DNA from: Membranipora membranacea
Taxonomy: Eukaryota; Bryozoa; Gymnolaemata; Cheilostomatida; Membraniporidae
Direction of reading: 5' to 3'
Assembly (NCBI GenBank): GCA_914767715.1
Contig: OU612069.1
Span: 27,959,387-28,023,386 of the forward strand
DNA length: 64,000 bases
The notes under the pieces are model-generated. The model worked only from the letters and a program-made list of their open reading frames with translations. It was not told where the DNA came from and made no database searches. A program made the translations under genes and the position numbers. This document shows positions 1 to 64,000 of the stretch, piece after piece (positions within the stretch are counted from its first letter, which is position 1; each line of letters begins with the position of its first letter).

Positions 1-52
1 TATAATATAGAGTGTTGTTGTTAAACGAAATATTACCAGTCATCCAAACTGA

Positions 53-918
53 ATGATGACTGTTCGGGATGATTTAGGATTATTAAGACCTTTGGTCTTA
101 TATTTCTTATCCAATTTGTTTTTCAGATTCAACTTCAATCCGCAAGACATCTATAATTTGGATGAAACAGGCGTCACGACCGTACAAGTGGAAAGGTGGT
201 CACGGCAATCGGGAAGAAGCAAGTGGGGTCATCGTCTTCGCGGGAACATGGTGAAACTACAACCTTGTGTTGCGCTGTTAATGATGAAGGCACCGCTATT
301 CCCCCATTCTATATATTCCCCAGAGTATTCATAAAACAGGCATTCATGTATGGCTGTGCACCAAATTCGAAAGGTGTCGCTGCAAAATCTGGCTGCATGA
401 GCTCAGAACTGTTTGCAAATGAGTATTTGTCATTTTTTATTTCAAATGTGCGGTGCTCCAAGGAAATACCTGTTCTGTCAATTCTGAACAACCACAGCTC
501 CCACGTTTCCCTCGAGGCAGTGGAAATGTGCAAGGACGCTGGTATACACATGCTAACCATTCCCCCAGACACATTTAAAAGATATTACAACCAAGCCCTA
601 GACGACTGGATTAGATCAAATCCAGGACAGAGTATTTCGATATATGAGACGGCTAAGCTCTCAGCTATAGCTTTCAACAAAAGCATGACCTGTGAAAACA
701 TCAATTCCTCTTTCCGACGCACTGGTATTTATCTTCTGAATTCCATGGAGTTTGGTGATCATGAGTATATTTAAGCCAGCGTGACTGAACAACCTCTGTT
801 GGCTGGACAGTCTGAAGCCGACAGAGATCCGATGCAGCAAGGATTCACCATCACTTCGCTATTTTTGCCATCATTCAGTCCTCAAGCATTAACCCAGTAC
901 AACCAACCTGTTTTTTAA
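53..918 (+). pseudogene. Tigger/pogo-type DDE transposase relic
   Basis: Fragments of a Tc1/mariner-superfamily (pogo/Tigger, DDE_1) transposase. The first catalytic block, with NLDETG, lies near 155-175 in one frame. The rest continues from about 196 in another frame, so a frameshift sits near 190. The second block reads ILNNHSSH where the family has a catalytic Asp (LDNH), an Asp-to-Asn change. Directly after TIPP the sequence jumps to FKRYYN. The segment that normally carries the third acidic residue (the LQPLD region) is therefore deleted. The C-terminal part (SIYETAKL, FRRTGIY) is recognisable. It passes an in-frame TAA at 772-774 and continues in the same frame to about 918. With the frameshift, stop, substituted catalytic residue and deletion, this copy cannot encode an active enzyme. 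No terminal repeats were located. Family assignment rests on motif recognition. Confidence 0.85.
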
Positions 919-1850
919 CTTGGTTCTGGAAAATGTATTTTATAAAGCACACAAAAAAGTCTACCTTAAGCGCTGAAACTTGCAGGGACCAAACTTCTGA
1001 TGGCTGTCCGATGGGTTCAGTGTGTTTGGGATATTTGCGACAATATTGCAGTTGTACATGGAATCTAGCATCAATGCAGCAGACCGACCACACAGTGCCA
1101 GATGTGCTCTTTTGAAAGTTGTCGAGCTAATGAAGCAGACAGTATGCAACATGATCAGCCATCACACTGCCACAGAGAAAGTCAATAAGCCAGAAATGGT
1201 TCATTCAATGTTCACAGCAGCTTGGTTGGGTGACAATGACGGGGGAAGGGTATCATGCTTCAGATGGAGACGTCACGGAGTAGAAAACAATGGTCAAAGG
1301 TCAAGCCACATGAGGCAGTAGCCCCAGGTATACAGTAGAGGGCAGGCGTATGATGAACTTCCTACTAATGCTCTCATCATATACCCCTATCGTCTATACA
1401 ATGCTGTCAACCATTTGCTGTCAACCAGCAGCTGTCAGCCTACAAGAAATGTAATAATTCACACCGAGGGTTCGAGGCTATAGTTGTACAATGGAAGCCA
1501 CAGGTTAGCAAATGACTATTAACACTAAACATTGTCAGTGCTTTATGTAGTGTCAATATGTATTCAGGTCTACACAGGCAATGATATGAGAGGCAAAGCC
1601 ATAGACATAGCAATAAGTTGATGCATTGACATACTTTAGCATTTCAACTTCTATTCTGAGGTGTGTGGCAAGTGCTGTACAAGACTGTCTTACAACACTC
1701 ATGCGTCACATAGCGGACATGCCTCATGTCTTACAACACTAATCTATCGCCAGCTACGGTTTAGTGCTGATTTTGAACAGGAAATATTTGTGATGACTAG
1801 AGGATGTCTCCTTCCAATTTTTGTTTTTCCTTAGTTGAGTGATACTATAC
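919..1850. other. Unannotated stretch, no gene seen
   Basis: Short overlapping open frames on both strands show no domain or splice-site support. The stretch probably holds decayed transposon flank. No tandem repeat was seen. Confidence 0.4.
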
Positions 1851-1889
1851 TATGTTCAAAATAAAGCAAAATTACTTGTTCCCTTGTTG

Positions 1890-3550
1890 TAGATATCATT
1901 ATGAGTTTGGTCGAATAGATAAGGCTCATTTGGCAGCAAAGGAATTGGAGAGGCTGGAGAAGCCTATAGGCTTGCTAGAGCCAACAGGTAAGGGCCACTT
2001 TGGTTGTCATGTTTTAGGGCGTAGCATTGATTGATAATTTCATATGAGATCATAAACAGAGCAGATGACATTTAAAAAACATTTTGTGGACATTTTTTTG
2101 TGGGTTACCTGTTTGGGCATCATATTAAAGCTACCCCACCCCACCCAACCCCAATGGGTTGGGGAATTCATTTGATTTGTGTCATTTGCATGACATAAGT
2201 ATGTAACATGCTGCTGATTCGCATAACAAGTTACATAAGCAACGTTGATATATTTTTATACTTACACTTTTCTCAACAGAGGATCATGCGCTTACAGTGA
2301 AATACCTGATCGTGAAGTATGGATTAAAGTTTAGAGAGAGAGTCATGGAGGTTTAATTTCGGGTTGGCGATGCTGCGCTGAGGACAGCTAAATACGTGAA
2401 GGGGAGACAGGCCTCAGTGTCAGTGTTTATAAGGGATTCTCCTCCCCTGCAAGGTCACTAGCCTCAGGGCTTAATTATCCCATCGTGTTGTTCTTTCTTT
2501 TAAATATTGATTACCCGAAGAAGGCTTCAACGCTATAACTTTCCATCAAACCTGCATGGCCATAAGGTTCCTGTCAGAAGTACTATGACAGACCTCCAAA
2601 TATCTCTTTCATAGGTTCTTCACATTTATAGACTTAATATCAGAAAAAAATTTATTATTTACTCTTAATTCTTGATATTGCTTCATATTTTAGCCCCGTT
2701 TCTGATTATTAAAAGTGAGCAGCAGCTACACAGGTTTTACATCTTCCCTGCAACCAGTGTGCATATCCGATATGTAACAATGTACCTGATGACTTATTTA
2801 ACCTATTTTAGGCCTATTGACAAGAGCATCCTATATGATATTATGAGAGATACTCCATCCAAGATTGGCAATCACAAACTTCTGACAAGGTCTCCTCACT
2901 CCAAACATTGAGGCCGATTCCAATGGCCTGGCTGATTTGAGGGATGGTCTAAAGCTATCAACTAATCTACATAGGATCCCTGCCAATCATATAATGCAAC
3001 ATCTAATCCCAATCACACTTGAGAGATTAAATACTGCATGGCAGCGTTACAAACACTCACATCTTATCAGATAATGACAAGCGTGGTATACACTATGTTG
3101 CTGGATTTATTATAAGAAGAGTGTCTGAAATGTACTCCAGGATAAAAAAAAACCTGAGTATTCATGAGCTGGAAGGACATGTTGTCAATGGCAGTGCTAT
3201 GGCTCCGCATGTTGACTGGACCGTTATGCAGAGTTGTGGTGGACTCTTTCATGTTTCTCCAGCAGTTTTTGATTTTTTTGTACCATCAAGAGCACAGTTC
3301 AGCAACAATTAAATTCAGGAGCATCGAGGAACTGTAAACTGCTGAATATTCTAACTGACATGATAAATGATTACGATGAGATTTATAAGCTTTGGTACGA
3401 TATATATATCCTCCCTGGATGAGCTGAAGCTCAACGATGGCCCTCATCTATAAAAACGACACTCTGACAGGATACATGGAGCTCGATGACATTTCCACGG
3501 CCATTGAAGAGGACGTTCTGGCACAAACCAAAAAGTGGCCACATATGAAC
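1890..3550 (+). pseudogene. Decayed P/THAP9-like transposon pieces
   Basis: Several short coding-like islands on the plus strand look like pieces of a P-element/THAP9-like transposon. An island at about 1892-1988 (YHYEFGRIDKAHLAAKELER) is bounded by plausible AG and GT sites. Another at about 2815-3066 changes frame near 2890 and ends in a stop. A third at about 3076-3312 reads KRGIHYVAGFIIRRVSEMY and then QSCGGLFHVSPAVFDFF, which resembles the C-terminal YVAG and GGL segments of THAP/P-type transposases. A fourth at about 3432-3558 (NDTLTGYMELDDI) resembles the central RNase-H-entry segment but lies downstream of the C-terminal island. The order is therefore scrambled or two copies are nested. 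Stops and frame changes show it is not a working gene. Family assignment is tentative. Confidence 0.45.
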
Positions 3551-3586
3551 AACATATAGCATTCATGATACAGGGTCAGAAACAAT

Positions 3587-3860
3587 GCCTCTTCCATCCA
3601 TCCATCCATCCATCGTTGAATGTGGGAATGTGTGGAAAACTTGGAAATGGTTGGATTCAGGGTACACTCGATTGTATGTGAGGTGATCGGCAAACAACGC
3701 CTCACCCATCCAGTTGGACTGTATGCTACAACAGGAGCCTCTAGCGTCCAAATGTATCATTGCTTTTGGGGATGTGTGAAAAACTTGAAGATGGCTGGAT
3801 TCAGGGTAAAAACAGCAAGATGTTCTAATTTCATGAAAGTGACTACCCTGAAGATGAGAT
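3587..3860. repeat. CCAT microsatellite and imperfect local duplication
   Basis: A short (CATC)n run lies at about 3597-3615. A roughly 55-bp segment at about 3617-3668 (GGGAATGTGTGGAAAACTTG and onward) is repeated imperfectly at about 3767-3815. No coding content is supported. Confidence 0.5.
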
Positions 3861-3899
3861 AATTTTCAGATGCTACAACTGAATTGCTGACCAGCCGAC

Positions 3900-4450
3900 A
3901 TACTTCCTATCAGACGAACCTCATCTAGTCAAGACCGATTTAGATGACTAGTCAGTTTGATGGCTTTAGACATAGCCAAAGAAATAGCTCTGGTTTCCTC
4001 AAGGCCATCTCTGATTGTAAGTTGAAGGGTGTGAGCAAAACATGAGATTCGCTCACTCTCAATAGAATCAACGGAGCTGTCTGTGTTTTCTAGGCTCCAC
4101 AGTTCTCCATCATCAGGATCAGTGCTAGGTTGTAAGTCAGCATCTGATAATAGGAATTTAGTCGCAAATGCAGCCTTCATCTTCAAAGCATTGTCTGTCA
4201 CAATATAGCTGATTTTGTTGCTGATCTGGTACTGTTTGAGGAGATTCTTTTACCTGTATGGCTACCTTTGAAATAAATGAGAACACAGGTCAAAGTCAAA
4301 CTTGAAAAATAGTCAAAGGCCTGGTCAACGCTGCTGCGCCTTAACAGGATTGAGTGGACAGCCCCAAAGAAGGCAGAGTAATTCATCTTCTCACATACTA
4401 AGATTTACCATTTGGATCATTGCACAATGGGAATATTTGGCAACAAAATT
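3900..4450 (-). pseudogene. hAT-superfamily transposase relic
   Basis: On the minus strand a peptide begins near 4201 with VTDNALKM and continues to RISCFAHTLQLTIRDG. This is the classic central block of hAT (ZBED-like) transposases: a TDN motif followed by the C-H-L motif. Just upstream on the same strand, in a shifted frame (about 4200-4290), FKGSHTGKRI corresponds to the FKGSHTGERI segment that normally precedes it. The two pieces are separated by a frameshift and a stop, and nothing downstream of about 3929 continues the domain. It is a short broken remnant, with no dimerisation domain or terminal inverted repeats seen. Confidence 0.8.
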
Positions 4451-5800
4451 CATGCAGTCTGTCGTCGTCAATTTTTGGCCCTTGAACAGATTGATCTTGA
4501 TTCTTAAATATTCTTTTGCCAATACTGGTACTTGACAGTTATTAGTGCTGTGACAATCATAAATTGCTGCCGCAATTTATCCATGCATCCTTCTATCTAC
4601 ATGACACCACAGTGAATGATAATAATAAACACAGCTCCGGTTTTAGATAATTGGCATCACCATGCTTTGAATGTGGGTATCGACGCTATGTTTTTGATCT
4701 TAGAGTGCCTAATTTCAAACTGTTTCTCCGATCTTCAGATTCGTCTGGCATTTTCAATAAGCCCCGATAGCTCAAGCATAATTAATGAAGTTACTGAGCT
4801 GGCAACAAGGAAGTCATGTGATCACTTGTTCTGAATTGTGGGATGTTTAATCAGTTATTCATCAGTCTTTTGATTGCTTGCCTAGAGAATGAGAACTACC
4901 AACCATCACCTCTTCCTTACCTCCGTCATTACTGTGTTGCTCTCAAAAATCTTTTCTGGCTTATGATTTTTATGGTCAAAACCAGAATAGTTAGTGTGCA
5001 GTCCTAATCATCACCCCTTTTAATTAAGGATTCGGTCAACACCTCTCAGCTCAAGAAAACATGGCATCTTATAAATTGTCGAATCTCAAAATAGAGAATT
5101 ATTTATGCCTTGTTTGGCTTTCAAAAGAATAACTCTCGGAGATGAGAAAAATATATGGTTCTTGGCCAGTAATTTTTAGAATTCTCAAAATTGAGAATTA
5201 TTATGGCTTGGAAAATAGGCAAAACCTTGCAACACGTTGTTAATGCTTTGTGTTATGTTTAAAATTGAAAGAGGTTGTCTATTTGTTCATTTTTGAAATT
5301 GGATAAACCGGTTAAGAGGGTTGTCGCATATTCGACCCACTTGGGGCCAAATACCCGAGCAGAACAGACACCACTATTTCATTCATTTTGCTCATGTTTA
5401 TTTTGTATGGAGTTAACTTCTTCCTGTTGAGGAAGAAGGCAACTCAATACAAAAAGTGTTTTGTTTACCTAATCAAATTTATCCACAACATTGTTCTTTA
5501 GAATTTTGTTACAAGTAGGTACTAATTCAATTAACTAATGACTCATAGTTGAGATGCCTTTTCGACATTAAAATCAATTTTTATTCTTGAATAATAAACT
5601 AAGTAAGATACCAGAAAAGCAATCTATACTTTACCAGAAAAACATGCTCCAAGGGCTCTCCAACCAGAACTGCCCTGCCTTGATGTACCCCCGGTTTTTA
5701 TATGCACCGGGGCTCATCACGGTGGGTGAGCATGGCCAAAAAACCGGAGGTTGCATTTGCCCATCCTCTTGACAAAAGCGGAGATTTGATTTAGGTTTTG
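4451..5800. other. Non-coding AT-rich stretch
   Basis: Only short unrelated open frames occur here. No domain, exon pair or convincing repeat was recognised. Confidence 0.4.
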
Positions 5801-5805
5801 TGTCT

Positions 5806-6016
5806 GATAAAAAGGTTTTAATTATATATATATATCATTTAAATGTTTGCGTTTGAACCCTCCAAAAAGACGGAGATTGGACTTTAATTTATGTCTGATA
5901 AAAAGATTTTAATTATATATATTATTCAAATGTTTGCGTTTGAACCCTCCAAAAAGACGGAGGTTGGACTTTAATTTATGTCTGATAAAAAGGTTTTAAT
6001 TATATACATTATTTTG
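5806..6016. repeat. Tandem repeat, about 88-bp unit, 2.4 copies
   Basis: The unit starts CTGATAAAAAGGTTTTAATT and includes GTTTGCGTTTGAACCCTCC. It occurs at about 5806-5896 and 5897-5983, with a partial third copy from 5984. Copies differ by a few substitutions and by the length of an internal TA run. Confidence 0.9.
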
Positions 6017-6069
6017 AAGTGGTTGACGTCGTCTGGTATCACCTGGCTCCATTCTCTTTATCTGAAATC

Positions 6070-6341
6070 TCCTGAGCTGTGAGAACTTGAGATCTCACAG
6101 CTTCTGCCCTCCCTTTTTATTGACTCTCCTGAGTCATCCGAGAAAGCTGTGAGGTTATCTCACAGCTTCTGCCGCTCCTTCTCCTGACCCTCCTGGGTCC
6201 TCCAAAGGAAGCTGTGAAGTTATCTCACAGCTTCTGCCGCTCCTTCTCCTGACCCTCCTCGGTCCTCCAAAGGAAGCTGTGAAGTTATCTCACAGCTTCT
6301 GCCGCTCCTTCTCCTGACCCTCCTGGGTCCTCCAAAGGAAT
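6070..6341. repeat. 65-bp GC-rich tandem repeat with internal hairpin
   Basis: About three near-identical 65-bp units, plus one diverged unit at the left, carry AGCTGTGAAGTTATCTCACA followed by CTTCTGCCGCTCCTTCTCC. Each unit holds an inverted repeat, AGCTGTGAG and CTCACAGCT around a 5-base loop. The unit near 6147-6170 is a perfect 9-bp stem. The base composition is clearly more GC-rich than the surroundings. Confidence 0.9.
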
Positions 6342-7340
6342 GCGAATGTTTATGCCTTAAAATATTTTGTAAAACACAATGTAATTCTCATAAGAGCCAG
6401 TTACCAACTGAATATATGTCAATGAGTCATTGGTGTGACTTGGTGATACCTGAGCCAATAAACATAGTGTTCAACATAAACGTGATTGAGTGAGGAATTT
6501 AAAATCACGCTGCTGAAGGTGTTATATTTTTGTCATATTGTATAGCTGATAAATCAACATTCATGTATATCTGTATTTGTAAATGTATTGAGCGGTATGA
6601 AGGCGAGTTGAGAGGTTAAATGTGTTTAATGGAATGTTTCCTCTTATGAGTTATCATAATGTAATGTTTGGTATTAAAAACTGAATGTCTAAGGTAAAAT
6701 TCTGCAAAAGCCAAGAACAACCTTGCTCGATAATTGTTTTTATTTGCTGTTGTTTTCTATATGATTGTAATAAAAGTAAATGAAAAATTACTTGTTCATC
6801 TCCCATACTTAAGCACACATTATAAATGTAAAAATGGTTCACAGCGATAAGTTAAGCTAGCTAATTGGAATAAAATAAAGTTTCTCGCTATGAAACCTAA
6901 TGATGAAAATCCCTTCAGAAGTGGCGTATTGGTTATTTATTTAAACTGAGTGATACAACTCAATGAAACTAAAAAGAGGAGCTTTATTGTGAGGGGATTA
7001 TACACGTTTTCAAAGTATAAATCTGCAACATATTGTGATTGAGAACAGACAGGCAATCTATCACTTCTGATTTGCACTCAATGACCACTTATAATAAGTT
7101 TTCTCATTTGAGACTTGCCCATCTCTGCTCTCTGTGACAACCAACTCTACAAAAATAGGAACCAATTTATTGAACATCATGAACATCATTGAACACAAGC
7201 ATGTTGTGGTATGAGGTATGAGTAACCCAATCTGCTGTATATTTTATAGTAAAATGAAGACAGAAGAATTAGCGCCAGAGTTAGACATTCTAACCTGCTC
7301 TTCGATACTGTTTAAACAACTAGGGCACAGTTTGCAAAAA
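6342..7340. other. Intergenic AT-rich sequence
   Basis: No domain-bearing reading frame or clear repeat was seen between the GC-rich tandem repeat and the 3' end of the minus-strand caspase-like gene. Confidence 0.4.
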
Positions 7341-7343
7341 TAA

Positions 7344-7349
7344 TTTATT
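7344..7349 (-). promoter_or_regulatory. Candidate polyadenylation signal AATAAA
   Basis: AATAAA on the minus strand, about 115 bp past the stop codon of the caspase-like gene. It is suitably placed, but such hexamers are common in AT-rich DNA. Confidence 0.4.
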
Positions 7350-7461
7350 TATGATAGAGCATAACTACATAAGAATTGGTAATACAATCAAATATTTTAT
7401 AATTATACTTCCATGACATGAAATGGTGATATTAATAGTATAAATATATATGTATAACTCA

Positions 7462-10400
7462 TCAATCAATAAAATTTACCATATTGTGTTCCTCACCTGA
7501 TTGTGGTTGAATTGAAGTGGGTGTTTGGTGAGGCGTCACAGGAAGCTCACCTGCCTCAATGATCCCTGGCATCAGGTAAAACTTAAAACCAAGAAATGTG
7601 CATCTTGTTTGAGGCATTGTTGCAACATAAGACGATTGAGCCCTTTTGTCAATTGCTATCAGTCCAACAACTTCTCTGATCTACAAGCAAATAAATAAAA
7701 CAATACAACGCAAATCACAAGAATATAAACATTGGCATTCTATGATGAGTTGAACAGTGACTCAATATCAAGGGAATACAGAATTCTGAGCCTGAAATTA
7801 TGATTACATTTTGAGAAATCATGATATTAATGTATTATAGCATAGTAATACAGAATGTTTTGTACTTTGCATTGTTTCCCTTAAAGTAAATAATGGTCTT
7901 GTGCGGCACCAGTTATGGATTTTTCAGCTTATCAATGCTTGTCAAGGATCATTCAATAAATGCACTGTCTATGTTTGAACCATCAGCATTTCATGGATTG
8001 GTATTGGGTGTATTTCTAGAACCAGTAAAGAAAAACTATGATTTAACTTTGATTTCATAGGGATCAAATGATATGGATAGGTTATTTTGTGACAATCAAA
8101 TAAACTTACTGTTGCAGCCAGTTTCTCCACATGATATATGTGAGCAAATTTGTAGAACACTGTGACTAACACCCTGATGAAAGGTGAGCCAGTTTTAGGG
8201 CTGAAGAATGTGACAAATGCTGAAATATAAAAGAATTTGTGTTTCATTGAATCATCATGCCACGTTTCTCGGATTATTCTTTGTAATTGTATTGATCACA
8301 ACTTACAATTAACCTAATTATATCTATGCTTGAGTTTAGCAATTTCTACATATTATTATATCATTGATACAATGACTGTTAATCCGGACATTAATATTCA
8401 TGCAAATTCAACAAAACCCTCTAAAAAGGAAAACCCATGCCACACATTTTAAGTTACTACCGATAACTAGCTTAAACAAGCTGACTTCAATAAATGTTTG
8501 ATTGCTTGCAGGTATGAGCACCACTCATCCTGCTAATTGAAACTGACTTTACACCTAACTAGGTCATGACATAGCGAAATAGTATCCATTTATTTCTTTT
8601 TCATTTGTGGAAGCAATTGAGGGATTTAAAATACCTTCAATGGCATTCAATCAGCATGATAATTTCATATAGAGTTAAGATTTATTTTCAGGCTTCATAA
8701 TTATATCTCTATCCGGTATCTCAACACTCGTCCGAGATATGTTAGTATTCGAAATTTGTGAACATCAAAGCAGAAAGTCAAATTCATTTCTATTTCTAAA
8801 AAGAATTAACTGTGAGATCAGATGGAAAAAGTTGGATGCTTAGCTGGGCATAAAATTTAGAGTTTGAAAGCTGTTAATATACTCTTTTATTCACGCTCAG
8901 AATATACTTATTTGTAGCAACTTTATGTAAGAGGTCTTTACTAGTCAGAATTTTGAGTGTTTTGATACTAATCAGTAAGATCATTGTAACAAGAGTGTAA
9001 TTTAGTGTCCTGTGCCCCGCAGCTGGTATATCCCTAATGTGTTTCCTTTTTACTTTGTCCATTGCAAACAGAACGCAACTTTGTGTCCAGTGTGCCATGT
9101 GTCTTGAGTCACAGGTGAAAGACTTTACTGGACCCAAATTATTACGAAAGCACCCCGTTCATTGCACCTCAATGTCAGAAGAAACAATAATTTCATTGAG
9201 TATCTACATATTCTGCGAGTTCTCTGTTACAGCACACCATAGTACTGAAAAGGCTCTGTGGCTCTTCGAGTGAAAAAATGGTTGTTGAATATTTATATGA
9301 TTGAAAAAGATCAAATTTTTCAACATGGAACTTAATCTGTGAAAAGGGTCAAATTTGTTGCCAACTCTCAGCTCTAGACCAGGTTGGATTGCTCTTGATG
9401 CAGAGGACAGTGTATCGATTAAAAATTCTAGAGTTTATAAATAAAAGTTTCATTAACATAATGAAAAGAGCCTCTCTAACTGGAAAAATTATAATGAGAT
9501 CGATATACATACTTGTTCCAATAGGAAAACAGTTATGTCACCAACTCCCTGTCAGCAGATTCATATTATTTCAAGTTGCCTTATTGTAACTTTATTGTTG
9601 GGTAATTTTCTGACTTTGCAAAGTGACCAATTTTTGTGGAAACACCAGCCATTATGTGAAGAGAACAAAGTAACCGAAGATTAACCTTGAACTAACTCAT
9701 TATTGAATAAACCATGATTGATTGAGAGGTTACCAATTTCGGTATCAAATAATAATTGTTATGTCTTTGGGTTTTAGCAACAACAGGGCTACCAAAAAAT
9801 GGGAAAATTTCTTGGAAAATAAAAGAAAATTGAATGGAAATAAGCAAACCTAGCCTTTTTGTCTGATAGAGAAGTATGTATCTGAGAGTCAAACACTAAA
9901 TCATTACTTGCTTAAAATTTACACTAAATTATTGATGACAGCAAAAACCACAGTGATTTTGTGCAGGCAAGATATACCTGAGATCAGAAGCTAATGCAGT
10001 GAATTCTATAGCCAAAATTTTATTAAAATAATCAAAGGTTTTAAACAAACTGTCCCTTATTCAGCACAAACTGAGATGAGGCCTCTATTATTCCAATTTT
10101 TTAATAATAATTCATAATTAATCTGTGACTATCTCTTTTTCAAAGAGAGATACAGCTATATAGTTTTTTTTCATCATAAAATTCAGATTTGTCCGCTTTG
10201 GAAGCTGATTAGCACGCTGTCGCAATGATTAACAATGAATTATCTCTGGTTTGGATAATCCGATCAAAAGCCTCCTGGATTGTACTATGAGATAAATCAC
10301 ATCAATCAATTTCCTGTAGGTTGTTTTAACCTAGCTGATTTAGACATGGTGTCAATTTCCAATCATCGCTGATTTTTTAAATTAATCCCAGTTAATAATA

Positions 10401-13049
10401 AAAACTTTATGGGGCTTTGAGCGATATTGAGAAAGTTTTGGCTTCTGTGTGTGTAATAAAAATGACAAAATCAGAATTCAAATACCGGTTGCCGAGATAT
10501 GCATATGTAAAGATCAATTTTGGAAAAGTGCACAAATCACTGTGACCCAACCCTGTCATGAACCGATGAATCAACATGAGCAGGTCAGGACACGGTTCAG
10601 TACTTGTTCTAGCCCTACATTTAGATTATTAAAAGTTAGAGATTCACACTCGTTTGTTTTATTCCAAATGAGAGGCACCAAATCCTGATGTTCTTGTTTC
10701 ATACTACAATTTTTAATGACCTGCTGAACTCATCTTCAAAATGATACCCATAAAGTAAATCAAACTTACAGTCAAATGAAGATTGCATGATTAGCAAGTC
10801 AGAGGTAGAGATTTCATGATATCTCAAGGGATCGCGAACTCCTTCAGACTCATGTGTGTCACCAATATTCATTGATGCATTTGGCTGTGGCTGTATTTCT
10901 GAGATGAGATGAGAAAATGCAGTTTAGCATGAACATTTTTTCCATAACCTTGAGTTATCAACACTGGTCACAAAACATTTTGGTGTCATTGTATTTTTGA
11001 AAGATTTATTATTCTTAGAGTTTATCTCATCAAGATCCAAAGACGGTGTCATTTTTACTAAAATTAAAATGTTCATAGAAAACAATTAAAATAAAACATT
11101 GATGACTTGTAATAAAATAAATAGGTAACATACCATTTGGTGGTTGCCCCTGTTTATCATCGCTAGCTTGCACTGGAGCCTCGTCGGCCATCGGCATCTC
11201 CCACTTTTCTGAAAAAGTAATTATGTGAAGCCTTCAAACAATATTGCAGGAGTTCATTGGGGCATAATTATGGCAATAACCTCATAAATCTACTCAAGCT
11301 TCCCCGGTGATGTATAGAACATACCTCCACCACAGGCATTGATTATGACAATTTTTGGCTTTGCTCTCATGGCTGGAAAGTTGTTAGGAGAGAGCAGATC
11401 GATAACATCTGGTATATCGATGAGTTTCCCATCACAACCAGCTACAGATCCTCTGTCTCCCGAGCTCAAGATAACTAAGATAAAAGATCCAAGATTTGCG
11501 TGATCGGGTAGCTGTGTCTCTGAGTGGATCTCTTCTATAATTTCCTATAATATAAAATAATTTATTCTCACATGATCGCAGTGATGTGTTCAATGCAAAT
11601 AGTAGATGTTTGAAAATCGACAAGTACTTGATTCCTTTGCATTTGTGCACATCATTCTGAAACACAGTTGCCCTAGCTGAATGTTTGAAAACAGATAAGG
11701 TATACCTTTAGAACAGAAAGTCAAAATCGAATCTATTAAACTTGTCCCAGGAGTGGGAGAGGCAAGCTTCCATGCCTACATGCTAAAATCTTGCTTAGAC
11801 TTTTCCACTCAGTCATCCTGGTTTAATTAAGCACAAATGTAATAAAATCACATCTGATCTGTTTTTCAGGCAGCTATTAGTCTGTAAACATGTTTTTATT
11901 TTTATGAATATACTCCACTTGGATAAATGACTTACACTAGAACTGAGACTTACAGCTACAAAACTTATAGGAAACAGATAACATACTCGTTGTTTTTTAT
12001 AAGGTCAAATCGGTGATTGAGTTCTGGATGATATGAATGCATGGCTAAATTGAGTCTCCGGTATGGTTTTAGGAGACTTTTACTGGGTATGGTCAAAATT
12101 AAAGTTTGCAGCTCCAAGGAACCAATGGCATGAACCCTTCCCCTCGAACCAATCTTCTTTATTTCCTCATATGACAAGCCTGCCATGCATCAAGTCCTGC
12201 AGCTAGTATGAGGGTAGCTTGTATTGATAAGCCTTTGAAAATTACTCTTTCCTCGGATTGTCTGTATTTTATGTTACCTTATATTAATGGATTCTGTCTT
12301 CTGGTGATGAGCATAGATGACAGAGTTGAGCCGCCATGAGACCGACAAGAAATGATCCATTACAAATTGGAGATCAAGGTGTAGGATTTCAGTTGCAAAG
12401 CTGTCTATGAGATAGTACAGATGTAAATGGTTTGAATCAGAGGGATTACACTTTGTTTCTCAATAGATCATTGTTCTTGCTCGTAAAACAGATTTTGTAT
12501 CGGATTTTGTTGGGTATTTGTTCACAAGTATAAGCTCTGTGATGAGTAGTGTGAAATTTATTACCATTTATTACACACTGGACAGAAAATGTGCAAAATA
12601 AAACATACCGAGGCAGTATAATTCTTGTGACCTCCTGATGTGACATAGCGAAACTGATCAAGCATTCGTTTCATGTTCACATAATCAGATTCAGAACCGT
12701 TGTGACTATTTGATAATATCAGTGCTCTTCCACGGGTTGCAGTGATTGGACAAATTTCCTGAAATTGAAATCATTTGATAAGAATTTGTAAGATATATCA
12801 TGCTCTACCATTCAGTAGTAACATCATCGAGAAAGATGAAGACCGCCTCATTTAATGTCAAATAAAAGGTACCTGGGTTTCAGAGGTGATAGATTTAGGG
12901 TCTTCCAGTGGCTCGGGCTGGAGCTTAATGAGTGCATCATCTGAATACACTATTTCTACAACGTTATTGAGTTGTACTGATCTATCTACATCTGTATTCT
13001 CCCCACGTGGTAGTTCTGTTTCGTTACTTGCTCTGCTAGCCATTGTCAA
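7462..13049 (-). CDS. Caspase-family protein, predicted pseudocaspase
   Basis: Seven exons join in phase with GT-AG introns: 13049-12873, 12758-12609, 11544-11325, 11208-11134, 10898-10770, 8219-8110 and 7680-7462. Total length is 1080 nt, or 359 residues plus TGA. Residues 1-59 form a short prodomain without a recognisable CARD or DED. The p20-like region (about 60-182) has RGRALILS, a VILSSG strand and the VIINACGG active-site loop. An acidic/Gln-rich linker covers about 183-235. The p10-like region follows, with SDLLIMQSSFD and FSPKTGSPFIRVL. The nucleophile Cys is present at about 180. The catalytic His of the usual SHG motif is Ser (about 137). The Arg normally in the RSG motif is His (about 78). 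QACRG reads NACGG, and the WRN Arg of p10 is Phe (about 256). The spacing 137 to 180 matches true caspases. The fold is confident. Loss of proteolysis is inferred, and a FLIP-like regulatory role is only a possibility. Start: the first ATG (MTM) follows a plausible 5'UTR acceptor. Confidence 0.88.
8220..10769. other. Large intron of the caspase-like gene
   Basis: This 2.55-kb AT-rich intron separates the two p10-coding exons. Small open frames on both strands lack domains. A short hairpin (TATCTCTTT with AAAGAGAGATA) lies near 10130-10152. No mobile element was recognised. Confidence 0.5.
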
Positions 13050-13913
13050 GTGTCCTGCACACCGCTAAAATGAGAATTCAAAGCATTTGATCAAAGCCGC
13101 AAAAGATGCCTGCTACATCATAGGAGATGTGAGGTATACACCCATATACTATACACAAATCAGCTTGAGTTGTCACCTTTGCCTGAAGATCGGTATAAAT
13201 TTGATCAGTATTCAACAGTAGCCATCAGGGGTTTAAATGCTTATGAATCCCTGAATGTTCCCTGAAATCTTCACACTTTCCCAATCACATCACATCAGCA
13301 GTCATAGTAGTTGCATTGTATATAGTTGTAAAAATACTACAACCATTGCTACCCGATACCTATCATTGATGCAGCTGTAACTTCAGAACACAACAGGAGA
13401 ATTTGTTTGACCTTATATGTGCCAGTCTTAAGGGATTCCATGGTGACTAATTGCCTGAATGTTTCTACCCTCCCTTATAAAGCAGGAAATCCTTTAATAT
13501 GTCAGTCATCTGGTGTTAGCAAAACGTCAGCAACACAGTGTCATCAATGATTATGTCATTCATGGCATGGCAGCAGTGAAGCGAGGAAAACCTGCACAGC
13601 CTTACAATTCATCACGGCCGCCTTCGCATCCAGCATTTATCCGTCATGCTCACATATTAGTCAGGAGTGGACACTTGCAAGATGGGCGTTTGGGTGCTAT
13701 GGTAGTGTCTACCGAATAGTTGCTGTTGAGTTATTCCAATACTATTCAAAAATGCAAAATTCTTCAAATTTCAATATGTAAGACTAAAAGCACATGCTTA
13801 CCCTGGAAATAGAATCGCTTATAATTTAGTTAAGCTAAAAAGTTTTTGGATACCTTAGTGTTAGCTCTAAATGTCAAGGTGAGAGTCCTCATAAAGTGCT
13901 CACTTACGGTGAG
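13050..13913. other. Upstream region of the caspase-like gene
   Basis: A plausible splice acceptor (GTGTGCAG on the minus strand, near 13061) suggests a 5'UTR intron begins here. No promoter element could be identified with confidence. Confidence 0.35.
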
Positions 13914-14497
13914 TTCATTTTATGTTATATCATTATATCATATCATTGTATCATAGTAGGTTAGAGGCTGTCTTGACAAGCTACTCACATTGACAGAGGG
14001 GAGGGGTTAGCTGAACTGGTGAAAAGTGTGCAGTCCCATCTAAAAATCAAGGAGAAAACACTTCAAAACCTTGGGTCTTCAATTTCCAGATACGAATTTT
14101 TACCGTTAACGAGTTATCTCCCAAACTTTGCTAGGGGACATCTAAAGTGAGACTCTTCAGGCTTGGCTTTTCGCCCTTTGCTCTACCTAACAAAATTTGT
14201 CAAGAAATATTAAGTAGATAGTGAATTACGTATGAGTGGTTATTGAAGCTTTAGTTAAAGGGCAAACTCTGCTTGGGTAATTTCTTTACTTTAAAAACTA
14301 TTTACAGTATTTCTGCCTCCTTGTACAAAGTTCAAACCATGTGAACTTTTGTGATCCAATCATACCTGTGTATTATTTTATAAATTAAATATAAAATATT
14401 TACATTTACTCATTCTTTTCTCATGGCTTCAGGGACCCCAAAGAAGATCCTATGATACTGGGACTACATGTCCATTAGAAATAGTCCTGTCAGTACT
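13914..14497. repeat. Dispersed repeat, copy 1 of 2 in window
   Basis: This 584-bp segment starts TTCATTTTATGTTATATCA and ends CCTGTCAGTACT. It is repeated in the same orientation at 32614-33116 with high identity. Copy 2 lacks about 80 bp from the middle of copy 1 (near 14050-14135). Flanks are unrelated outside these limits. No protein domain, terminal inverted repeat or target duplication was seen. It is probably a non-autonomous transposon of unknown class. Confidence 0.85.
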
Positions 14498-17400
14498 TTA
14501 CCTGCTAGGATAAAAATGACTTTTTATCCCTTCACCATTCCATTTTTAGTCAAATCGTTTCATTTGGAAATTGCCTTGCTTTTTCCTCAAATAATTCTTT
14601 TCTGGTGGTTGACTGCCTGATACCATTATGATCTGAGGGGAGGGTCATGTATATCATAAACTCCATTGCATGGTAATAAAACAAAGGGGTTATCTGATAT
14701 TTATCTCAGGTCAAACAAATTTTGTCCAATTTCTGCTCACCCTACCATCACAACAAGCATGGTCAGCATAATCCTTGATCGCCCGTTCTGTGCCCATAAG
14801 ACTCAGTCAATCACTGCCACGTTAGCTTGGACGGTTTTATGAGCAGAATATGTGAGAAACAATGTAAATGCAGAGGTTTCTGATATTTATTTGCACACTC
14901 TGTTGATGTTATTTAAATTAATTTAACTTACAGCCTATCCCTAGGAGATGACTAGGACTGGCCAGTGATAGTCCAGCGGTACAGAAAAAATTGAGATACG
15001 ACATACTCATATCCTGCCTACACAACAATTCTAGTGTGGCGAGTTATAATCCTTTTATCTTAGCATCAATTCAATAGATTCATTAATCGAGGGTGTGGTC
15101 AATGATTAGTGACGCCAGATACAGGTGTGTTTAGAGGTATGAGGTGAAGGTGGAGTGGAAGAAGATTGGGAGGTAGCGTAGGCACACCATGTCCTAGTGT
15201 CTAGTTCATTAATTGTGACCACACAATGTTCTGTCATCACCAATAATTATAATAATGATTTTAATGTTTTTTAAATTGATCTCAAAATTTATGGTCTAAT
15301 TTTTGATTGGTTTGGTGAGGGACTCTGCTAGAAAAGAATACCATACCAACATTATTTACGGATTTCCTGAACTATACATGGAACTAGCGATTGTAAAAAA
15401 AACACAGATATCAAAACAAAACACGTCTACATCTAAGAACATTGAACTACATGTAATGCTGACACTGAGGAAAAGGGATGGAGGCAGTGACAAGATTAAC
15501 TTTCTTGAGTGTACTGCAGTATACCTTGAGAAGCAACAGATGGGACCTGCCGAGGTTGCAGCTGAATATTATCGCTGTAGCAATGATTTTTACTAAAGAA
15601 TGAAACCAATTTAAACATTGAGAAAAATATCAATGATCGTTTCAGGAGGTGAACCCTACCTACAAACATTACTATAACGAATTGTGGATGTCCGTGTTGC
15701 ATTGACCAACTCAAGAATGTGACTGGTTTATAAAGCCTAGCCCAGAATCCTAATAAGCAGAAATAAGTTTGGCAAGAAAAGAGTCATTTGAGTCATACTA
15801 CAGTATTGAAGTATAGCATCAACCTACGTGTCACAAACCCCAGTTTCACGAACCCTATATAGCTTCATCATAAATACTCAACAGCCTTCTGTATAGTTTG
15901 CATATTCAAATTACCGCACAGATATGTTCCGCAGATACTGACAACAAGATACCAAGCTGAGCCAACTGGTCGTATTTAGTCACATCTAGGAATTATCCTT
16001 CAGAAATGAGTTATGATGATGGCGGTGCTTAGATCTGGCACATCGAAGAGATATCAGTGGAAGGTATTCATTGCATATTCGTAGTAGTATGGATGTGCTG
16101 ATGGTACATTATGGCTATATTTGTTTTGATTATTGTATGTGCTGGTAAACAAATCATTATTACCATCTTCTGTGGGAAGGTCTTTTACATATATTAACCA
16201 ACATTCTTTGGGTTAAATAAATATGGGGTTGATATCTACCCTGTATGTTTACATTATTTTGTTGATGGATATTTATACTTAACTATATGACTCTCTGTCA
16301 AAATTAATAACGTTCTGTTTTGCATTTAAGTTAAACAGTATTGAGTGCTATCGGCATGTCAGGGGGTTATTATGTCTGCTTTAAGTGATAATAGCCTATT
16401 AATAATAGAGTTGCCTCTCCTTTTGGAAGGGGAGGACAACACTCAAATAAGATGTGTCATAATCAAAGGTCTAAGTGTGTACAGGGAGTTTGGTGTGTAG
16501 AAATTAATATGTTATCGTTATCCTGAGAGATAAATCGATCTTCACATCGCCTCCCCCCAATAATTTGATCATATTGAAGAAAGGCTTGTCAGATCGAGCC
16601 TAAATCATGGCCTTTATCAATATTGACCCATCAAATCTCCAAGAGGATTGGGGTCATCATCAGTGTGACATATGAATACAACGATACAACAGGCAAATCA
16701 GGTGGAGTTTGTGACAACAAGCAATGCTATGACAATCCTATGCAGGTGTGGCGTACTTAACTGGTACACAACCAACCTGGATTGGTTTGTGAGAGGCAAT
16801 CAAACTGTATCATGATCTTCTTATTAATCTGCGAGATTGTTTTGCAGTTCTTGGGAAAATAAAACTCTCTCATTAGTTCCATTTAAGCCCTATGAGTGAA
16901 CTCAACCTCAGATAGGTCTGGGGGTCGGCACACTCCTTGTGACTCATGGCTAAACATACTACCAAATTCTATTCAATTCAACCGAGTGTGGTTGCAGGGC
17001 AATCCACTCTCTTTATAATCAGATTTCAGGGTCGCATCAGAATTATCAGATCTTCTTTCACTTACTAATATAATAAACACAGCTTACTTGTACTTGAAGA
17101 ACTGCTGATTTAAAGGTGACATCAGAATTAAGCCAAACAATGCTTACCTGCGTTAAGAGTTCAAAAGAGTAGTATAGTCAATGCTTGCCAAGGCACAAGT
17201 ACACAATAAGCAGCCCAGATAGTCAATGAAACATTTATTTGCGATTTGCGATACTTTAATATTATAATGAACACAGCTTATTTATACTTGAAGAACTGCT
17301 GATTGGATGATGCGGTGCTGTTATTGAATTAGGTTATTGATCTTAGCATCAGCGATTGCATTACAATAGCAAGCTAACATTCATTGAAATTCAATACAAA

Positions 17401-18679
17401 GGTAATGGTTTGCATTGATAGCAACTCTATTCTTCAGGCTCTTTTATTCATGTATATTGATTTTCAGGGATGAAAAAATGAAATGTTTACATTTGTGGCC
17501 GTCCTGCATGGATTTGATTGTCAAGTAGAATTAGTCCATATATATGTAAGGTGTAAAGGCAACAGCTGTAAGTTCAGTTTATTGCCAAATAGCATAGCGA
17601 GCCAAAATAAACGAAAATGACAGGAGAAAAGTTATAGTACCCAAAAACATTTTCCTTGGATTGCCGGGAGGCAGTTGGGTGGGCAGCAAGAGTGGGCTCA
17701 GAGTACATGAGCTGCTCGGATAAGGGCGGCAGCACAAGCTCAAGATGAATATCCTGACTTGTTCAGTGTCAGCAGCAGATAGTCCATTGATGGAAGTCTG
17801 CTGGATTTAATTGCTCTTAATGTCGCAATGAACTTCAGTAACAAACTCAGAGCAGGGGAGGTTCATACTCAGATCATGATTTTAATACTGAACAGCTCTT
17901 ATTTTCTACTCATGGAAAAATAAGTAATAATAAGCCTACAAACTTTGCCAGCACACCAACCAATCAGTTTCTCCAGCATACCAACTGCCTCAAACCCCAG
18001 ATATAATGTTACAGAAACATGTCGGAGAAAATTATTATACACCTGTCTTTATAAAACAAACAGGATGAAAGAGGTTACAGACTCGGTCTTAGCCTCTTTA
18101 CCCTGACATATTTTAACCTGTCCGAAATAAAAAAACACATCACCAGCTGAAAAATTCACGTGTAAGACCTCTAACTAAGACAGCTCAATAATCACACATA
18201 TCTAATCACAAGTCAACTCTGTTGGACAGCTTTATGATATCTGTTGCACACCCCACGAGCAGTGAAAAGATCCCCCTCTGCCTCTTTGATAAAAAGAGTA
18301 GCCAGACTCCTGGCCGACAAGGGTATAGGGCGCCGCGAGAGTACCATGGGTCCAAATACCTCGTACTCTAGACAGGACAACCATCTCCGCAATGAAGACT
18401 AAGACTTAGTTTCCAAGTGTTGGAATCAGCAAACTTTCTCTTTCAAATTCATCAAACATATAAAAACAAACAAAACTCAACAAAAAATCATTAGCCCCAA
18501 CCATAAAAAATCCCTCGTTGATGACAAGCAAGTGGGTTGTCAGTTATTGTAGTGCGCAGATACCGCACCAATGGTAGACACATAGCTGACTAGTTTTCTC
18601 TTGTATTCTCAGTTTGTGCTTAGGTCAACAGGCTACACCTCCAACTTCAACTCCGATGTGAGGCAAAGAACTGAAATAT
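14498..18679. other. Non-coding stretch with an ancient local duplication
   Basis: No gene is supported here. A frame at 15303-15596 has no recognised domain. One roughly 45-bp sequence (ACACAGCTTACTTGTACTTG) occurs at 17067-17110 and again, diverged, at 17258-17304, which indicates an old local duplication. Confidence 0.45.
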
Positions 18680-18689
18680 ATATATATTT

Positions 18690-18741
<52 letters not shown>
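18680..18741. repeat. (TA)n microsatellite
   Basis: A nearly pure TA dinucleotide run of about 60 bp. Confidence 0.95.
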
Positions 18742-18745
<4 letters not shown>

Positions 18746-19284
18746 AGGGTGGGATTAGAACAATTAAAGAACAAAAAAATGATTATGATGCCAATAAAAG
18801 TATTGAGAAAAACCCACTTACTGACTGAGCTATCTCAGTGATGGCACAATAACTACTTCCTGGTAACTGTCAGCATTCTTATATTCAGATATCGGCGGCG
18901 CACAGCTTTAGGGACCACATGTAGTAGGGCTGCAAACACTTTTTCCAATTGTACTTCTACTCTTTGCCTTTTTTCAACAAACCACGGTTATCTACTTTTT
19001 TTAAGGTTCAACTGATGATATGCGCAATTTTATCTTTTATCACTTTGTTTTTGTCCATTGGTATACCCCAGGGCCCTTAATAATAGGGTCTCAACGCAAA
19101 AATTTCCACAAGAGTACGCTCGGCGTTCCTCTCGCGCCCTCCCTGAGTGCAATGGACCTTCCATCTATTCTATACCCTCAACCAAATCTACTCTTTGCCG
19201 CAAAAGTTGGCAGCCCTGACCTGTAGTACAAACCAACAACTAACCCCTTGTATAGAAGTTACAGCGTGATATATATATAATAAT

Positions 19285-19503
19285 ATACCTATAGACTGGT
19301 TGACACAATATTATAATCTACATACAGACTGGTTGACACAATATTATAATATACCTATATACTGGTTGACACAATATTATAATATACCTATATACTGGTT
19401 GACACAATATTATAATATACCTATATACTGGTTGACACAATATTATAATATACCTATATACTGGTTGACACAATATTATAATATACCTATATACTGGTTG
19501 ACA
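19285..19503. repeat. 33-bp minisatellite, about 6.5 copies
   Basis: The unit contains CTGGTTGACACAATATTATA and then ATACCTATATA. Because 33 is divisible by 3 and no stop arises, both strands stay open through the array. The resulting repeat peptides are artefacts. Confidence 0.95.
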
Positions 19504-19599
19504 GCTTTCATACACAGATTCTCGTAATGAACTTGACCAGGTGATACTCCGTCTTGTCCTGATTTCTAAAACAGAATAAACAATGTGTAATGTATCGTA

Positions 19600-19642
19600 G
19601 GCCGGGGGGGGCAAAGGTCTGTAGGGGGGGGGGGGGGGGGGC
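19600..19642. repeat. Poly-G tracts
   Basis: Two G runs lie close together (GGGGGGG near 19604 and a run of about 18 G near 19624). They could form G-quadruplex structure, and base-call length here is unreliable. Confidence 0.85.
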
Positions 19643-19768
19643 TGAAACTATGTAAGCATATGTGCTGGTATCAATACATATGTATGATAAGCTATAGTCA
19701 CATTCCTATATTGACCAGGATACCAGAGCTCAAGGAGAGCAAGAGAGCACTTTAATAAAGCTAAAGTT

Positions 19769-20004
19769 TGTAATGTATCGTAATGTATTGTAACATTATT
19801 GTAACGTATTGTAACTTACTGTAATGAAATGTAACATACTGTTACGTATTGTACTGTATTATAATGTATTATTACATATTTCAAAGTATCGTTATGTACT
19901 GTAGCGTACTGTAATTTACTGTAACATACTGTAAGGTGTTGTAACTTACTGTTATGTACTGCAATTTACTGTAACATATTGTAACACACTGTAACATATT
20001 GTAA
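19769..20004. repeat. Degenerate about 10-bp tandem repeat (TGTAACNTAC)
   Basis: More than twenty imperfect copies of a decamer such as TGTAACATAC or TGTAATGTAT follow one another. Substitutions are frequent and the 10-bp spacing is largely kept. One helical turn per unit is noted without a proposed function. Confidence 0.85.
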
Positions 20005-20542
20005 GCTTATTTGCTAATGATACACTAGTATTACGTATTAGTATTAATTATCACATTCCTATATTGATGAGGATGCTGGGGCTAAAGGAGAGGGAAAAGA
20101 ACATTTAATAAAGCTAACTTACAATCAAAATTGACAGTCCCTTTACATAAAGGTGAGAAACTATGAAATAATACCCATACATATACTCAGTATTACATAT
20201 CATGGTGATGGAATTCTACAGAGAGAATGCATTGAGTATTTTGAGACCATTGTGGCGATGAAAAGGCCTTCAAGCTAACAGAGGTAAAATAATACACTCC
20301 TTCCCAAACCTGTTGGAGCTCCAATGCCTCCCTCCTCTTGGACCCAAATGTTTGAATCTTTGCAGTCAGCTAACAGATTTGAGCCTCCCATCAGTCTGAT
20401 GATGTAGTCTATGTGCTCAATTGATATCAAAACATTGCCAATCAACGTCATCTTACAAATTTGGAGACATGATATACATTTTTAATGCAACAACCATCAT
20501 CCGAAGAATTTCTTCCTGATGTGCAAAAAAATGATAGCCTAC

Positions 20543-20948
20543 CATGTTTGTATTGAGATAGTTCATCTTTTCCTTGAGCTCCGGTGAGTACATATTAGGG
20601 TAGGGTAACCCAACCATGATAAAACATCTACTGAGATCGTCTGAGAAATTAATACCCTCACTCATCTTACCTCCAACCACAGAGAAAAAAACTCCACCTG
20701 ATGACTACAAAATCGACAAGAAGGTTAACCAAACAACAGTTGGGCTGTTAGGCAAGAGGTTTAAAGGTCTATTATACATCCATGCGGCCTCACTGTTTGA
20801 TGTGAGAGAAAGCCTCTAATTTGAACTAACCCAATAAGAATAATTGCAATGTTAAGACTTTCCTCAGAACTCAGAAACACAACATCTCTATCAACGGGAG
20901 ATAACTAACCTTAATGGAACGACGATAAGCTTCAAGCACCGTATCAAC
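20543..20948 (-). CDS. DDX11/ChlR1-like helicase, two exons (fragment)
   Basis: Two minus-strand exons join in phase: 20948-20910 ([13 protein letters not shown]) and 20704-20543 ([17 protein letters not shown], then [16 protein letters not shown] and [13 protein letters not shown]). The second exon is the very conserved segment of the XPD/FANCJ/DDX11 family of iron-sulfur superfamily-2 helicases, just before motif VI. The match is closest to DDX11/ChlR1, a DNA helicase acting in sister-chromatid cohesion. Splice sites look good: acceptors CCAG and GTAG, donors GTTAGT and GTAGGC. I could not find the next exon, which should carry the QSIGRAIRH motif VI, nor the upstream exon within several kilobases. 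This is either part of a gene with large introns or a relic. The frame has no stops in the two exons. Confidence 0.72.
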
Positions 20949-21026
20949 CTGGTTTGTTTTCTTTGGTTAACGAAATATCTGCAAACAGCGAGCAAGGAGT
21001 TAAAGCTGAGTAAAGAGAGTAAAGCT

Positions 21027-21049
21027 GTATATATATATATATATATATG
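21027..21049. repeat. (TA)n microsatellite
   Basis: A short pure TA run downstream of the LINE/GATA block. Confidence 0.85.
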
Positions 21050-21204
21050 ATATATTGAGAGTTTCACAAGTTCTTTTTTTGCAAATAGAGTTAGCCTAGC
21101 CAAATTACGTGAGGGCCAAAGTTGCCCTGTGAAAATGCTAGTCTCAGCCATCAACTCCGATACCCTTATCCAGCACTGCACATTAAAAAAAACAGTATCT
21201 TACC

Positions 21205-21386
<182 letters not shown>

Positions 21387-21728
21387 GGACTTTATTTCAC
21401 CGCTCAAGAAAGTACATAATACAATCATAATCAGAGCATGAGTTACATTAAAAAATATTCGAACTGCATTAGTCGTTCTTTATAATGTCACACATAGCAA
21501 AATAAATCCATTTTATACACCGAATTTGTAAAATATAGTATTCATAAGGCTCTGAGTTCGGTGCTTTTTGATCAGGGTGTTATGAGTTCTAGTAGAGTGC
21601 CTGTTTGTGTCTTGCCTGGATGGAATCAGGTGGGATAACCGGTGTGTGAACCTGAGATAAGCCAAAGAACAAGAGAAACATAATACCCTTCCATGTTGCA
21701 TTGGTTGCATATTCCTCAACAGTAACAA
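21387..21728 (-). mobile_element. Non-LTR retrotransposon 3' end (5'-truncated LINE)
   Basis: A minus-strand frame reads SLAYLRFTHRLSHLIPSRQD, NRHSTRTHNT and onward, the style of the C-terminal tail of jockey/CR1-type LINE ORF2 proteins. It is followed by about 140 bp of 3' untranslated sequence with an AATAAA-like signal (GTGAAATAAAGTCCATATC). Then comes the long TATC array. A microsatellite tail in place of poly(A) is typical of several LINE clades. Only the last part of the element is present, with no RT domain. Assignment is by resemblance and the tail. Confidence 0.6.
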
Positions 21729-22220
21729 ACAAGCCCTTCTTCAAACTTTTTTTAAACATCTTATTTGGAGTTATCCCCTCGACGCCTTAGTGTTATATAA
21801 TTTTGAGTTGTCCTGCCATGTCACACACTTTCTTTGCTGAAGGGGGCAGTAAAGCTCATCTTACACAACCAAAACAAAAAATAATTTGTGACAGGCATGG
21901 CTGCAAGCAGCAGGAACACCAAGAGACTGCTGAGTTTACTGAAGCAATGGCCAGTAGACCAGGGCAGAAAAAGCAGAGATTTTGGAAAGCTGTTACATAG
22001 CAGAGTGGGGATCGCTCTCAGAACTGCAACTGTTGATACACAGGTATATTACTGCAGAACTCCTCCAACAAATTTGACTAGCCTGAACATAGACTGCCGC
22101 AGTTCCTGATTTTGGGCTTGGTGTGGGTGGGGGGTGGGGGGTGGGAAGGATGGAAGCTCTATTTATTTTGCAATTCGAGGTTTTTGAAATAAGCACAGCT
22201 TTAACTGCCAAAGTTAAATT

Positions 22221-25200
22221 CGGTGTAGTATTGTAAACTGTCCCCCGCGCGAAAACAACCCCGGGACACTTTACAATATTGTAAACTGTCCCGGGGACAC
22301 TTTACAATAAAAACAGGCCTATTGTAAACTGTCTCCCCCTATTGTAAACCGTCCCCCCCTATTGTAAACTGTCCCCCCTATTTGTGACTGTCCATATCGA
22401 GAGCCCAGCTGTTTATCACCATTCTAAATGGGTCAGATCATCTAAGTGGAGCATACCATGATGTTCTGGCTGCCACTATGATGGCCAAAGTTGTACCATG
22501 GGGATGGTGGTGGTATCTCATTGAATGAGTGTATAAAGCCTCTTTTTCATATGGTACTTTGGGGATCTATTTTTCGCAAACACTAGTTATTTGAAGCTCC
22601 TATGATTTAGAGATCTCTGGTTTGCGAAGAAAGGTGCACTAAGCCGACAGTGGATAGATGTGTAGTTGCCACATCACAGAACACACATACTTTCATTGCA
22701 GGTTCATGAGCCGCGCGATAACAACCACACCATTCATTCATCATAAAATCTACCTCCGTCAAGCATTTGCCTAGGAGTGATGGCAGTCAGTCACAAGTGT
22801 GAGCGGGAGAAATAATTACTTTTGAGCTTTTCATATTGTGAGGATGGGTATTGCACTGTAAAATATTGCTTAAGCCGCGCGAAAACAACCACCCCCCAAA
22901 GTGTCTTATAAAGATAATCTGTCAAAAAGTCTCAATCATAATTGACCATGATTTGGCAGCCATAATGTGATTGTCATAAGGTGACTGTGTACCAAATTTC
23001 AGATTAGTAGGTCAGAACTTAATGACACAACGGATGATATGTCGTTCTTTGCAAGTTCATGAGCCGCGCGAAAACAACCACCCCATTCATTCATCTTGAA
23101 TTCTACCTCAATCAAGCATTTGCCTGTGAGTGATAAAAGTCAGTCACAAGTGAGACCTGGAGAAATAACGAGTTTTGAGTTTTTCATATTGTGCCGCCTG
23201 GTATTGGACTGTAAAATATTGCTTAAGCCGCGCGAAAATAACCACCCCCCAAGCTGTCTTATAAAGATTATCTGTCAAAAAGTCTCAAACGAAATGAACC
23301 ATGATTTTCTAGCAATAATGTGATTGTCATGAAGTGACTGTGTACCTAATTTTGGATTAAAAGGTTAGAAATTAATGACACAACGGATGATATGTCGTTC
23401 TTTGCAAGTTCATGAGCCGCGCGAAAACAACCACCCCATTCAGTCATCTTGAAATCTACCTCAATCAAGCATTTGCCAGTAAGTGATGAAAGTCAGTCAC
23501 ATGTGAGACCTGGAGAAATAACGACTTTTGAGTTTTTCATATTGTGCCGCCTGGTATTGGCTCATGAACTTGCAAAGAATGACATATAATCCGTTGTGAC
23601 ATTAAGTTCTGACCTACTAATCTGAAATTTGGTACACAGGCACCTTATGACAATCACATTATGGCTGCCAAATCATGGTTCATTATGATTGAGACTTTTT
23701 GACAGATAATCGTTATTTCTCCAGGTCTCACTTGTGACTGACTTTCATCACTCACAGGCATATGCTTGATTGAGGTAGATTTCAAGATGACTGAATGGGG
23801 TGGTTGTTTTCGCGCGGCTCATGAACTTGAAGAGAACGACATATCATCCGTTGTGTCATTAATTTCTAACCTTTTAATCCAAAATTAGGTACACAGTCAC
23901 TTCATGACAATCACATCATTGCTAGAAAATCATGGTTCATTTCGTTTGAGACTTTTTGACAGATAATCTTTATAAGACAGCTTGGGGGGTGGTTGTTTTC
24001 GCGCGGCTTAAGCAATGTTTTACAGTCCAATACCAGGCGGCACAATATGAAAAACTCAAAAGTCGTTATTTCTCCAGGTCTCACTTGTGACTGACTTTCA
24101 TCACTCACAGGCAAATGCTTGATTGAGGTAGATTTCAAGATGAATGAATGGGGTGGTTGTTTTCGCGCGGCTCATGAACTTGCAAAGAACGACATATCAT
24201 CCGTTGTGTCATTAAGTTCTGACCTACTAATCTGAAATTTGGTACACAGGCACCTTATGACAATCACATTATGGCTGCCAAATCATGGTTCATTATGATT
24301 GAGACTTTTTGACAGATAATCTTTATAAGACACTTTTGGGGGTGGTTGTTTTCGCGCGGCTTAAGCAATATTTTACAGTCCAATACCAGGTGGCGCAATA
24401 TGAAAAACTCAAAAGTCGTTATTTCTCCAGGTCTCACATGTGACTGACTTTCATCACTCACAGGCAAATGCTTGATTGAGGTAGATTTCAAGATGACTGA
24501 ATGGGGTGGTTGTTTTCGCGCGGCTCATTAACTTGCAAGGAACGACATATCATCCGCTGTGTCATTAAGTTCTGACCTACTAATCTGAAATTTGGTACAC
24601 AGTCACCTTATGACAATCGCATTATGGATGCAAAATCACGGTTCATTATGTTTGAGACTTTTAACAGATATCTTTATAAGACAGCTTGGGGGGTGGTTGT
24701 TTTCGCGCGGCTTAAGCAATATTTTACAGTGCAATACCCATCCTCACAATATGAAAAGCTCAAAAGTAATTATTTCTCCAGGTCTCACTTGTGACTGACT
24801 GCCATCACTCCTAGGCAAATGCTTGACGGAGGTAGATTTTATGATGAATGAATGGGGTGGTTGTTTTCGCGCGGCTCATGAACCTGCAATGAAAGTATGT
24901 GTGTTCTGTGATGTGGCAACTACACATCCATCCACTGTCGGCTTAGTGCACCTTTCTTCGCAAACCAGACATCTCTAAATCATAGGAGCTTCAAAAAACT
25001 AGTGTTTGCGAAAAATAGATCTCCAAGTACCATATGAAAAAGAGGCTTTATACACTCATTCAATGAGATACCACCACCATCCCCATGGTACAACTTTGGC
25101 CATCATAGTGGCAGCCAGAACATCATGGTATGCTCCACTTAGATGATCTGACCCATTTAGAATGGTGATAAACAGCTTGGCTCTCGATATGGACAGTCAC

Positions 25201-25382
25201 AAATAAGGGGGACAGTTTACAATAGGGGGGGACGGTTTACAATAGCGGGGGACAGTTTACAATAGGGGGGGACAGTTTACAATAGGCCTGTTTTTATTGT
25301 AAAGTGTCCCCGGGACAGTTTACAATATTGTAAAGTGTCCAGGGGTTGTTTTCGCGCGGGGGACAGTTTACAATACTACACC
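22221..25382. mobile_element. 3.16-kb foldback element built of 353-bp tandem units
   Basis: The termini are inverted copies: the left end CGGTGTAGTATTGTAAACTG recurs in reverse complement at the right end (25382 inward). Inverted similarity runs through most of the element. The subterminal zone has short repeats of TATTGTAAACTGTCCCC (left about 22231-22395, right about 25190-25375). Further in are 353-bp tandem units. Anchor GTTCATGAGCCGCGCG lies at 22702, 23055 and 23408 in the left arm. The reverse complement lies at about 23816, 24169, 24522 and 24873 in the right arm. Each unit has CCGCGCGAAAACAACC twice, spaced alternately about 163 and 190 bp. The orientation switch is near 23560. Arms are diverged, so this is not a simple assembly mirror. 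No transposase or clear target duplication was found. A frame of about 75 codons recurs in each unit but is not thought to be coding. Confidence 0.9.
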
Positions 25383-25639
25383 GGAAACACTTTCTGATTG
25401 GTTGAATCATATTGTTTTGATGTTGCTTGGAAATCAGACTACCGCCACATTTAAATGTTTTGAAGATGACTACATTGGAGCTGACAGACATAGTGTGCTG
25501 GTGAGGGTATTATATTTTGTTTAGTATGGTACATGTCTTTCCATTATCTGGTTCTACTTATGCACCAAGTGTTTAAGATATCAATCAAAACACTGGCTTG
25601 ACATTGGAGTTTGTGAAGCCATATTCATTCTTACTTACT

Positions 25640-25860
25640 AGTAATTATCTATTCAATCTCTCGTCTCCACTCTCTCTACTACTCTCTCCCTCTACTCTCT
25701 CCCTCTACTCTTTCCCTCTACTCTCTTCCTCTACTCTCACTACTACTCTCTCTACTTCTCAATCTCTCCTCTCCTTACTCACTCTCCTCTCCTCACTTAC
25801 TCTCTCCCTCTACTCATCATTACTTTTTCTATTATTACTCTGTCCTTCATCCATCCAGTC
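25640..25860. repeat. Pyrimidine-rich (CTCTAC/CTCTCC)n low-complexity tract
   Basis: Imperfect repeats of CTCTCCCTCTA form a strand-biased C/T tract. It could act as a long polypyrimidine region upstream of the acceptor candidates at about 25920-25943. Confidence 0.85.
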
Positions 25861-26012
25861 GAGCTGATGTAAAATGTTGTGTAAAAGCCTACTATTCTCT
25901 CTGTCTGTTTCCTACTCTTCTCTAGTGGTTTCCTTATTTAGAGGGGCTTTTAGATTTAAGGGTAATTTTCCTGTCAACCATTATAACTCCACTGAGTGTT
26001 ATTGACCTGTCA

Positions 26013-29000
26013 ATGAAAATACCGGGTGCATGTGACTTTCCTCTTACAAGATTACAGCAACTACTATACTTCTGCAAACCTTGTGATATGCAAAAGTCTG
26101 GTGCCTGTCCTCAACTCACATCAAAATTCAGTAAGGTGACTACCTGTCATAGCTGTAAGCAGGTGGACAGCTATAGGAAACGAAAGCATGAGAAATCCAT
26201 ACTCACGGCAGAAAAAGGTATGTTGATGTGATTTAACCTGTTGGTGCTCATGACGTAATCTGATTATCTCACAGCATGTAGGGTCTAACTAGTATAACTG
26301 AAGCCTGTATTAAGATATCAATGCCTCGAGGCTGTTAATGAAAGTTAAATTTCCGATAATATGTGTACAATTAGACTCCCTTGGGTCACAGATTGACCGG
26401 CTTACAAATCCCTATTCTCCTTAATTTACGTTATGTTCTGTTGTTGTAGAAAACCTTTCACCAACCAATATTAAGCGGAAAATCACTGAGGTAACGGGAA
26501 GTGAGAACTTTGGGGAGCATGTGAGGACACAACTAGAAATGGGGTCAAAAAAGAAGAGGATCTTCAACCCGATGTTAGTAAATTCTGATGCTTTTTGTAT
26601 TCATAATCTAAAAGTTTTATTCAGACCGGTCATTTTTGTATTTTGTTGTATTCTTGTAACTCACAGGCATAAGGATATACTATTGATGCCCCGCGCTACT
26701 GGATACATTTGTGCGAGAAAATGCATGGATCATTTCACCGGCGAGTGTACTAGATTCCCTTGAAGCATGCCGGTTATATTGGTATATAGGCTTATATGAT
26801 TCATGGTTAGTTGGTTGACAACGTATCAATGCCTTGCCACTACTAGATTCTATCATTTTGGCATCGCAAACAAACTAAAATTGGATGTATATATGTTGTA
26901 TCTCTGCAGTCCCAACCCAAACTTATATGTTTAAATTTTTTGTCAGGACTATAACAACAAGCCTACGACACTATAATCAGTGCCCCAAGAGCTATAAAGA
27001 GGCGAGATCCGCTCAGTACCAAGGAGTTTTACCTTCTCCAAGGCAGCTGAGGTAAGTTATTATTTTTAACAATGTTGTGACTGAAGACAAAGGAGAAGAC
27101 AAACAATGCTTGACGATGTCAATTGTTTGTAAAATATATGATATTGTTTGATCAATTCTACCAACAGTTATGACACAAGCAACATACATTCTTCAATGAT
27201 CCTTTTGTTTCTTGTCTCCTGGATATCAGCTTGATTTTCCTCCGTCTTTCCTAGGACTTACAAGGCATCTTGTGATCAAAGCAGTGGCATAAACAGAGAA
27301 GCCATCAAATGGATGAAAGAAGTATGGTTAGAGAGAAAGGCAACTTCGTATGAATTCTTGGGAGGGCTTCCCATCGACGAGATGACAATACAGGTAAAGT
27401 TTTTAGATGGCATCTCAATTGCTGGCTTTTCCTAGCTGACTGTTATGATACACTCGTGTTGTACAATTATGGCATCTATATGTTAATGATTTCTGATCAT
27501 AAATGACCATAGGAATAGCCACAAGGATAACTGATAGAGCTGCAAAATTATTTCATTCTTCTATAAATATAATGCAAATATGCACTCTATGTTCACTTAG
27601 GAAGATGTCATGTTTGACAATAACGGCATGGTTCACGGTTATGCAGAGCTATCAGATGTGAGGAGCCTTGCAGCCTTGGCGTTCCCTCCTCCTGAGGTGA
27701 AAGAACCGGATATGGCAAATAAAGTATGCCAACTGATATTTGCTGGCCTCAATGGAGCTACGTTTCCAGTCGGGTACTTTCCAGTTCGGACCTGGAACTC
27801 CATTGATATTCTATCGACTTTGACTGATGCAATTGAAGAATTGCATCAACATGGATTTGTGGTAAGTTACTCCAATTGCAATGTGACAGCATCTACTTCT
27901 TTAGAGCATCGTCAAATTAAACAAACTGTCATCACCTTCAACTACGTGGGAATTTTAAAAGCTTGACAAAATAAGAATATTATAGTTTGAACAAAGGGTG
28001 AGCGATTTGGGAACCAGACCTCTGGTTGATCTTGCTAATCTCAGTTAGGAATGATCAGATAGAAGTTTAAGTAATTTTTAATTGAATAACCACCCAGGCT
28101 CTTATTAACTGACTCTCATTCAAATTAAGAAGGCTTCTGAAATTGTATGAGCCGGAGTAACTGATCACTGCTGTTTCACATTTCTAAACCCAGACATCAT
28201 AATATATCCTGTTTAGTGGGTTCCATATTGAGCATAGTTGTGATCTGCTGTATATGCAATATACTGTATATTTGGTTTTCTTTTGGATGATGCATACAGA
28301 TTCGCTATGTTTCTATGGATGGAGCAGCACCTAATAGAGCAGCTATAAAGAGGGCCATCTGTACTTGGAGATGTGGCCGTGTACTTGGTAAAGATTATAC
28401 GCTGAGGCAGCCCGGAGGGGAAGAGTGCCTGACATTTATAATGGATATAAAAGTTAGTTATACAGCAAAACCTTTCTCACAAGGATTTCACGAACTTTAC
28501 TGAGATCATAATAATAATGATAATAATATTTGGATCACAACAGAAATTGTTAAACATTTACAAATACTTTACCTGCGGGTGATTTGGACAATTATGTACA
28601 TATGCTTACGAGAAACGAGAACAATGCTGCTGATAAGGGCACCAGATGATAAAAACAGTCATGTCATGATTCTGCAGCAATGGCGTATAAGTCTATCAAA
28701 TGTGATAATTGTAATAAAAAGAATAAAACTATGAATCCTAACTATGTTTTAGCACTGTTTAAAGAAGCTGAGAAACAGCTTGCTGAGAAGTGCTGTGCAC
28801 AAGGATGTGAACAAGACAGTTAAAAAAAAAGGCCGAAAGAAAGTCTTTCGCAGACTCAAAACAGCAGCGGGTAAGTCAACAAGTTGTGAATCGGCTAAGT
28901 ATGGTGAATGCTTGTTTATAGACGTTTCTGAGGTTAGGGATAGTTTGTAAGTAAGCTAGCTAACTGTAACGACACGAGTATTATGAAATGTATATTTAGT

Positions 29001-30005
29001 TTCTATGTTACAGGTGAAATACTATGGGTCCATTGGGTAGGTGCCTATGAGTTCTCTGTGAATAGGGACTGGAGGATTCACCCAAAGTTGACTCGGCGCC
29101 ATGTCTATGCTGCTGAGCTAGACAAGATGAGAAATCATCTTGCTGAAGAGGTTTTGGATAAAAGCATGCTCTACCTGATGAAGGTAATTGAGCATCACAG
29201 TTCGGTTTTCAGTCATATAATCTGAACAACTCAAGCTACATCATGCTCACTGTCTGGTTCATGGTCTGCGCCAAGCTAAAATATAATGTAAAGTGTGTTA
29301 GCTGAATGTGGCATTACAGATAAAAACCGATGGGATCCCTGAAATATCTAACACATGCTGTATATTGTAGCAATATCAGACAGTGACAGAGCAAGATCTG
29401 GCAGCCACTATAGAGCTCCTGGAGCACACCTCAATACTGGTGGAGCTATTTCAGAGAGGTAAGATGATTGATAAATTCATCTGTGAACATTACACAGCTT
29501 TGTAGCATTCAAGAAACATAGAAGTTTGAAGTTGCATCCTTTTATTTTTAACATTAATAACTAAGTTTTATCTGCTCAATATTTTAATAATGGGATTGTT
29601 TTATAACTAGGTGGACAGAAGACACTCCAGCCACAGAACATCTCAGATCTAAGGCGTATTGCTGCATTCTTTGAACTGTGGAGTTTGAGGGACTTGCCAG
29701 AGGAAAAACCGACCACTGAGTGCCTATGGGATATGCAGTGTGCTCTCAGAGGAGTTGCAGAGCTTGCTGAAACATCACAATTTATGATAAGGCCTGATGT
29801 TATCAATTCAGACTTGGTAGAGCTACATTTCTCCCAAGTGAGGGAGCTATACCATAACAGAACTCCCAACATCCTCCAATATAGGAATGTACAGAATTCC
29901 ATCATTCTCTCCCAACCCGTCGCTCGGCTGAACAAAAACACGAATACGGCTACCATGTATCCAAAACCATTTATGATGTTGTGCAAAAACCAAAATTCTA
30001 AATAG
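26013..30005 (+). CDS. P-element/THAP9-like transposase, intact 10-exon gene
   Basis: Exons are 26013-26217, 26450-26573, 26947-27051, 27255-27393, 27601-27861, 28300-28452, 28753-28870, 29014-29183, 29371-29458 and 29611-30005. All join in phase, giving 585 codons plus TAG without internal stops. The N-terminus (residues 1-68) has CKPC, a third Cys and CHSC, a possible zinc site. No THAP domain was found. The RPL-like block PSPRQLRTYKAS leads to the RNase-H fold. Candidate catalytic acids are Asp186 (PIDEMTIQ), Asp285 (SMDGAAPNR) and Glu525 (DLVELHFSQVR), the same motif contexts as P element and THAP9. HPKLTRRHVY is another family hallmark. The gene may be a live transposase or a domesticated one. 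No terminal repeats were seen. The frame is open upstream of the chosen ATG, back to plausible acceptors near 25920-25943, so exon 1 may be internal. A convergent PHD gene ends about 50 bp away. Confidence 0.85.
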
Positions 30006-30056
30006 CAGTACCAATGGAGTGAGGCATAACTGTGACTTTGAAAAGAATAATTGTAA

Positions 30057-32264
30057 TTATAAAATCATACTTACTGATTCACAAAGAGCGCATTGCCAGC
30101 TATCACAATTAGCAAACTTATCAAACTGCTCGTGAGTTATTTGGAGGCAGTTTTCGTGGTACCATCTGTGGCACATGGTGCACTGTATCCATTTAGTGCC
30201 ATCCTCATCTTGTTCATCTGAAAGATGGCATGTGCTGCAAAGCTCCTGCTTGGATGTGATCTTTCTACTTTTATTAGCAGCTCGAACCTGGAAATTGAGC
30301 AGGTTATTAAATACTCAGACAAACTTCTCTATAATTATGATATTATAATATGATAGCTTGGTTGAATGTGGATCTAAGGTAACTCATTAGATAGAGCTAT
30401 ATAAGTTTGAGCATGCATAGTAGAGGATTAGAACATCTTTTCATATGTTTATTCTAATTTTGCATCATCGCACCAAATAAAGCACCACCAGTCCACCACT
30501 TACAATTTTTCTCCATGAATAAATTTAAACTAACAAACCTCTTCTCGCAGAGTTCTTTCTTTCACACACCTTTCGATCGCACATCGCCTGAACTCATATG
30601 ACCCAGTGTCAACAGAGTGGTTGACTATCACTCCATACAACTCTGTTTAAAAGAAAATTGTATAGATTTATATTGTATACCATAGAAAGAGGCATATATA
30701 TAAAAGAAATGTATTTATGGAAATAACCAAATCTAAAATGGTCTGAAAATAAAAATTAAATTGTTCAACAATTCTTGTGTCGGATATTTTAAATAGTCTG
30801 CCGATCAATGCTTTTGAATCTGCATCGTAACTATATTAAGTGAAAGCTGTCCTAGGATTAGCGATTATTAAGTATTTAGATGCTACGCACCTTGCATAAT
30901 ATGGTCTGCATCATGAGAACAGATCTCCACAAAGTGTGTCCTGAGGTGTTTGCTGTCAATGAGTCTCTTACGTGTCATAGGGATGACAGCAGGTGAATAT
31001 TTCTGTTTATGCAAAGAATCCATGAGTGCCCTATTGAGTTTTTTGAAAAAGAGGAAAAATTCATTTGTTGGATTGGTAAGAGCAAAGGCCTGGTTCTGAA
31101 AGTACTCAATTTCTATTGATGAGGGCTCATCTTTTACACTCTCTCTGTTAGCGACAAGCTGCTCTGCTATTAGCTCCTTCATGCTACAGTATTTCCTGAC
31201 TGCCTCCTCTCTTCCCGCTCTCCCTGCGTTTGAGTTTATTAGTTTCGAAACTGTCAGATTACTTCGGTGGAGAGTTAGTCCTGCCAGTTTCCTTTGGGGA
31301 AAAAAACATCAACATAACACCAAAAATCCATAATCTAAAATGTCAGGTAATTTTTTATTCATAAGTATGACTACAAACATCTTAATTACGTTCTTGGTTG
31401 ACAAAGAGTAGTGAAGATTTGAAATATTGATACCATTTTCATCTGCTGCCACAGTATAAATACAATATAAATTGCTGTGCATTGTGTGCCATCTCAAAGT
31501 AGTGCATGTGGGTGCTGTGTTCTCCCTTATTTATCTGCCAACTGCCCCTGGAAATCGTATACTCATTCTTACATTATAATTGCGGTAAATAGAAAACCTT
31601 GTTATAAGACATACCTTAGCTTCCCTTCGTTTACGAGCTCATTTGCCTGGATGGTATGCTGAGTAGAAGTAGTAGGGTCTGTAGGCATGGTAATAGGGTC
31701 TTTAGGCATGGTGGAATAACTACAACTGGGAGTTGATTCTGCTTCAGTTGTTTCGTTTTCAGCAGCTTTAAACAGAAGTATCAATTAAAGATATAACAAG
31801 TACGATTATACTGAATTACAGTAAGGTGCTACAATCCTAAAGAAACTTAATTCTTTTTGCGAGGTATGGCAAAGCATATCTTTATTTGAGGGCTGAAGTT
31901 TATTTCTCATTGTTTAATGATCTAGGATCTAGATCATGATACTTGATCGATGTGGCCTTGTATGAAAAAATTATGGTAAGCTACATATATATATATATAT
32001 ATATGTAATTCTGTAGGTTCAATGATAGATCAAAGCAAAAACTTCCATAAAGATTAAAAATATTATTTAATTTAATTATTCTGTTTCTAAAGCCTGTTGT
32101 CATTTCAAGATTGTCTGGAGTGAAATGCAATGAGTTAGTTACCTTTATTCTTGAAAAATGTCGAGAATCGCTGTCTCACAGAACGCCAGAGCGAATAGGC
32201 GGATGATCTGCCACACCTCCCCACGATCTCCTCATACGCCCGGCTATACATGAATGATTCAAGG
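30057..32264 (-). CDS. PHD-finger protein, C-terminal six exons (5' partial)
   Basis: Exons 32264-32143, 31765-31615, 31291-30891, 30642-30539 and 30287-30057 join in phase. The last ends in TAA. The protein part is about 335 residues. A basic/aromatic segment (SLWRSVRQRFSTFF) is followed by an acidic, Thr/Pro-rich linker. Next is a helical region of about 130 residues (KLAGLTLHRSNLTVSKLINS through HDADHIMQ) that I do not recognise. The last 55 residues form a PHD finger: CSTC, CTMC, HENC, then W-x-CALC, giving Cys4-His-Cys3 ligands. PHD fingers usually read histone H3 tails, so a chromatin or transposon-accessory role is possible. The first exon found starts in phase 2, so upstream exons exist. 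None was recognised between here and the repeat at 32614. Its stop faces the stop of the P-like transposase gene. The call rests on the PHD ligands and consistent splicing. Confidence 0.75.
31984..32004. repeat. (TA)n microsatellite
   Basis: A short TA run in an intron of the PHD gene. Confidence 0.8.
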
Positions 32265-32613
32265 CTGTAAAGGATCACAGTAGAGCTTTATCTAGAATTT
32301 TTAAACAATTTATATGTTGGCCCTTGTTTTTTCGGGTTAAAAGTTCCTCCAACAGATCAAATTTGTGATAAATATGTAGTTAGGTTTGTTTGCGATGACT
32401 TGATTTTGTTTGGACTGCCATTTACCACTCTTAATAAATAAATAAGTTTAGTCAGAAATTCTGTCAATTAAATTTTCCTTCCCAAAATTAATGACAATTC
32501 ACTTGTAAAGAATCAATTAAATCAACCAAAGCAATCTCTTTTTTTAGGTATTAGGCATAAGGGTTATGCGACAAAACTGGATGCTTCGAGAGCTGTTTGG
32601 CATTTAAAAATTA

Positions 32614-33116
32614 TTCATTTTATGTTATATCAATATATCATATCATTGTATCATAGTAGGTTAGAGGCTGTCTTGACAAGCTACTCACATTGACAGAGGG
32701 GATGGGTTAGCTGAACTGGTGAAAAGTGTGCAGTCCCATCTAATCAAGGAGAAAACGTCTAAAGTGAGACTCTTCAGGCTTGGCTTTTCGCCCTTTGCTC
32801 TACCTAAAAAAAATTTGTCAAGAAATATTAAGTAGATAGTGAATTGAAGTAGAGTGGTTATTGAAGCTTTAATTAAAGGGCAAACTCTGCTTGGGTAATT
32901 TCTATACTTTAAAAACTATTTACAGTATTTCTGCCTCCTTGTACAAAGTTCAAACCATGTGAACTTTTGTGATCCAATCATACCTGTGTATTATTTTATA
33001 AATAAAATATAAAATATTTACATTTACTCATTCTTTTCTCATGGCTTCAGGGACCCCAAAGAAGATCCTAGGAATACTGGGACTACATGTCCGTTAGAAA
33101 TAGTCCTGTCAGTACT
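32614..33116. repeat. Dispersed repeat, copy 2 of 2 in window
   Basis: Same-orientation copy of 13914-14497, about 80 bp shorter through one internal deletion. It shares the same end sequences TTCATTTTATGTTATATCA and CCTGTCAGTACT. Confidence 0.85.
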
Positions 33117-34075
33117 CAGACTGCATGCAAGTAACTGGGCTTGATCCATGGAAAAGAAGCTAGGGTGGTGAAAGTTGCTGAAGTTTTTAAACGTGACAAA
33201 AAAATGAGACACACAACATCATCTTCCTTTAAACCTCATTTTGAACACGAGGTGATGGTACAATCCATAAGTCCATAAATCCATATCCATATCTAAATCC
33301 ATAAATCCATAATCTTATAAATATTAATGATTTTACATTATAGTTGAATTTTAAGGTGTTGGGATTTTATTGTGAAACTAACGTTGAAATTAAAAGTACA
33401 CAGAATTATTAACAGCCTATCAGTAGATAGGATTTTATTTAGAAAAAAACAACACTTAATGGTGTTTTATTACAACTGTAAATTAACTTGGTTTGCGGAG
33501 ATTTCTATTTTAGCATCAGCTTATTATTGCGTCTCTGCCTTCTGCTATATATGATGCGATGAACGAGAATTGAAATAATATCATACTACACACTACACAC
33601 ACTACAAGAAGAAAGAGAATATAACTACAAGGCACCACCAACTTCAATAATACTTGCACCTGCTACACCTTGCCTGCTACTTATATCATCAAAGTGAAAC
33701 TACCTGCTTGCACAACAATTATATCATCATCAAAGTGAAACTGCCAAACTGGCAAAGCTGCATCATGTATACACCATTGAACACACCAATAAAGATATGC
33801 AGCGGCCACAGCTTCAGGCAGTAGCAACAGGACCGTTGTCCTTTACGGTATCATTCTAAGCAGTTAGTATTAAGACAGCAAAGCAACAGGACTGTTGTCC
33901 TATTTTAGCAGTGTCTTAGATTGTGAAGTAAAATAATTGATTGTATCATATAATATATTGTATTGTTGTGTAATTCGGAGTTATACCAACTTATCTGTGC
34001 GATCAGTGTTTAAATCAGCACTCATCTGGCATTCTGGCATATAACCAAGGATAAGAGTGCAAAGACAGTCAGGTT
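33117..34075. other. Intergenic stretch with small duplications
   Basis: ATATCATCAAAGTGAAACT occurs at about 33684 and again near 33722. CAACAGGACCGTTGTCCT (about 33827) recurs as CAACAGGACTGTTGTCCT (about 33883), and each holds a small palindrome. A remnant of an LTR or other transposon is possible. No gene was seen. Confidence 0.4.
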
Positions 34076-34486
34076 CAGTGGCGTATATTAGCACTCACGG
34101 CCCACGTATTTCCGTGAGTGGCTGAATAGCTCAGTGTGTAGAGCGTTCGCCTTATAATCATTGTTAATAAGATTGTTGTGGGTTCAAAACCAAGGTCAGT
34201 TTTTTTTCAAATGGGTGCTTTATAACTGGAGCATTTTTACCGTAATCTTCTACTGCTATTGAGTTGTTTTCTGAAAGTACCCAACAGCTCAGTGAGCTAT
34301 TGAAATACCTCTCTGCTTGCACTATTTTGCTACCGATATGCAAAAATTTCCGTGGTGGGAGGGCGCTTAAGCGCCCCTCCCCCACCCTCCCCGCCACGCC
34401 TACCGCGTGTGGATCGGGCTGCGCCCGATTATTATGCTCATCTCTGAAAAGTCAGTGAGTGAAATTTTTTAGAATATACGCCCCTG
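34076..34486. mobile_element. hAT-type MITE, 411 bp, perfect 8-bp target duplication
   Basis: The left end CAGTGGCGTATATT and the right end AATATACGCCCCTG form a terminal inverted repeat of 14 bp with one mismatch. The element is flanked on both sides by the identical 8-mer GTCAGGTT (34068-34075 and 34487-34494). An 8-bp target duplication and a CAG-start terminal repeat are hallmarks of the hAT superfamily. There is no coding capacity, so it must have been moved by a transposase elsewhere. Internally it carries a hairpin (ACTCACGG with CCGTGAGT at about 34093-34119) and a tRNA-like segment. Confidence 0.92.
34121..34208 (+). ncRNA. tRNA-like Pol III segment inside the MITE
   Basis: TAGCTCAGTGTGTAGAGCG fits an internal A box and GGGTTCAAAACC fits a B box. 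Spacing is tRNA-like, and a T8 run (a Pol III stop) follows at about 34200. The T-stem and acceptor stem do not pair properly, so a functional tRNA is unlikely. It is best read as a tRNA-derived SINE head or tRNA pseudogene captured by, or inserted in, the hAT MITE. Confidence 0.6.
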
Positions 34487-34494
34487 GTCAGGTT

Positions 34495-36690
34495 AGAATA
34501 TTCAGAACGCCTTTTAATATTTTTAACCTTATATAAATATTTTATATGTGTATTTTGTCTCAATTGAATTAAATGGTCAGGGTAATTAAATAAATAGTCT
34601 TAGTCTAAACAGATTAGTTTTATGCCTGTCTGGTTGACACAAATAATTGGTAATCAAAGCCGCTTGACTCTTTAGTAGTCACAATTGTGTATTCAAAGGC
34701 AATCCAAACTTCACGCACATGTAGAGGGCCTTGTCGGCGCTTTCATGTAATAGATCATAAACAGATATCAAAAGTTGCAATATATATAACTTGTGATGAA
34801 TTAAATAGACTGTGTATTATAATAATCTGGAATTAAATTTAAGTTAACACTCGTGACGAGGTCTAGTGAATTAAGCTCTTGAGTAGATAAACAGTGCGTG
34901 TATTACATTTTGTCAGGAAATTAATTGATATCGTTCATTGATATCGTTCATTGATGACCATCAGAATTTATCGCAACAGTGTATTGTGTATCAGCCTATA
35001 GTAGATCAGTGCATTGTGTATCAGCCTATCTTTGAGACCCTTCTGTGGGTTATATAATGATTCATAATTCGAGCGATGGCTTTCAGTGCTAAACTAAATA
35101 GAACCCTAAACTAAATATAAAAGCCCTCTCTCTCATCAGAGTAAACTCGGAGCAAGCTAACTACACCCTGTTGTGTACACGGCCCAGTCCATTTCTCACA
35201 ATAGTCAAAGCTTTCTTATTTCTTACAAGCTGTTAATGCCACAACGGACCAGACTTTCACATGTAATATGTTGATGACGTACAGCCCAGTTTGCATTGTC
35301 TTCATACTCCTTTCAACCTTCATAATTCATACATTAATTAACTCGAACCAGTCAGGCACTCCTTGCTTCAACAACCCACAGAAAGCATGCTGAATGACCT
35401 TGTTACCCAGTTGATGTGGTTGCATTACAAAATAAAGTACAGTTATGCTGTATTATGTTGGATAGGCCCTGGGGGCCGATGTCTGGGAGACATGTCCCAA
35501 GACACCTATGAGAGTTGTATAACAAAAGGCCTTTTGTTTGGTGAACAAAGGAGTACAATGGCAGGCAAAGTTTGCTGGTCTGAATGCATGTTGGGTGTGT
35601 GTGATCGATGGTTGGGGAACGTGTATGTTAGCCTCAGTTCTCTACTTTTGCCACACTCATTTGTGGGTATACAAATTCCACCCGCTGCTACAATTTGTAA
35701 GAATCACTGGTAAAGGATGTTTTACAACTGTACTTTATTTTGTAATGTGTGGTAGAGTGTTTCCTACTAGCACAATGTAGCGCAGTCATATTTTTATCAG
35801 TGAAGGCTTACCCTAAGTTAGTCCTGTCTAGGGAGTATGATAAGTCTATGTGTCTGTTATAATCCGAACAAATGTAATACAATCTTAGGTAGAGCTCGTT
35901 TTTGCCAGGCCCCCCTCTCCTCCCCCTCTCCCCCCAAGACTTTGCTAAATGCTATAAGACTGCTATTAACTCGAGGCTGATATGTGTTTATGTTGCCTTA
36001 CTTCAAGTTTCAGAGGAAGATGACCATATAGAAATCAGACAAATATTTTGCAATAAAAACCTATAATAAGGATTTGGGGTATGGGGTATCTGTGTAGTCC
36101 AACTCATTATGCAGATTTTAATACGTCTCGTTAACTGCAAAGAAAGAAGCAAACACTTATTGCAATAAAAATTTCAACTGCGCGGTTATTATATTCATAT
36201 AATATGTGCACCATATATGTGCAGCAATTCGAATATATATATTTTGCGTAGGACCTCGGAGTTTAGTCCCAAACTCCCTGGTAGGACTGAGAGCAGGAGA
36301 CGGCAATCTTATATGATCATTTTCCTAGTGTGGGAGTAGTCTCCTCTCTCCTAACTGGTATAATAACTCCTGATATTGTAATGTGATATATGCTTTGTAT
36401 CTTTCCCTTCTGATGTGGTATAGTGGCTTGAGACTGTGATCTCCTAACCCGCTATTATGTGATAAATTAGTATCATCCACTACTGGGGTGGTATATAAGT
36501 ATTGGTGATCATAATCTGCTATCTGCTATAACTTGATAACTTGGCATCATCCACTACTGAGACTGAGAGTGAGATGGTATATAGATTGTTTGATGCTGAT
36601 CAGCGGTCTGCTAATTCGCTATGTGAGATACCTTGGGACCTCCGCTTATAAGGGTTTGTTTACATCATCATATGCAATTTAAAAAATTGT
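34495..36690. other. Non-coding stretch with minor tandem repeats
   Basis: A 13-bp unit ATTGATATCGTTC is repeated 2.5 times at about 34926-34955. A 30-bp unit containing ATTGTGTATCAGCCTAT is duplicated at about 34978-35029. Degenerate, roughly 100-bp repeats sharing ATCATCCACTACTG lie at about 36420-36640. An open frame at 35363-35713 has no recognised domain and no splice support. Confidence 0.5.
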
Positions 36691-36695
36691 TCTGA

Positions 36696-37065
36696 GCCAT
36701 ATATATATACTTTTATTGTCATTCTACATCATCTTTAGGAATGTTTTTCATGCAGTGACAGAACAAAAAAGAAAAAACTTAAGCGGAGAGAAAAAGAAAA
36801 TATACTCAAGTAACAAGAATTAATAGGATATAAAGTGCTTTGATAGTTGTTGTTTAAAATGAGTAAGTTTGGTTGCTGAGCGTATCTGAATTGGTAAAGA
36901 GTTAAAAGTTGTAGTGATTTTTTGTCTTAATTGATCAGTGTGATAATGTAATAGGTATTTGTCTCTAAAAAAGGTTTTAGAGCTAGCTGGAATAAAGCCT
37001 TCCAAAAGAAAGTCAGGTGCAATCAAATGCAAAATTTGAAAACCCAAAATACAGGTGAAAAACAT
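36696..37065 (-). mobile_element. Non-LTR retrotransposon 3' end (5'-truncated LINE)
   Basis: A minus-strand frame at 37065-36820 ends TTFNSLPIQIRSATKLTHFK and then a short tail before the stop. The NSLP..IR.A..L..FK signature marks the C-terminus of jockey/CR1-like LINE ORF2. About 100 bp of 3' untranslated sequence follows, with AATAAA (GACAATAAAAG) leading straight into a TA-repeat tail near 36700. Only the last about 80 codons survive. Confidence 0.75.
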
Positions 37066-37734
37066 ATAGTTTTGCGACGTATACAGTGAAAAATACCAGG
37101 TCCCTATGTCGGGAAATTTATCTTCCGGTGGTTGAGCCAGGTACCTTCCCGACAGCTCTTAATTCGAAAAATGACTGAGTAAAAATTAGTTATGAAAGGC
37201 CACCAGCCAGATATAAAATATTGAAGAATGTGCTTCAGTAATACAGTGGCAACCAGCCAGACAGTAATACTCTGTTTGTGTGTTTGTGAATAGTGATTGT
37301 AATGTGTTACCTCTTAGTATGTGAATGCGATTAGAAAGAAGTATTTAGTACACGTGCCGCCTTGATAACATTAAACATCCAACTGATGACAGTAAAAGCG
37401 TCCGCTGGGTATAAAGCAAGTGAGGGTTTATACCCAAAACTAATAATATCTATTGATTACAGTGGTGATTGACACAGTGAATAACTAAAATAGGTAACTA
37501 ACACTTAACAGTGGTATTAAAAGTATTAAAATATGACCACTGCAGCTGTTGAATAATAAGGTGATGAATGATGGGCTGATGCAAGGCTATTGATATCGTA
37601 ATGGTACAGTCAAAGTCTTTAAGTAGCAGATTTCCCCACACAGCCCCTCCAGAGTAAAATTAATAGAAAAAGAAACGGATGACGGAGGCTTTAGTTAATT
37701 AATTTAAATTTCACACACAAGGGGAAAATGCTGT

Positions 37735-37992
37735 TTACTGGGTGTTTCTTAGATATTGTCTCAGTTCATCTGCGGCAGCATCGAAAGAATTCAGTATCCG
37801 ACGGAGTTTGGTCAAGTCTGTGCTAGAGCCGGCAGCAGCAGAAGGTAGACGTGAGCGAGCAGGGTAGAATATCAGCCTGGGTTTTTGTTGGAGATTCATT
37901 GCAGTGGTGAACATTTCCAGACCTTCGTGGTGAACATTATTACCTTCGTTATTGCTTTTCCCAAACAGATTGTGGCTTGCACATGAAAGCAA
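37735..37992 (-). other. Unassigned minus-strand open frame
   Basis: An 85-codon frame ends in FDAAADELRQYLRNTQ. It has no recognised domain. It lies just beyond the 3' side of the gypsy pol and may be part of its 3' region or an unrelated small exon. No LTR edges could be identified around it. Confidence 0.25.
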
Positions 37993-38216
37993 CTGCTTTT
38001 ATACTCTGTTTTTGGCAGCAGGGGTTACATTATGATTCGTCAATCTCAATACCAAGATGATTTAGACATGGTGGTTAATAATGAATTATGTAATCTTTGT
38101 GTATGCTGATCTAGAGTGTACAGTACGACTACGTTGATAGCATAATTATATTTTGGAGATTAATGAAATGGTATAACTAGAATATATATGATAATTTTAA
38201 TACAGATCTCGAAGAA

Positions 38217-41200
38217 TTATTCAAAAACATTCGTGCGCATTTCTCGTGGTTTTGAACCAGGTGTTGAGGTAGCATCATTGCTCCTATCCACTTGGTCTGG
38301 TTTCTCTACAGTGAGTTGCAGTTGCGATCTTGGACTCACTGTTACCTTGCTTTCTGTATTGGTTTTCTCATCTTGAGCAGTATCATCTGGATTTTGAGAC
38401 TCCATTTTGGAGTTGTGTCATCTTTCACCTCTCTCAACTGTAGCCCGAGAACCTGCAAATCCAACCTCTTTGCGAGAGAGCCTTGCAATACCTCTCATAC
38501 TGGGCCTTCTATTAGGCTCTATGGTCACAGGGGCTTGCCCTTACAACATGCATGGGCTTTCTGTGGAGCTTCAAACGTGATTCACGCTGAACTGAGCTCT
38601 GATTGTTTCTTTCAATAAGGTAAACATGGTTATCATATGCATGTCTAACTGTGAAGGGTCCACAGAATTTGGCCTGTAACTTGCCACTCTGCCCTTTTTT
38701 CCTTCTTTTTGATTCTAGAAGCACTTCATCTCCTTCTTTATAGAGGGGAGGCTCCTCTGTGTCATTCTGCATTACTTACTTTATATTGTTGGACTCTTAG
38801 AGCTTCATGCACTGCCTTCAGCCTACTCTCCATTTCAACCACATACTCATTACATGGCTTTGGTCTATCTGGGGGAATAGGATGAATCAGTGCATCAGGT
38901 AGCTTCAACTCTCTAGAGAACACCATGAAATTTGGAGTTTCCCTGGTTGATGTGTGGTTGATGTGTGCGGGGTAGCTCTGATTGCTCTCATTATCTGAGG
39001 CACCAGCAAATCCCAATCATCCTCGCTGGCGCACTGTGCCAATAGTAAAGCCTTCAAGCTATTTCCCAGTGTAGGGTTTCCTCTCTCTACTACTCCATTC
39101 GTTCGCAGAAGGGTGGAAAGGGGCTGTGCGTCGCTTGTCGACTCGCCACAGCTCGCACAACTCCTTTATTAACTCGGACTCAAACTGAGCCCCTTGATCA
39201 CTTCCTATGACTTCTGGGAGGCCCATGTATGCAAATACCCTATGATCTAAAGCCTCAGCTACCACTGGAGCAGTTGCATTTGCATCCTGCCATATGGTAA
39301 AGTGGTCAGTCAGTACCAGAATCCACCGATTACCCCGTGTTGTTTCACTTGATGGCCCAACCAAATCTATGTAAAATGTAAATAAATGTAAATGTAAATC
39401 ACTTTTTTATTTATCTATGGCTACATGTTGGAATGGTCGACCAGCGTAGAGCCTGATTCGATTTGTACTTCGTTTTATCTTACTAGTTTTAGCTGCTTGA
39501 CAAATTTCACATGACTTCAGATGTGAGACCCGGCCAGATCCATGATAACCTTAGCCGTGCAACAGTCTTTCTGACGCCAGAGTGAATAAGCGAGGGGGTT
39601 TGCCAGATCACTGTCTCCCTTATACTTTGCGGACAGCACACGATCCACTTATCCCTACCATTATAGGTAAGTCTTACTTCTAAGATGTCATCCATCCTGA
39701 TTCTCATGTTAGGAATAAGGTCATGCCAACGCTTTAACTCCGGGCTGCCAATCCTTAAACACTCATTTTTAAGAGTTGTCTCCTCTTTGACACATTTCTA
39801 GATCTTTGCTAGATCACTGGGTTCTTGCTGTTTTAGCATGGCTATTTCACACAGTTTTACTGCATTACAGATATATGATTCTTCTGTTTCAGTTGTAACT
39901 TTCAAGTTACCATTGTTCTGACTGTCAGTGCTATCAAATTTGATGATGGGTCACACAACACTGCGTCTATCTGACTATGGGTAAGCCCCCCATCCCATTT
40001 TTCTATCTTTGTACATTGTATAGCCTACAGTTTTCACAAGTTGTCCTACTCATGCCATCTGCATTGCCATGTTTCGTGCCAGGTCTATGTTCCAATTTGA
40101 AGCTAAACTCGGCTAATGTTTCCAGCCACCTGGCGATTTGATCTGAGGGCTCATTTTGCTTATATAGCCATATCAGGCTGGCATGATCCGTTCTCAGCAG
40201 GAATTTATTTCCCAGCAAATATGGTCTAAAATGCTTTGTTGCTTTGATCACGGCCAAAAGCTCTTTTCTTGTCACACAATAATTCACCTCTGCTGGCGCC
40301 AGGCTTTTAGAATAATAAGCTATGACTCTCTCATGGGCATCTTGTATTTGCGACAACACAGCTCCCGTGGAGTATTTACTTGCATCGGTGTCTAATACAT
40401 ACTGTTTACCTGGTATTGGGTACCCCAATATTGGTGCTGATGTCATCAATGCTTTCAGCTTTCACTCCAAGCAAATGGGGTCTTGCCGCTCATTAGCTTG
40501 TTCAGTGGTTTACATATATCAGCGAAACTGTCTATATGTCTCCGATAATAGTTCACAAACCCGTGGAAGGATTTTAATGATGTCTTGCATGTCGGCATTG
40601 GCCAATCTTTAACTTTATTTATTTTCTCAGGGTCACAGGACACGCCCGCACCACTGACTATGTTTCCGAGGTAATTGACCTGTTTGGCTAGGAGCACACA
40701 CTTGGAAGGCTTCAGCTTCAATTTGCGTCTCTAAACCGTTGGAATACTTCAGCGAGACGTTCTATCTGCTCTGAGACCGTGCAGCTATACACTATAACAT
40801 CATCAAGATAAATCATGACCGTTTTGTGATGGAGCCCTCTTAACACCTTCTCCATTAGGCGTTCAAAGCATGCTGGGGCATTACACAGCCCAAAACTCAG
40901 GACTTTCCATTTCCACAGACCATTGCGTGTGATTTTTCTTGCGCTTCCTTATCTAACAGAACCTGACAATAAGATGAGCACATGTCCAATGTACTAAAGT
41001 ATTTACTCCCTGACAAGGAGTCGAGACTCTCGTCAATACGAGGTAAGGGATATAAGTCCTTAACAGTGACATTATTAAGTCGCCTGTAGTCTATGCAAAA
41101 CCGGAACAACTTTTCCTCGTTTGGTCCATTTGGTTTGCGTTCCACAAGAACCACAGGGAAAGACCAGGCTCCATTTCCAGGCTCAATTAGGCCTTGTTCT

Positions 41201-41630
41201 AGCAGTTTTCGAGTCTACGGGGAAGATGTGTTATTGGTTTTGTCCAATCAAGAACATGAATAGAATGCTGTGTTACATCCGTCAAACCTATATTTGACTC
41301 ATTTTTACTGAATACATCTGCGTATTCTGTCAAAAATGTGGCTAGCGCCCTTTGATCATCTTTTGATTCAATCTCCTTGATTGTGTTATTGTACAGTATA
41401 GAAATATGCTCAGGCACTAAAGTGTTACTACCGGCCTGCTTTTGTGTATCTATCTGATTCACTTCAGATCTACCTTGTTCTAATGGCTGGCAGCCTGCCG
41501 TGCCATGGCGGTCAGTCAAAGCACCCTCCTGCGTAGCGTGCATTGAATTGTCATTATCCAAAGCTAGTCCTTTGTTTATCGACTTGTAATTCTGCAAATA
41601 CAGTTCCGGCCTTGATGATGATATCATCAG
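38217..41630 (-). mobile_element. Decayed Ty3/gypsy LTR retrotransposon pol
   Basis: Read on the minus strand, domains appear in gypsy order. A spacer with FADVFSK-like sequence (YADVFSKNESNIG) lies near 41300. Reverse transcriptase follows at about 41200-40760, with FRFCIDYRRLN, a FGLCNAPA block and YLDD. Connection and RNase H (about 40720-40005) include FHGFVNYYRRHI and YVLDTDASKYSTGAVLSQIQ. The integrase zinc region (HSGVRKTVARLRLSW, about 39590) and integrase core (about 39364-39060) with VLTDHFTIW and GSDQGAQFESELIKEL follow. A GPF-like C-terminus ends near 38520. Frameshifts near 41205, 40915 and 40735 and several stops break the frame. No intact gag or paired LTRs were recognised. It is a dead copy. 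Minus-strand orientation is opposite to the vWA gene further right. Confidence 0.93.
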
Positions 41631-43294
41631 TTTCTAGATTGCAACAATTGACAAGAATCCTGTTTTGCTTCTCTGGCTTGCACAGTGTCAAAGTCACATA
41701 CAAATTATCAGGTGATTTTGTGTCATCTTTTGATTGTGCAATCCCATAGTACTAGTGTTGTATTCAGGGTCGAGTCAACGGGTCGGGTTTCGGGTTTCTG
41801 TGGTCGGATCATGTTAGGGTCAAGTCGGGTCAGAGGTCTACATCCTTACGGGTCTCAACTACTAGAGTGATGGTCAAAATATGCTATGGATTTTAGATGA
41901 TGATTTTGGAAATAGAGACTATACTATGATAAACATATAGCTATTAGTCATGCTTTTGCTGTGATTATTATGAACCGCTTACAACACTACATAAAGGTTT
42001 GTTCAGACATCTATAATTCGATAAATACCAACCAACCGCTCCTGATTTCCATACCCATGAATCTATGCATAATATCCACATTAGTGATACATGAGTAGAT
42101 AACATCAGAAGCCGAATTCCTTTCTTGACTCCATCATATAAAGCGGAGGGGGGGAGGGGTCAAACCTATGACAACTCGATGTAAGACCTGTGCCTCACAT
42201 CTCGGACTACGTGAGACTGAAAAAAATCCTTTGCCAAATCCATAAATTCAATAGTGTATCAAACTACCACACGGTATGAGGTAAAAGGCCTATTCCCCTT
42301 GGTAATATTAGCTGTATAGTACGGATTCCGTCCATTCAATAATCCAAGTCTTGCTATTATAAAATTCTTAATGCAAGTTATGAAGCGTAGCATATTCTCT
42401 TAGTACTTTTGAGGCTTTTGACACCATTAATTAAAACATTCTTTTAGGCAAAATATAACACTTTTTGTAACTTGAACTATAGCACCATAATCCTGCTAAA
42501 ATCATATTTATCCAACCAAAAACTCATAAGAGTCTTGTCTGCATTCCATTGCCCTGAGGTTACCCAAGGGATCAGTTTTAGGACCCTGCTATTATCAATT
42601 TTGGCTTTGATCTAGTCCGCTGTTTCTCCCAATATTATGAAAATTTTAATACAAACCTCATCAATTATAACTGTTTGTGCACTCAAAGTTTGGAAACGGG
42701 TAGGCCTACATACCTACGACCACCATCTTACCATGCTTCAAAATTTGAATTAATTATAATTTTGGCTGTCTAGCTTAATCTCATAACTTTGTAAAATAAA
42801 ATCTCTCATCTATGCTAAGTTGGTGCTCGCGAACAAATATTCACCACAAAACTAGCTAATATCCACTCCTCTAGAGTATTACAGAACAAAATGCTGTCAT
42901 ATTTTTGCTGAACTTCTGCCATCAGTACATCTATTGATGTATACAAACTGTAGAATACAGAAATTTAAATAAATTAAGTGACAAATTTATACACAAATGA
43001 ATGGACCAAGGAACTATGCCGTTTATTCCCAGCTCAGTAGATGTCCCACATACTGACCTTTATCATATCTGAACAGGAAACTAAGCCTGACTTGTTATAT
43101 CAATACTGTGACGAAACTGTGAGATTAATAATAGATAACTTTTAGGCTCTAAATCAAACAAGGAACTTCTGATCGTATAATCTCTAGAGCCTCCCCCCAT
43201 TTATAACTATTTATAGTACCTGAACAGGATACACAGCTAGATTTAGATAATAAATACAGTGATAAGAGTAACTCTCTCATCTCAGGGGTGGATA
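41631..43294. other. Intergenic AT-rich stretch
   Basis: A GGGTC/TCGGGT-rich patch at about 41765-41850 stands out by composition and could be the edge of the retroelement. Otherwise no gene, LTR partner or tandem repeat was recognised. Confidence 0.4.
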
Positions 43295-43423
43295 CAATGA
43301 TGTGTATCCCCCTGTATACTGTTTTTATTTCTCCCAATGTTTGTAATGCTTTTACTAACATTGTGAGAAATAAAAACAGTATACAGGGGGATACACATCA
43401 TTGTTAGTAAAGGCATTACAAAC
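43295..43423. repeat. Interleaved inverted repeats A-B-A'-B'
   Basis: A is 43295-43333 and its perfect 39-bp reverse complement A' is 43365-43403. Between them lies B (43339-43360), whose reverse complement B' (43402-43423, one mismatch) follows A'. Pairing A with A' leaves B in the loop, so the two hairpins are mutually exclusive or pseudoknot-like. Confidence 0.95.
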
Positions 43424-43480
43424 TATTTATCATATCTCTCATTCTGCTTACTTATATATCTTGGTTTCTGGTTTGGAGTT

Positions 43481-43722
43481 ATAATAATGATAATAATAAT
43501 ACACACTATAATAATATACCTACTGCTTTTCAGTGCCCTTTTCGGGGCCAATGAGAATATGCTTAAGATCCACTCATCTAGTGTACAAGGTAAGGGTGGC
43601 TATGCTAAGCTCACCTCACCTACACACTTTAGCAGCATGTGTAGTGACCGGGACTCGAACCTGCAACACTCAGTTTGAGAAGCATGAATCTTAACCACTA
43701 CACAACCTTGCCATCCGCCACC
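43481..43722 (-). mobile_element. tRNA-derived SINE with ATT-rich tail
   Basis: On the minus strand an A-box-like TGTGTAGTGGTTAAGA and a B box GGTTCGAGTCC begin the element. About 150 bp of unrelated body follows, then a TATTATTATTATCATTATT tail at 43481-43500. The stems do not fold into a good tRNA. This layout is that of a tRNA-derived SINE. A target duplication was not resolved. Confidence 0.65.
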
Positions 43723-43924
43723 CTAGGAGAAGAGAATTCTGCAAAAGCTGTGCGACCCTGATAGAATATCACTCCCTTGTTACCTTCACGTCCTTATCTT
43801 TAGAGAGAAGTGAAGAAATCGGATTAAATCTTGATACCATCTGGTGTCATTTAATTGGAGAGCAGGAAGAATCACAATACCTTTCAATGGTGTTTCAAGT
43901 TGGTTGGCCTCGTCAATACACGTA

Positions 43925-46900
43925 ATGAAATTGGTCGAAACAATGAAGTTTTTCGCTGTCGGAATGTTGGGAGTTTTGATGATCAATTGTGTAACTGCAG
44001 ACAGCTTCAATGAGGTGAGTATTGACTTTACCGATATTTTTAAATGTTTCTTCAGAATGATCAGGCCTTATAACATTCGAGTTCAGAAATACGACTTGTG
44101 GAATGCATCCAAAAACTTACCAATCCAGAAGCTTTGTTAATACATCTAAGAAAATAAATGGGTGTCACTCATTGCAGGCTATCACTGCATGCAAGTTATT
44201 TATATATTTAATAGATCGGTTTTTAAACACAAATATTGATTTCAAATTTCCCCCAATCTTTTTAGAAAGCTAATGAGCTGGAGTTAGATTTGGCCTTTGT
44301 AGCAGAGCATGCCAAGGAAGCTGTTGATATTGTGTTTGTTCTGGATGTCAGTGGCAGCATAAGTAATAAAGAATTTAACGAATCTAAAATCTTTGTCAGA
44401 AACTACCTGGATTATTTCAGCATTGCCCCTGGCCACAGTCAGGTAAGAAACATCAATGTTCACTTTCAAAATCATCAATTTTTCATTAACTCAGTCTGAT
44501 AGATTTGTTAGTGAGGGGTTCGAGTTTCAAAAATATTTTTATCTGTTAGTGGCTGTAAATTACTCTGAAAGACTATGTTTGTTTTTTCGCACTAACCACA
44601 TGGCACAAGTTGATGTGATACTAATCTTTTTTATTCAAAGCAGTAAACATCCAAATTAGTTGGTGGTAGTCCTATATTTTCTAAATAAGGATGGACGATA
44701 AGAGTTTTACAACAGTGCTTCGACAATGCACCAACCATAGTTCTTTTTCAATCGAACCCCAAATCAACACAGTAACTATAGAAAGTATTTCTTATTGCAG
44801 GTTGGAGTCGTCCTTTTTTCCAGTTCAGCAATTACTGCAATAAGACTGAAAACTGATGGTAACAAATGTGAGTTTATGACTGAGCTGTTAAAGATGGAAA
44901 GATGGAGCAGTGGAGGTACCAACACCAAAGCAGGTAGGGTAATTTAAATTTTGCTCAAAATTTAGAAAGTTTGAACTTAAGCAAAGTTTATTCCTAGAAT
45001 CTTTACTTTTATTCATGAATCCCACAAGATTCATTGAAATGACTCTGAATACGTGATGGATTCAAAGCCGTAGATGTGACGCAAGGTGTGTCGATCGGAT
45101 GTCTCCTAATCTTCCAAATAAAGTCCTCTTCTGAATGTGGTAAAAACAATGATGGTTATTCCGAAAATATTGTCTCATTTGAATTAACTTTTAGCACTTA
45201 CTTTCTCATTCACTTCTTGAGGCAGGCGTGAGATGTTCTTGAGGATGCATAAACCTTCGCAATTTCTATACGCTTAATAACAACACCTACCAGCCAGTGA
45301 AAATTGATAAGGCTAGTTGATCGGTTTGCTTGGTATGGGTTGTTCATCTTTATCATCATCTGGATTCGACAAGCTTCGTTTACTTCCTTATCCAAGCAAC
45401 AACATAGCTTGTCTAGACATGCTATGTTGGATTAGATATTAATTATGTTCTTGTTTAGATAGAAATTTTTAAATGATGTGTATATTAGACGGTTTTCCAT
45501 AATATTTTAGATGAAAATTTGGGTTTAAAATCTCATGTCAATAAGATTGAACCACTGTACCTAATTACAGCAAATTTTGAGATCTACTGTTATGTTTTGA
45601 ATGAATCTTTAGCTGCAGTCTGGTACACAGGGTACACCAGTGGTTCGGCCGACAGTGAGCATAGACTACGCTAACATCTGCTGAAGCGCAAATCTAGCAC
45701 AGGCCGCCATGTTAGTAGGTTCAAATTTCCCAAGAAAAAATATGTTATATACCTATGTATGTATATATATATAGATTCAAATCTGTGCTTTTAAGTGTCA
45801 TCTGTGTGTATTTGGCCCCAACTAAGTGTCACTCAAAAATAAGGAGTCATTTTATATGACCCACAAAAAATGATGTCATAAATCATGTTGGGCATCCTTA
45901 ACCCAATAGTAATTAATTGTAGATAAAATAGCCTGACATAGTTGGACAACTCCAATGCAAAGATTTGCCCTACACACTGATAGCCACTATATATCTGTCG
46001 TAATTGTTTATTCTACATTCTGTTATCATGGCGATGATAAAAATTGTTTGCAAGAAAAATAAGAGTTTTGATGAGACTAAAAATATCACTCTACATACAC
46101 AAATCTGTTGTTATAAAATGACATGAAAAATTGAAAAAAGCTGTTTTGCTGCTTCGTTGTGCGACATATCTTAGGCAAATATGGATATGATGCGCGAGAG
46201 GATGTTCGTTGGCTAGTGTTTAAAATAATTCGATAGTGATGTGGATGGGTTGCATTGTGTAAAATCTTACTAAAATGGGCTGAGGCTAGATGAAACAAAA
46301 AGTCATTGAGTAGTGGGATATCTAGTGATTCAAACCTTTCTTCGTAGTTAAACTCAGGTAAAATTATTCTAGTTGCATATCTTTGTATGCTTTCAAGGCG
46401 TTGCTTATTAAAATCAGATAAAACAGTATACCAGACAGGGGCAGCATAACAAGTTAATGAACGTACATTGCTAGTGCAAAAAAGCTTCAACCCCTCTGCA
46501 CTTAGACCCAAGGTTGTCAATTTACGCATTAGAAAAAGCCTGGAGTTACAACTAGACACAATGTTTGATATATGCTCGTTAAAACTTAACTTATTGTCTA
46601 TTGTCACTCCTAAAAATTTAATGGAGGACATGGTTTATATAACAGAGCCATCAAAATGTATATCTTCTGTAAACTTGGACCTCTGGCATAGCGACATATT
46701 CATAACAGCAGTTTTGGTAGTGTTTAACAACATGCTGTTATCAGCGGACCACATCTGGGTGGCTCGTAGAGCAGGGACAATGTCATTTTGGCTAGCCTGA
46801 TTGTTCATAGCACAGAAAAATGATGTGTCATCTGCATACTTAATATGCGAGTAGCCACTGGCAGCCAAGTCATTGCAGTATATAAGCCACAGTATAGGCC

Positions 46901-49900
46901 CCAACTTGGTAACCTGTGGTGTGCCTACTTTGCAGTCGATGTTGCTGGAATACATGCCATTGTACTTTACACACTGCTGCCTGTTATCAAGGAAGCTTTG
47001 GGAAAGCTGGATGAGATTTAGGTTGAAGCCGTAACTCTTCATCGTACCAACCAGCACTGCAGGCTGGAGCCGATCGAACGCTTTAGAAAAGTCTACTGAT
47101 GCTAGTTGCATACATTTGATATTCGGTTTGTCAAGCTCGTTTGTGATATCATCTACTAGCTGCATTACAGCATCAACAGTGCCAATTTTAGATTGGTACG
47201 CAAATTGGTTGACGTCAACTATCTCTGTCAGCTTATATTTTAATTTGTTGATGACAATGTCCTCCGCTAGCTTTCCCAGATGGTAAAGGAGTGATATCGG
47301 CCTAAAGTCTTTATACTGCGAAGGCATCGATATCTTAGGGATTGGAGTTATCTGTGCTGGTTTCCATTTATTTATATATATGAATGACTCATTGTCCAGG
47401 GTTTTTATGGTTACAATAGTGGGATATATAATATATGACACTTTATTGCACAAATGTGTATATATATATATAAATATTTAGGGTAAACATCAAATTCGGT
47501 ATCTAAATGCAAACTTTGCAGTCGGGTATTTTTAAAAATGGCGTGATGTTTGAGGTTGTTCAAAATTGTGACAAAATTGTGCCCTTGATAATGTACTTAT
47601 CGATATCAAATATCTTATTTTGAGTAATGCTTAGCCTCTGACATTGGCATATATTGTTTAGATTATTGTTTTGCTCGTCCATAATTAGATTATTACAGGT
47701 TGATAGGTCTACTTTATTGCCAGCGGTATGAAACATATTTTACTATTCTGACCTTTTTGTAGACTTATAACCAGTTTTTATCTTAGTTTGATTTTGTATA
47801 TTGCAGGTTTGAGTCAGGCTCTGGATGTTCTCAAGAAAGACAGTCGATATAAGACAGCTAACTCTCAGAGATTTGTGGTTTTGGTGACTGATGGTGATTG
47901 GAATGACGGAGGTGATCCGAAGCCCATTGTCGAAAGAATGAAGGATGATCCTGGACCTGATGGAGTGAGTATAAACAACTGGTATAGTAGGCATCATTCC
48001 ATATTGTGAAACATCTGTAACAAAGTAGACTGCATACACTGTTCGTTTGGTTATATTGCCTTATCATGTTTCCCTCTGATTGATTTATTGATTTATTAAA
48101 GATTTCCTAAAAAAAATATATGACTAAGCATTGCGTCACTCCCTAAACCACACCTATTATTTCGTCATATTCCACAGAATATTGTAATCACATACCAACT
48201 ACAAGACTAAGAGTGTTTGGTCTGTCACAAAAAAGTAACTTTATTAACATTGGCGATGAAACTCTCTCATATATGTGCAAGAGAGAAAACCTTCAAAATA
48301 GAATTTTTTGTGCTTAGGCTTAAATGGTGAATAATTTGCAATAGAAGTATGGCTACTGCGGCACTGCAGCATACTCAGTCCCAAATTTCTTGCTACAGTT
48401 GGGCTGTCAGGCAGACATCTAAATTCCAATCTTTACTTTACTTGGAGTCCATCAAATTCTATTAGCTATCAAGCTTTTTTAATATGGGATGTGATTCAGA
48501 TGCAATATCTCAGTGTCTTCATTGTTATATCAGTTATATAAAACAGTTTGAATCGATTTTTTTCTTAAACTATTATTTGGTTATCTTTTTACAGGGCATA
48601 CTGATCATGGTGGTCTCGGTTGGAGTAAGTGGTCCTGTTTCTCGAGAGATGGAGTCCTGGGCCAGCCAACTTAATGGAAAGCCAATGGCGATACCAGTAT
48701 CTGATACTGCTATGCTCGTGCACCTAGCATACGCGATACACAAAGGTACCAGTATTTGGTGTGATATTTGGTTATCCATTACCAATTTGGTGCTAAATGT
48801 TTCAGTGTAATATTAACTTTGAACAAGGAGTTAGAGACAATAAACTCCTTGCTTTGAACAACCATGATTGTAATGGCCATGTATCAATTTATTTCCCTGC
48901 TCCGCGATTGTGCATGGAAAGTATACTAGGGCCTAGGCTACAAAAGCTCAATGGTCGAGCCATTTTCATCCTCATATTTTTTTCTGGGCTAAAAAACCTG
49001 TTTCTATCATATACTAGGTACACACAAGAGTAAATACATTGATGTTGATAAGAGTGAATGCTCAGCAATAGGAAAAAACTGTGGTTCTTCATCATCAGGA
49101 CAAGCTCAGTGTCTTTGTGACTCATTTGGAAATAGAGGAAATCCTCGGTGTGGATGTGGGAAAGGACAGCAAGTATCAAAGATCGGCAACAAAGTGACAT
49201 GTGAACGTGAGACAATAAACTCATGTCTATTCTCTTACATCTTGCATCCTACCTACAGATGACAAATACCGCCGATTTTTCCCACATAATATCCCTTGTG
49301 CCTGTAATTATGGCGGTTTTGGTCACACCAAAACCGCCACCTCCATGTTGTCTGAGTCAATTTCTAAATCAATGGCATGTTTGGTCTGACCAAAACCGCC
49401 ACTGTAACTGCACATCCTACTTGTAATCTCTTGCGTGGCGGTTTTGGTCGACTATTATATCGCAAGGTTTTCGGTCTTGAGGAAATTACGAAAAATATAT
49501 GTCACATGATCAGTCCCTTTATGATGGGAGTTATGCTCACCTGTCTGAGATAAGAATTCATTATTGGCGTTTTAGTCGACCAAAACCGCCACTCAAGAGA
49601 AGACAAGTATGATATGCAGCTACGGTCTTGGTCAGACCAAACATGCCATTTAATTTAGAAATTGACTAAGACAACATAGAGGTGGCGGTTTTGGTGTGAC
49701 CAAAACCGCCATAATTACATGCACAGGGGATATAATGTGGGAACAACTGGCGGTTTCGGTCAATTGTTCTTACCAAGTCTAAAACAATGCAAATGTAATG
49801 GTTCATATGGTTGGTGATGTGGGTGTCCCCAGAAACGCCTTCAGAAAGTTGTGCAATGATGAGAAACAAAATTAGGATTACTAGCAGTTAAACCTTTTGC

Positions 49901-52900
49901 CAATTAGTTTTTGTTATCGTGCGTGTGTTCATAAGATTTTAAAGATTTACTCATCTGTTCTTGAAGCTTGTATTGCGGGTACATATCAAGACGCAAGAAA
50001 TCTGAAACAATTCTGCAAGGGATGTCCAAAGCTCCAGACAACCATCTCCGTAGGTTCAACTGCTAGAGCTGACTGTCGATGTAAGGAAGGTTTCCAGGAT
50101 CCAACAAGGAAATCAAAAATACCGACATTGAATGCAAAATGCCAACGTAAGTAATCAACCTACCTATAATAATAATAATGTTGCTTTCTGTTTGTGTAGA
50201 CAATGACTGCACGGAGATGTGGCTAGGAAGACATTTTTATACAAGGCCGAAGCTGCAGTGGTTGATAACAGGAGCGTCTTTCTATCTGTATGCATGATGT
50301 TGTTGTACACACAGAAGACCTCCATTATTTCAAGTCCTGATCCGAAGGGACTATGTAATCAGTCAAAGCCGACTTTTGGTCCCAATCAGGTTCGAACCCG
50401 CAACCGGCTAGTCATATTGTAGACGCGTTAACCACTGAGCCAACCTACCTATGCAACATAATATTAAAGCCAACAGTTAGCCAACAGAAGAATATGGAGA
50501 ACCCAACAACTATATGTGTCGCAGCACTCAACAAAACTTGTCCATTTGTCCATGCTTTGTCAATGCATCTTAAATGTGGCTTATCTTACATCTTTTTAGC
50601 TGTGAAGTGTGCACAGGATGAGCCTGATCAACTGAATGGGAATCATGTCAGTAAAAATGGAACTTGTACTTACATGTACGGCCAGGACTGTCACTATGTT
50701 TGTCGTGTTGGCTATAGCTCTGTCGACATAATGAAAAGAACATGCTTAGAGAGTGGAGTTATGTCACCTCGACTCCCAAATTGTACCAGTATGTATATCG
50801 GATAAATCAATTTATCGGATATTAGGGTCTAGTCTTGTGAATGTTTAGAGTTTGAATTCAAGCCATGAATGCCTATGCAAGACTTGGGATTGAAATTTTG
50901 CAAAAACTGTTTAGTTGAGTTCTCTGCTTGCTATACTTTAATCAATACAATTGTTCATGTTACCATGTGGCTATTGAAAATGACTGCTATCTTTATAATC
51001 ATTAGGTGGGAGATGTGGATACCTTCCAAATGTTAATTCACAAGAATGGTCTTGCAACCTAAATGGAACCTCAAGAAACCCTCCATATATATTCAGAACT
51101 GTGTGCACAAATCGTTGCAACCTTGGTTATGTGCCAGCGCGAGGTACAAAGGCGAGTGTGGAGTGCAGGACTGATCAGCAAAATAATTTTGACTGGTCAG
51201 GCAAGCCGTTAGAATGTGTTGGTAGGTACAATCTATCTATAACCAACAAAGTTTCTATTACCCAACTCCATAGAGTTATTATATAATAACTCTATGCCCA
51301 ACGCCCACAATAATCATGTAAAGTTGGTATGAGTACATTTATAAGCACGTCATGTTATGTTATGGTGCTGGTGTGAGCAAATCTGAGAAAATTCAACTCA
51401 TACTACCCTGAAACTAAAAACAAGAAGACAAATGTGTTTAGAAGTTCTCTTTCTCACTGTTACCCTGTATGTGCTCTCTTCTTGCCTCTGTCCACTGCTG
51501 CAGACATTTGTCACAGTGATGTCAAAGTTTAGGTACTTTTGTGTCAGCTGCTGCCGCTTACCTCACAGCCTATGGTGATTCTGACAGAATGCACTGGTGA
51601 TAATATTGCTGTTACCATTACCAATGCAGTAAACCTTTTTATGCTCCTTAGATTGGTGGTGGTTTTCCTTTGCACATAAATGTTTTATCATAACTCTCTC
51701 ATTTGCATTGATAAACAAATTCATGTTTGGAAAAAGAGCTTGCAGATCAACAACTAGTCATCGAAAAGACTGGCTACTACTACTATATATGTCTTACAGT
51801 CTTCATCAAGCTATATGACTTTGACCTCGAAGCCATACCATTTGGTCTGATCATTCTTGTGCATAGAATATCTACAAGGCATGAGTGATTAAATTTATTA
51901 TTTTATTTCAACACATTATTTCATTAAACAGCTCGAGAATGTCTGCCTCTTCCTGAGATTGTGAATGGATATTATAATTTCGCTTACTGCACTGACCCTC
52001 TCAAGGCCAGACCTTTATATGCGAAGTGCGGCGCTTCTTGCAAACCAGGGTACAGGCTATCTAGGGATGTGATATGGCAATGCAGCCATAGTCCAAGTGA
52101 GAGTAATGAGTGGACAAACAGCGGTTTAAGAGTTACTTGTAAAGGTATGTTTACATCGGAAAATGTTTGTACATGTTGGCATTCTATTGCCACTCGAGTA
52201 GGGATCGACTCTTGATTCATCTGGTGGCACTAGCTGATTAGATAAATTATCCTGAATCAGAGTTATGTTGTTGTTACCTATTAAGGTGTGTAGATGAATA
52301 AAACAACCCTCTTTCATCGCAGATATTGAGACACCTGTCTTCAACAACTGTCCAAACGATGTCATCAAATACTCAAATAGCCCTAATGAAGCATATTACA
52401 GACTGAGTCTTGGTCTGTTGGATGTTAGTGATAACGAAGACACCTCACTGATTGAACAGTCTGTTTCCATCAAGCAACCAGGTGAGATTCGATAGATGTA
52501 TAACTGTACAGCGTTCCAATATGCAGTGAGATGACACATTTCTTGTCACGGTATTGTCCTGAAGTATTTTAGAGGAGCAATTTGACTGTCTTCTCTACTC
52601 TAGTGATACCATGGTGAACAGAGTGATTTTTTTAATTATTCTAAAATTGAGAGCTTCCCACCTATGTTATATATCTAATTTCTAGCTGAAAGCTCTGAGT
52701 ATGGACCTATTAATCATGCGGTTTTTTGCGTTTTCTCAGATCGTTCCCCAAAAGCCTTGTACTCATTAGATGACTATTCATATGCTGACATCTACATCGG
52801 TAAACCTGGTGAGAAGGCAGAGGTTGAGTATACTGCTGTCGATCAAGCTGGAAATAAGGCTACATGTAAATACTTTGTAGTGGTTGAAGGTGAGCATAAC

Positions 52901-55478
52901 TAAATATAAAGGAACCACCATTTATGATGAATACTTTCATTTTCCTGATGTATATGTTCCCTTTCACATGTGAAATCAACAATTTTGCCAAAAATGGATC
53001 CAGAAGAATACATGGACACCTTCACCTGGAAATTATCTCATACAAACCACTTGGTTAAAAATAAACCTAAATTGACTGTTTAAAGCAAGAAAAAACTTCT
53101 CTGATAATCAAGATTGATGGTCAACTTCCGTTACTTCTAACAATTTTATGCGCTCAAACTCTGCCGGGTTGCTGGTAGTTATCAAAGATAGTTTAAATAT
53201 GCAGTAAAGAGTTAATAGATAATTAAATTCCACTCCCAGAGCATTTGTAACTAGGTGCATCAATACTTTGTCCATAGATACTGAAGGACCAACAGTGCAT
53301 CAATGTGATGGACCTGACACGAAAAACGGAGTAATCGAGACCAGCTTGTCAGAGGCTGATGTGAAGTGGAAGGTTAGTTTATGGAAAAAAAAAAGTTTCC
53401 CCACAACAATTTATGCAGAATGTAATACCAGGCTTAATCGAGGGTAGGCCGATTGTGAAATGAGCCGTTACTTTTTAATTTTCACAAAAAGAAAGCGACC
53501 AAAACTTTATCTCAAGGAGCTGTGTCATTGTACATTATCTCCTGCTTGATTATTCCTGTTCACATCCTGGTCTTATTTTTTTATGGTATCTTCCTTAATT
53601 CAGATATCATATGCTATTGTTCTCGAGCCAGGCAATTGGTGCCACAGGAGTTGTTGGTTCAAGTCCCACTAGTGGAGGCTTCAAACCACTGTGATGAATA
53701 AATTTGACCCTGACCATCAGGTGCCTTTAAAATCTAATGGCGGATAGCCGGGGAAGAAGATACTCACTACTTTTTGAGAGCTCATATAACTCCATTCAAA
53801 GCTACTGGCCAGATGTTTTGATGCAACAACTCTCTATTCAAATTTTTGACTTGTGGCTCTGCTGGGTAAAGCCCAGCTGTGTCAGCAGTGGTTTGAGGTT
53901 GATTTCCCAAGCACCCTAGGGTATAAATCTCTCCTAGAACTTATAGATAATGCTTTTGAGGCCATTGTTTTTTTTCAACTGGTGTATTTAGTACATCAAT
54001 GGTAGCTTCATTCCCATCCCTTTACTGGTTCAACATGCTGAGCTCAGTTGCCCTCAATGTTTATGTCTTGTGGAGTATTTGTTAACCTCTCTTAAATGTC
54101 TTCGATTTCCGGGACAGGTATCAGGCTACTTCATAAGTTGACTCTGAATTGATATTCAATCACCCGCTGATCTGCCATGCTGGAAAATATGATAGATACA
54201 ACTGCACAGGACTTCAGCCAGAAACCATGACTGCGTCTATGGCTTATCTGGTACAACCTCCTAATGGCCGCATGAAGCCAGTTCTTCACTTCTAGCCCAT
54301 TTTAAAATTTTTGATATTATCAATTAATCGGTATGTTTTGCTGTTGTTCATGATTTGAGTTATAGTAACTTGTATTCAATTTCGCTTCCATTTTCTCAAG
54401 GAGCCGGTGTTCTACGACAATAGCGGACGTTTCCGACCCTTGGAAAGTAATTTGAAACCAGGTCAATACCCTCCCAATGATGAAATCAAGAAAGTGATCT
54501 ATACTGCCACTGACTACAACGGCAACACTAACAACTGCTCTTTCAGCTTCAAAGGTTTGTTATCAATGGCAGTACAACTTTCCCAAAATCTGAAATGAAT
54601 TAATTAGGTAGGAGTAGGCTTGAAATCAAGATAGGCTGCAGGCCAATAAAGTTGAATTGATTGCAATTTATAAGGATACTGGTAATATGAAATCATTTAT
54701 AATTTGTGAAATTATCAAGGTAATGCATGATATTTATCATATTTTCACAATCTTATTGAACAGTGACTGAACATTACACAAATACTCTCTTGTCAAGAGA
54801 GAACATCTTTGACCTTTGTTGAAGGTAAAACTCCACTTTATTTAGATTTTTTGATTACAGTGGTAAGCAAGAAGGAAAATTGCCCTCAACTCCATCGGCC
54901 TGCAAACGGTTTCCTGGTGTGCTCCAATCTAGCCTTCGGGTATTTCTGCAGTGTGACGTGTAGAAAAGGACTTTACAGACAAGAACCAGGTCATACGGAG
55001 CTGCATAGGAGCTTCTACCTCTGTCAAGAGGGAGCATGGAACCCAAACAACATTGTGGGTGATTGCAGAGGTTAGAATGTCTTTGACAGTTTATTTGTAT
55101 AGCAATGATTGTCTGTAGTGGGTGGCACTGCATGGTAAATCACAGATTGATTATCAGTTGACTCTAAGAACCACCAACAGACTGCAAGCACTTATAATTT
55201 CAACAATCAGCGATAGCAGTGATTATTGAGAAGGTTATGTCATCATATTCATCTATTTTCTTATCTCTTGATGAAAAACTTAAGCGAAAGTAACGGGTGG
55301 TTCTGGAGATGGGTATGCGGAGGTGTCACTGATAGATTACTGTGAGAACGACTTATCTAAGAAGGAAATCATCGACCAGTTTCGAACTGAGACAGATGAG
55401 GACCCTGCTATCAAACTTCTCCTAGGAAACTTCTCTGACCAGGAAATTTACAGTTTTCCAGTGTTCTGTGGAGCGAAT
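43925..55478 (+). CDS. Secreted vWA-CCP-HYR protein, SVEP1/polydom-like (3' partial)
   Basis: Sixteen exons join in phase: 43925-44014, 44266-44442, 44801-44933, 47807-47964, 48595-48745, 49018-49206, 49967-50146, 50600-50788, 51006-51221, 51932-52144, 52323-52481, 52740-52889, 53278-53372, 54401-54554, 54861-55070 and 55285-55478, giving 886 codons. A signal peptide covers about residues 1-26 (a second ATG is at 43943). A vWA domain (about 50-235) has an intact MIDAS: DVSGS (Asp57, Ser59, Ser61) and LVTDGD. A Cys-rich EGF-like exon, a GCC2/ephrin-receptor-like exon, three CCP/Sushi exons, two HYR repeats (exons 11-12 and 13-14) and a fourth CCP follow. Most domain borders sit at phase-1 introns, the usual exon-shuffling pattern. 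The order vWA, Cys-rich, Sushi x3, HYR x2, Sushi matches the N-terminus of SVEP1/polydom, an extracellular-matrix adhesion protein. Exon 16 ends at a good donor, and no later exon was identified. Orthology is inferred from architecture. Confidence 0.9.
46086..47453 (-). mobile_element. Antisense LINE ORF2 fragment in intron 3
   Basis: A minus-strand reverse transcriptase lies inside the 2.87-kb intron of the vWA gene. Frame 47453-46635 has KPAQITPIPK, FRPISLL, DFSKAFDR, GTPQVTKLGPILWLIY and the catalytic KYADDTSFF. A single in-frame TAA near 46632-46634 is followed at once by SIKFLGVTIDNKLSF and the thumb/C-terminal region, to a stop at 46086. The upstream endonuclease is missing (5' truncation). 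It belongs to the jockey/CR1-like non-LTR group by motif style. With only one stop and no frameshift seen, it is younger than the other relics here. Confidence 0.93.
49256..49770. mobile_element. Foldback MITE in intron 6 of the vWA gene
   Basis: The left arm (about 49256-49410) and right arm (about 49620-49770) are reverse complements over about 150 bp with moderate divergence, separated by about 200 bp. The arms and spacer contain repeated palindromes of GGCGGTTTTGGTC and GACCAAAACCGCC. No coding sequence is present, and the exact ends and target duplication were not resolved. Confidence 0.82.
50169..50440 (-). mobile_element. tRNA-derived SINE with 12-bp target duplication
   Basis: Minus-strand head GCTCAGTGGTTAACGCG (A box) and GGGTTCGAACC (B box) are followed by about 190 bp of body and an (ATT)n tail at 50165-50178. 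The identical 12-mer CAACCTACCTAT flanks both sides (50157-50168 and 50441-50452). Insertion in intron 7 of the vWA gene by target-primed reverse transcription is the simplest reading. Confidence 0.88.
51269..51296. repeat. Perfect 28-bp palindrome
   Basis: CATAGAGTTATTAT is followed directly by its reverse complement, without a spacer. It sits in an intron 48 bp after the donor of the second CCP exon. Confidence 0.95.
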
Positions 55479-56103
55479 GTGAGTGTAAACCATTTCCCTA
55501 TTCAGTGTAACTCACTGCCTTATATTCAATCAAATGTACAAGCATGCAAGTCTATGAATTGACATAGATTTCAATTATCAGGAGACAATCCATTCAGTGA
55601 GACAAGACAAACTGGTTTTGATAAAATGTCACATGCATTAGCCATAAGGCCACTCCATATTAATTATTTGATCTAGATGAACGCCGCCACCCTGTCAGAG
55701 CCCTGATAAAATCAAGATACCGCCAGACGCCGGTGGGAAATAATCATAAAATAATAAAATAGTTTACCTCCTGGACAATTGACCAAGTAAAATATAAAAC
55801 CTATACCCCTAAACGCCTGTAAATTCCCTATGCACATGGTATGCATTGATATATAATTTTATTACCAATGGTGAGTGGTGACTCGATATGGATGAGGCGA
55901 ACAAGAAATATGCAAATAAAACTTCTCTAAATTTTTTTCTCTCTCCTTCATTGTCCATCGTGGATTTTACGAATAATAAAATTTGGCTCAGGGTAGGAGG
56001 AGGCGTGCCTTGCTACTCTTGTGTCATTAGCTACTTATTTGTATACAAACATTGTGATAGCACATGGTTATATCAGGCAGCCTAAAGAACTGTTAATATC
56101 ATA
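55479..56103. other. Downstream of the last recognised vWA-gene exon
   Basis: No phase-compatible exon with a CCP, EGF or pentraxin-like sequence was recognised here. Confidence 0.4.
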
Positions 56104-56112
56104 TATGCCTTA

Positions 56113-56215
56113 CGGGTTCTGGAAAACACGGAAAGGCGGATAATCAGTTTCATAGCAGAAAACGATTTTCCGCTATGAAACTGATTTTCTGTCTTTCCGC
56201 GTTTTCCAGAACCCG
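56113..56215. mobile_element. 103-bp foldback element with 9-bp target duplication
   Basis: The ends CGGGTTCTGGAAAA and TTTTCCAGAACCCG are perfect inverted repeats. The arms pair over about 45 bp with a few mismatches around a short loop. Both flanks carry the 9-mer TATGCCTTA (56104-56112 and 56216-56224). A 9-bp duplication suggests a Mutator-like (MULE) origin. Confidence 0.9.
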
Positions 56216-56224
56216 TATGCCTTA

Positions 56225-58340
56225 TACTAGACTTTTGGTGCTCAGATGGCTTGCAATGTGAGTTTGTGCCATAATATTATCAAACACTCATGATGTGGCA
56301 AATTCAACCATTTAAGATTTGTGCATGTGAGTTAGAGATAGAAAATAAAATAGAATTTTCAGCCAAAAAACTATATTTTACCTCTAGCTGTTTTGTAGGG
56401 CCAAAATATAAAATAAAAAGCACCTCCCCCACCTACAAATCTTCATACTGTCATCTAGCTAGATCAAGGTATTAATTTGGAGTGGCCTAATAACAAAAAT
56501 ACACTTTTTTTCATTGCTGTAAGCAGAATATGCATCTGAGAGAAATATAGTAGATCAGATACATGACCCGGGGTATCTCAAGGTTGTCTGATCCCATAAA
56601 TTCTTCTGAGAGAAGAAGCCTGCAGTTTTATGTGGTAAGATGTGTTTTTGATAAATCTCTTGTCTTTAGCCTAACTATCTCCTGGTTATTTTTATAGAAC
56701 CACACTATTCTAGCAATCGATGACGGGAATTAACAAGTGGATCTTGTTCTGAGGGGAAATCGGAAACAGCAGAAGAAGAGTACAAAATTATGCATGCAGT
56801 ATTATTTTCAATGAAGACAATTGCTTACCCTCCTATTTAAGGCACGTCAAAACATTGACTTCAATATAATAAAACAATCTACAACACCTCTTTTATATCA
56901 AAATTATGACAATCAGAACGGCATTTCAACCAGAAACTCTAAATATAATTGCAATTACAATCGATAATTCTAGCCACTGCTTCAAATTCAAGAGAACATT
57001 ATCCACAACTAGAAACTGCTGATACAAATCTGAGATCAAAATCTGGAGCACAATAACAAGCAAGCTTTTGTTATCACCCGATCATCGGACCATTTATGTA
57101 TGGTGGCTCTTGGCACTACAGCCAAATTTAATTTTATTTCTCAATAAACTGATTAAATAACTTGATCTGTCTGTCCAATATTGAACATCACCTTATTACT
57201 GATGCACTGTCGTAGAATAAACAACACAATAATTTTCTTATTTGTGGTACTACGCCTCATTGATAAGTATATGAATCAATCTGATAATTTCTCCAAGCTT
57301 GGAGCCATTCTGCGGGATGAAAGGTAGCTTTGCTACTCCTTCCACCATGTGCCTGTACCTGTACTGGGATTATACACCTCACTATCATGAGAATACTAGA
57401 TCATGCACCAAGTGGCATTTGACAGTATTAATATGCATTGATAACTCTCAATGCTACTGTAACAATTGACCAATTCTCTCATGCTGCATAAAAATGTATA
57501 CTGTGATGAAAGGCGTTTTATTCAGTAGATGTTAGGAAAAAAATATAGACTGACACCTTTATCTCGCCCTCACCCACTCATATGTGTGTAGACAGCCTTT
57601 GCAAAGATGTTCCTGACATGAATCTTCAGAAATGTGCATCCCTCGGGTTTTGAATTTAATGCACTTTTTCTGCACAATAAGTAGAACACTCAACAAGGAA
57701 GTGCTGCTATCACATGATCAGCAGACCACCCGTATATTGACAGATATATGTTGAACATCCATATACGCCTTATTTGCTAACATTGAGTGAATTATTTTTC
57801 CTCGTTCACGATACTTGGCCCCTTTCTTATCGGAATTCCAATGTTTGAACGAATCGATAAGGTCTCAAGGCTGGCTGTGATTTTCCGGGACAAGGAAACT
57901 TTGCTACTCCTACATCTTGTACCTGGGAATATACACTTCATCAAAAAATCATCTAAAATCTGGTGATATGATGTTGCAGTAATGACTGGAAATGAGTATG
58001 ACGTTTTGCTTGAACTGCAGTACTAAGTGTGTATTCTTTGTCGGGTATGGATTTTCTAGCAGAGATCAGCAGAAACCACGTTCAGTAACGCTGATTTACC
58101 TGGACCCGTCCTGGCAAGACAGCCAAAACCTGAGATAAAACTTGGTCCTGATTTTTTGCATAAGGTGAACACTGATGAGCTAAACTTACAAAACACATCA
58201 GTCAATCTCATATTCTTTCTAGCTGTAGTGGAAATGAAAGATACAACTACTGCTTTGAGTGTAAGTCGAGGATATTCTTATCCGATAATGTGAACTTTAA
58301 CATGATGAAAACTCGGAAGTAGAAGAGAAAGCAGCTTTCT
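56225..58340. other. Non-coding stretch with one imperfect duplication
   Basis: A segment at about 57300-57420 (CGGGATGAAAGG, then TTTGCTACTCCT) is partly repeated at about 57870-57970 (CGGGACAAGG, then TTTGCTACTCCT). A possible mini-exon at 58222-58260 has good splice-like ends but does not fit the phase of the vWA gene. Confidence 0.4.
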
Positions 58341-59072
58341 GGCCTACTGTATGTAGTTTTATAGTTAGTAGCCCTACTGTATGTAGTTTTATAGTTAGTA
58401 GCCCTACTGTATGTAGTTTTATAGTTAGTAGCCCTACTGTATGTAGTTTTATAGTTAGTAGCCCTACTGTATGTAGTTTTATAGTTGGTAGCCCTACTGT
58501 ATGTAGTTTTATAGTTAGTAGCCCTACTGTATGTAGTTTTATAGTTAGTAGCCCTACTGTATGTAGTTTTATAGTTGGTAGCCCTACTGTATGTAGTTTT
58601 ATAGTTAGTAGCCCTACTGTATGTAGTTTTATAGTTAGTAGCCCTACTGTATGTAGTTTTATAGTTAGTAGCCCTACTGTATGTAGTTTTATAGTTAGTA
58701 GCCCTACTGTATGTAGTTTTATAGTTAGTAGCCCTACTGTATGTAGTTTTATAGTTAGTAGCCCTACTGTATGTAGTTTTATAGTTGGTAGCCCTACTGT
58801 ATGTAGTTTTATAGTTAGTAGCCCTACTGTATGTAGTTTTATAGTTAGTAGCCCTACTGTATGTAGTTTTATAGTTGGTAGCCCTACTGTATGTAGTTTT
58901 ATAGTTAGTAGCCCTACTGTATGTAGTTTTATAGTTAGTAGCCCTACTGTATGTAGTTTTATAGTTAGTAGCCCTACTGTATGTAGTTTTATAGTTAGTA
59001 GCCCTACTGTATGTAGTTTTATAGTTAGTAGCCCTACTGTATGTAGTTTTATAGTGAGTAGCCCTACTGTAT
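58341..59072. repeat. 30-bp satellite array, about 24 copies
   Basis: The unit GCCCTACTGTATGTAGTTTT plus ATAGTTAGTA is repeated head to tail without indels. Four units carry a G for A (ATAGTTGGTA) at 58487, 58577, 58787 and 58877. The last unit has GTGAGTA. There are no spacers, so this is not a CRISPR array. Confidence 0.97.
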
Positions 59073-59835
59073 TTGGAATTTCCTGCCGTTTATTGCAGTT
59101 TTAGTAGAAGCACTGATGATCTAATTTACTCATAGTGGCTTCTTCACCATCCTTCAAAGAACTTTCCCTCAATCAGTCAGGCAAACACTCAAGAAGCTGT
59201 ATATTGTATACTATGTTTCATGATCTCAGGTAATCATTAACTTGAACTAATCAAACAGATCTTTACAATAAATGAATAGTTGGTGTCGTTCAAAACTTGT
59301 GTACATCTGAGGCTGGAAGGTTGGTTTATCTGTGGATGGAAGGGTGGTTTTTGTGGTGTAGGTTTGTTTTTGGGTGGGAGAATGGTTTTCGTGGTGGATG
59401 AAAACAAAAGCAGGTTTCAGACTTGTGAACACTGCCACCTACGTCACATCACATTACAATTCACAATTCCAAGGGTGAGATGAATATTTTAAAATCTATA
59501 CAAACTTCACCTTCACTTTTAATCAGCCATGTTGTGATTGTTGTGAGTGTTCTGATTGCGGAAGGAACTGAGACTGCTCACATTTTCACTAAACTAAAAC
59601 CGTTTCTCCAGAGATGTTTTCATTTGTTTATTAGTTCTCAATTTCGGTACATAAAAATCAGATAGCGGTTGATCGTTTAGGCCGTAAAACTGTTCTTTCG
59701 ATCAATCTGTCCTCAGTAAGTGTTCTGAGTTGGGCTTCACTTTACTGGTGTATTCATGGCAGCGTTAACTTAAGCGTCTCTGATAGTGCGCTAACTTTGT
59801 CAGCTGCTGGGCGATCACAGTAATCCTAATTTACT
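59073..59835. other. Intergenic sequence
   Basis: A G/T-rich patch with repeated GGTGG motifs lies at about 59310-59400. No gene was recognised. Confidence 0.4.
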
Positions 59836-59932
59836 AAACATCTGACTTACTAACATCTGACTTGCTAACATCTGACTTACTAACATCCGACTTGCTAACA
59901 CCTGACTTACTAACATCTGACTTACTTACACC
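59836..59932. repeat. 15-bp tandem repeat (CTAACATCTGACTTA)
   Basis: About six imperfect copies alternate TTACTAACATCTGAC and TTGCTAACATCTGAC. Confidence 0.9.
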
Positions 59933-60433
59933 ATGAACTCATTCTCAATAGCCAGTAATGATAGATGAATTAATATTCAATAATCCTGCAAAATCGATTA
60001 GTATCTAGAGATTTAAAAAGTAACAGGAATGTTGAATAAAAAAACAGATTTACATAAAGATATGCAGCAGCCAGTAAATTGTAAAATCATTTTTGAGCAA
60101 TCGACATTAGACTTATAAACGTTAAAAATAAAATAATTGCTAAGAGCATCACAGCGTATGTTTATAGTGTACTAAAAAGGATACAAACAGGTGCAGCAGC
60201 AATTGTAGATTTTTCTGATATGATATGTTTAAATACTATCTACAAATCCAAAACTATTACATATAGGAAAAAAATCATGAAAAATGTAAAAAGTGGAATG
60301 TTGAGATAATCACAAAAAGGCGCGAGATAGCCTTATATCTTATATCAGACAAACACTAAAAGATATTGCACTGGAATCACAGTTAATAATGTAGGGTTGC
60401 CACAAAAAAAACAGCAAACACTCTTTCCTAGTC
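59933..60433. other. Probable 3' flank/UTR of the adjacent minus-strand gene
   Basis: AT-rich sequence directly downstream of the stop codon at 60434. No gene was seen. Confidence 0.4.
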
Positions 60434-63400
60434 TCAAAGCAGAGTCTGGTTACTCCTGTAACTGCTCCGAGGGCTATCCTGATACTGAGTATTAGTAACT
60501 AGTCTACCAGGAGTGGGTTTAATAAGAGGGACAGGAGCGGAGAAGGCAGAGTCGCTCCTCTCTACTTTGTGCTCATCAGTGAGCATCGGCGGTGACATCA
60601 TAGAATCAGGCATGTCCTCGGCAGCAGGTGTCCGAGGTCTGAAGTCTGGAGTTTTAGAGCGGACTCTGAATGATGGCGATGTAGGGGATGTTTGCCCGAG
60701 TGATGTGCCATCAGGTGAAGCGGGTCGTGACCTTGAAGGTGTGACAGGCCTGGATCTGAACTCTGGTATCGACCTCGTGTCGTCCTGTGATCCTGCTCGG
60801 GATCTCGATGTTAGCGGTGTTACAGGTCGTGACCTCAACTCTGGAGACGGAGGCCTTGACCTTTGAGGGGCTTCAACTGGTTCCTTCTCAACCTCACGAT
60901 CACTATAACCATTAGACTTTGGCTGCCTTTTTCTTCTATTTGATCTCCTTTCAGATGATATGAGGTTATCAGTCTCATCGAAATCAATAGCATAGGGACT
61001 TTTACCGCTTCTTACTGAGGATCTTATAGAGTTCATGCGCTCAAAGTTACCTCGCTTCTTACAATGTTTGATCTCGTAAGCGTACATGAGATTATCCTTT
61101 ATATTCTTCAGCTTCTGTTTGAAGCTTAATCCTCTTTTTGGCTTATTATTCTTCTTAGGAGACTGAGGAGGTGGGGCCTGGCTGTAGTCACGAGGAGCGC
61201 GTAGTGATATAGTCACACTCTTAGTGCTGCGCAGACTGACACGAGATTCACTCCTCTGGGCCGGCCAGCTCTGACTACATTTCATACTACCACCATATCT
61301 ATCTCTCGTCAGCAGAGGGACGTCGGTTTCTACAATATATGATGTCGGTTATCACAAGATACCTCCGAATGAACACACACAAGGATTCCTCATATGTCAA
61401 ATGCGCAGTCTGTAATGGCGGAGGTTAATGCAGGCATGATAAAACATTATGGTTCATCTGTGATACAACTCTATCACAAAACTTATGGGCTTCAGGCAAC
61501 AGTTACTGCACATATTGATAATCTTGTAAGTCACTTGATCCTCAAGAATAGAACTGATTTGAGAGAATAAAAGATGTGACTCGTATATTTAAATGCTGCA
61601 GATTACATGATAGTCTAGAGTGAAACCCCAAACCCCACTCTTACCTTCCTCCTGCTGAGGCTCATAGTTTGGTACCTCTTGCGATTCGACGTTCATGAGC
61701 ATATCTGTTGACGTAGTATGTCGTAGTGGCAACTCGTTTGGTCTGGGTGCTGACTGTCCTTTGACTTCTGGCCGCAAATCTATGATCAAAATTTAATAAA
61801 ATTACTGCGTCTTCAGTTGAAATTATGAGCGAAAGTCTATATTGGCATGATAAATTATGATTAATAAATTTGTTACACATAGGAGGTCACCTGTGTCATT
61901 TCTTTCTGCTGTTGGGATGTAAAACCGGGCTAGAAATAAATTTGTACGTATGTAAAGGCTTCTTTGATGCCTAAAAGTAGCATTGCATTGCGTTACTCAA
62001 GTCAATGATGAATAACGAGGTCAGCTTTTTACTAGACCAAGTTTGAACCAATTAGTCTGAGGGGGGGGGGGGGAGGAGGGGGGTCTTTCAATTATAGAGC
62101 AATGCTTTACTAAAGCAAGTTATCACTATCACATCAGCTCAAAACTATCCCTCACTTTTGTCTTTCAATTAGACAAATTCGTTCCCAAATCGCTCACTCA
62201 GAATGTATATAGTTCCATCAATGACTGAGTGATCTGAAAGCAAAAGCAAAGCAGGTATCGCTCACTCATTAAGTGATCAGATTGTAATTTTGGCTGTCTC
62301 TAATTGAAAGACCCCTCTGAACAACTAGTCGCTACCATTCTACTTATTAGCCTTGTCCGTCAGCCAGAGGGAGAGAAACACCAAGTGCAGTCAGCACATC
62401 AAATCTAGGTTGTTACTGAGCTGCCTCACATAGTATACCTGTATGGCTGGTACTGCCTGTGAGGACTGAGGGTGTGTTTCCTCTGGGTTGGCTCTCTGAG
62501 CTCGCTGGTACTGGATCTACTCCTCGCCTTAGGCTTTCTCTGCTTAGTGGAGTCGGCTGGAAGGGTCTCCCAGTCTGCTGTGGTGTTAGAGGGCTGTAGT
62601 GTGACGCCCCTTCTAACTCGAGGTAATGGACTGGAGGCTTCGCTACTTCCATCTGAGGAGTAGCCTGTGTTCTGGGAGGCATCAACTCTGCTGGCATTTG
62701 GTGCTGATTGGTCGATGGCTCTCGTCGGTCGTACGGGTGAGTTGATCTTGTTTCCTGGTCGTGGTGATGGGAGTGGGGATGCACTTCTATCTGACTGTCT
62801 GGGTGGGCGTAGGGGTGACCGTGAGCTTGTTGACCGTTCTCTGGTCTCTGTGCCGGTTGGGAGTAACCTCCGGTCTGCTCTCCTGTCTGGTGAGGAGGGT
62901 AGAGTTGCGTAGTCGCATTCTCTCTTGGGTCTGGTTGGTTTTGGTGGGGATATCTTCTCGTGTTTTCTTGCAGGCCGTCTGGGTGCTGGTTGGGCTGATC
63001 TGAATGGCTGAAACTCTGACTTTGCGGAATCTGCGTCTGCACAGATCCTCTGACTTGGTGAGGGGAGGATTGAGGAAAAGTTCTCCCATCTGTAACACAG
63101 ATTGATATACTTGATTCGATTCATCTGTGTTTTTCACCATTGTGCAACACCGACCATTGAGTCAAGAAAATGAAAATGTTGTGAAAAGTCATGATTTTCT
63201 ATACATATTCACGTTTTTCATAACGGTGTCAAGTTTGAAAGGTACTAGAGAGAAATATGACTTCCTAGTTTTGTAACAGTTTTGCGGTGACATTTTCACA
63301 ATAATATGGACTTATATTGAAGGGAACACTAATGTATACTGAAACAATCTATGATAGATTCATCATGCAAGGGCCTACTATATTGGTATTTTGGGTAAGG

Positions 63401-63588
63401 TATCATAAAGAAATAGATTATAATACATGATTATAATATATACATAATATATAATAAAGAGTCTCACCCGAGTGTGAGGGTAGCGGGCTCAGGGATGATG
63501 AGCGTTTGGATGGCTGGGGCCGCCTGGGATATGGAGCTGTCCATTGAGCTGACACTTTCGCTTCTCCATAACGTCCCATCATTCCCTT
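60434..63588 (-). CDS. Disordered basic Ser/Pro-rich protein, C-terminal 600 codons (5' partial)
   Basis: Exons 63588-63468, 63089-62439, 61779-61645 and 61329-60434 join with phase-1 introns, giving 600 residues and a stop. I do not recognise the family. The large second exon is rich in Gln, His and Pro (for example HPYAHPDSQIEVHPHSHHHD). The last exon has a basic helical patch (KPKRGLSFKQKLKNIKDNL), an acidic motif DFDETDN, RRSNRRKRQPK (nuclear-localisation-like), and then repeated SRPVTP and SRPASP motifs. These are proline-directed kinase-type sites. The C-terminus is SYRSNQTLL. Such composition fits a cytoskeletal or junction scaffold, but this is a guess. The first exon seen starts in phase 0, so the gene continues past the right edge. 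A second frame is also open through the first two exons (see findings). The chosen frame is the only one that reaches the last exon. Confidence 0.75.
61885..62400. other. Intron of the disordered-protein gene, with a poly-G tract
   Basis: A G-rich run lies at about 62060-62083. No mobile element was recognised. Confidence 0.5.
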
Positions 63589-64000
63589 CTGTAATCAAGA
63601 TATATATGTGTATTTCTTTATCTTCACATGTAGCTATATAGGCCTAGTACTGAACCTAAGTACAACACTATCACTAGTAATAAATTGGAAGGTACTATGT
63701 TATCGAACTGGCTCACACTCAATTACTGTCAAACTTTGGCTTTGCATTCACAATACATCGATCAATCGCCATTAGACGATCGATTAGGATCAACAATCTT
63801 ATTCTAACTTCTGTTAGGGTTCGGACTGATGCATGCACAATTATATATACTCTCTATAATGCTCTATTTAATGCTGCTATTTAACACTGTGATGTCACTC
63901 TTAGTATTAGAGAGTATCAGATTGTCAGATAAATATTGGAGAATATTTAAACTCTGACAAGACACGACAACGTCTGACTAAGACACTAAGGTGACCCCTC

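What the first reader, a model, noticed from the sequence alone, without database searches (positions are those of the whole stretch)
7462..13049. Complete caspase-fold gene with the catalytic His and S1-pocket Arg residues replaced
The seven-exon model gives a normal-length caspase (359 aa) whose nucleophile Cys is kept in NACGG. The catalytic His position is Ser (LSSG). The Arg before the SG motif is His, QACRG has lost its Arg, and the p10 WRN Arg is Phe. His and all three Asp-recognition arginines being lost together, in an otherwise intact and well-spliced gene, points to a maintained non-proteolytic caspase homologue (pseudocaspase) rather than random decay. It would parallel FLIP-type regulators but with a short prodomain lacking DEDs.
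Basis: partly seen in the sequence, partly recalled or inferred. Interest (0 to 1): 0.78.

Follow-up and report, generated by a model that had tools for sequence, protein, structure and literature searches.

The report
Animal caspase that lost its chemistry
This is an intact animal gene for a caspase (a cell-death protease) in which the catalytic histidine and all three substrate-gripping residues are gone while the scaffold is kept, so it is probably a non-cutting regulator, a kind already known from other animals.

Summary
A seven-exon minus-strand gene (coding 13043-7462, six GT-AG introns) encodes 357 aa, not 359, with a complete caspase domain (Pfam, 1.3e-26). It has lost the catalytic His (Ser135, TCG), the S1 Gln (Asn176), the p10 S1 Arg (Phe254) and, by deletion, the L1 S1 Arg; the Cys stays. 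Ten relatives keep these wherever they have letters: His 10/10, Gln 10/10, both Arg 9/9. The real third contact, the Gln, is lost too, so the conclusion survives. Strands remain 85-100% identical to the closest relative and branch length resembles that of an active-type relative, which favours a maintained gene over decay. Most likely role, inferred: a FLIP/CASPS18-like partner that pairs with an active caspase through p10. Expression, dN/dS, host and active paralogue are untested; the own-genome search did not complete. Pseudocaspases are known, so this is a new member of a known kind.

The parts
12873..13043 (-). exon 1: ATG and short N-terminal segment (57 aa)
   Evidence: no other Pfam domain in the protein; residues 23-60 are 12/38 identical to P0001
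12609..12758 (-). exon 2: beta1, L1 loop (S1 Arg absent), alpha1
   Evidence: beta1 10/11 identical to P0001
12699..12704 (-). His76-Asn77 codons: place of the 4-residue gap that removes the S1 Arg of loop L1
11325..11544 (-). exon 3: rest of p20 with LSSG (His lost) and NACGG (Cys kept)
11461..11463 (-). Ser135 (TCG) at the catalytic His position
   Evidence: His in 10 of 10 relatives
11338..11340 (-). Asn176 (AAT) at the S1 Gln position
   Evidence: Gln in 10 of 10 relatives
11332..11334 (-). Cys178 (TGT), the nucleophile position, kept
11134..11208 (-). exon 4: intersubunit linker
   Evidence: whole linker (residues 187-234) 9/48 identical to P0001
10770..10898 (-). exon 5: linker end and beta5 (STSDLLIMQSSFD)
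   Evidence: beta5 14/16 identical to P0001
8110..8219 (-). exon 6: p10 substrate loop (FFSPKTGS) and helix alpha4
8203..8205 (-). Phe254 (TTC) at the p10 S1 Arg position
   Evidence: Arg in 9 of 9 relatives with a letter there
7462..7680 (-). exon 7: alpha5, beta6 strand (VATMPQTRCTFLGFKFYLMP), C-terminal tail, stop 7464-7462
   Evidence: beta6 17/20 identical to P0001
7344..7349 (-). poly(A)-signal-like hexamer about 110 nt past the stop
   Evidence: pattern match to AATAAA or ATTAAA only

Best explanation
The gene encodes a pseudocaspase: a p20-p10 caspase domain that cannot cut after Asp because the catalytic His and the three P1-Asp-binding side chains (L1 Arg, Gln, p10 Arg) are gone. Shown by sequence: the losses, the intact gene, and the kept scaffold including the p10 beta6 strand, which forms the dimer interface in caspases (recalled, not tested). 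Inferred: it acts by pairing through p10 with an active caspase, probably of its own clade, and thereby raises or lowers that partner's activation, as c-FLIP(L) does with caspase-8 and as proposed for mosquito CASPS18 with CASPS19. No DED/CARD was found, so recruitment would be by caspase-domain contact alone.
Against: No RNA, no dN/dS, no binding data. The partner is hypothetical: no second caspase was found in the window and the own-genome search did not complete. The Cys is retained, which a pure scaffold would not need. The three clade relatives have longer C-terminal tails, and a motif search found no such exon here. The window branch is 1.7-1.9 times that of P0001 and with all columns slightly longer than that of P0005 (0.365 against 0.349). 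The L1 loop apart from the gap is 5/7 identical, so the contrast between strands and loops is modest; the regions were drawn by eye. The Fisher tests are small, use columns that I chose as catalytic, and treat columns as independent.
Confidence: 0.6

Rival explanations
1. Non-proteolytic but not a caspase partner: the pseudocaspase works as a stand-alone scaffold, peptide binder or decoy for upstream adaptors.
For: c-FLIP(L) also has functions outside caspase control (PMC7586951, passages). The linker (9/48), the loop at 291-303 (2/13) and the p10 substrate loop (5/10) have diverged from P0001.
Against: The beta6 strand is 17/20 identical to P0001. No adaptor domain was found in the three minus-strand frames of 13044-22000.
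Confidence: 0.17
2. A pseudogene that lost function recently and has not yet gathered stops.
For: No transcript evidence. The window branch is longer than that of P0001. In a simple simulation a neutral divergence of 5% leaves 16% of copies without a stop.
Against: Three active-site codons are at least 3, 2 and 2 nt from the ancestral residue, plus an in-frame 4-codon deletion. At a neutral divergence of 0.2 per base 0.2% of 2,000 simulated copies lack a stop, at 0.5 none (substitutions only). Six intact introns, conserved strands, and the other invariant columns changed only by swaps with BLOSUM62 of 0 or more.
Confidence: 0.12
3. A caspase-fold enzyme with changed chemistry or specificity, using the kept Cys178 with another base.
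For: Cys178 and Gly136 remain. Clade relatives already lack the Trp next to the p10 Arg (VSPRS, ASLRS, VSIRS), so specificity in the clade may be unusual.
Against: No residue is evident that would replace the His; Ser is not a general base (general knowledge). All three P1 contacts are gone together.
Confidence: 0.07
4. Gene-model or sequencing artefact.
For: No RNA. A strong unused donor (CAG|GTGAGG) lies inside exon 7 at 7496.
Against: The losses lie inside exons and need several base changes each; relatives agree with the junctions; in tblastn of ten relatives every match below E 0.01 lies in this gene's exons, so no alternative p20 or p10 exon was seen.
Confidence: 0.03

Closest known systems
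c-FLIP(L) (CFLAR), vertebrate pseudocaspase
   Same: Caspase-like domain with catalytic residues replaced; paralogue of active caspases.
   Different: FLIP(L) has two DEDs and replaces both His (Arg315) and Cys (Tyr360) (PMC7586951, passages); here no DED was found and the Cys is kept. Orthology was not tested.
Aedes aegypti CASPS18
   Same: Invertebrate caspase relative described as lacking its own catalytic domain and as a decoy that enhances CASPS19 (PMC4840389, passages).
   Different: A homologue of Drosophila Decay (same passages); its sequence was not compared here.
Bivalve caspases with His and/or Cys replaced (Cg2-like C, Cg3A, Mg2-like)
   Same: His replaced (Arg in Cg2-like C, Tyr in Cg3A) or both lost (Mg2-like) in recognisable caspases; Cg3A expression changes in development (PMC7836458, passages).
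   Different: Other caspase groups; loss of the S1 residues is not mentioned in the passages that I saw.
Coral caspase-X, first domain
   Same: Predicted inactive caspase domain thought to interact with an active one (PMC4715348, passages).
   Different: Two caspase domains in one protein, His and Cys both lost in the first; here one domain with Cys kept.
C. elegans CSP-2/CSP-3
   Same: Caspase paralogues with altered (CSP-2 VCCRG) or missing (CSP-3) active site, reported to inhibit apoptosis; the CSP-3 effect was not reproduced in the paper seen (PMC3591282, passages).
   Different: CSP-3 lacks the active site; here the whole caspase domain is present. Sequences were not compared.
P0001/P0002/P0005, unnamed JGI metagenome proteins
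   Same: Same clade (100% bootstrap); P0001 47% identical over 92%.
   Different: P0001 and P0002 keep all catalytic and S1 residues; P0005, a fragment without L1, keeps His, Cys, Gln and p10 Arg. All three have longer C-terminal tails.

Membership tests
Caspase fold (Pfam Peptidase_C14; MEROPS C14A by recall) | Whole p20+p10 domain | tested here: met
   Pfam profile 1-233/233 at 1.3e-26; the 60 PDB matches shown are caspases
Active caspase | Catalytic His | tested here: not met
   Ser135, TCG; His in 10/10 relatives
Active caspase | Catalytic Cys | tested here: met
   Cys178
Active caspase | S1 side chains Arg87/Gln184/Arg233 (caspase-7 numbering, PMC4357240) | tested here: not met
   deleted / Asn176 / Phe254 (definition)
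Pseudocaspase | Loss of a catalytic dyad residue in an intact gene | tested here: met
Pseudocaspase | Purifying selection on the gene after the loss | tested here: inconclusive
   indirect only: simulation, strand conservation, branch lengths
Pseudocaspase | No peptidase activity in vitro | not testable with these tools
   needs protein
c-FLIP | Tandem DEDs before the caspase domain | tested here: not met
   none in the 357-aa model nor in three minus-strand frames of 13044-22000 and 22000-31900; a domain split by introns could be missed
c-FLIP | Heterodimer with an initiator caspase | not testable with these tools
   no partner sequence in hand

The most novel reading that the evidence does not exclude
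In an animal lineage not represented among the named sequences found, a distinct caspase clade (QACAG, no Trp beside the p10 Arg, long C-terminal tail) has budded off a DED-less pseudocaspase that lost the His and the entire P1-Asp pocket while keeping the Cys and the dimer face, and that serves as a dedicated dimerisation switch for its active sisters: an independent invention of FLIP-like control by caspase-domain contact alone.
Probability: 0.3. Interest if true: 0.55.

Novelty: new member of a known kind. Interest (0 to 1): 0.4.

Why it matters
If confirmed, it adds an independent case of a caspase turned into a non-cutting protein, with a clean pattern (chemistry and substrate pocket erased, scaffold kept) and active-type relatives at about 47% identity, which makes the partner model directly testable. 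It would support the view that caspase control by inactive relatives evolved repeatedly.

Tried and rejected
Looked for alternative exons that would restore the His or Arg, and for a second caspase, with the window protein and ten relatives by tblastn on the whole window: every match below E 0.01 lies in this gene's exons; P0010 has none. Looked for a death-fold domain upstream on the same strand: none. Looked downstream for a domain and, by a motif pattern only, for an exon like the relatives' C-terminal tail: none. Scans of viral contigs, prokaryote genome contigs and phage records found no relative, as expected for an animal gene. NCBIfam gave nothing. The window has no Rfam match at the gathering score and no ARAGORN tRNA. 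Paper searches for QACAG with 'caspase' and NACGG with 'caspase' found 0 papers, and 'pseudocaspase' with 'catalytically inactive' and 'invertebrate' found 0; these are weak tests of novelty. The host could not be named. Foldseek's rmsd values in the 50 rows shown were high (6.1-10.7), so I rely on the VIA-align rows.

Full report
What is there. The minus strand from 13043 to 7462 holds a seven-exon gene. I rebuilt it exon by exon: all six introns are GT-AG, phases match, and the product is 357 aa. The protein has one Pfam domain, Peptidase_C14 (caspase), at 1.3e-26 over the whole profile. Its best solved matches are caspase-9 and caspase-2; the 60 shown of 167 are all caspases. The splice junctions agree with relatives that align straight across them.

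Relatives. A first protein search gave one relative, P0001 (47% identity over 92%, on a 1,731-base JGI contig). Two profile searches added P0002 and two amphioxus records, P0003 and P0004, then P0005 (JGI), P0006-P0008 (no name given), P0009 (an oyster) and P0010 (a snail) (in which only the 7,993 candidates sharing most words were scored). That is ten relatives; P0010 lacks p10 and P0005 lacks the N-terminal part. P0003/P0004 are near-identical and P0006-P0009 close, so the rows are not independent. In a tree of the caspase core (10 rows, P0010 left out) the window, P0001, P0002 and P0005 form one clade with 100% bootstrap; the sister relation to P0001 has 85%. With the active-site columns removed the two other placements inside the clade are not rejected (AU 0.16 and 0.17), while the one placement outside that I tested, with the mollusc-type caspases, is.

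The losses. Caspase-7 grips the P1 Asp with three side chains, Arg87, Gln184 and Arg233, and cuts with a His/Cys dyad (PMC4357240, passages; Arg64 and Arg207 in caspase-3, PMC4626109, passages). In the window the His is Ser135, the Gln is Asn176, the p10 Arg is Phe254 and the L1 Arg falls in a four-residue gap; Cys178 stays. The relatives keep His in 10 of 10, Gln in 10 of 10, L1 Arg in 9 of 9 and p10 Arg in 9 of 9 rows that have a letter. It is not: human caspase-9 has QACGG in the alignment, and the window's clade relatives have QACAG.

Chance, decay or selection. Of 31 columns invariant in the relatives, the window changes 10: 4 of 5 catalytic or S1 columns, and 6 of 26 others, the six being M/I, I/L, I/V, D/E, S/T and A/V. 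The tests are small (p 0.027; p 0.002 for negative-scoring or deleted), use columns that I chose, and treat columns as independent. The three substituted codons are at least 3, 2 and 2 bases from the old residue. In a simple neutral simulation (2,000 copies each, substitutions only) a divergence of 0.2 per base leaves 0.2% of copies without a stop, and 0.05 leaves 16%. So a young pseudogene is possible in general but does not readily explain several multi-base changes at just these sites. The beta strands are 85-100% identical to P0001, helical parts 61-64%, the L1 to L3 and p10 substrate loops 50-71%, the loop at 291-303 15% and the linker 19% (regions drawn by eye; deleted residues are not counted). 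With active-site columns removed the window branch (0.335) is like that of P0005 (0.363), though longer than P0001 (0.199); with all columns it is 0.365 against 0.349 and 0.188. This is indirect; a true dN/dS needs orthologue DNA that I did not have.

Surroundings. No second caspase and no alternative p20 or p10 exon was found in the window. No death-fold domain turned up in the three minus-strand frames of 13044-22000 or 22000-31900. The neighbours found are ordinary: a helicase C-terminal exon, a weak UQCC2-like match, transposon pieces and tandem repeats. The own-genome search for other caspases did not complete in 16 attempts, so the active paralogue is untested.

How it probably works. 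A domain with a kept scaffold and kept beta6 strand but no chemistry is best read as a partner, not a cutter. c-FLIP(L) does this with caspase-8: the mixed dimer is favoured and has restricted activity (PMC7586951, passages). CASPS18 in Aedes is described as a decoy that enhances CASPS19 (PMC4840389, passages), and the inactive domain of coral caspase-X may modulate the active one (PMC4715348, passages). Here the steps shown are the losses, the fold family and the intact gene; pairing, partner and direction of effect are inferred.

Novelty. Inactive or probably inactive caspases are reported in vertebrates (c-FLIP, caspase-12; PMC11121540, passages), bivalves (PMC7836458, passages), corals, mosquitoes and nematodes (PMC3591282, passages). 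This is a new member of a known kind. The combination of a kept Cys with total loss of the P1 pocket, in a clade with active-type relatives, is a good test case but not a new principle.

Noticed in passing
7496 (minus strand): A strong splice donor (CAG|GTGAGG, 8 of 9 consensus positions) inside exon 7 that the model reads through; a second 3' end with another tail is possible.
   Followed up: partly
P0001, P0002, P0005: The clade's active-type members read QACAG and lack the Trp beside the p10 Arg (VSPRS, ASLRS, VSIRS), and have long C-terminal tails; their specificity may be unusual.
   Followed up: no
20543-20704 (minus strand): Exon with a Helicase_C_2 domain (8e-15), DDX11/ChlR1-like by recall of its motif (read).
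   Followed up: no
21921-22013 (plus strand): Weak match to UQCC2/CBP6, below the Pfam cut-off.
   Followed up: no
22692-24893: Two tandem arrays of a 353-base unit (89% and 91% matches) whose consensus units look like reverse complements of each other.
   Followed up: no
58343-59072: A 30-base unit repeated 24 times at 98%, open in three reading frames.
   Followed up: no
166-774, 40003-40461, 46635-47477: Transposon remnants: DDE_1 transposase, RNase H of a retroelement, reverse transcriptase.
   Followed up: no
about 50359-50805 (plus strand): ORF with a sushi domain (4.8e-05).
   Followed up: no
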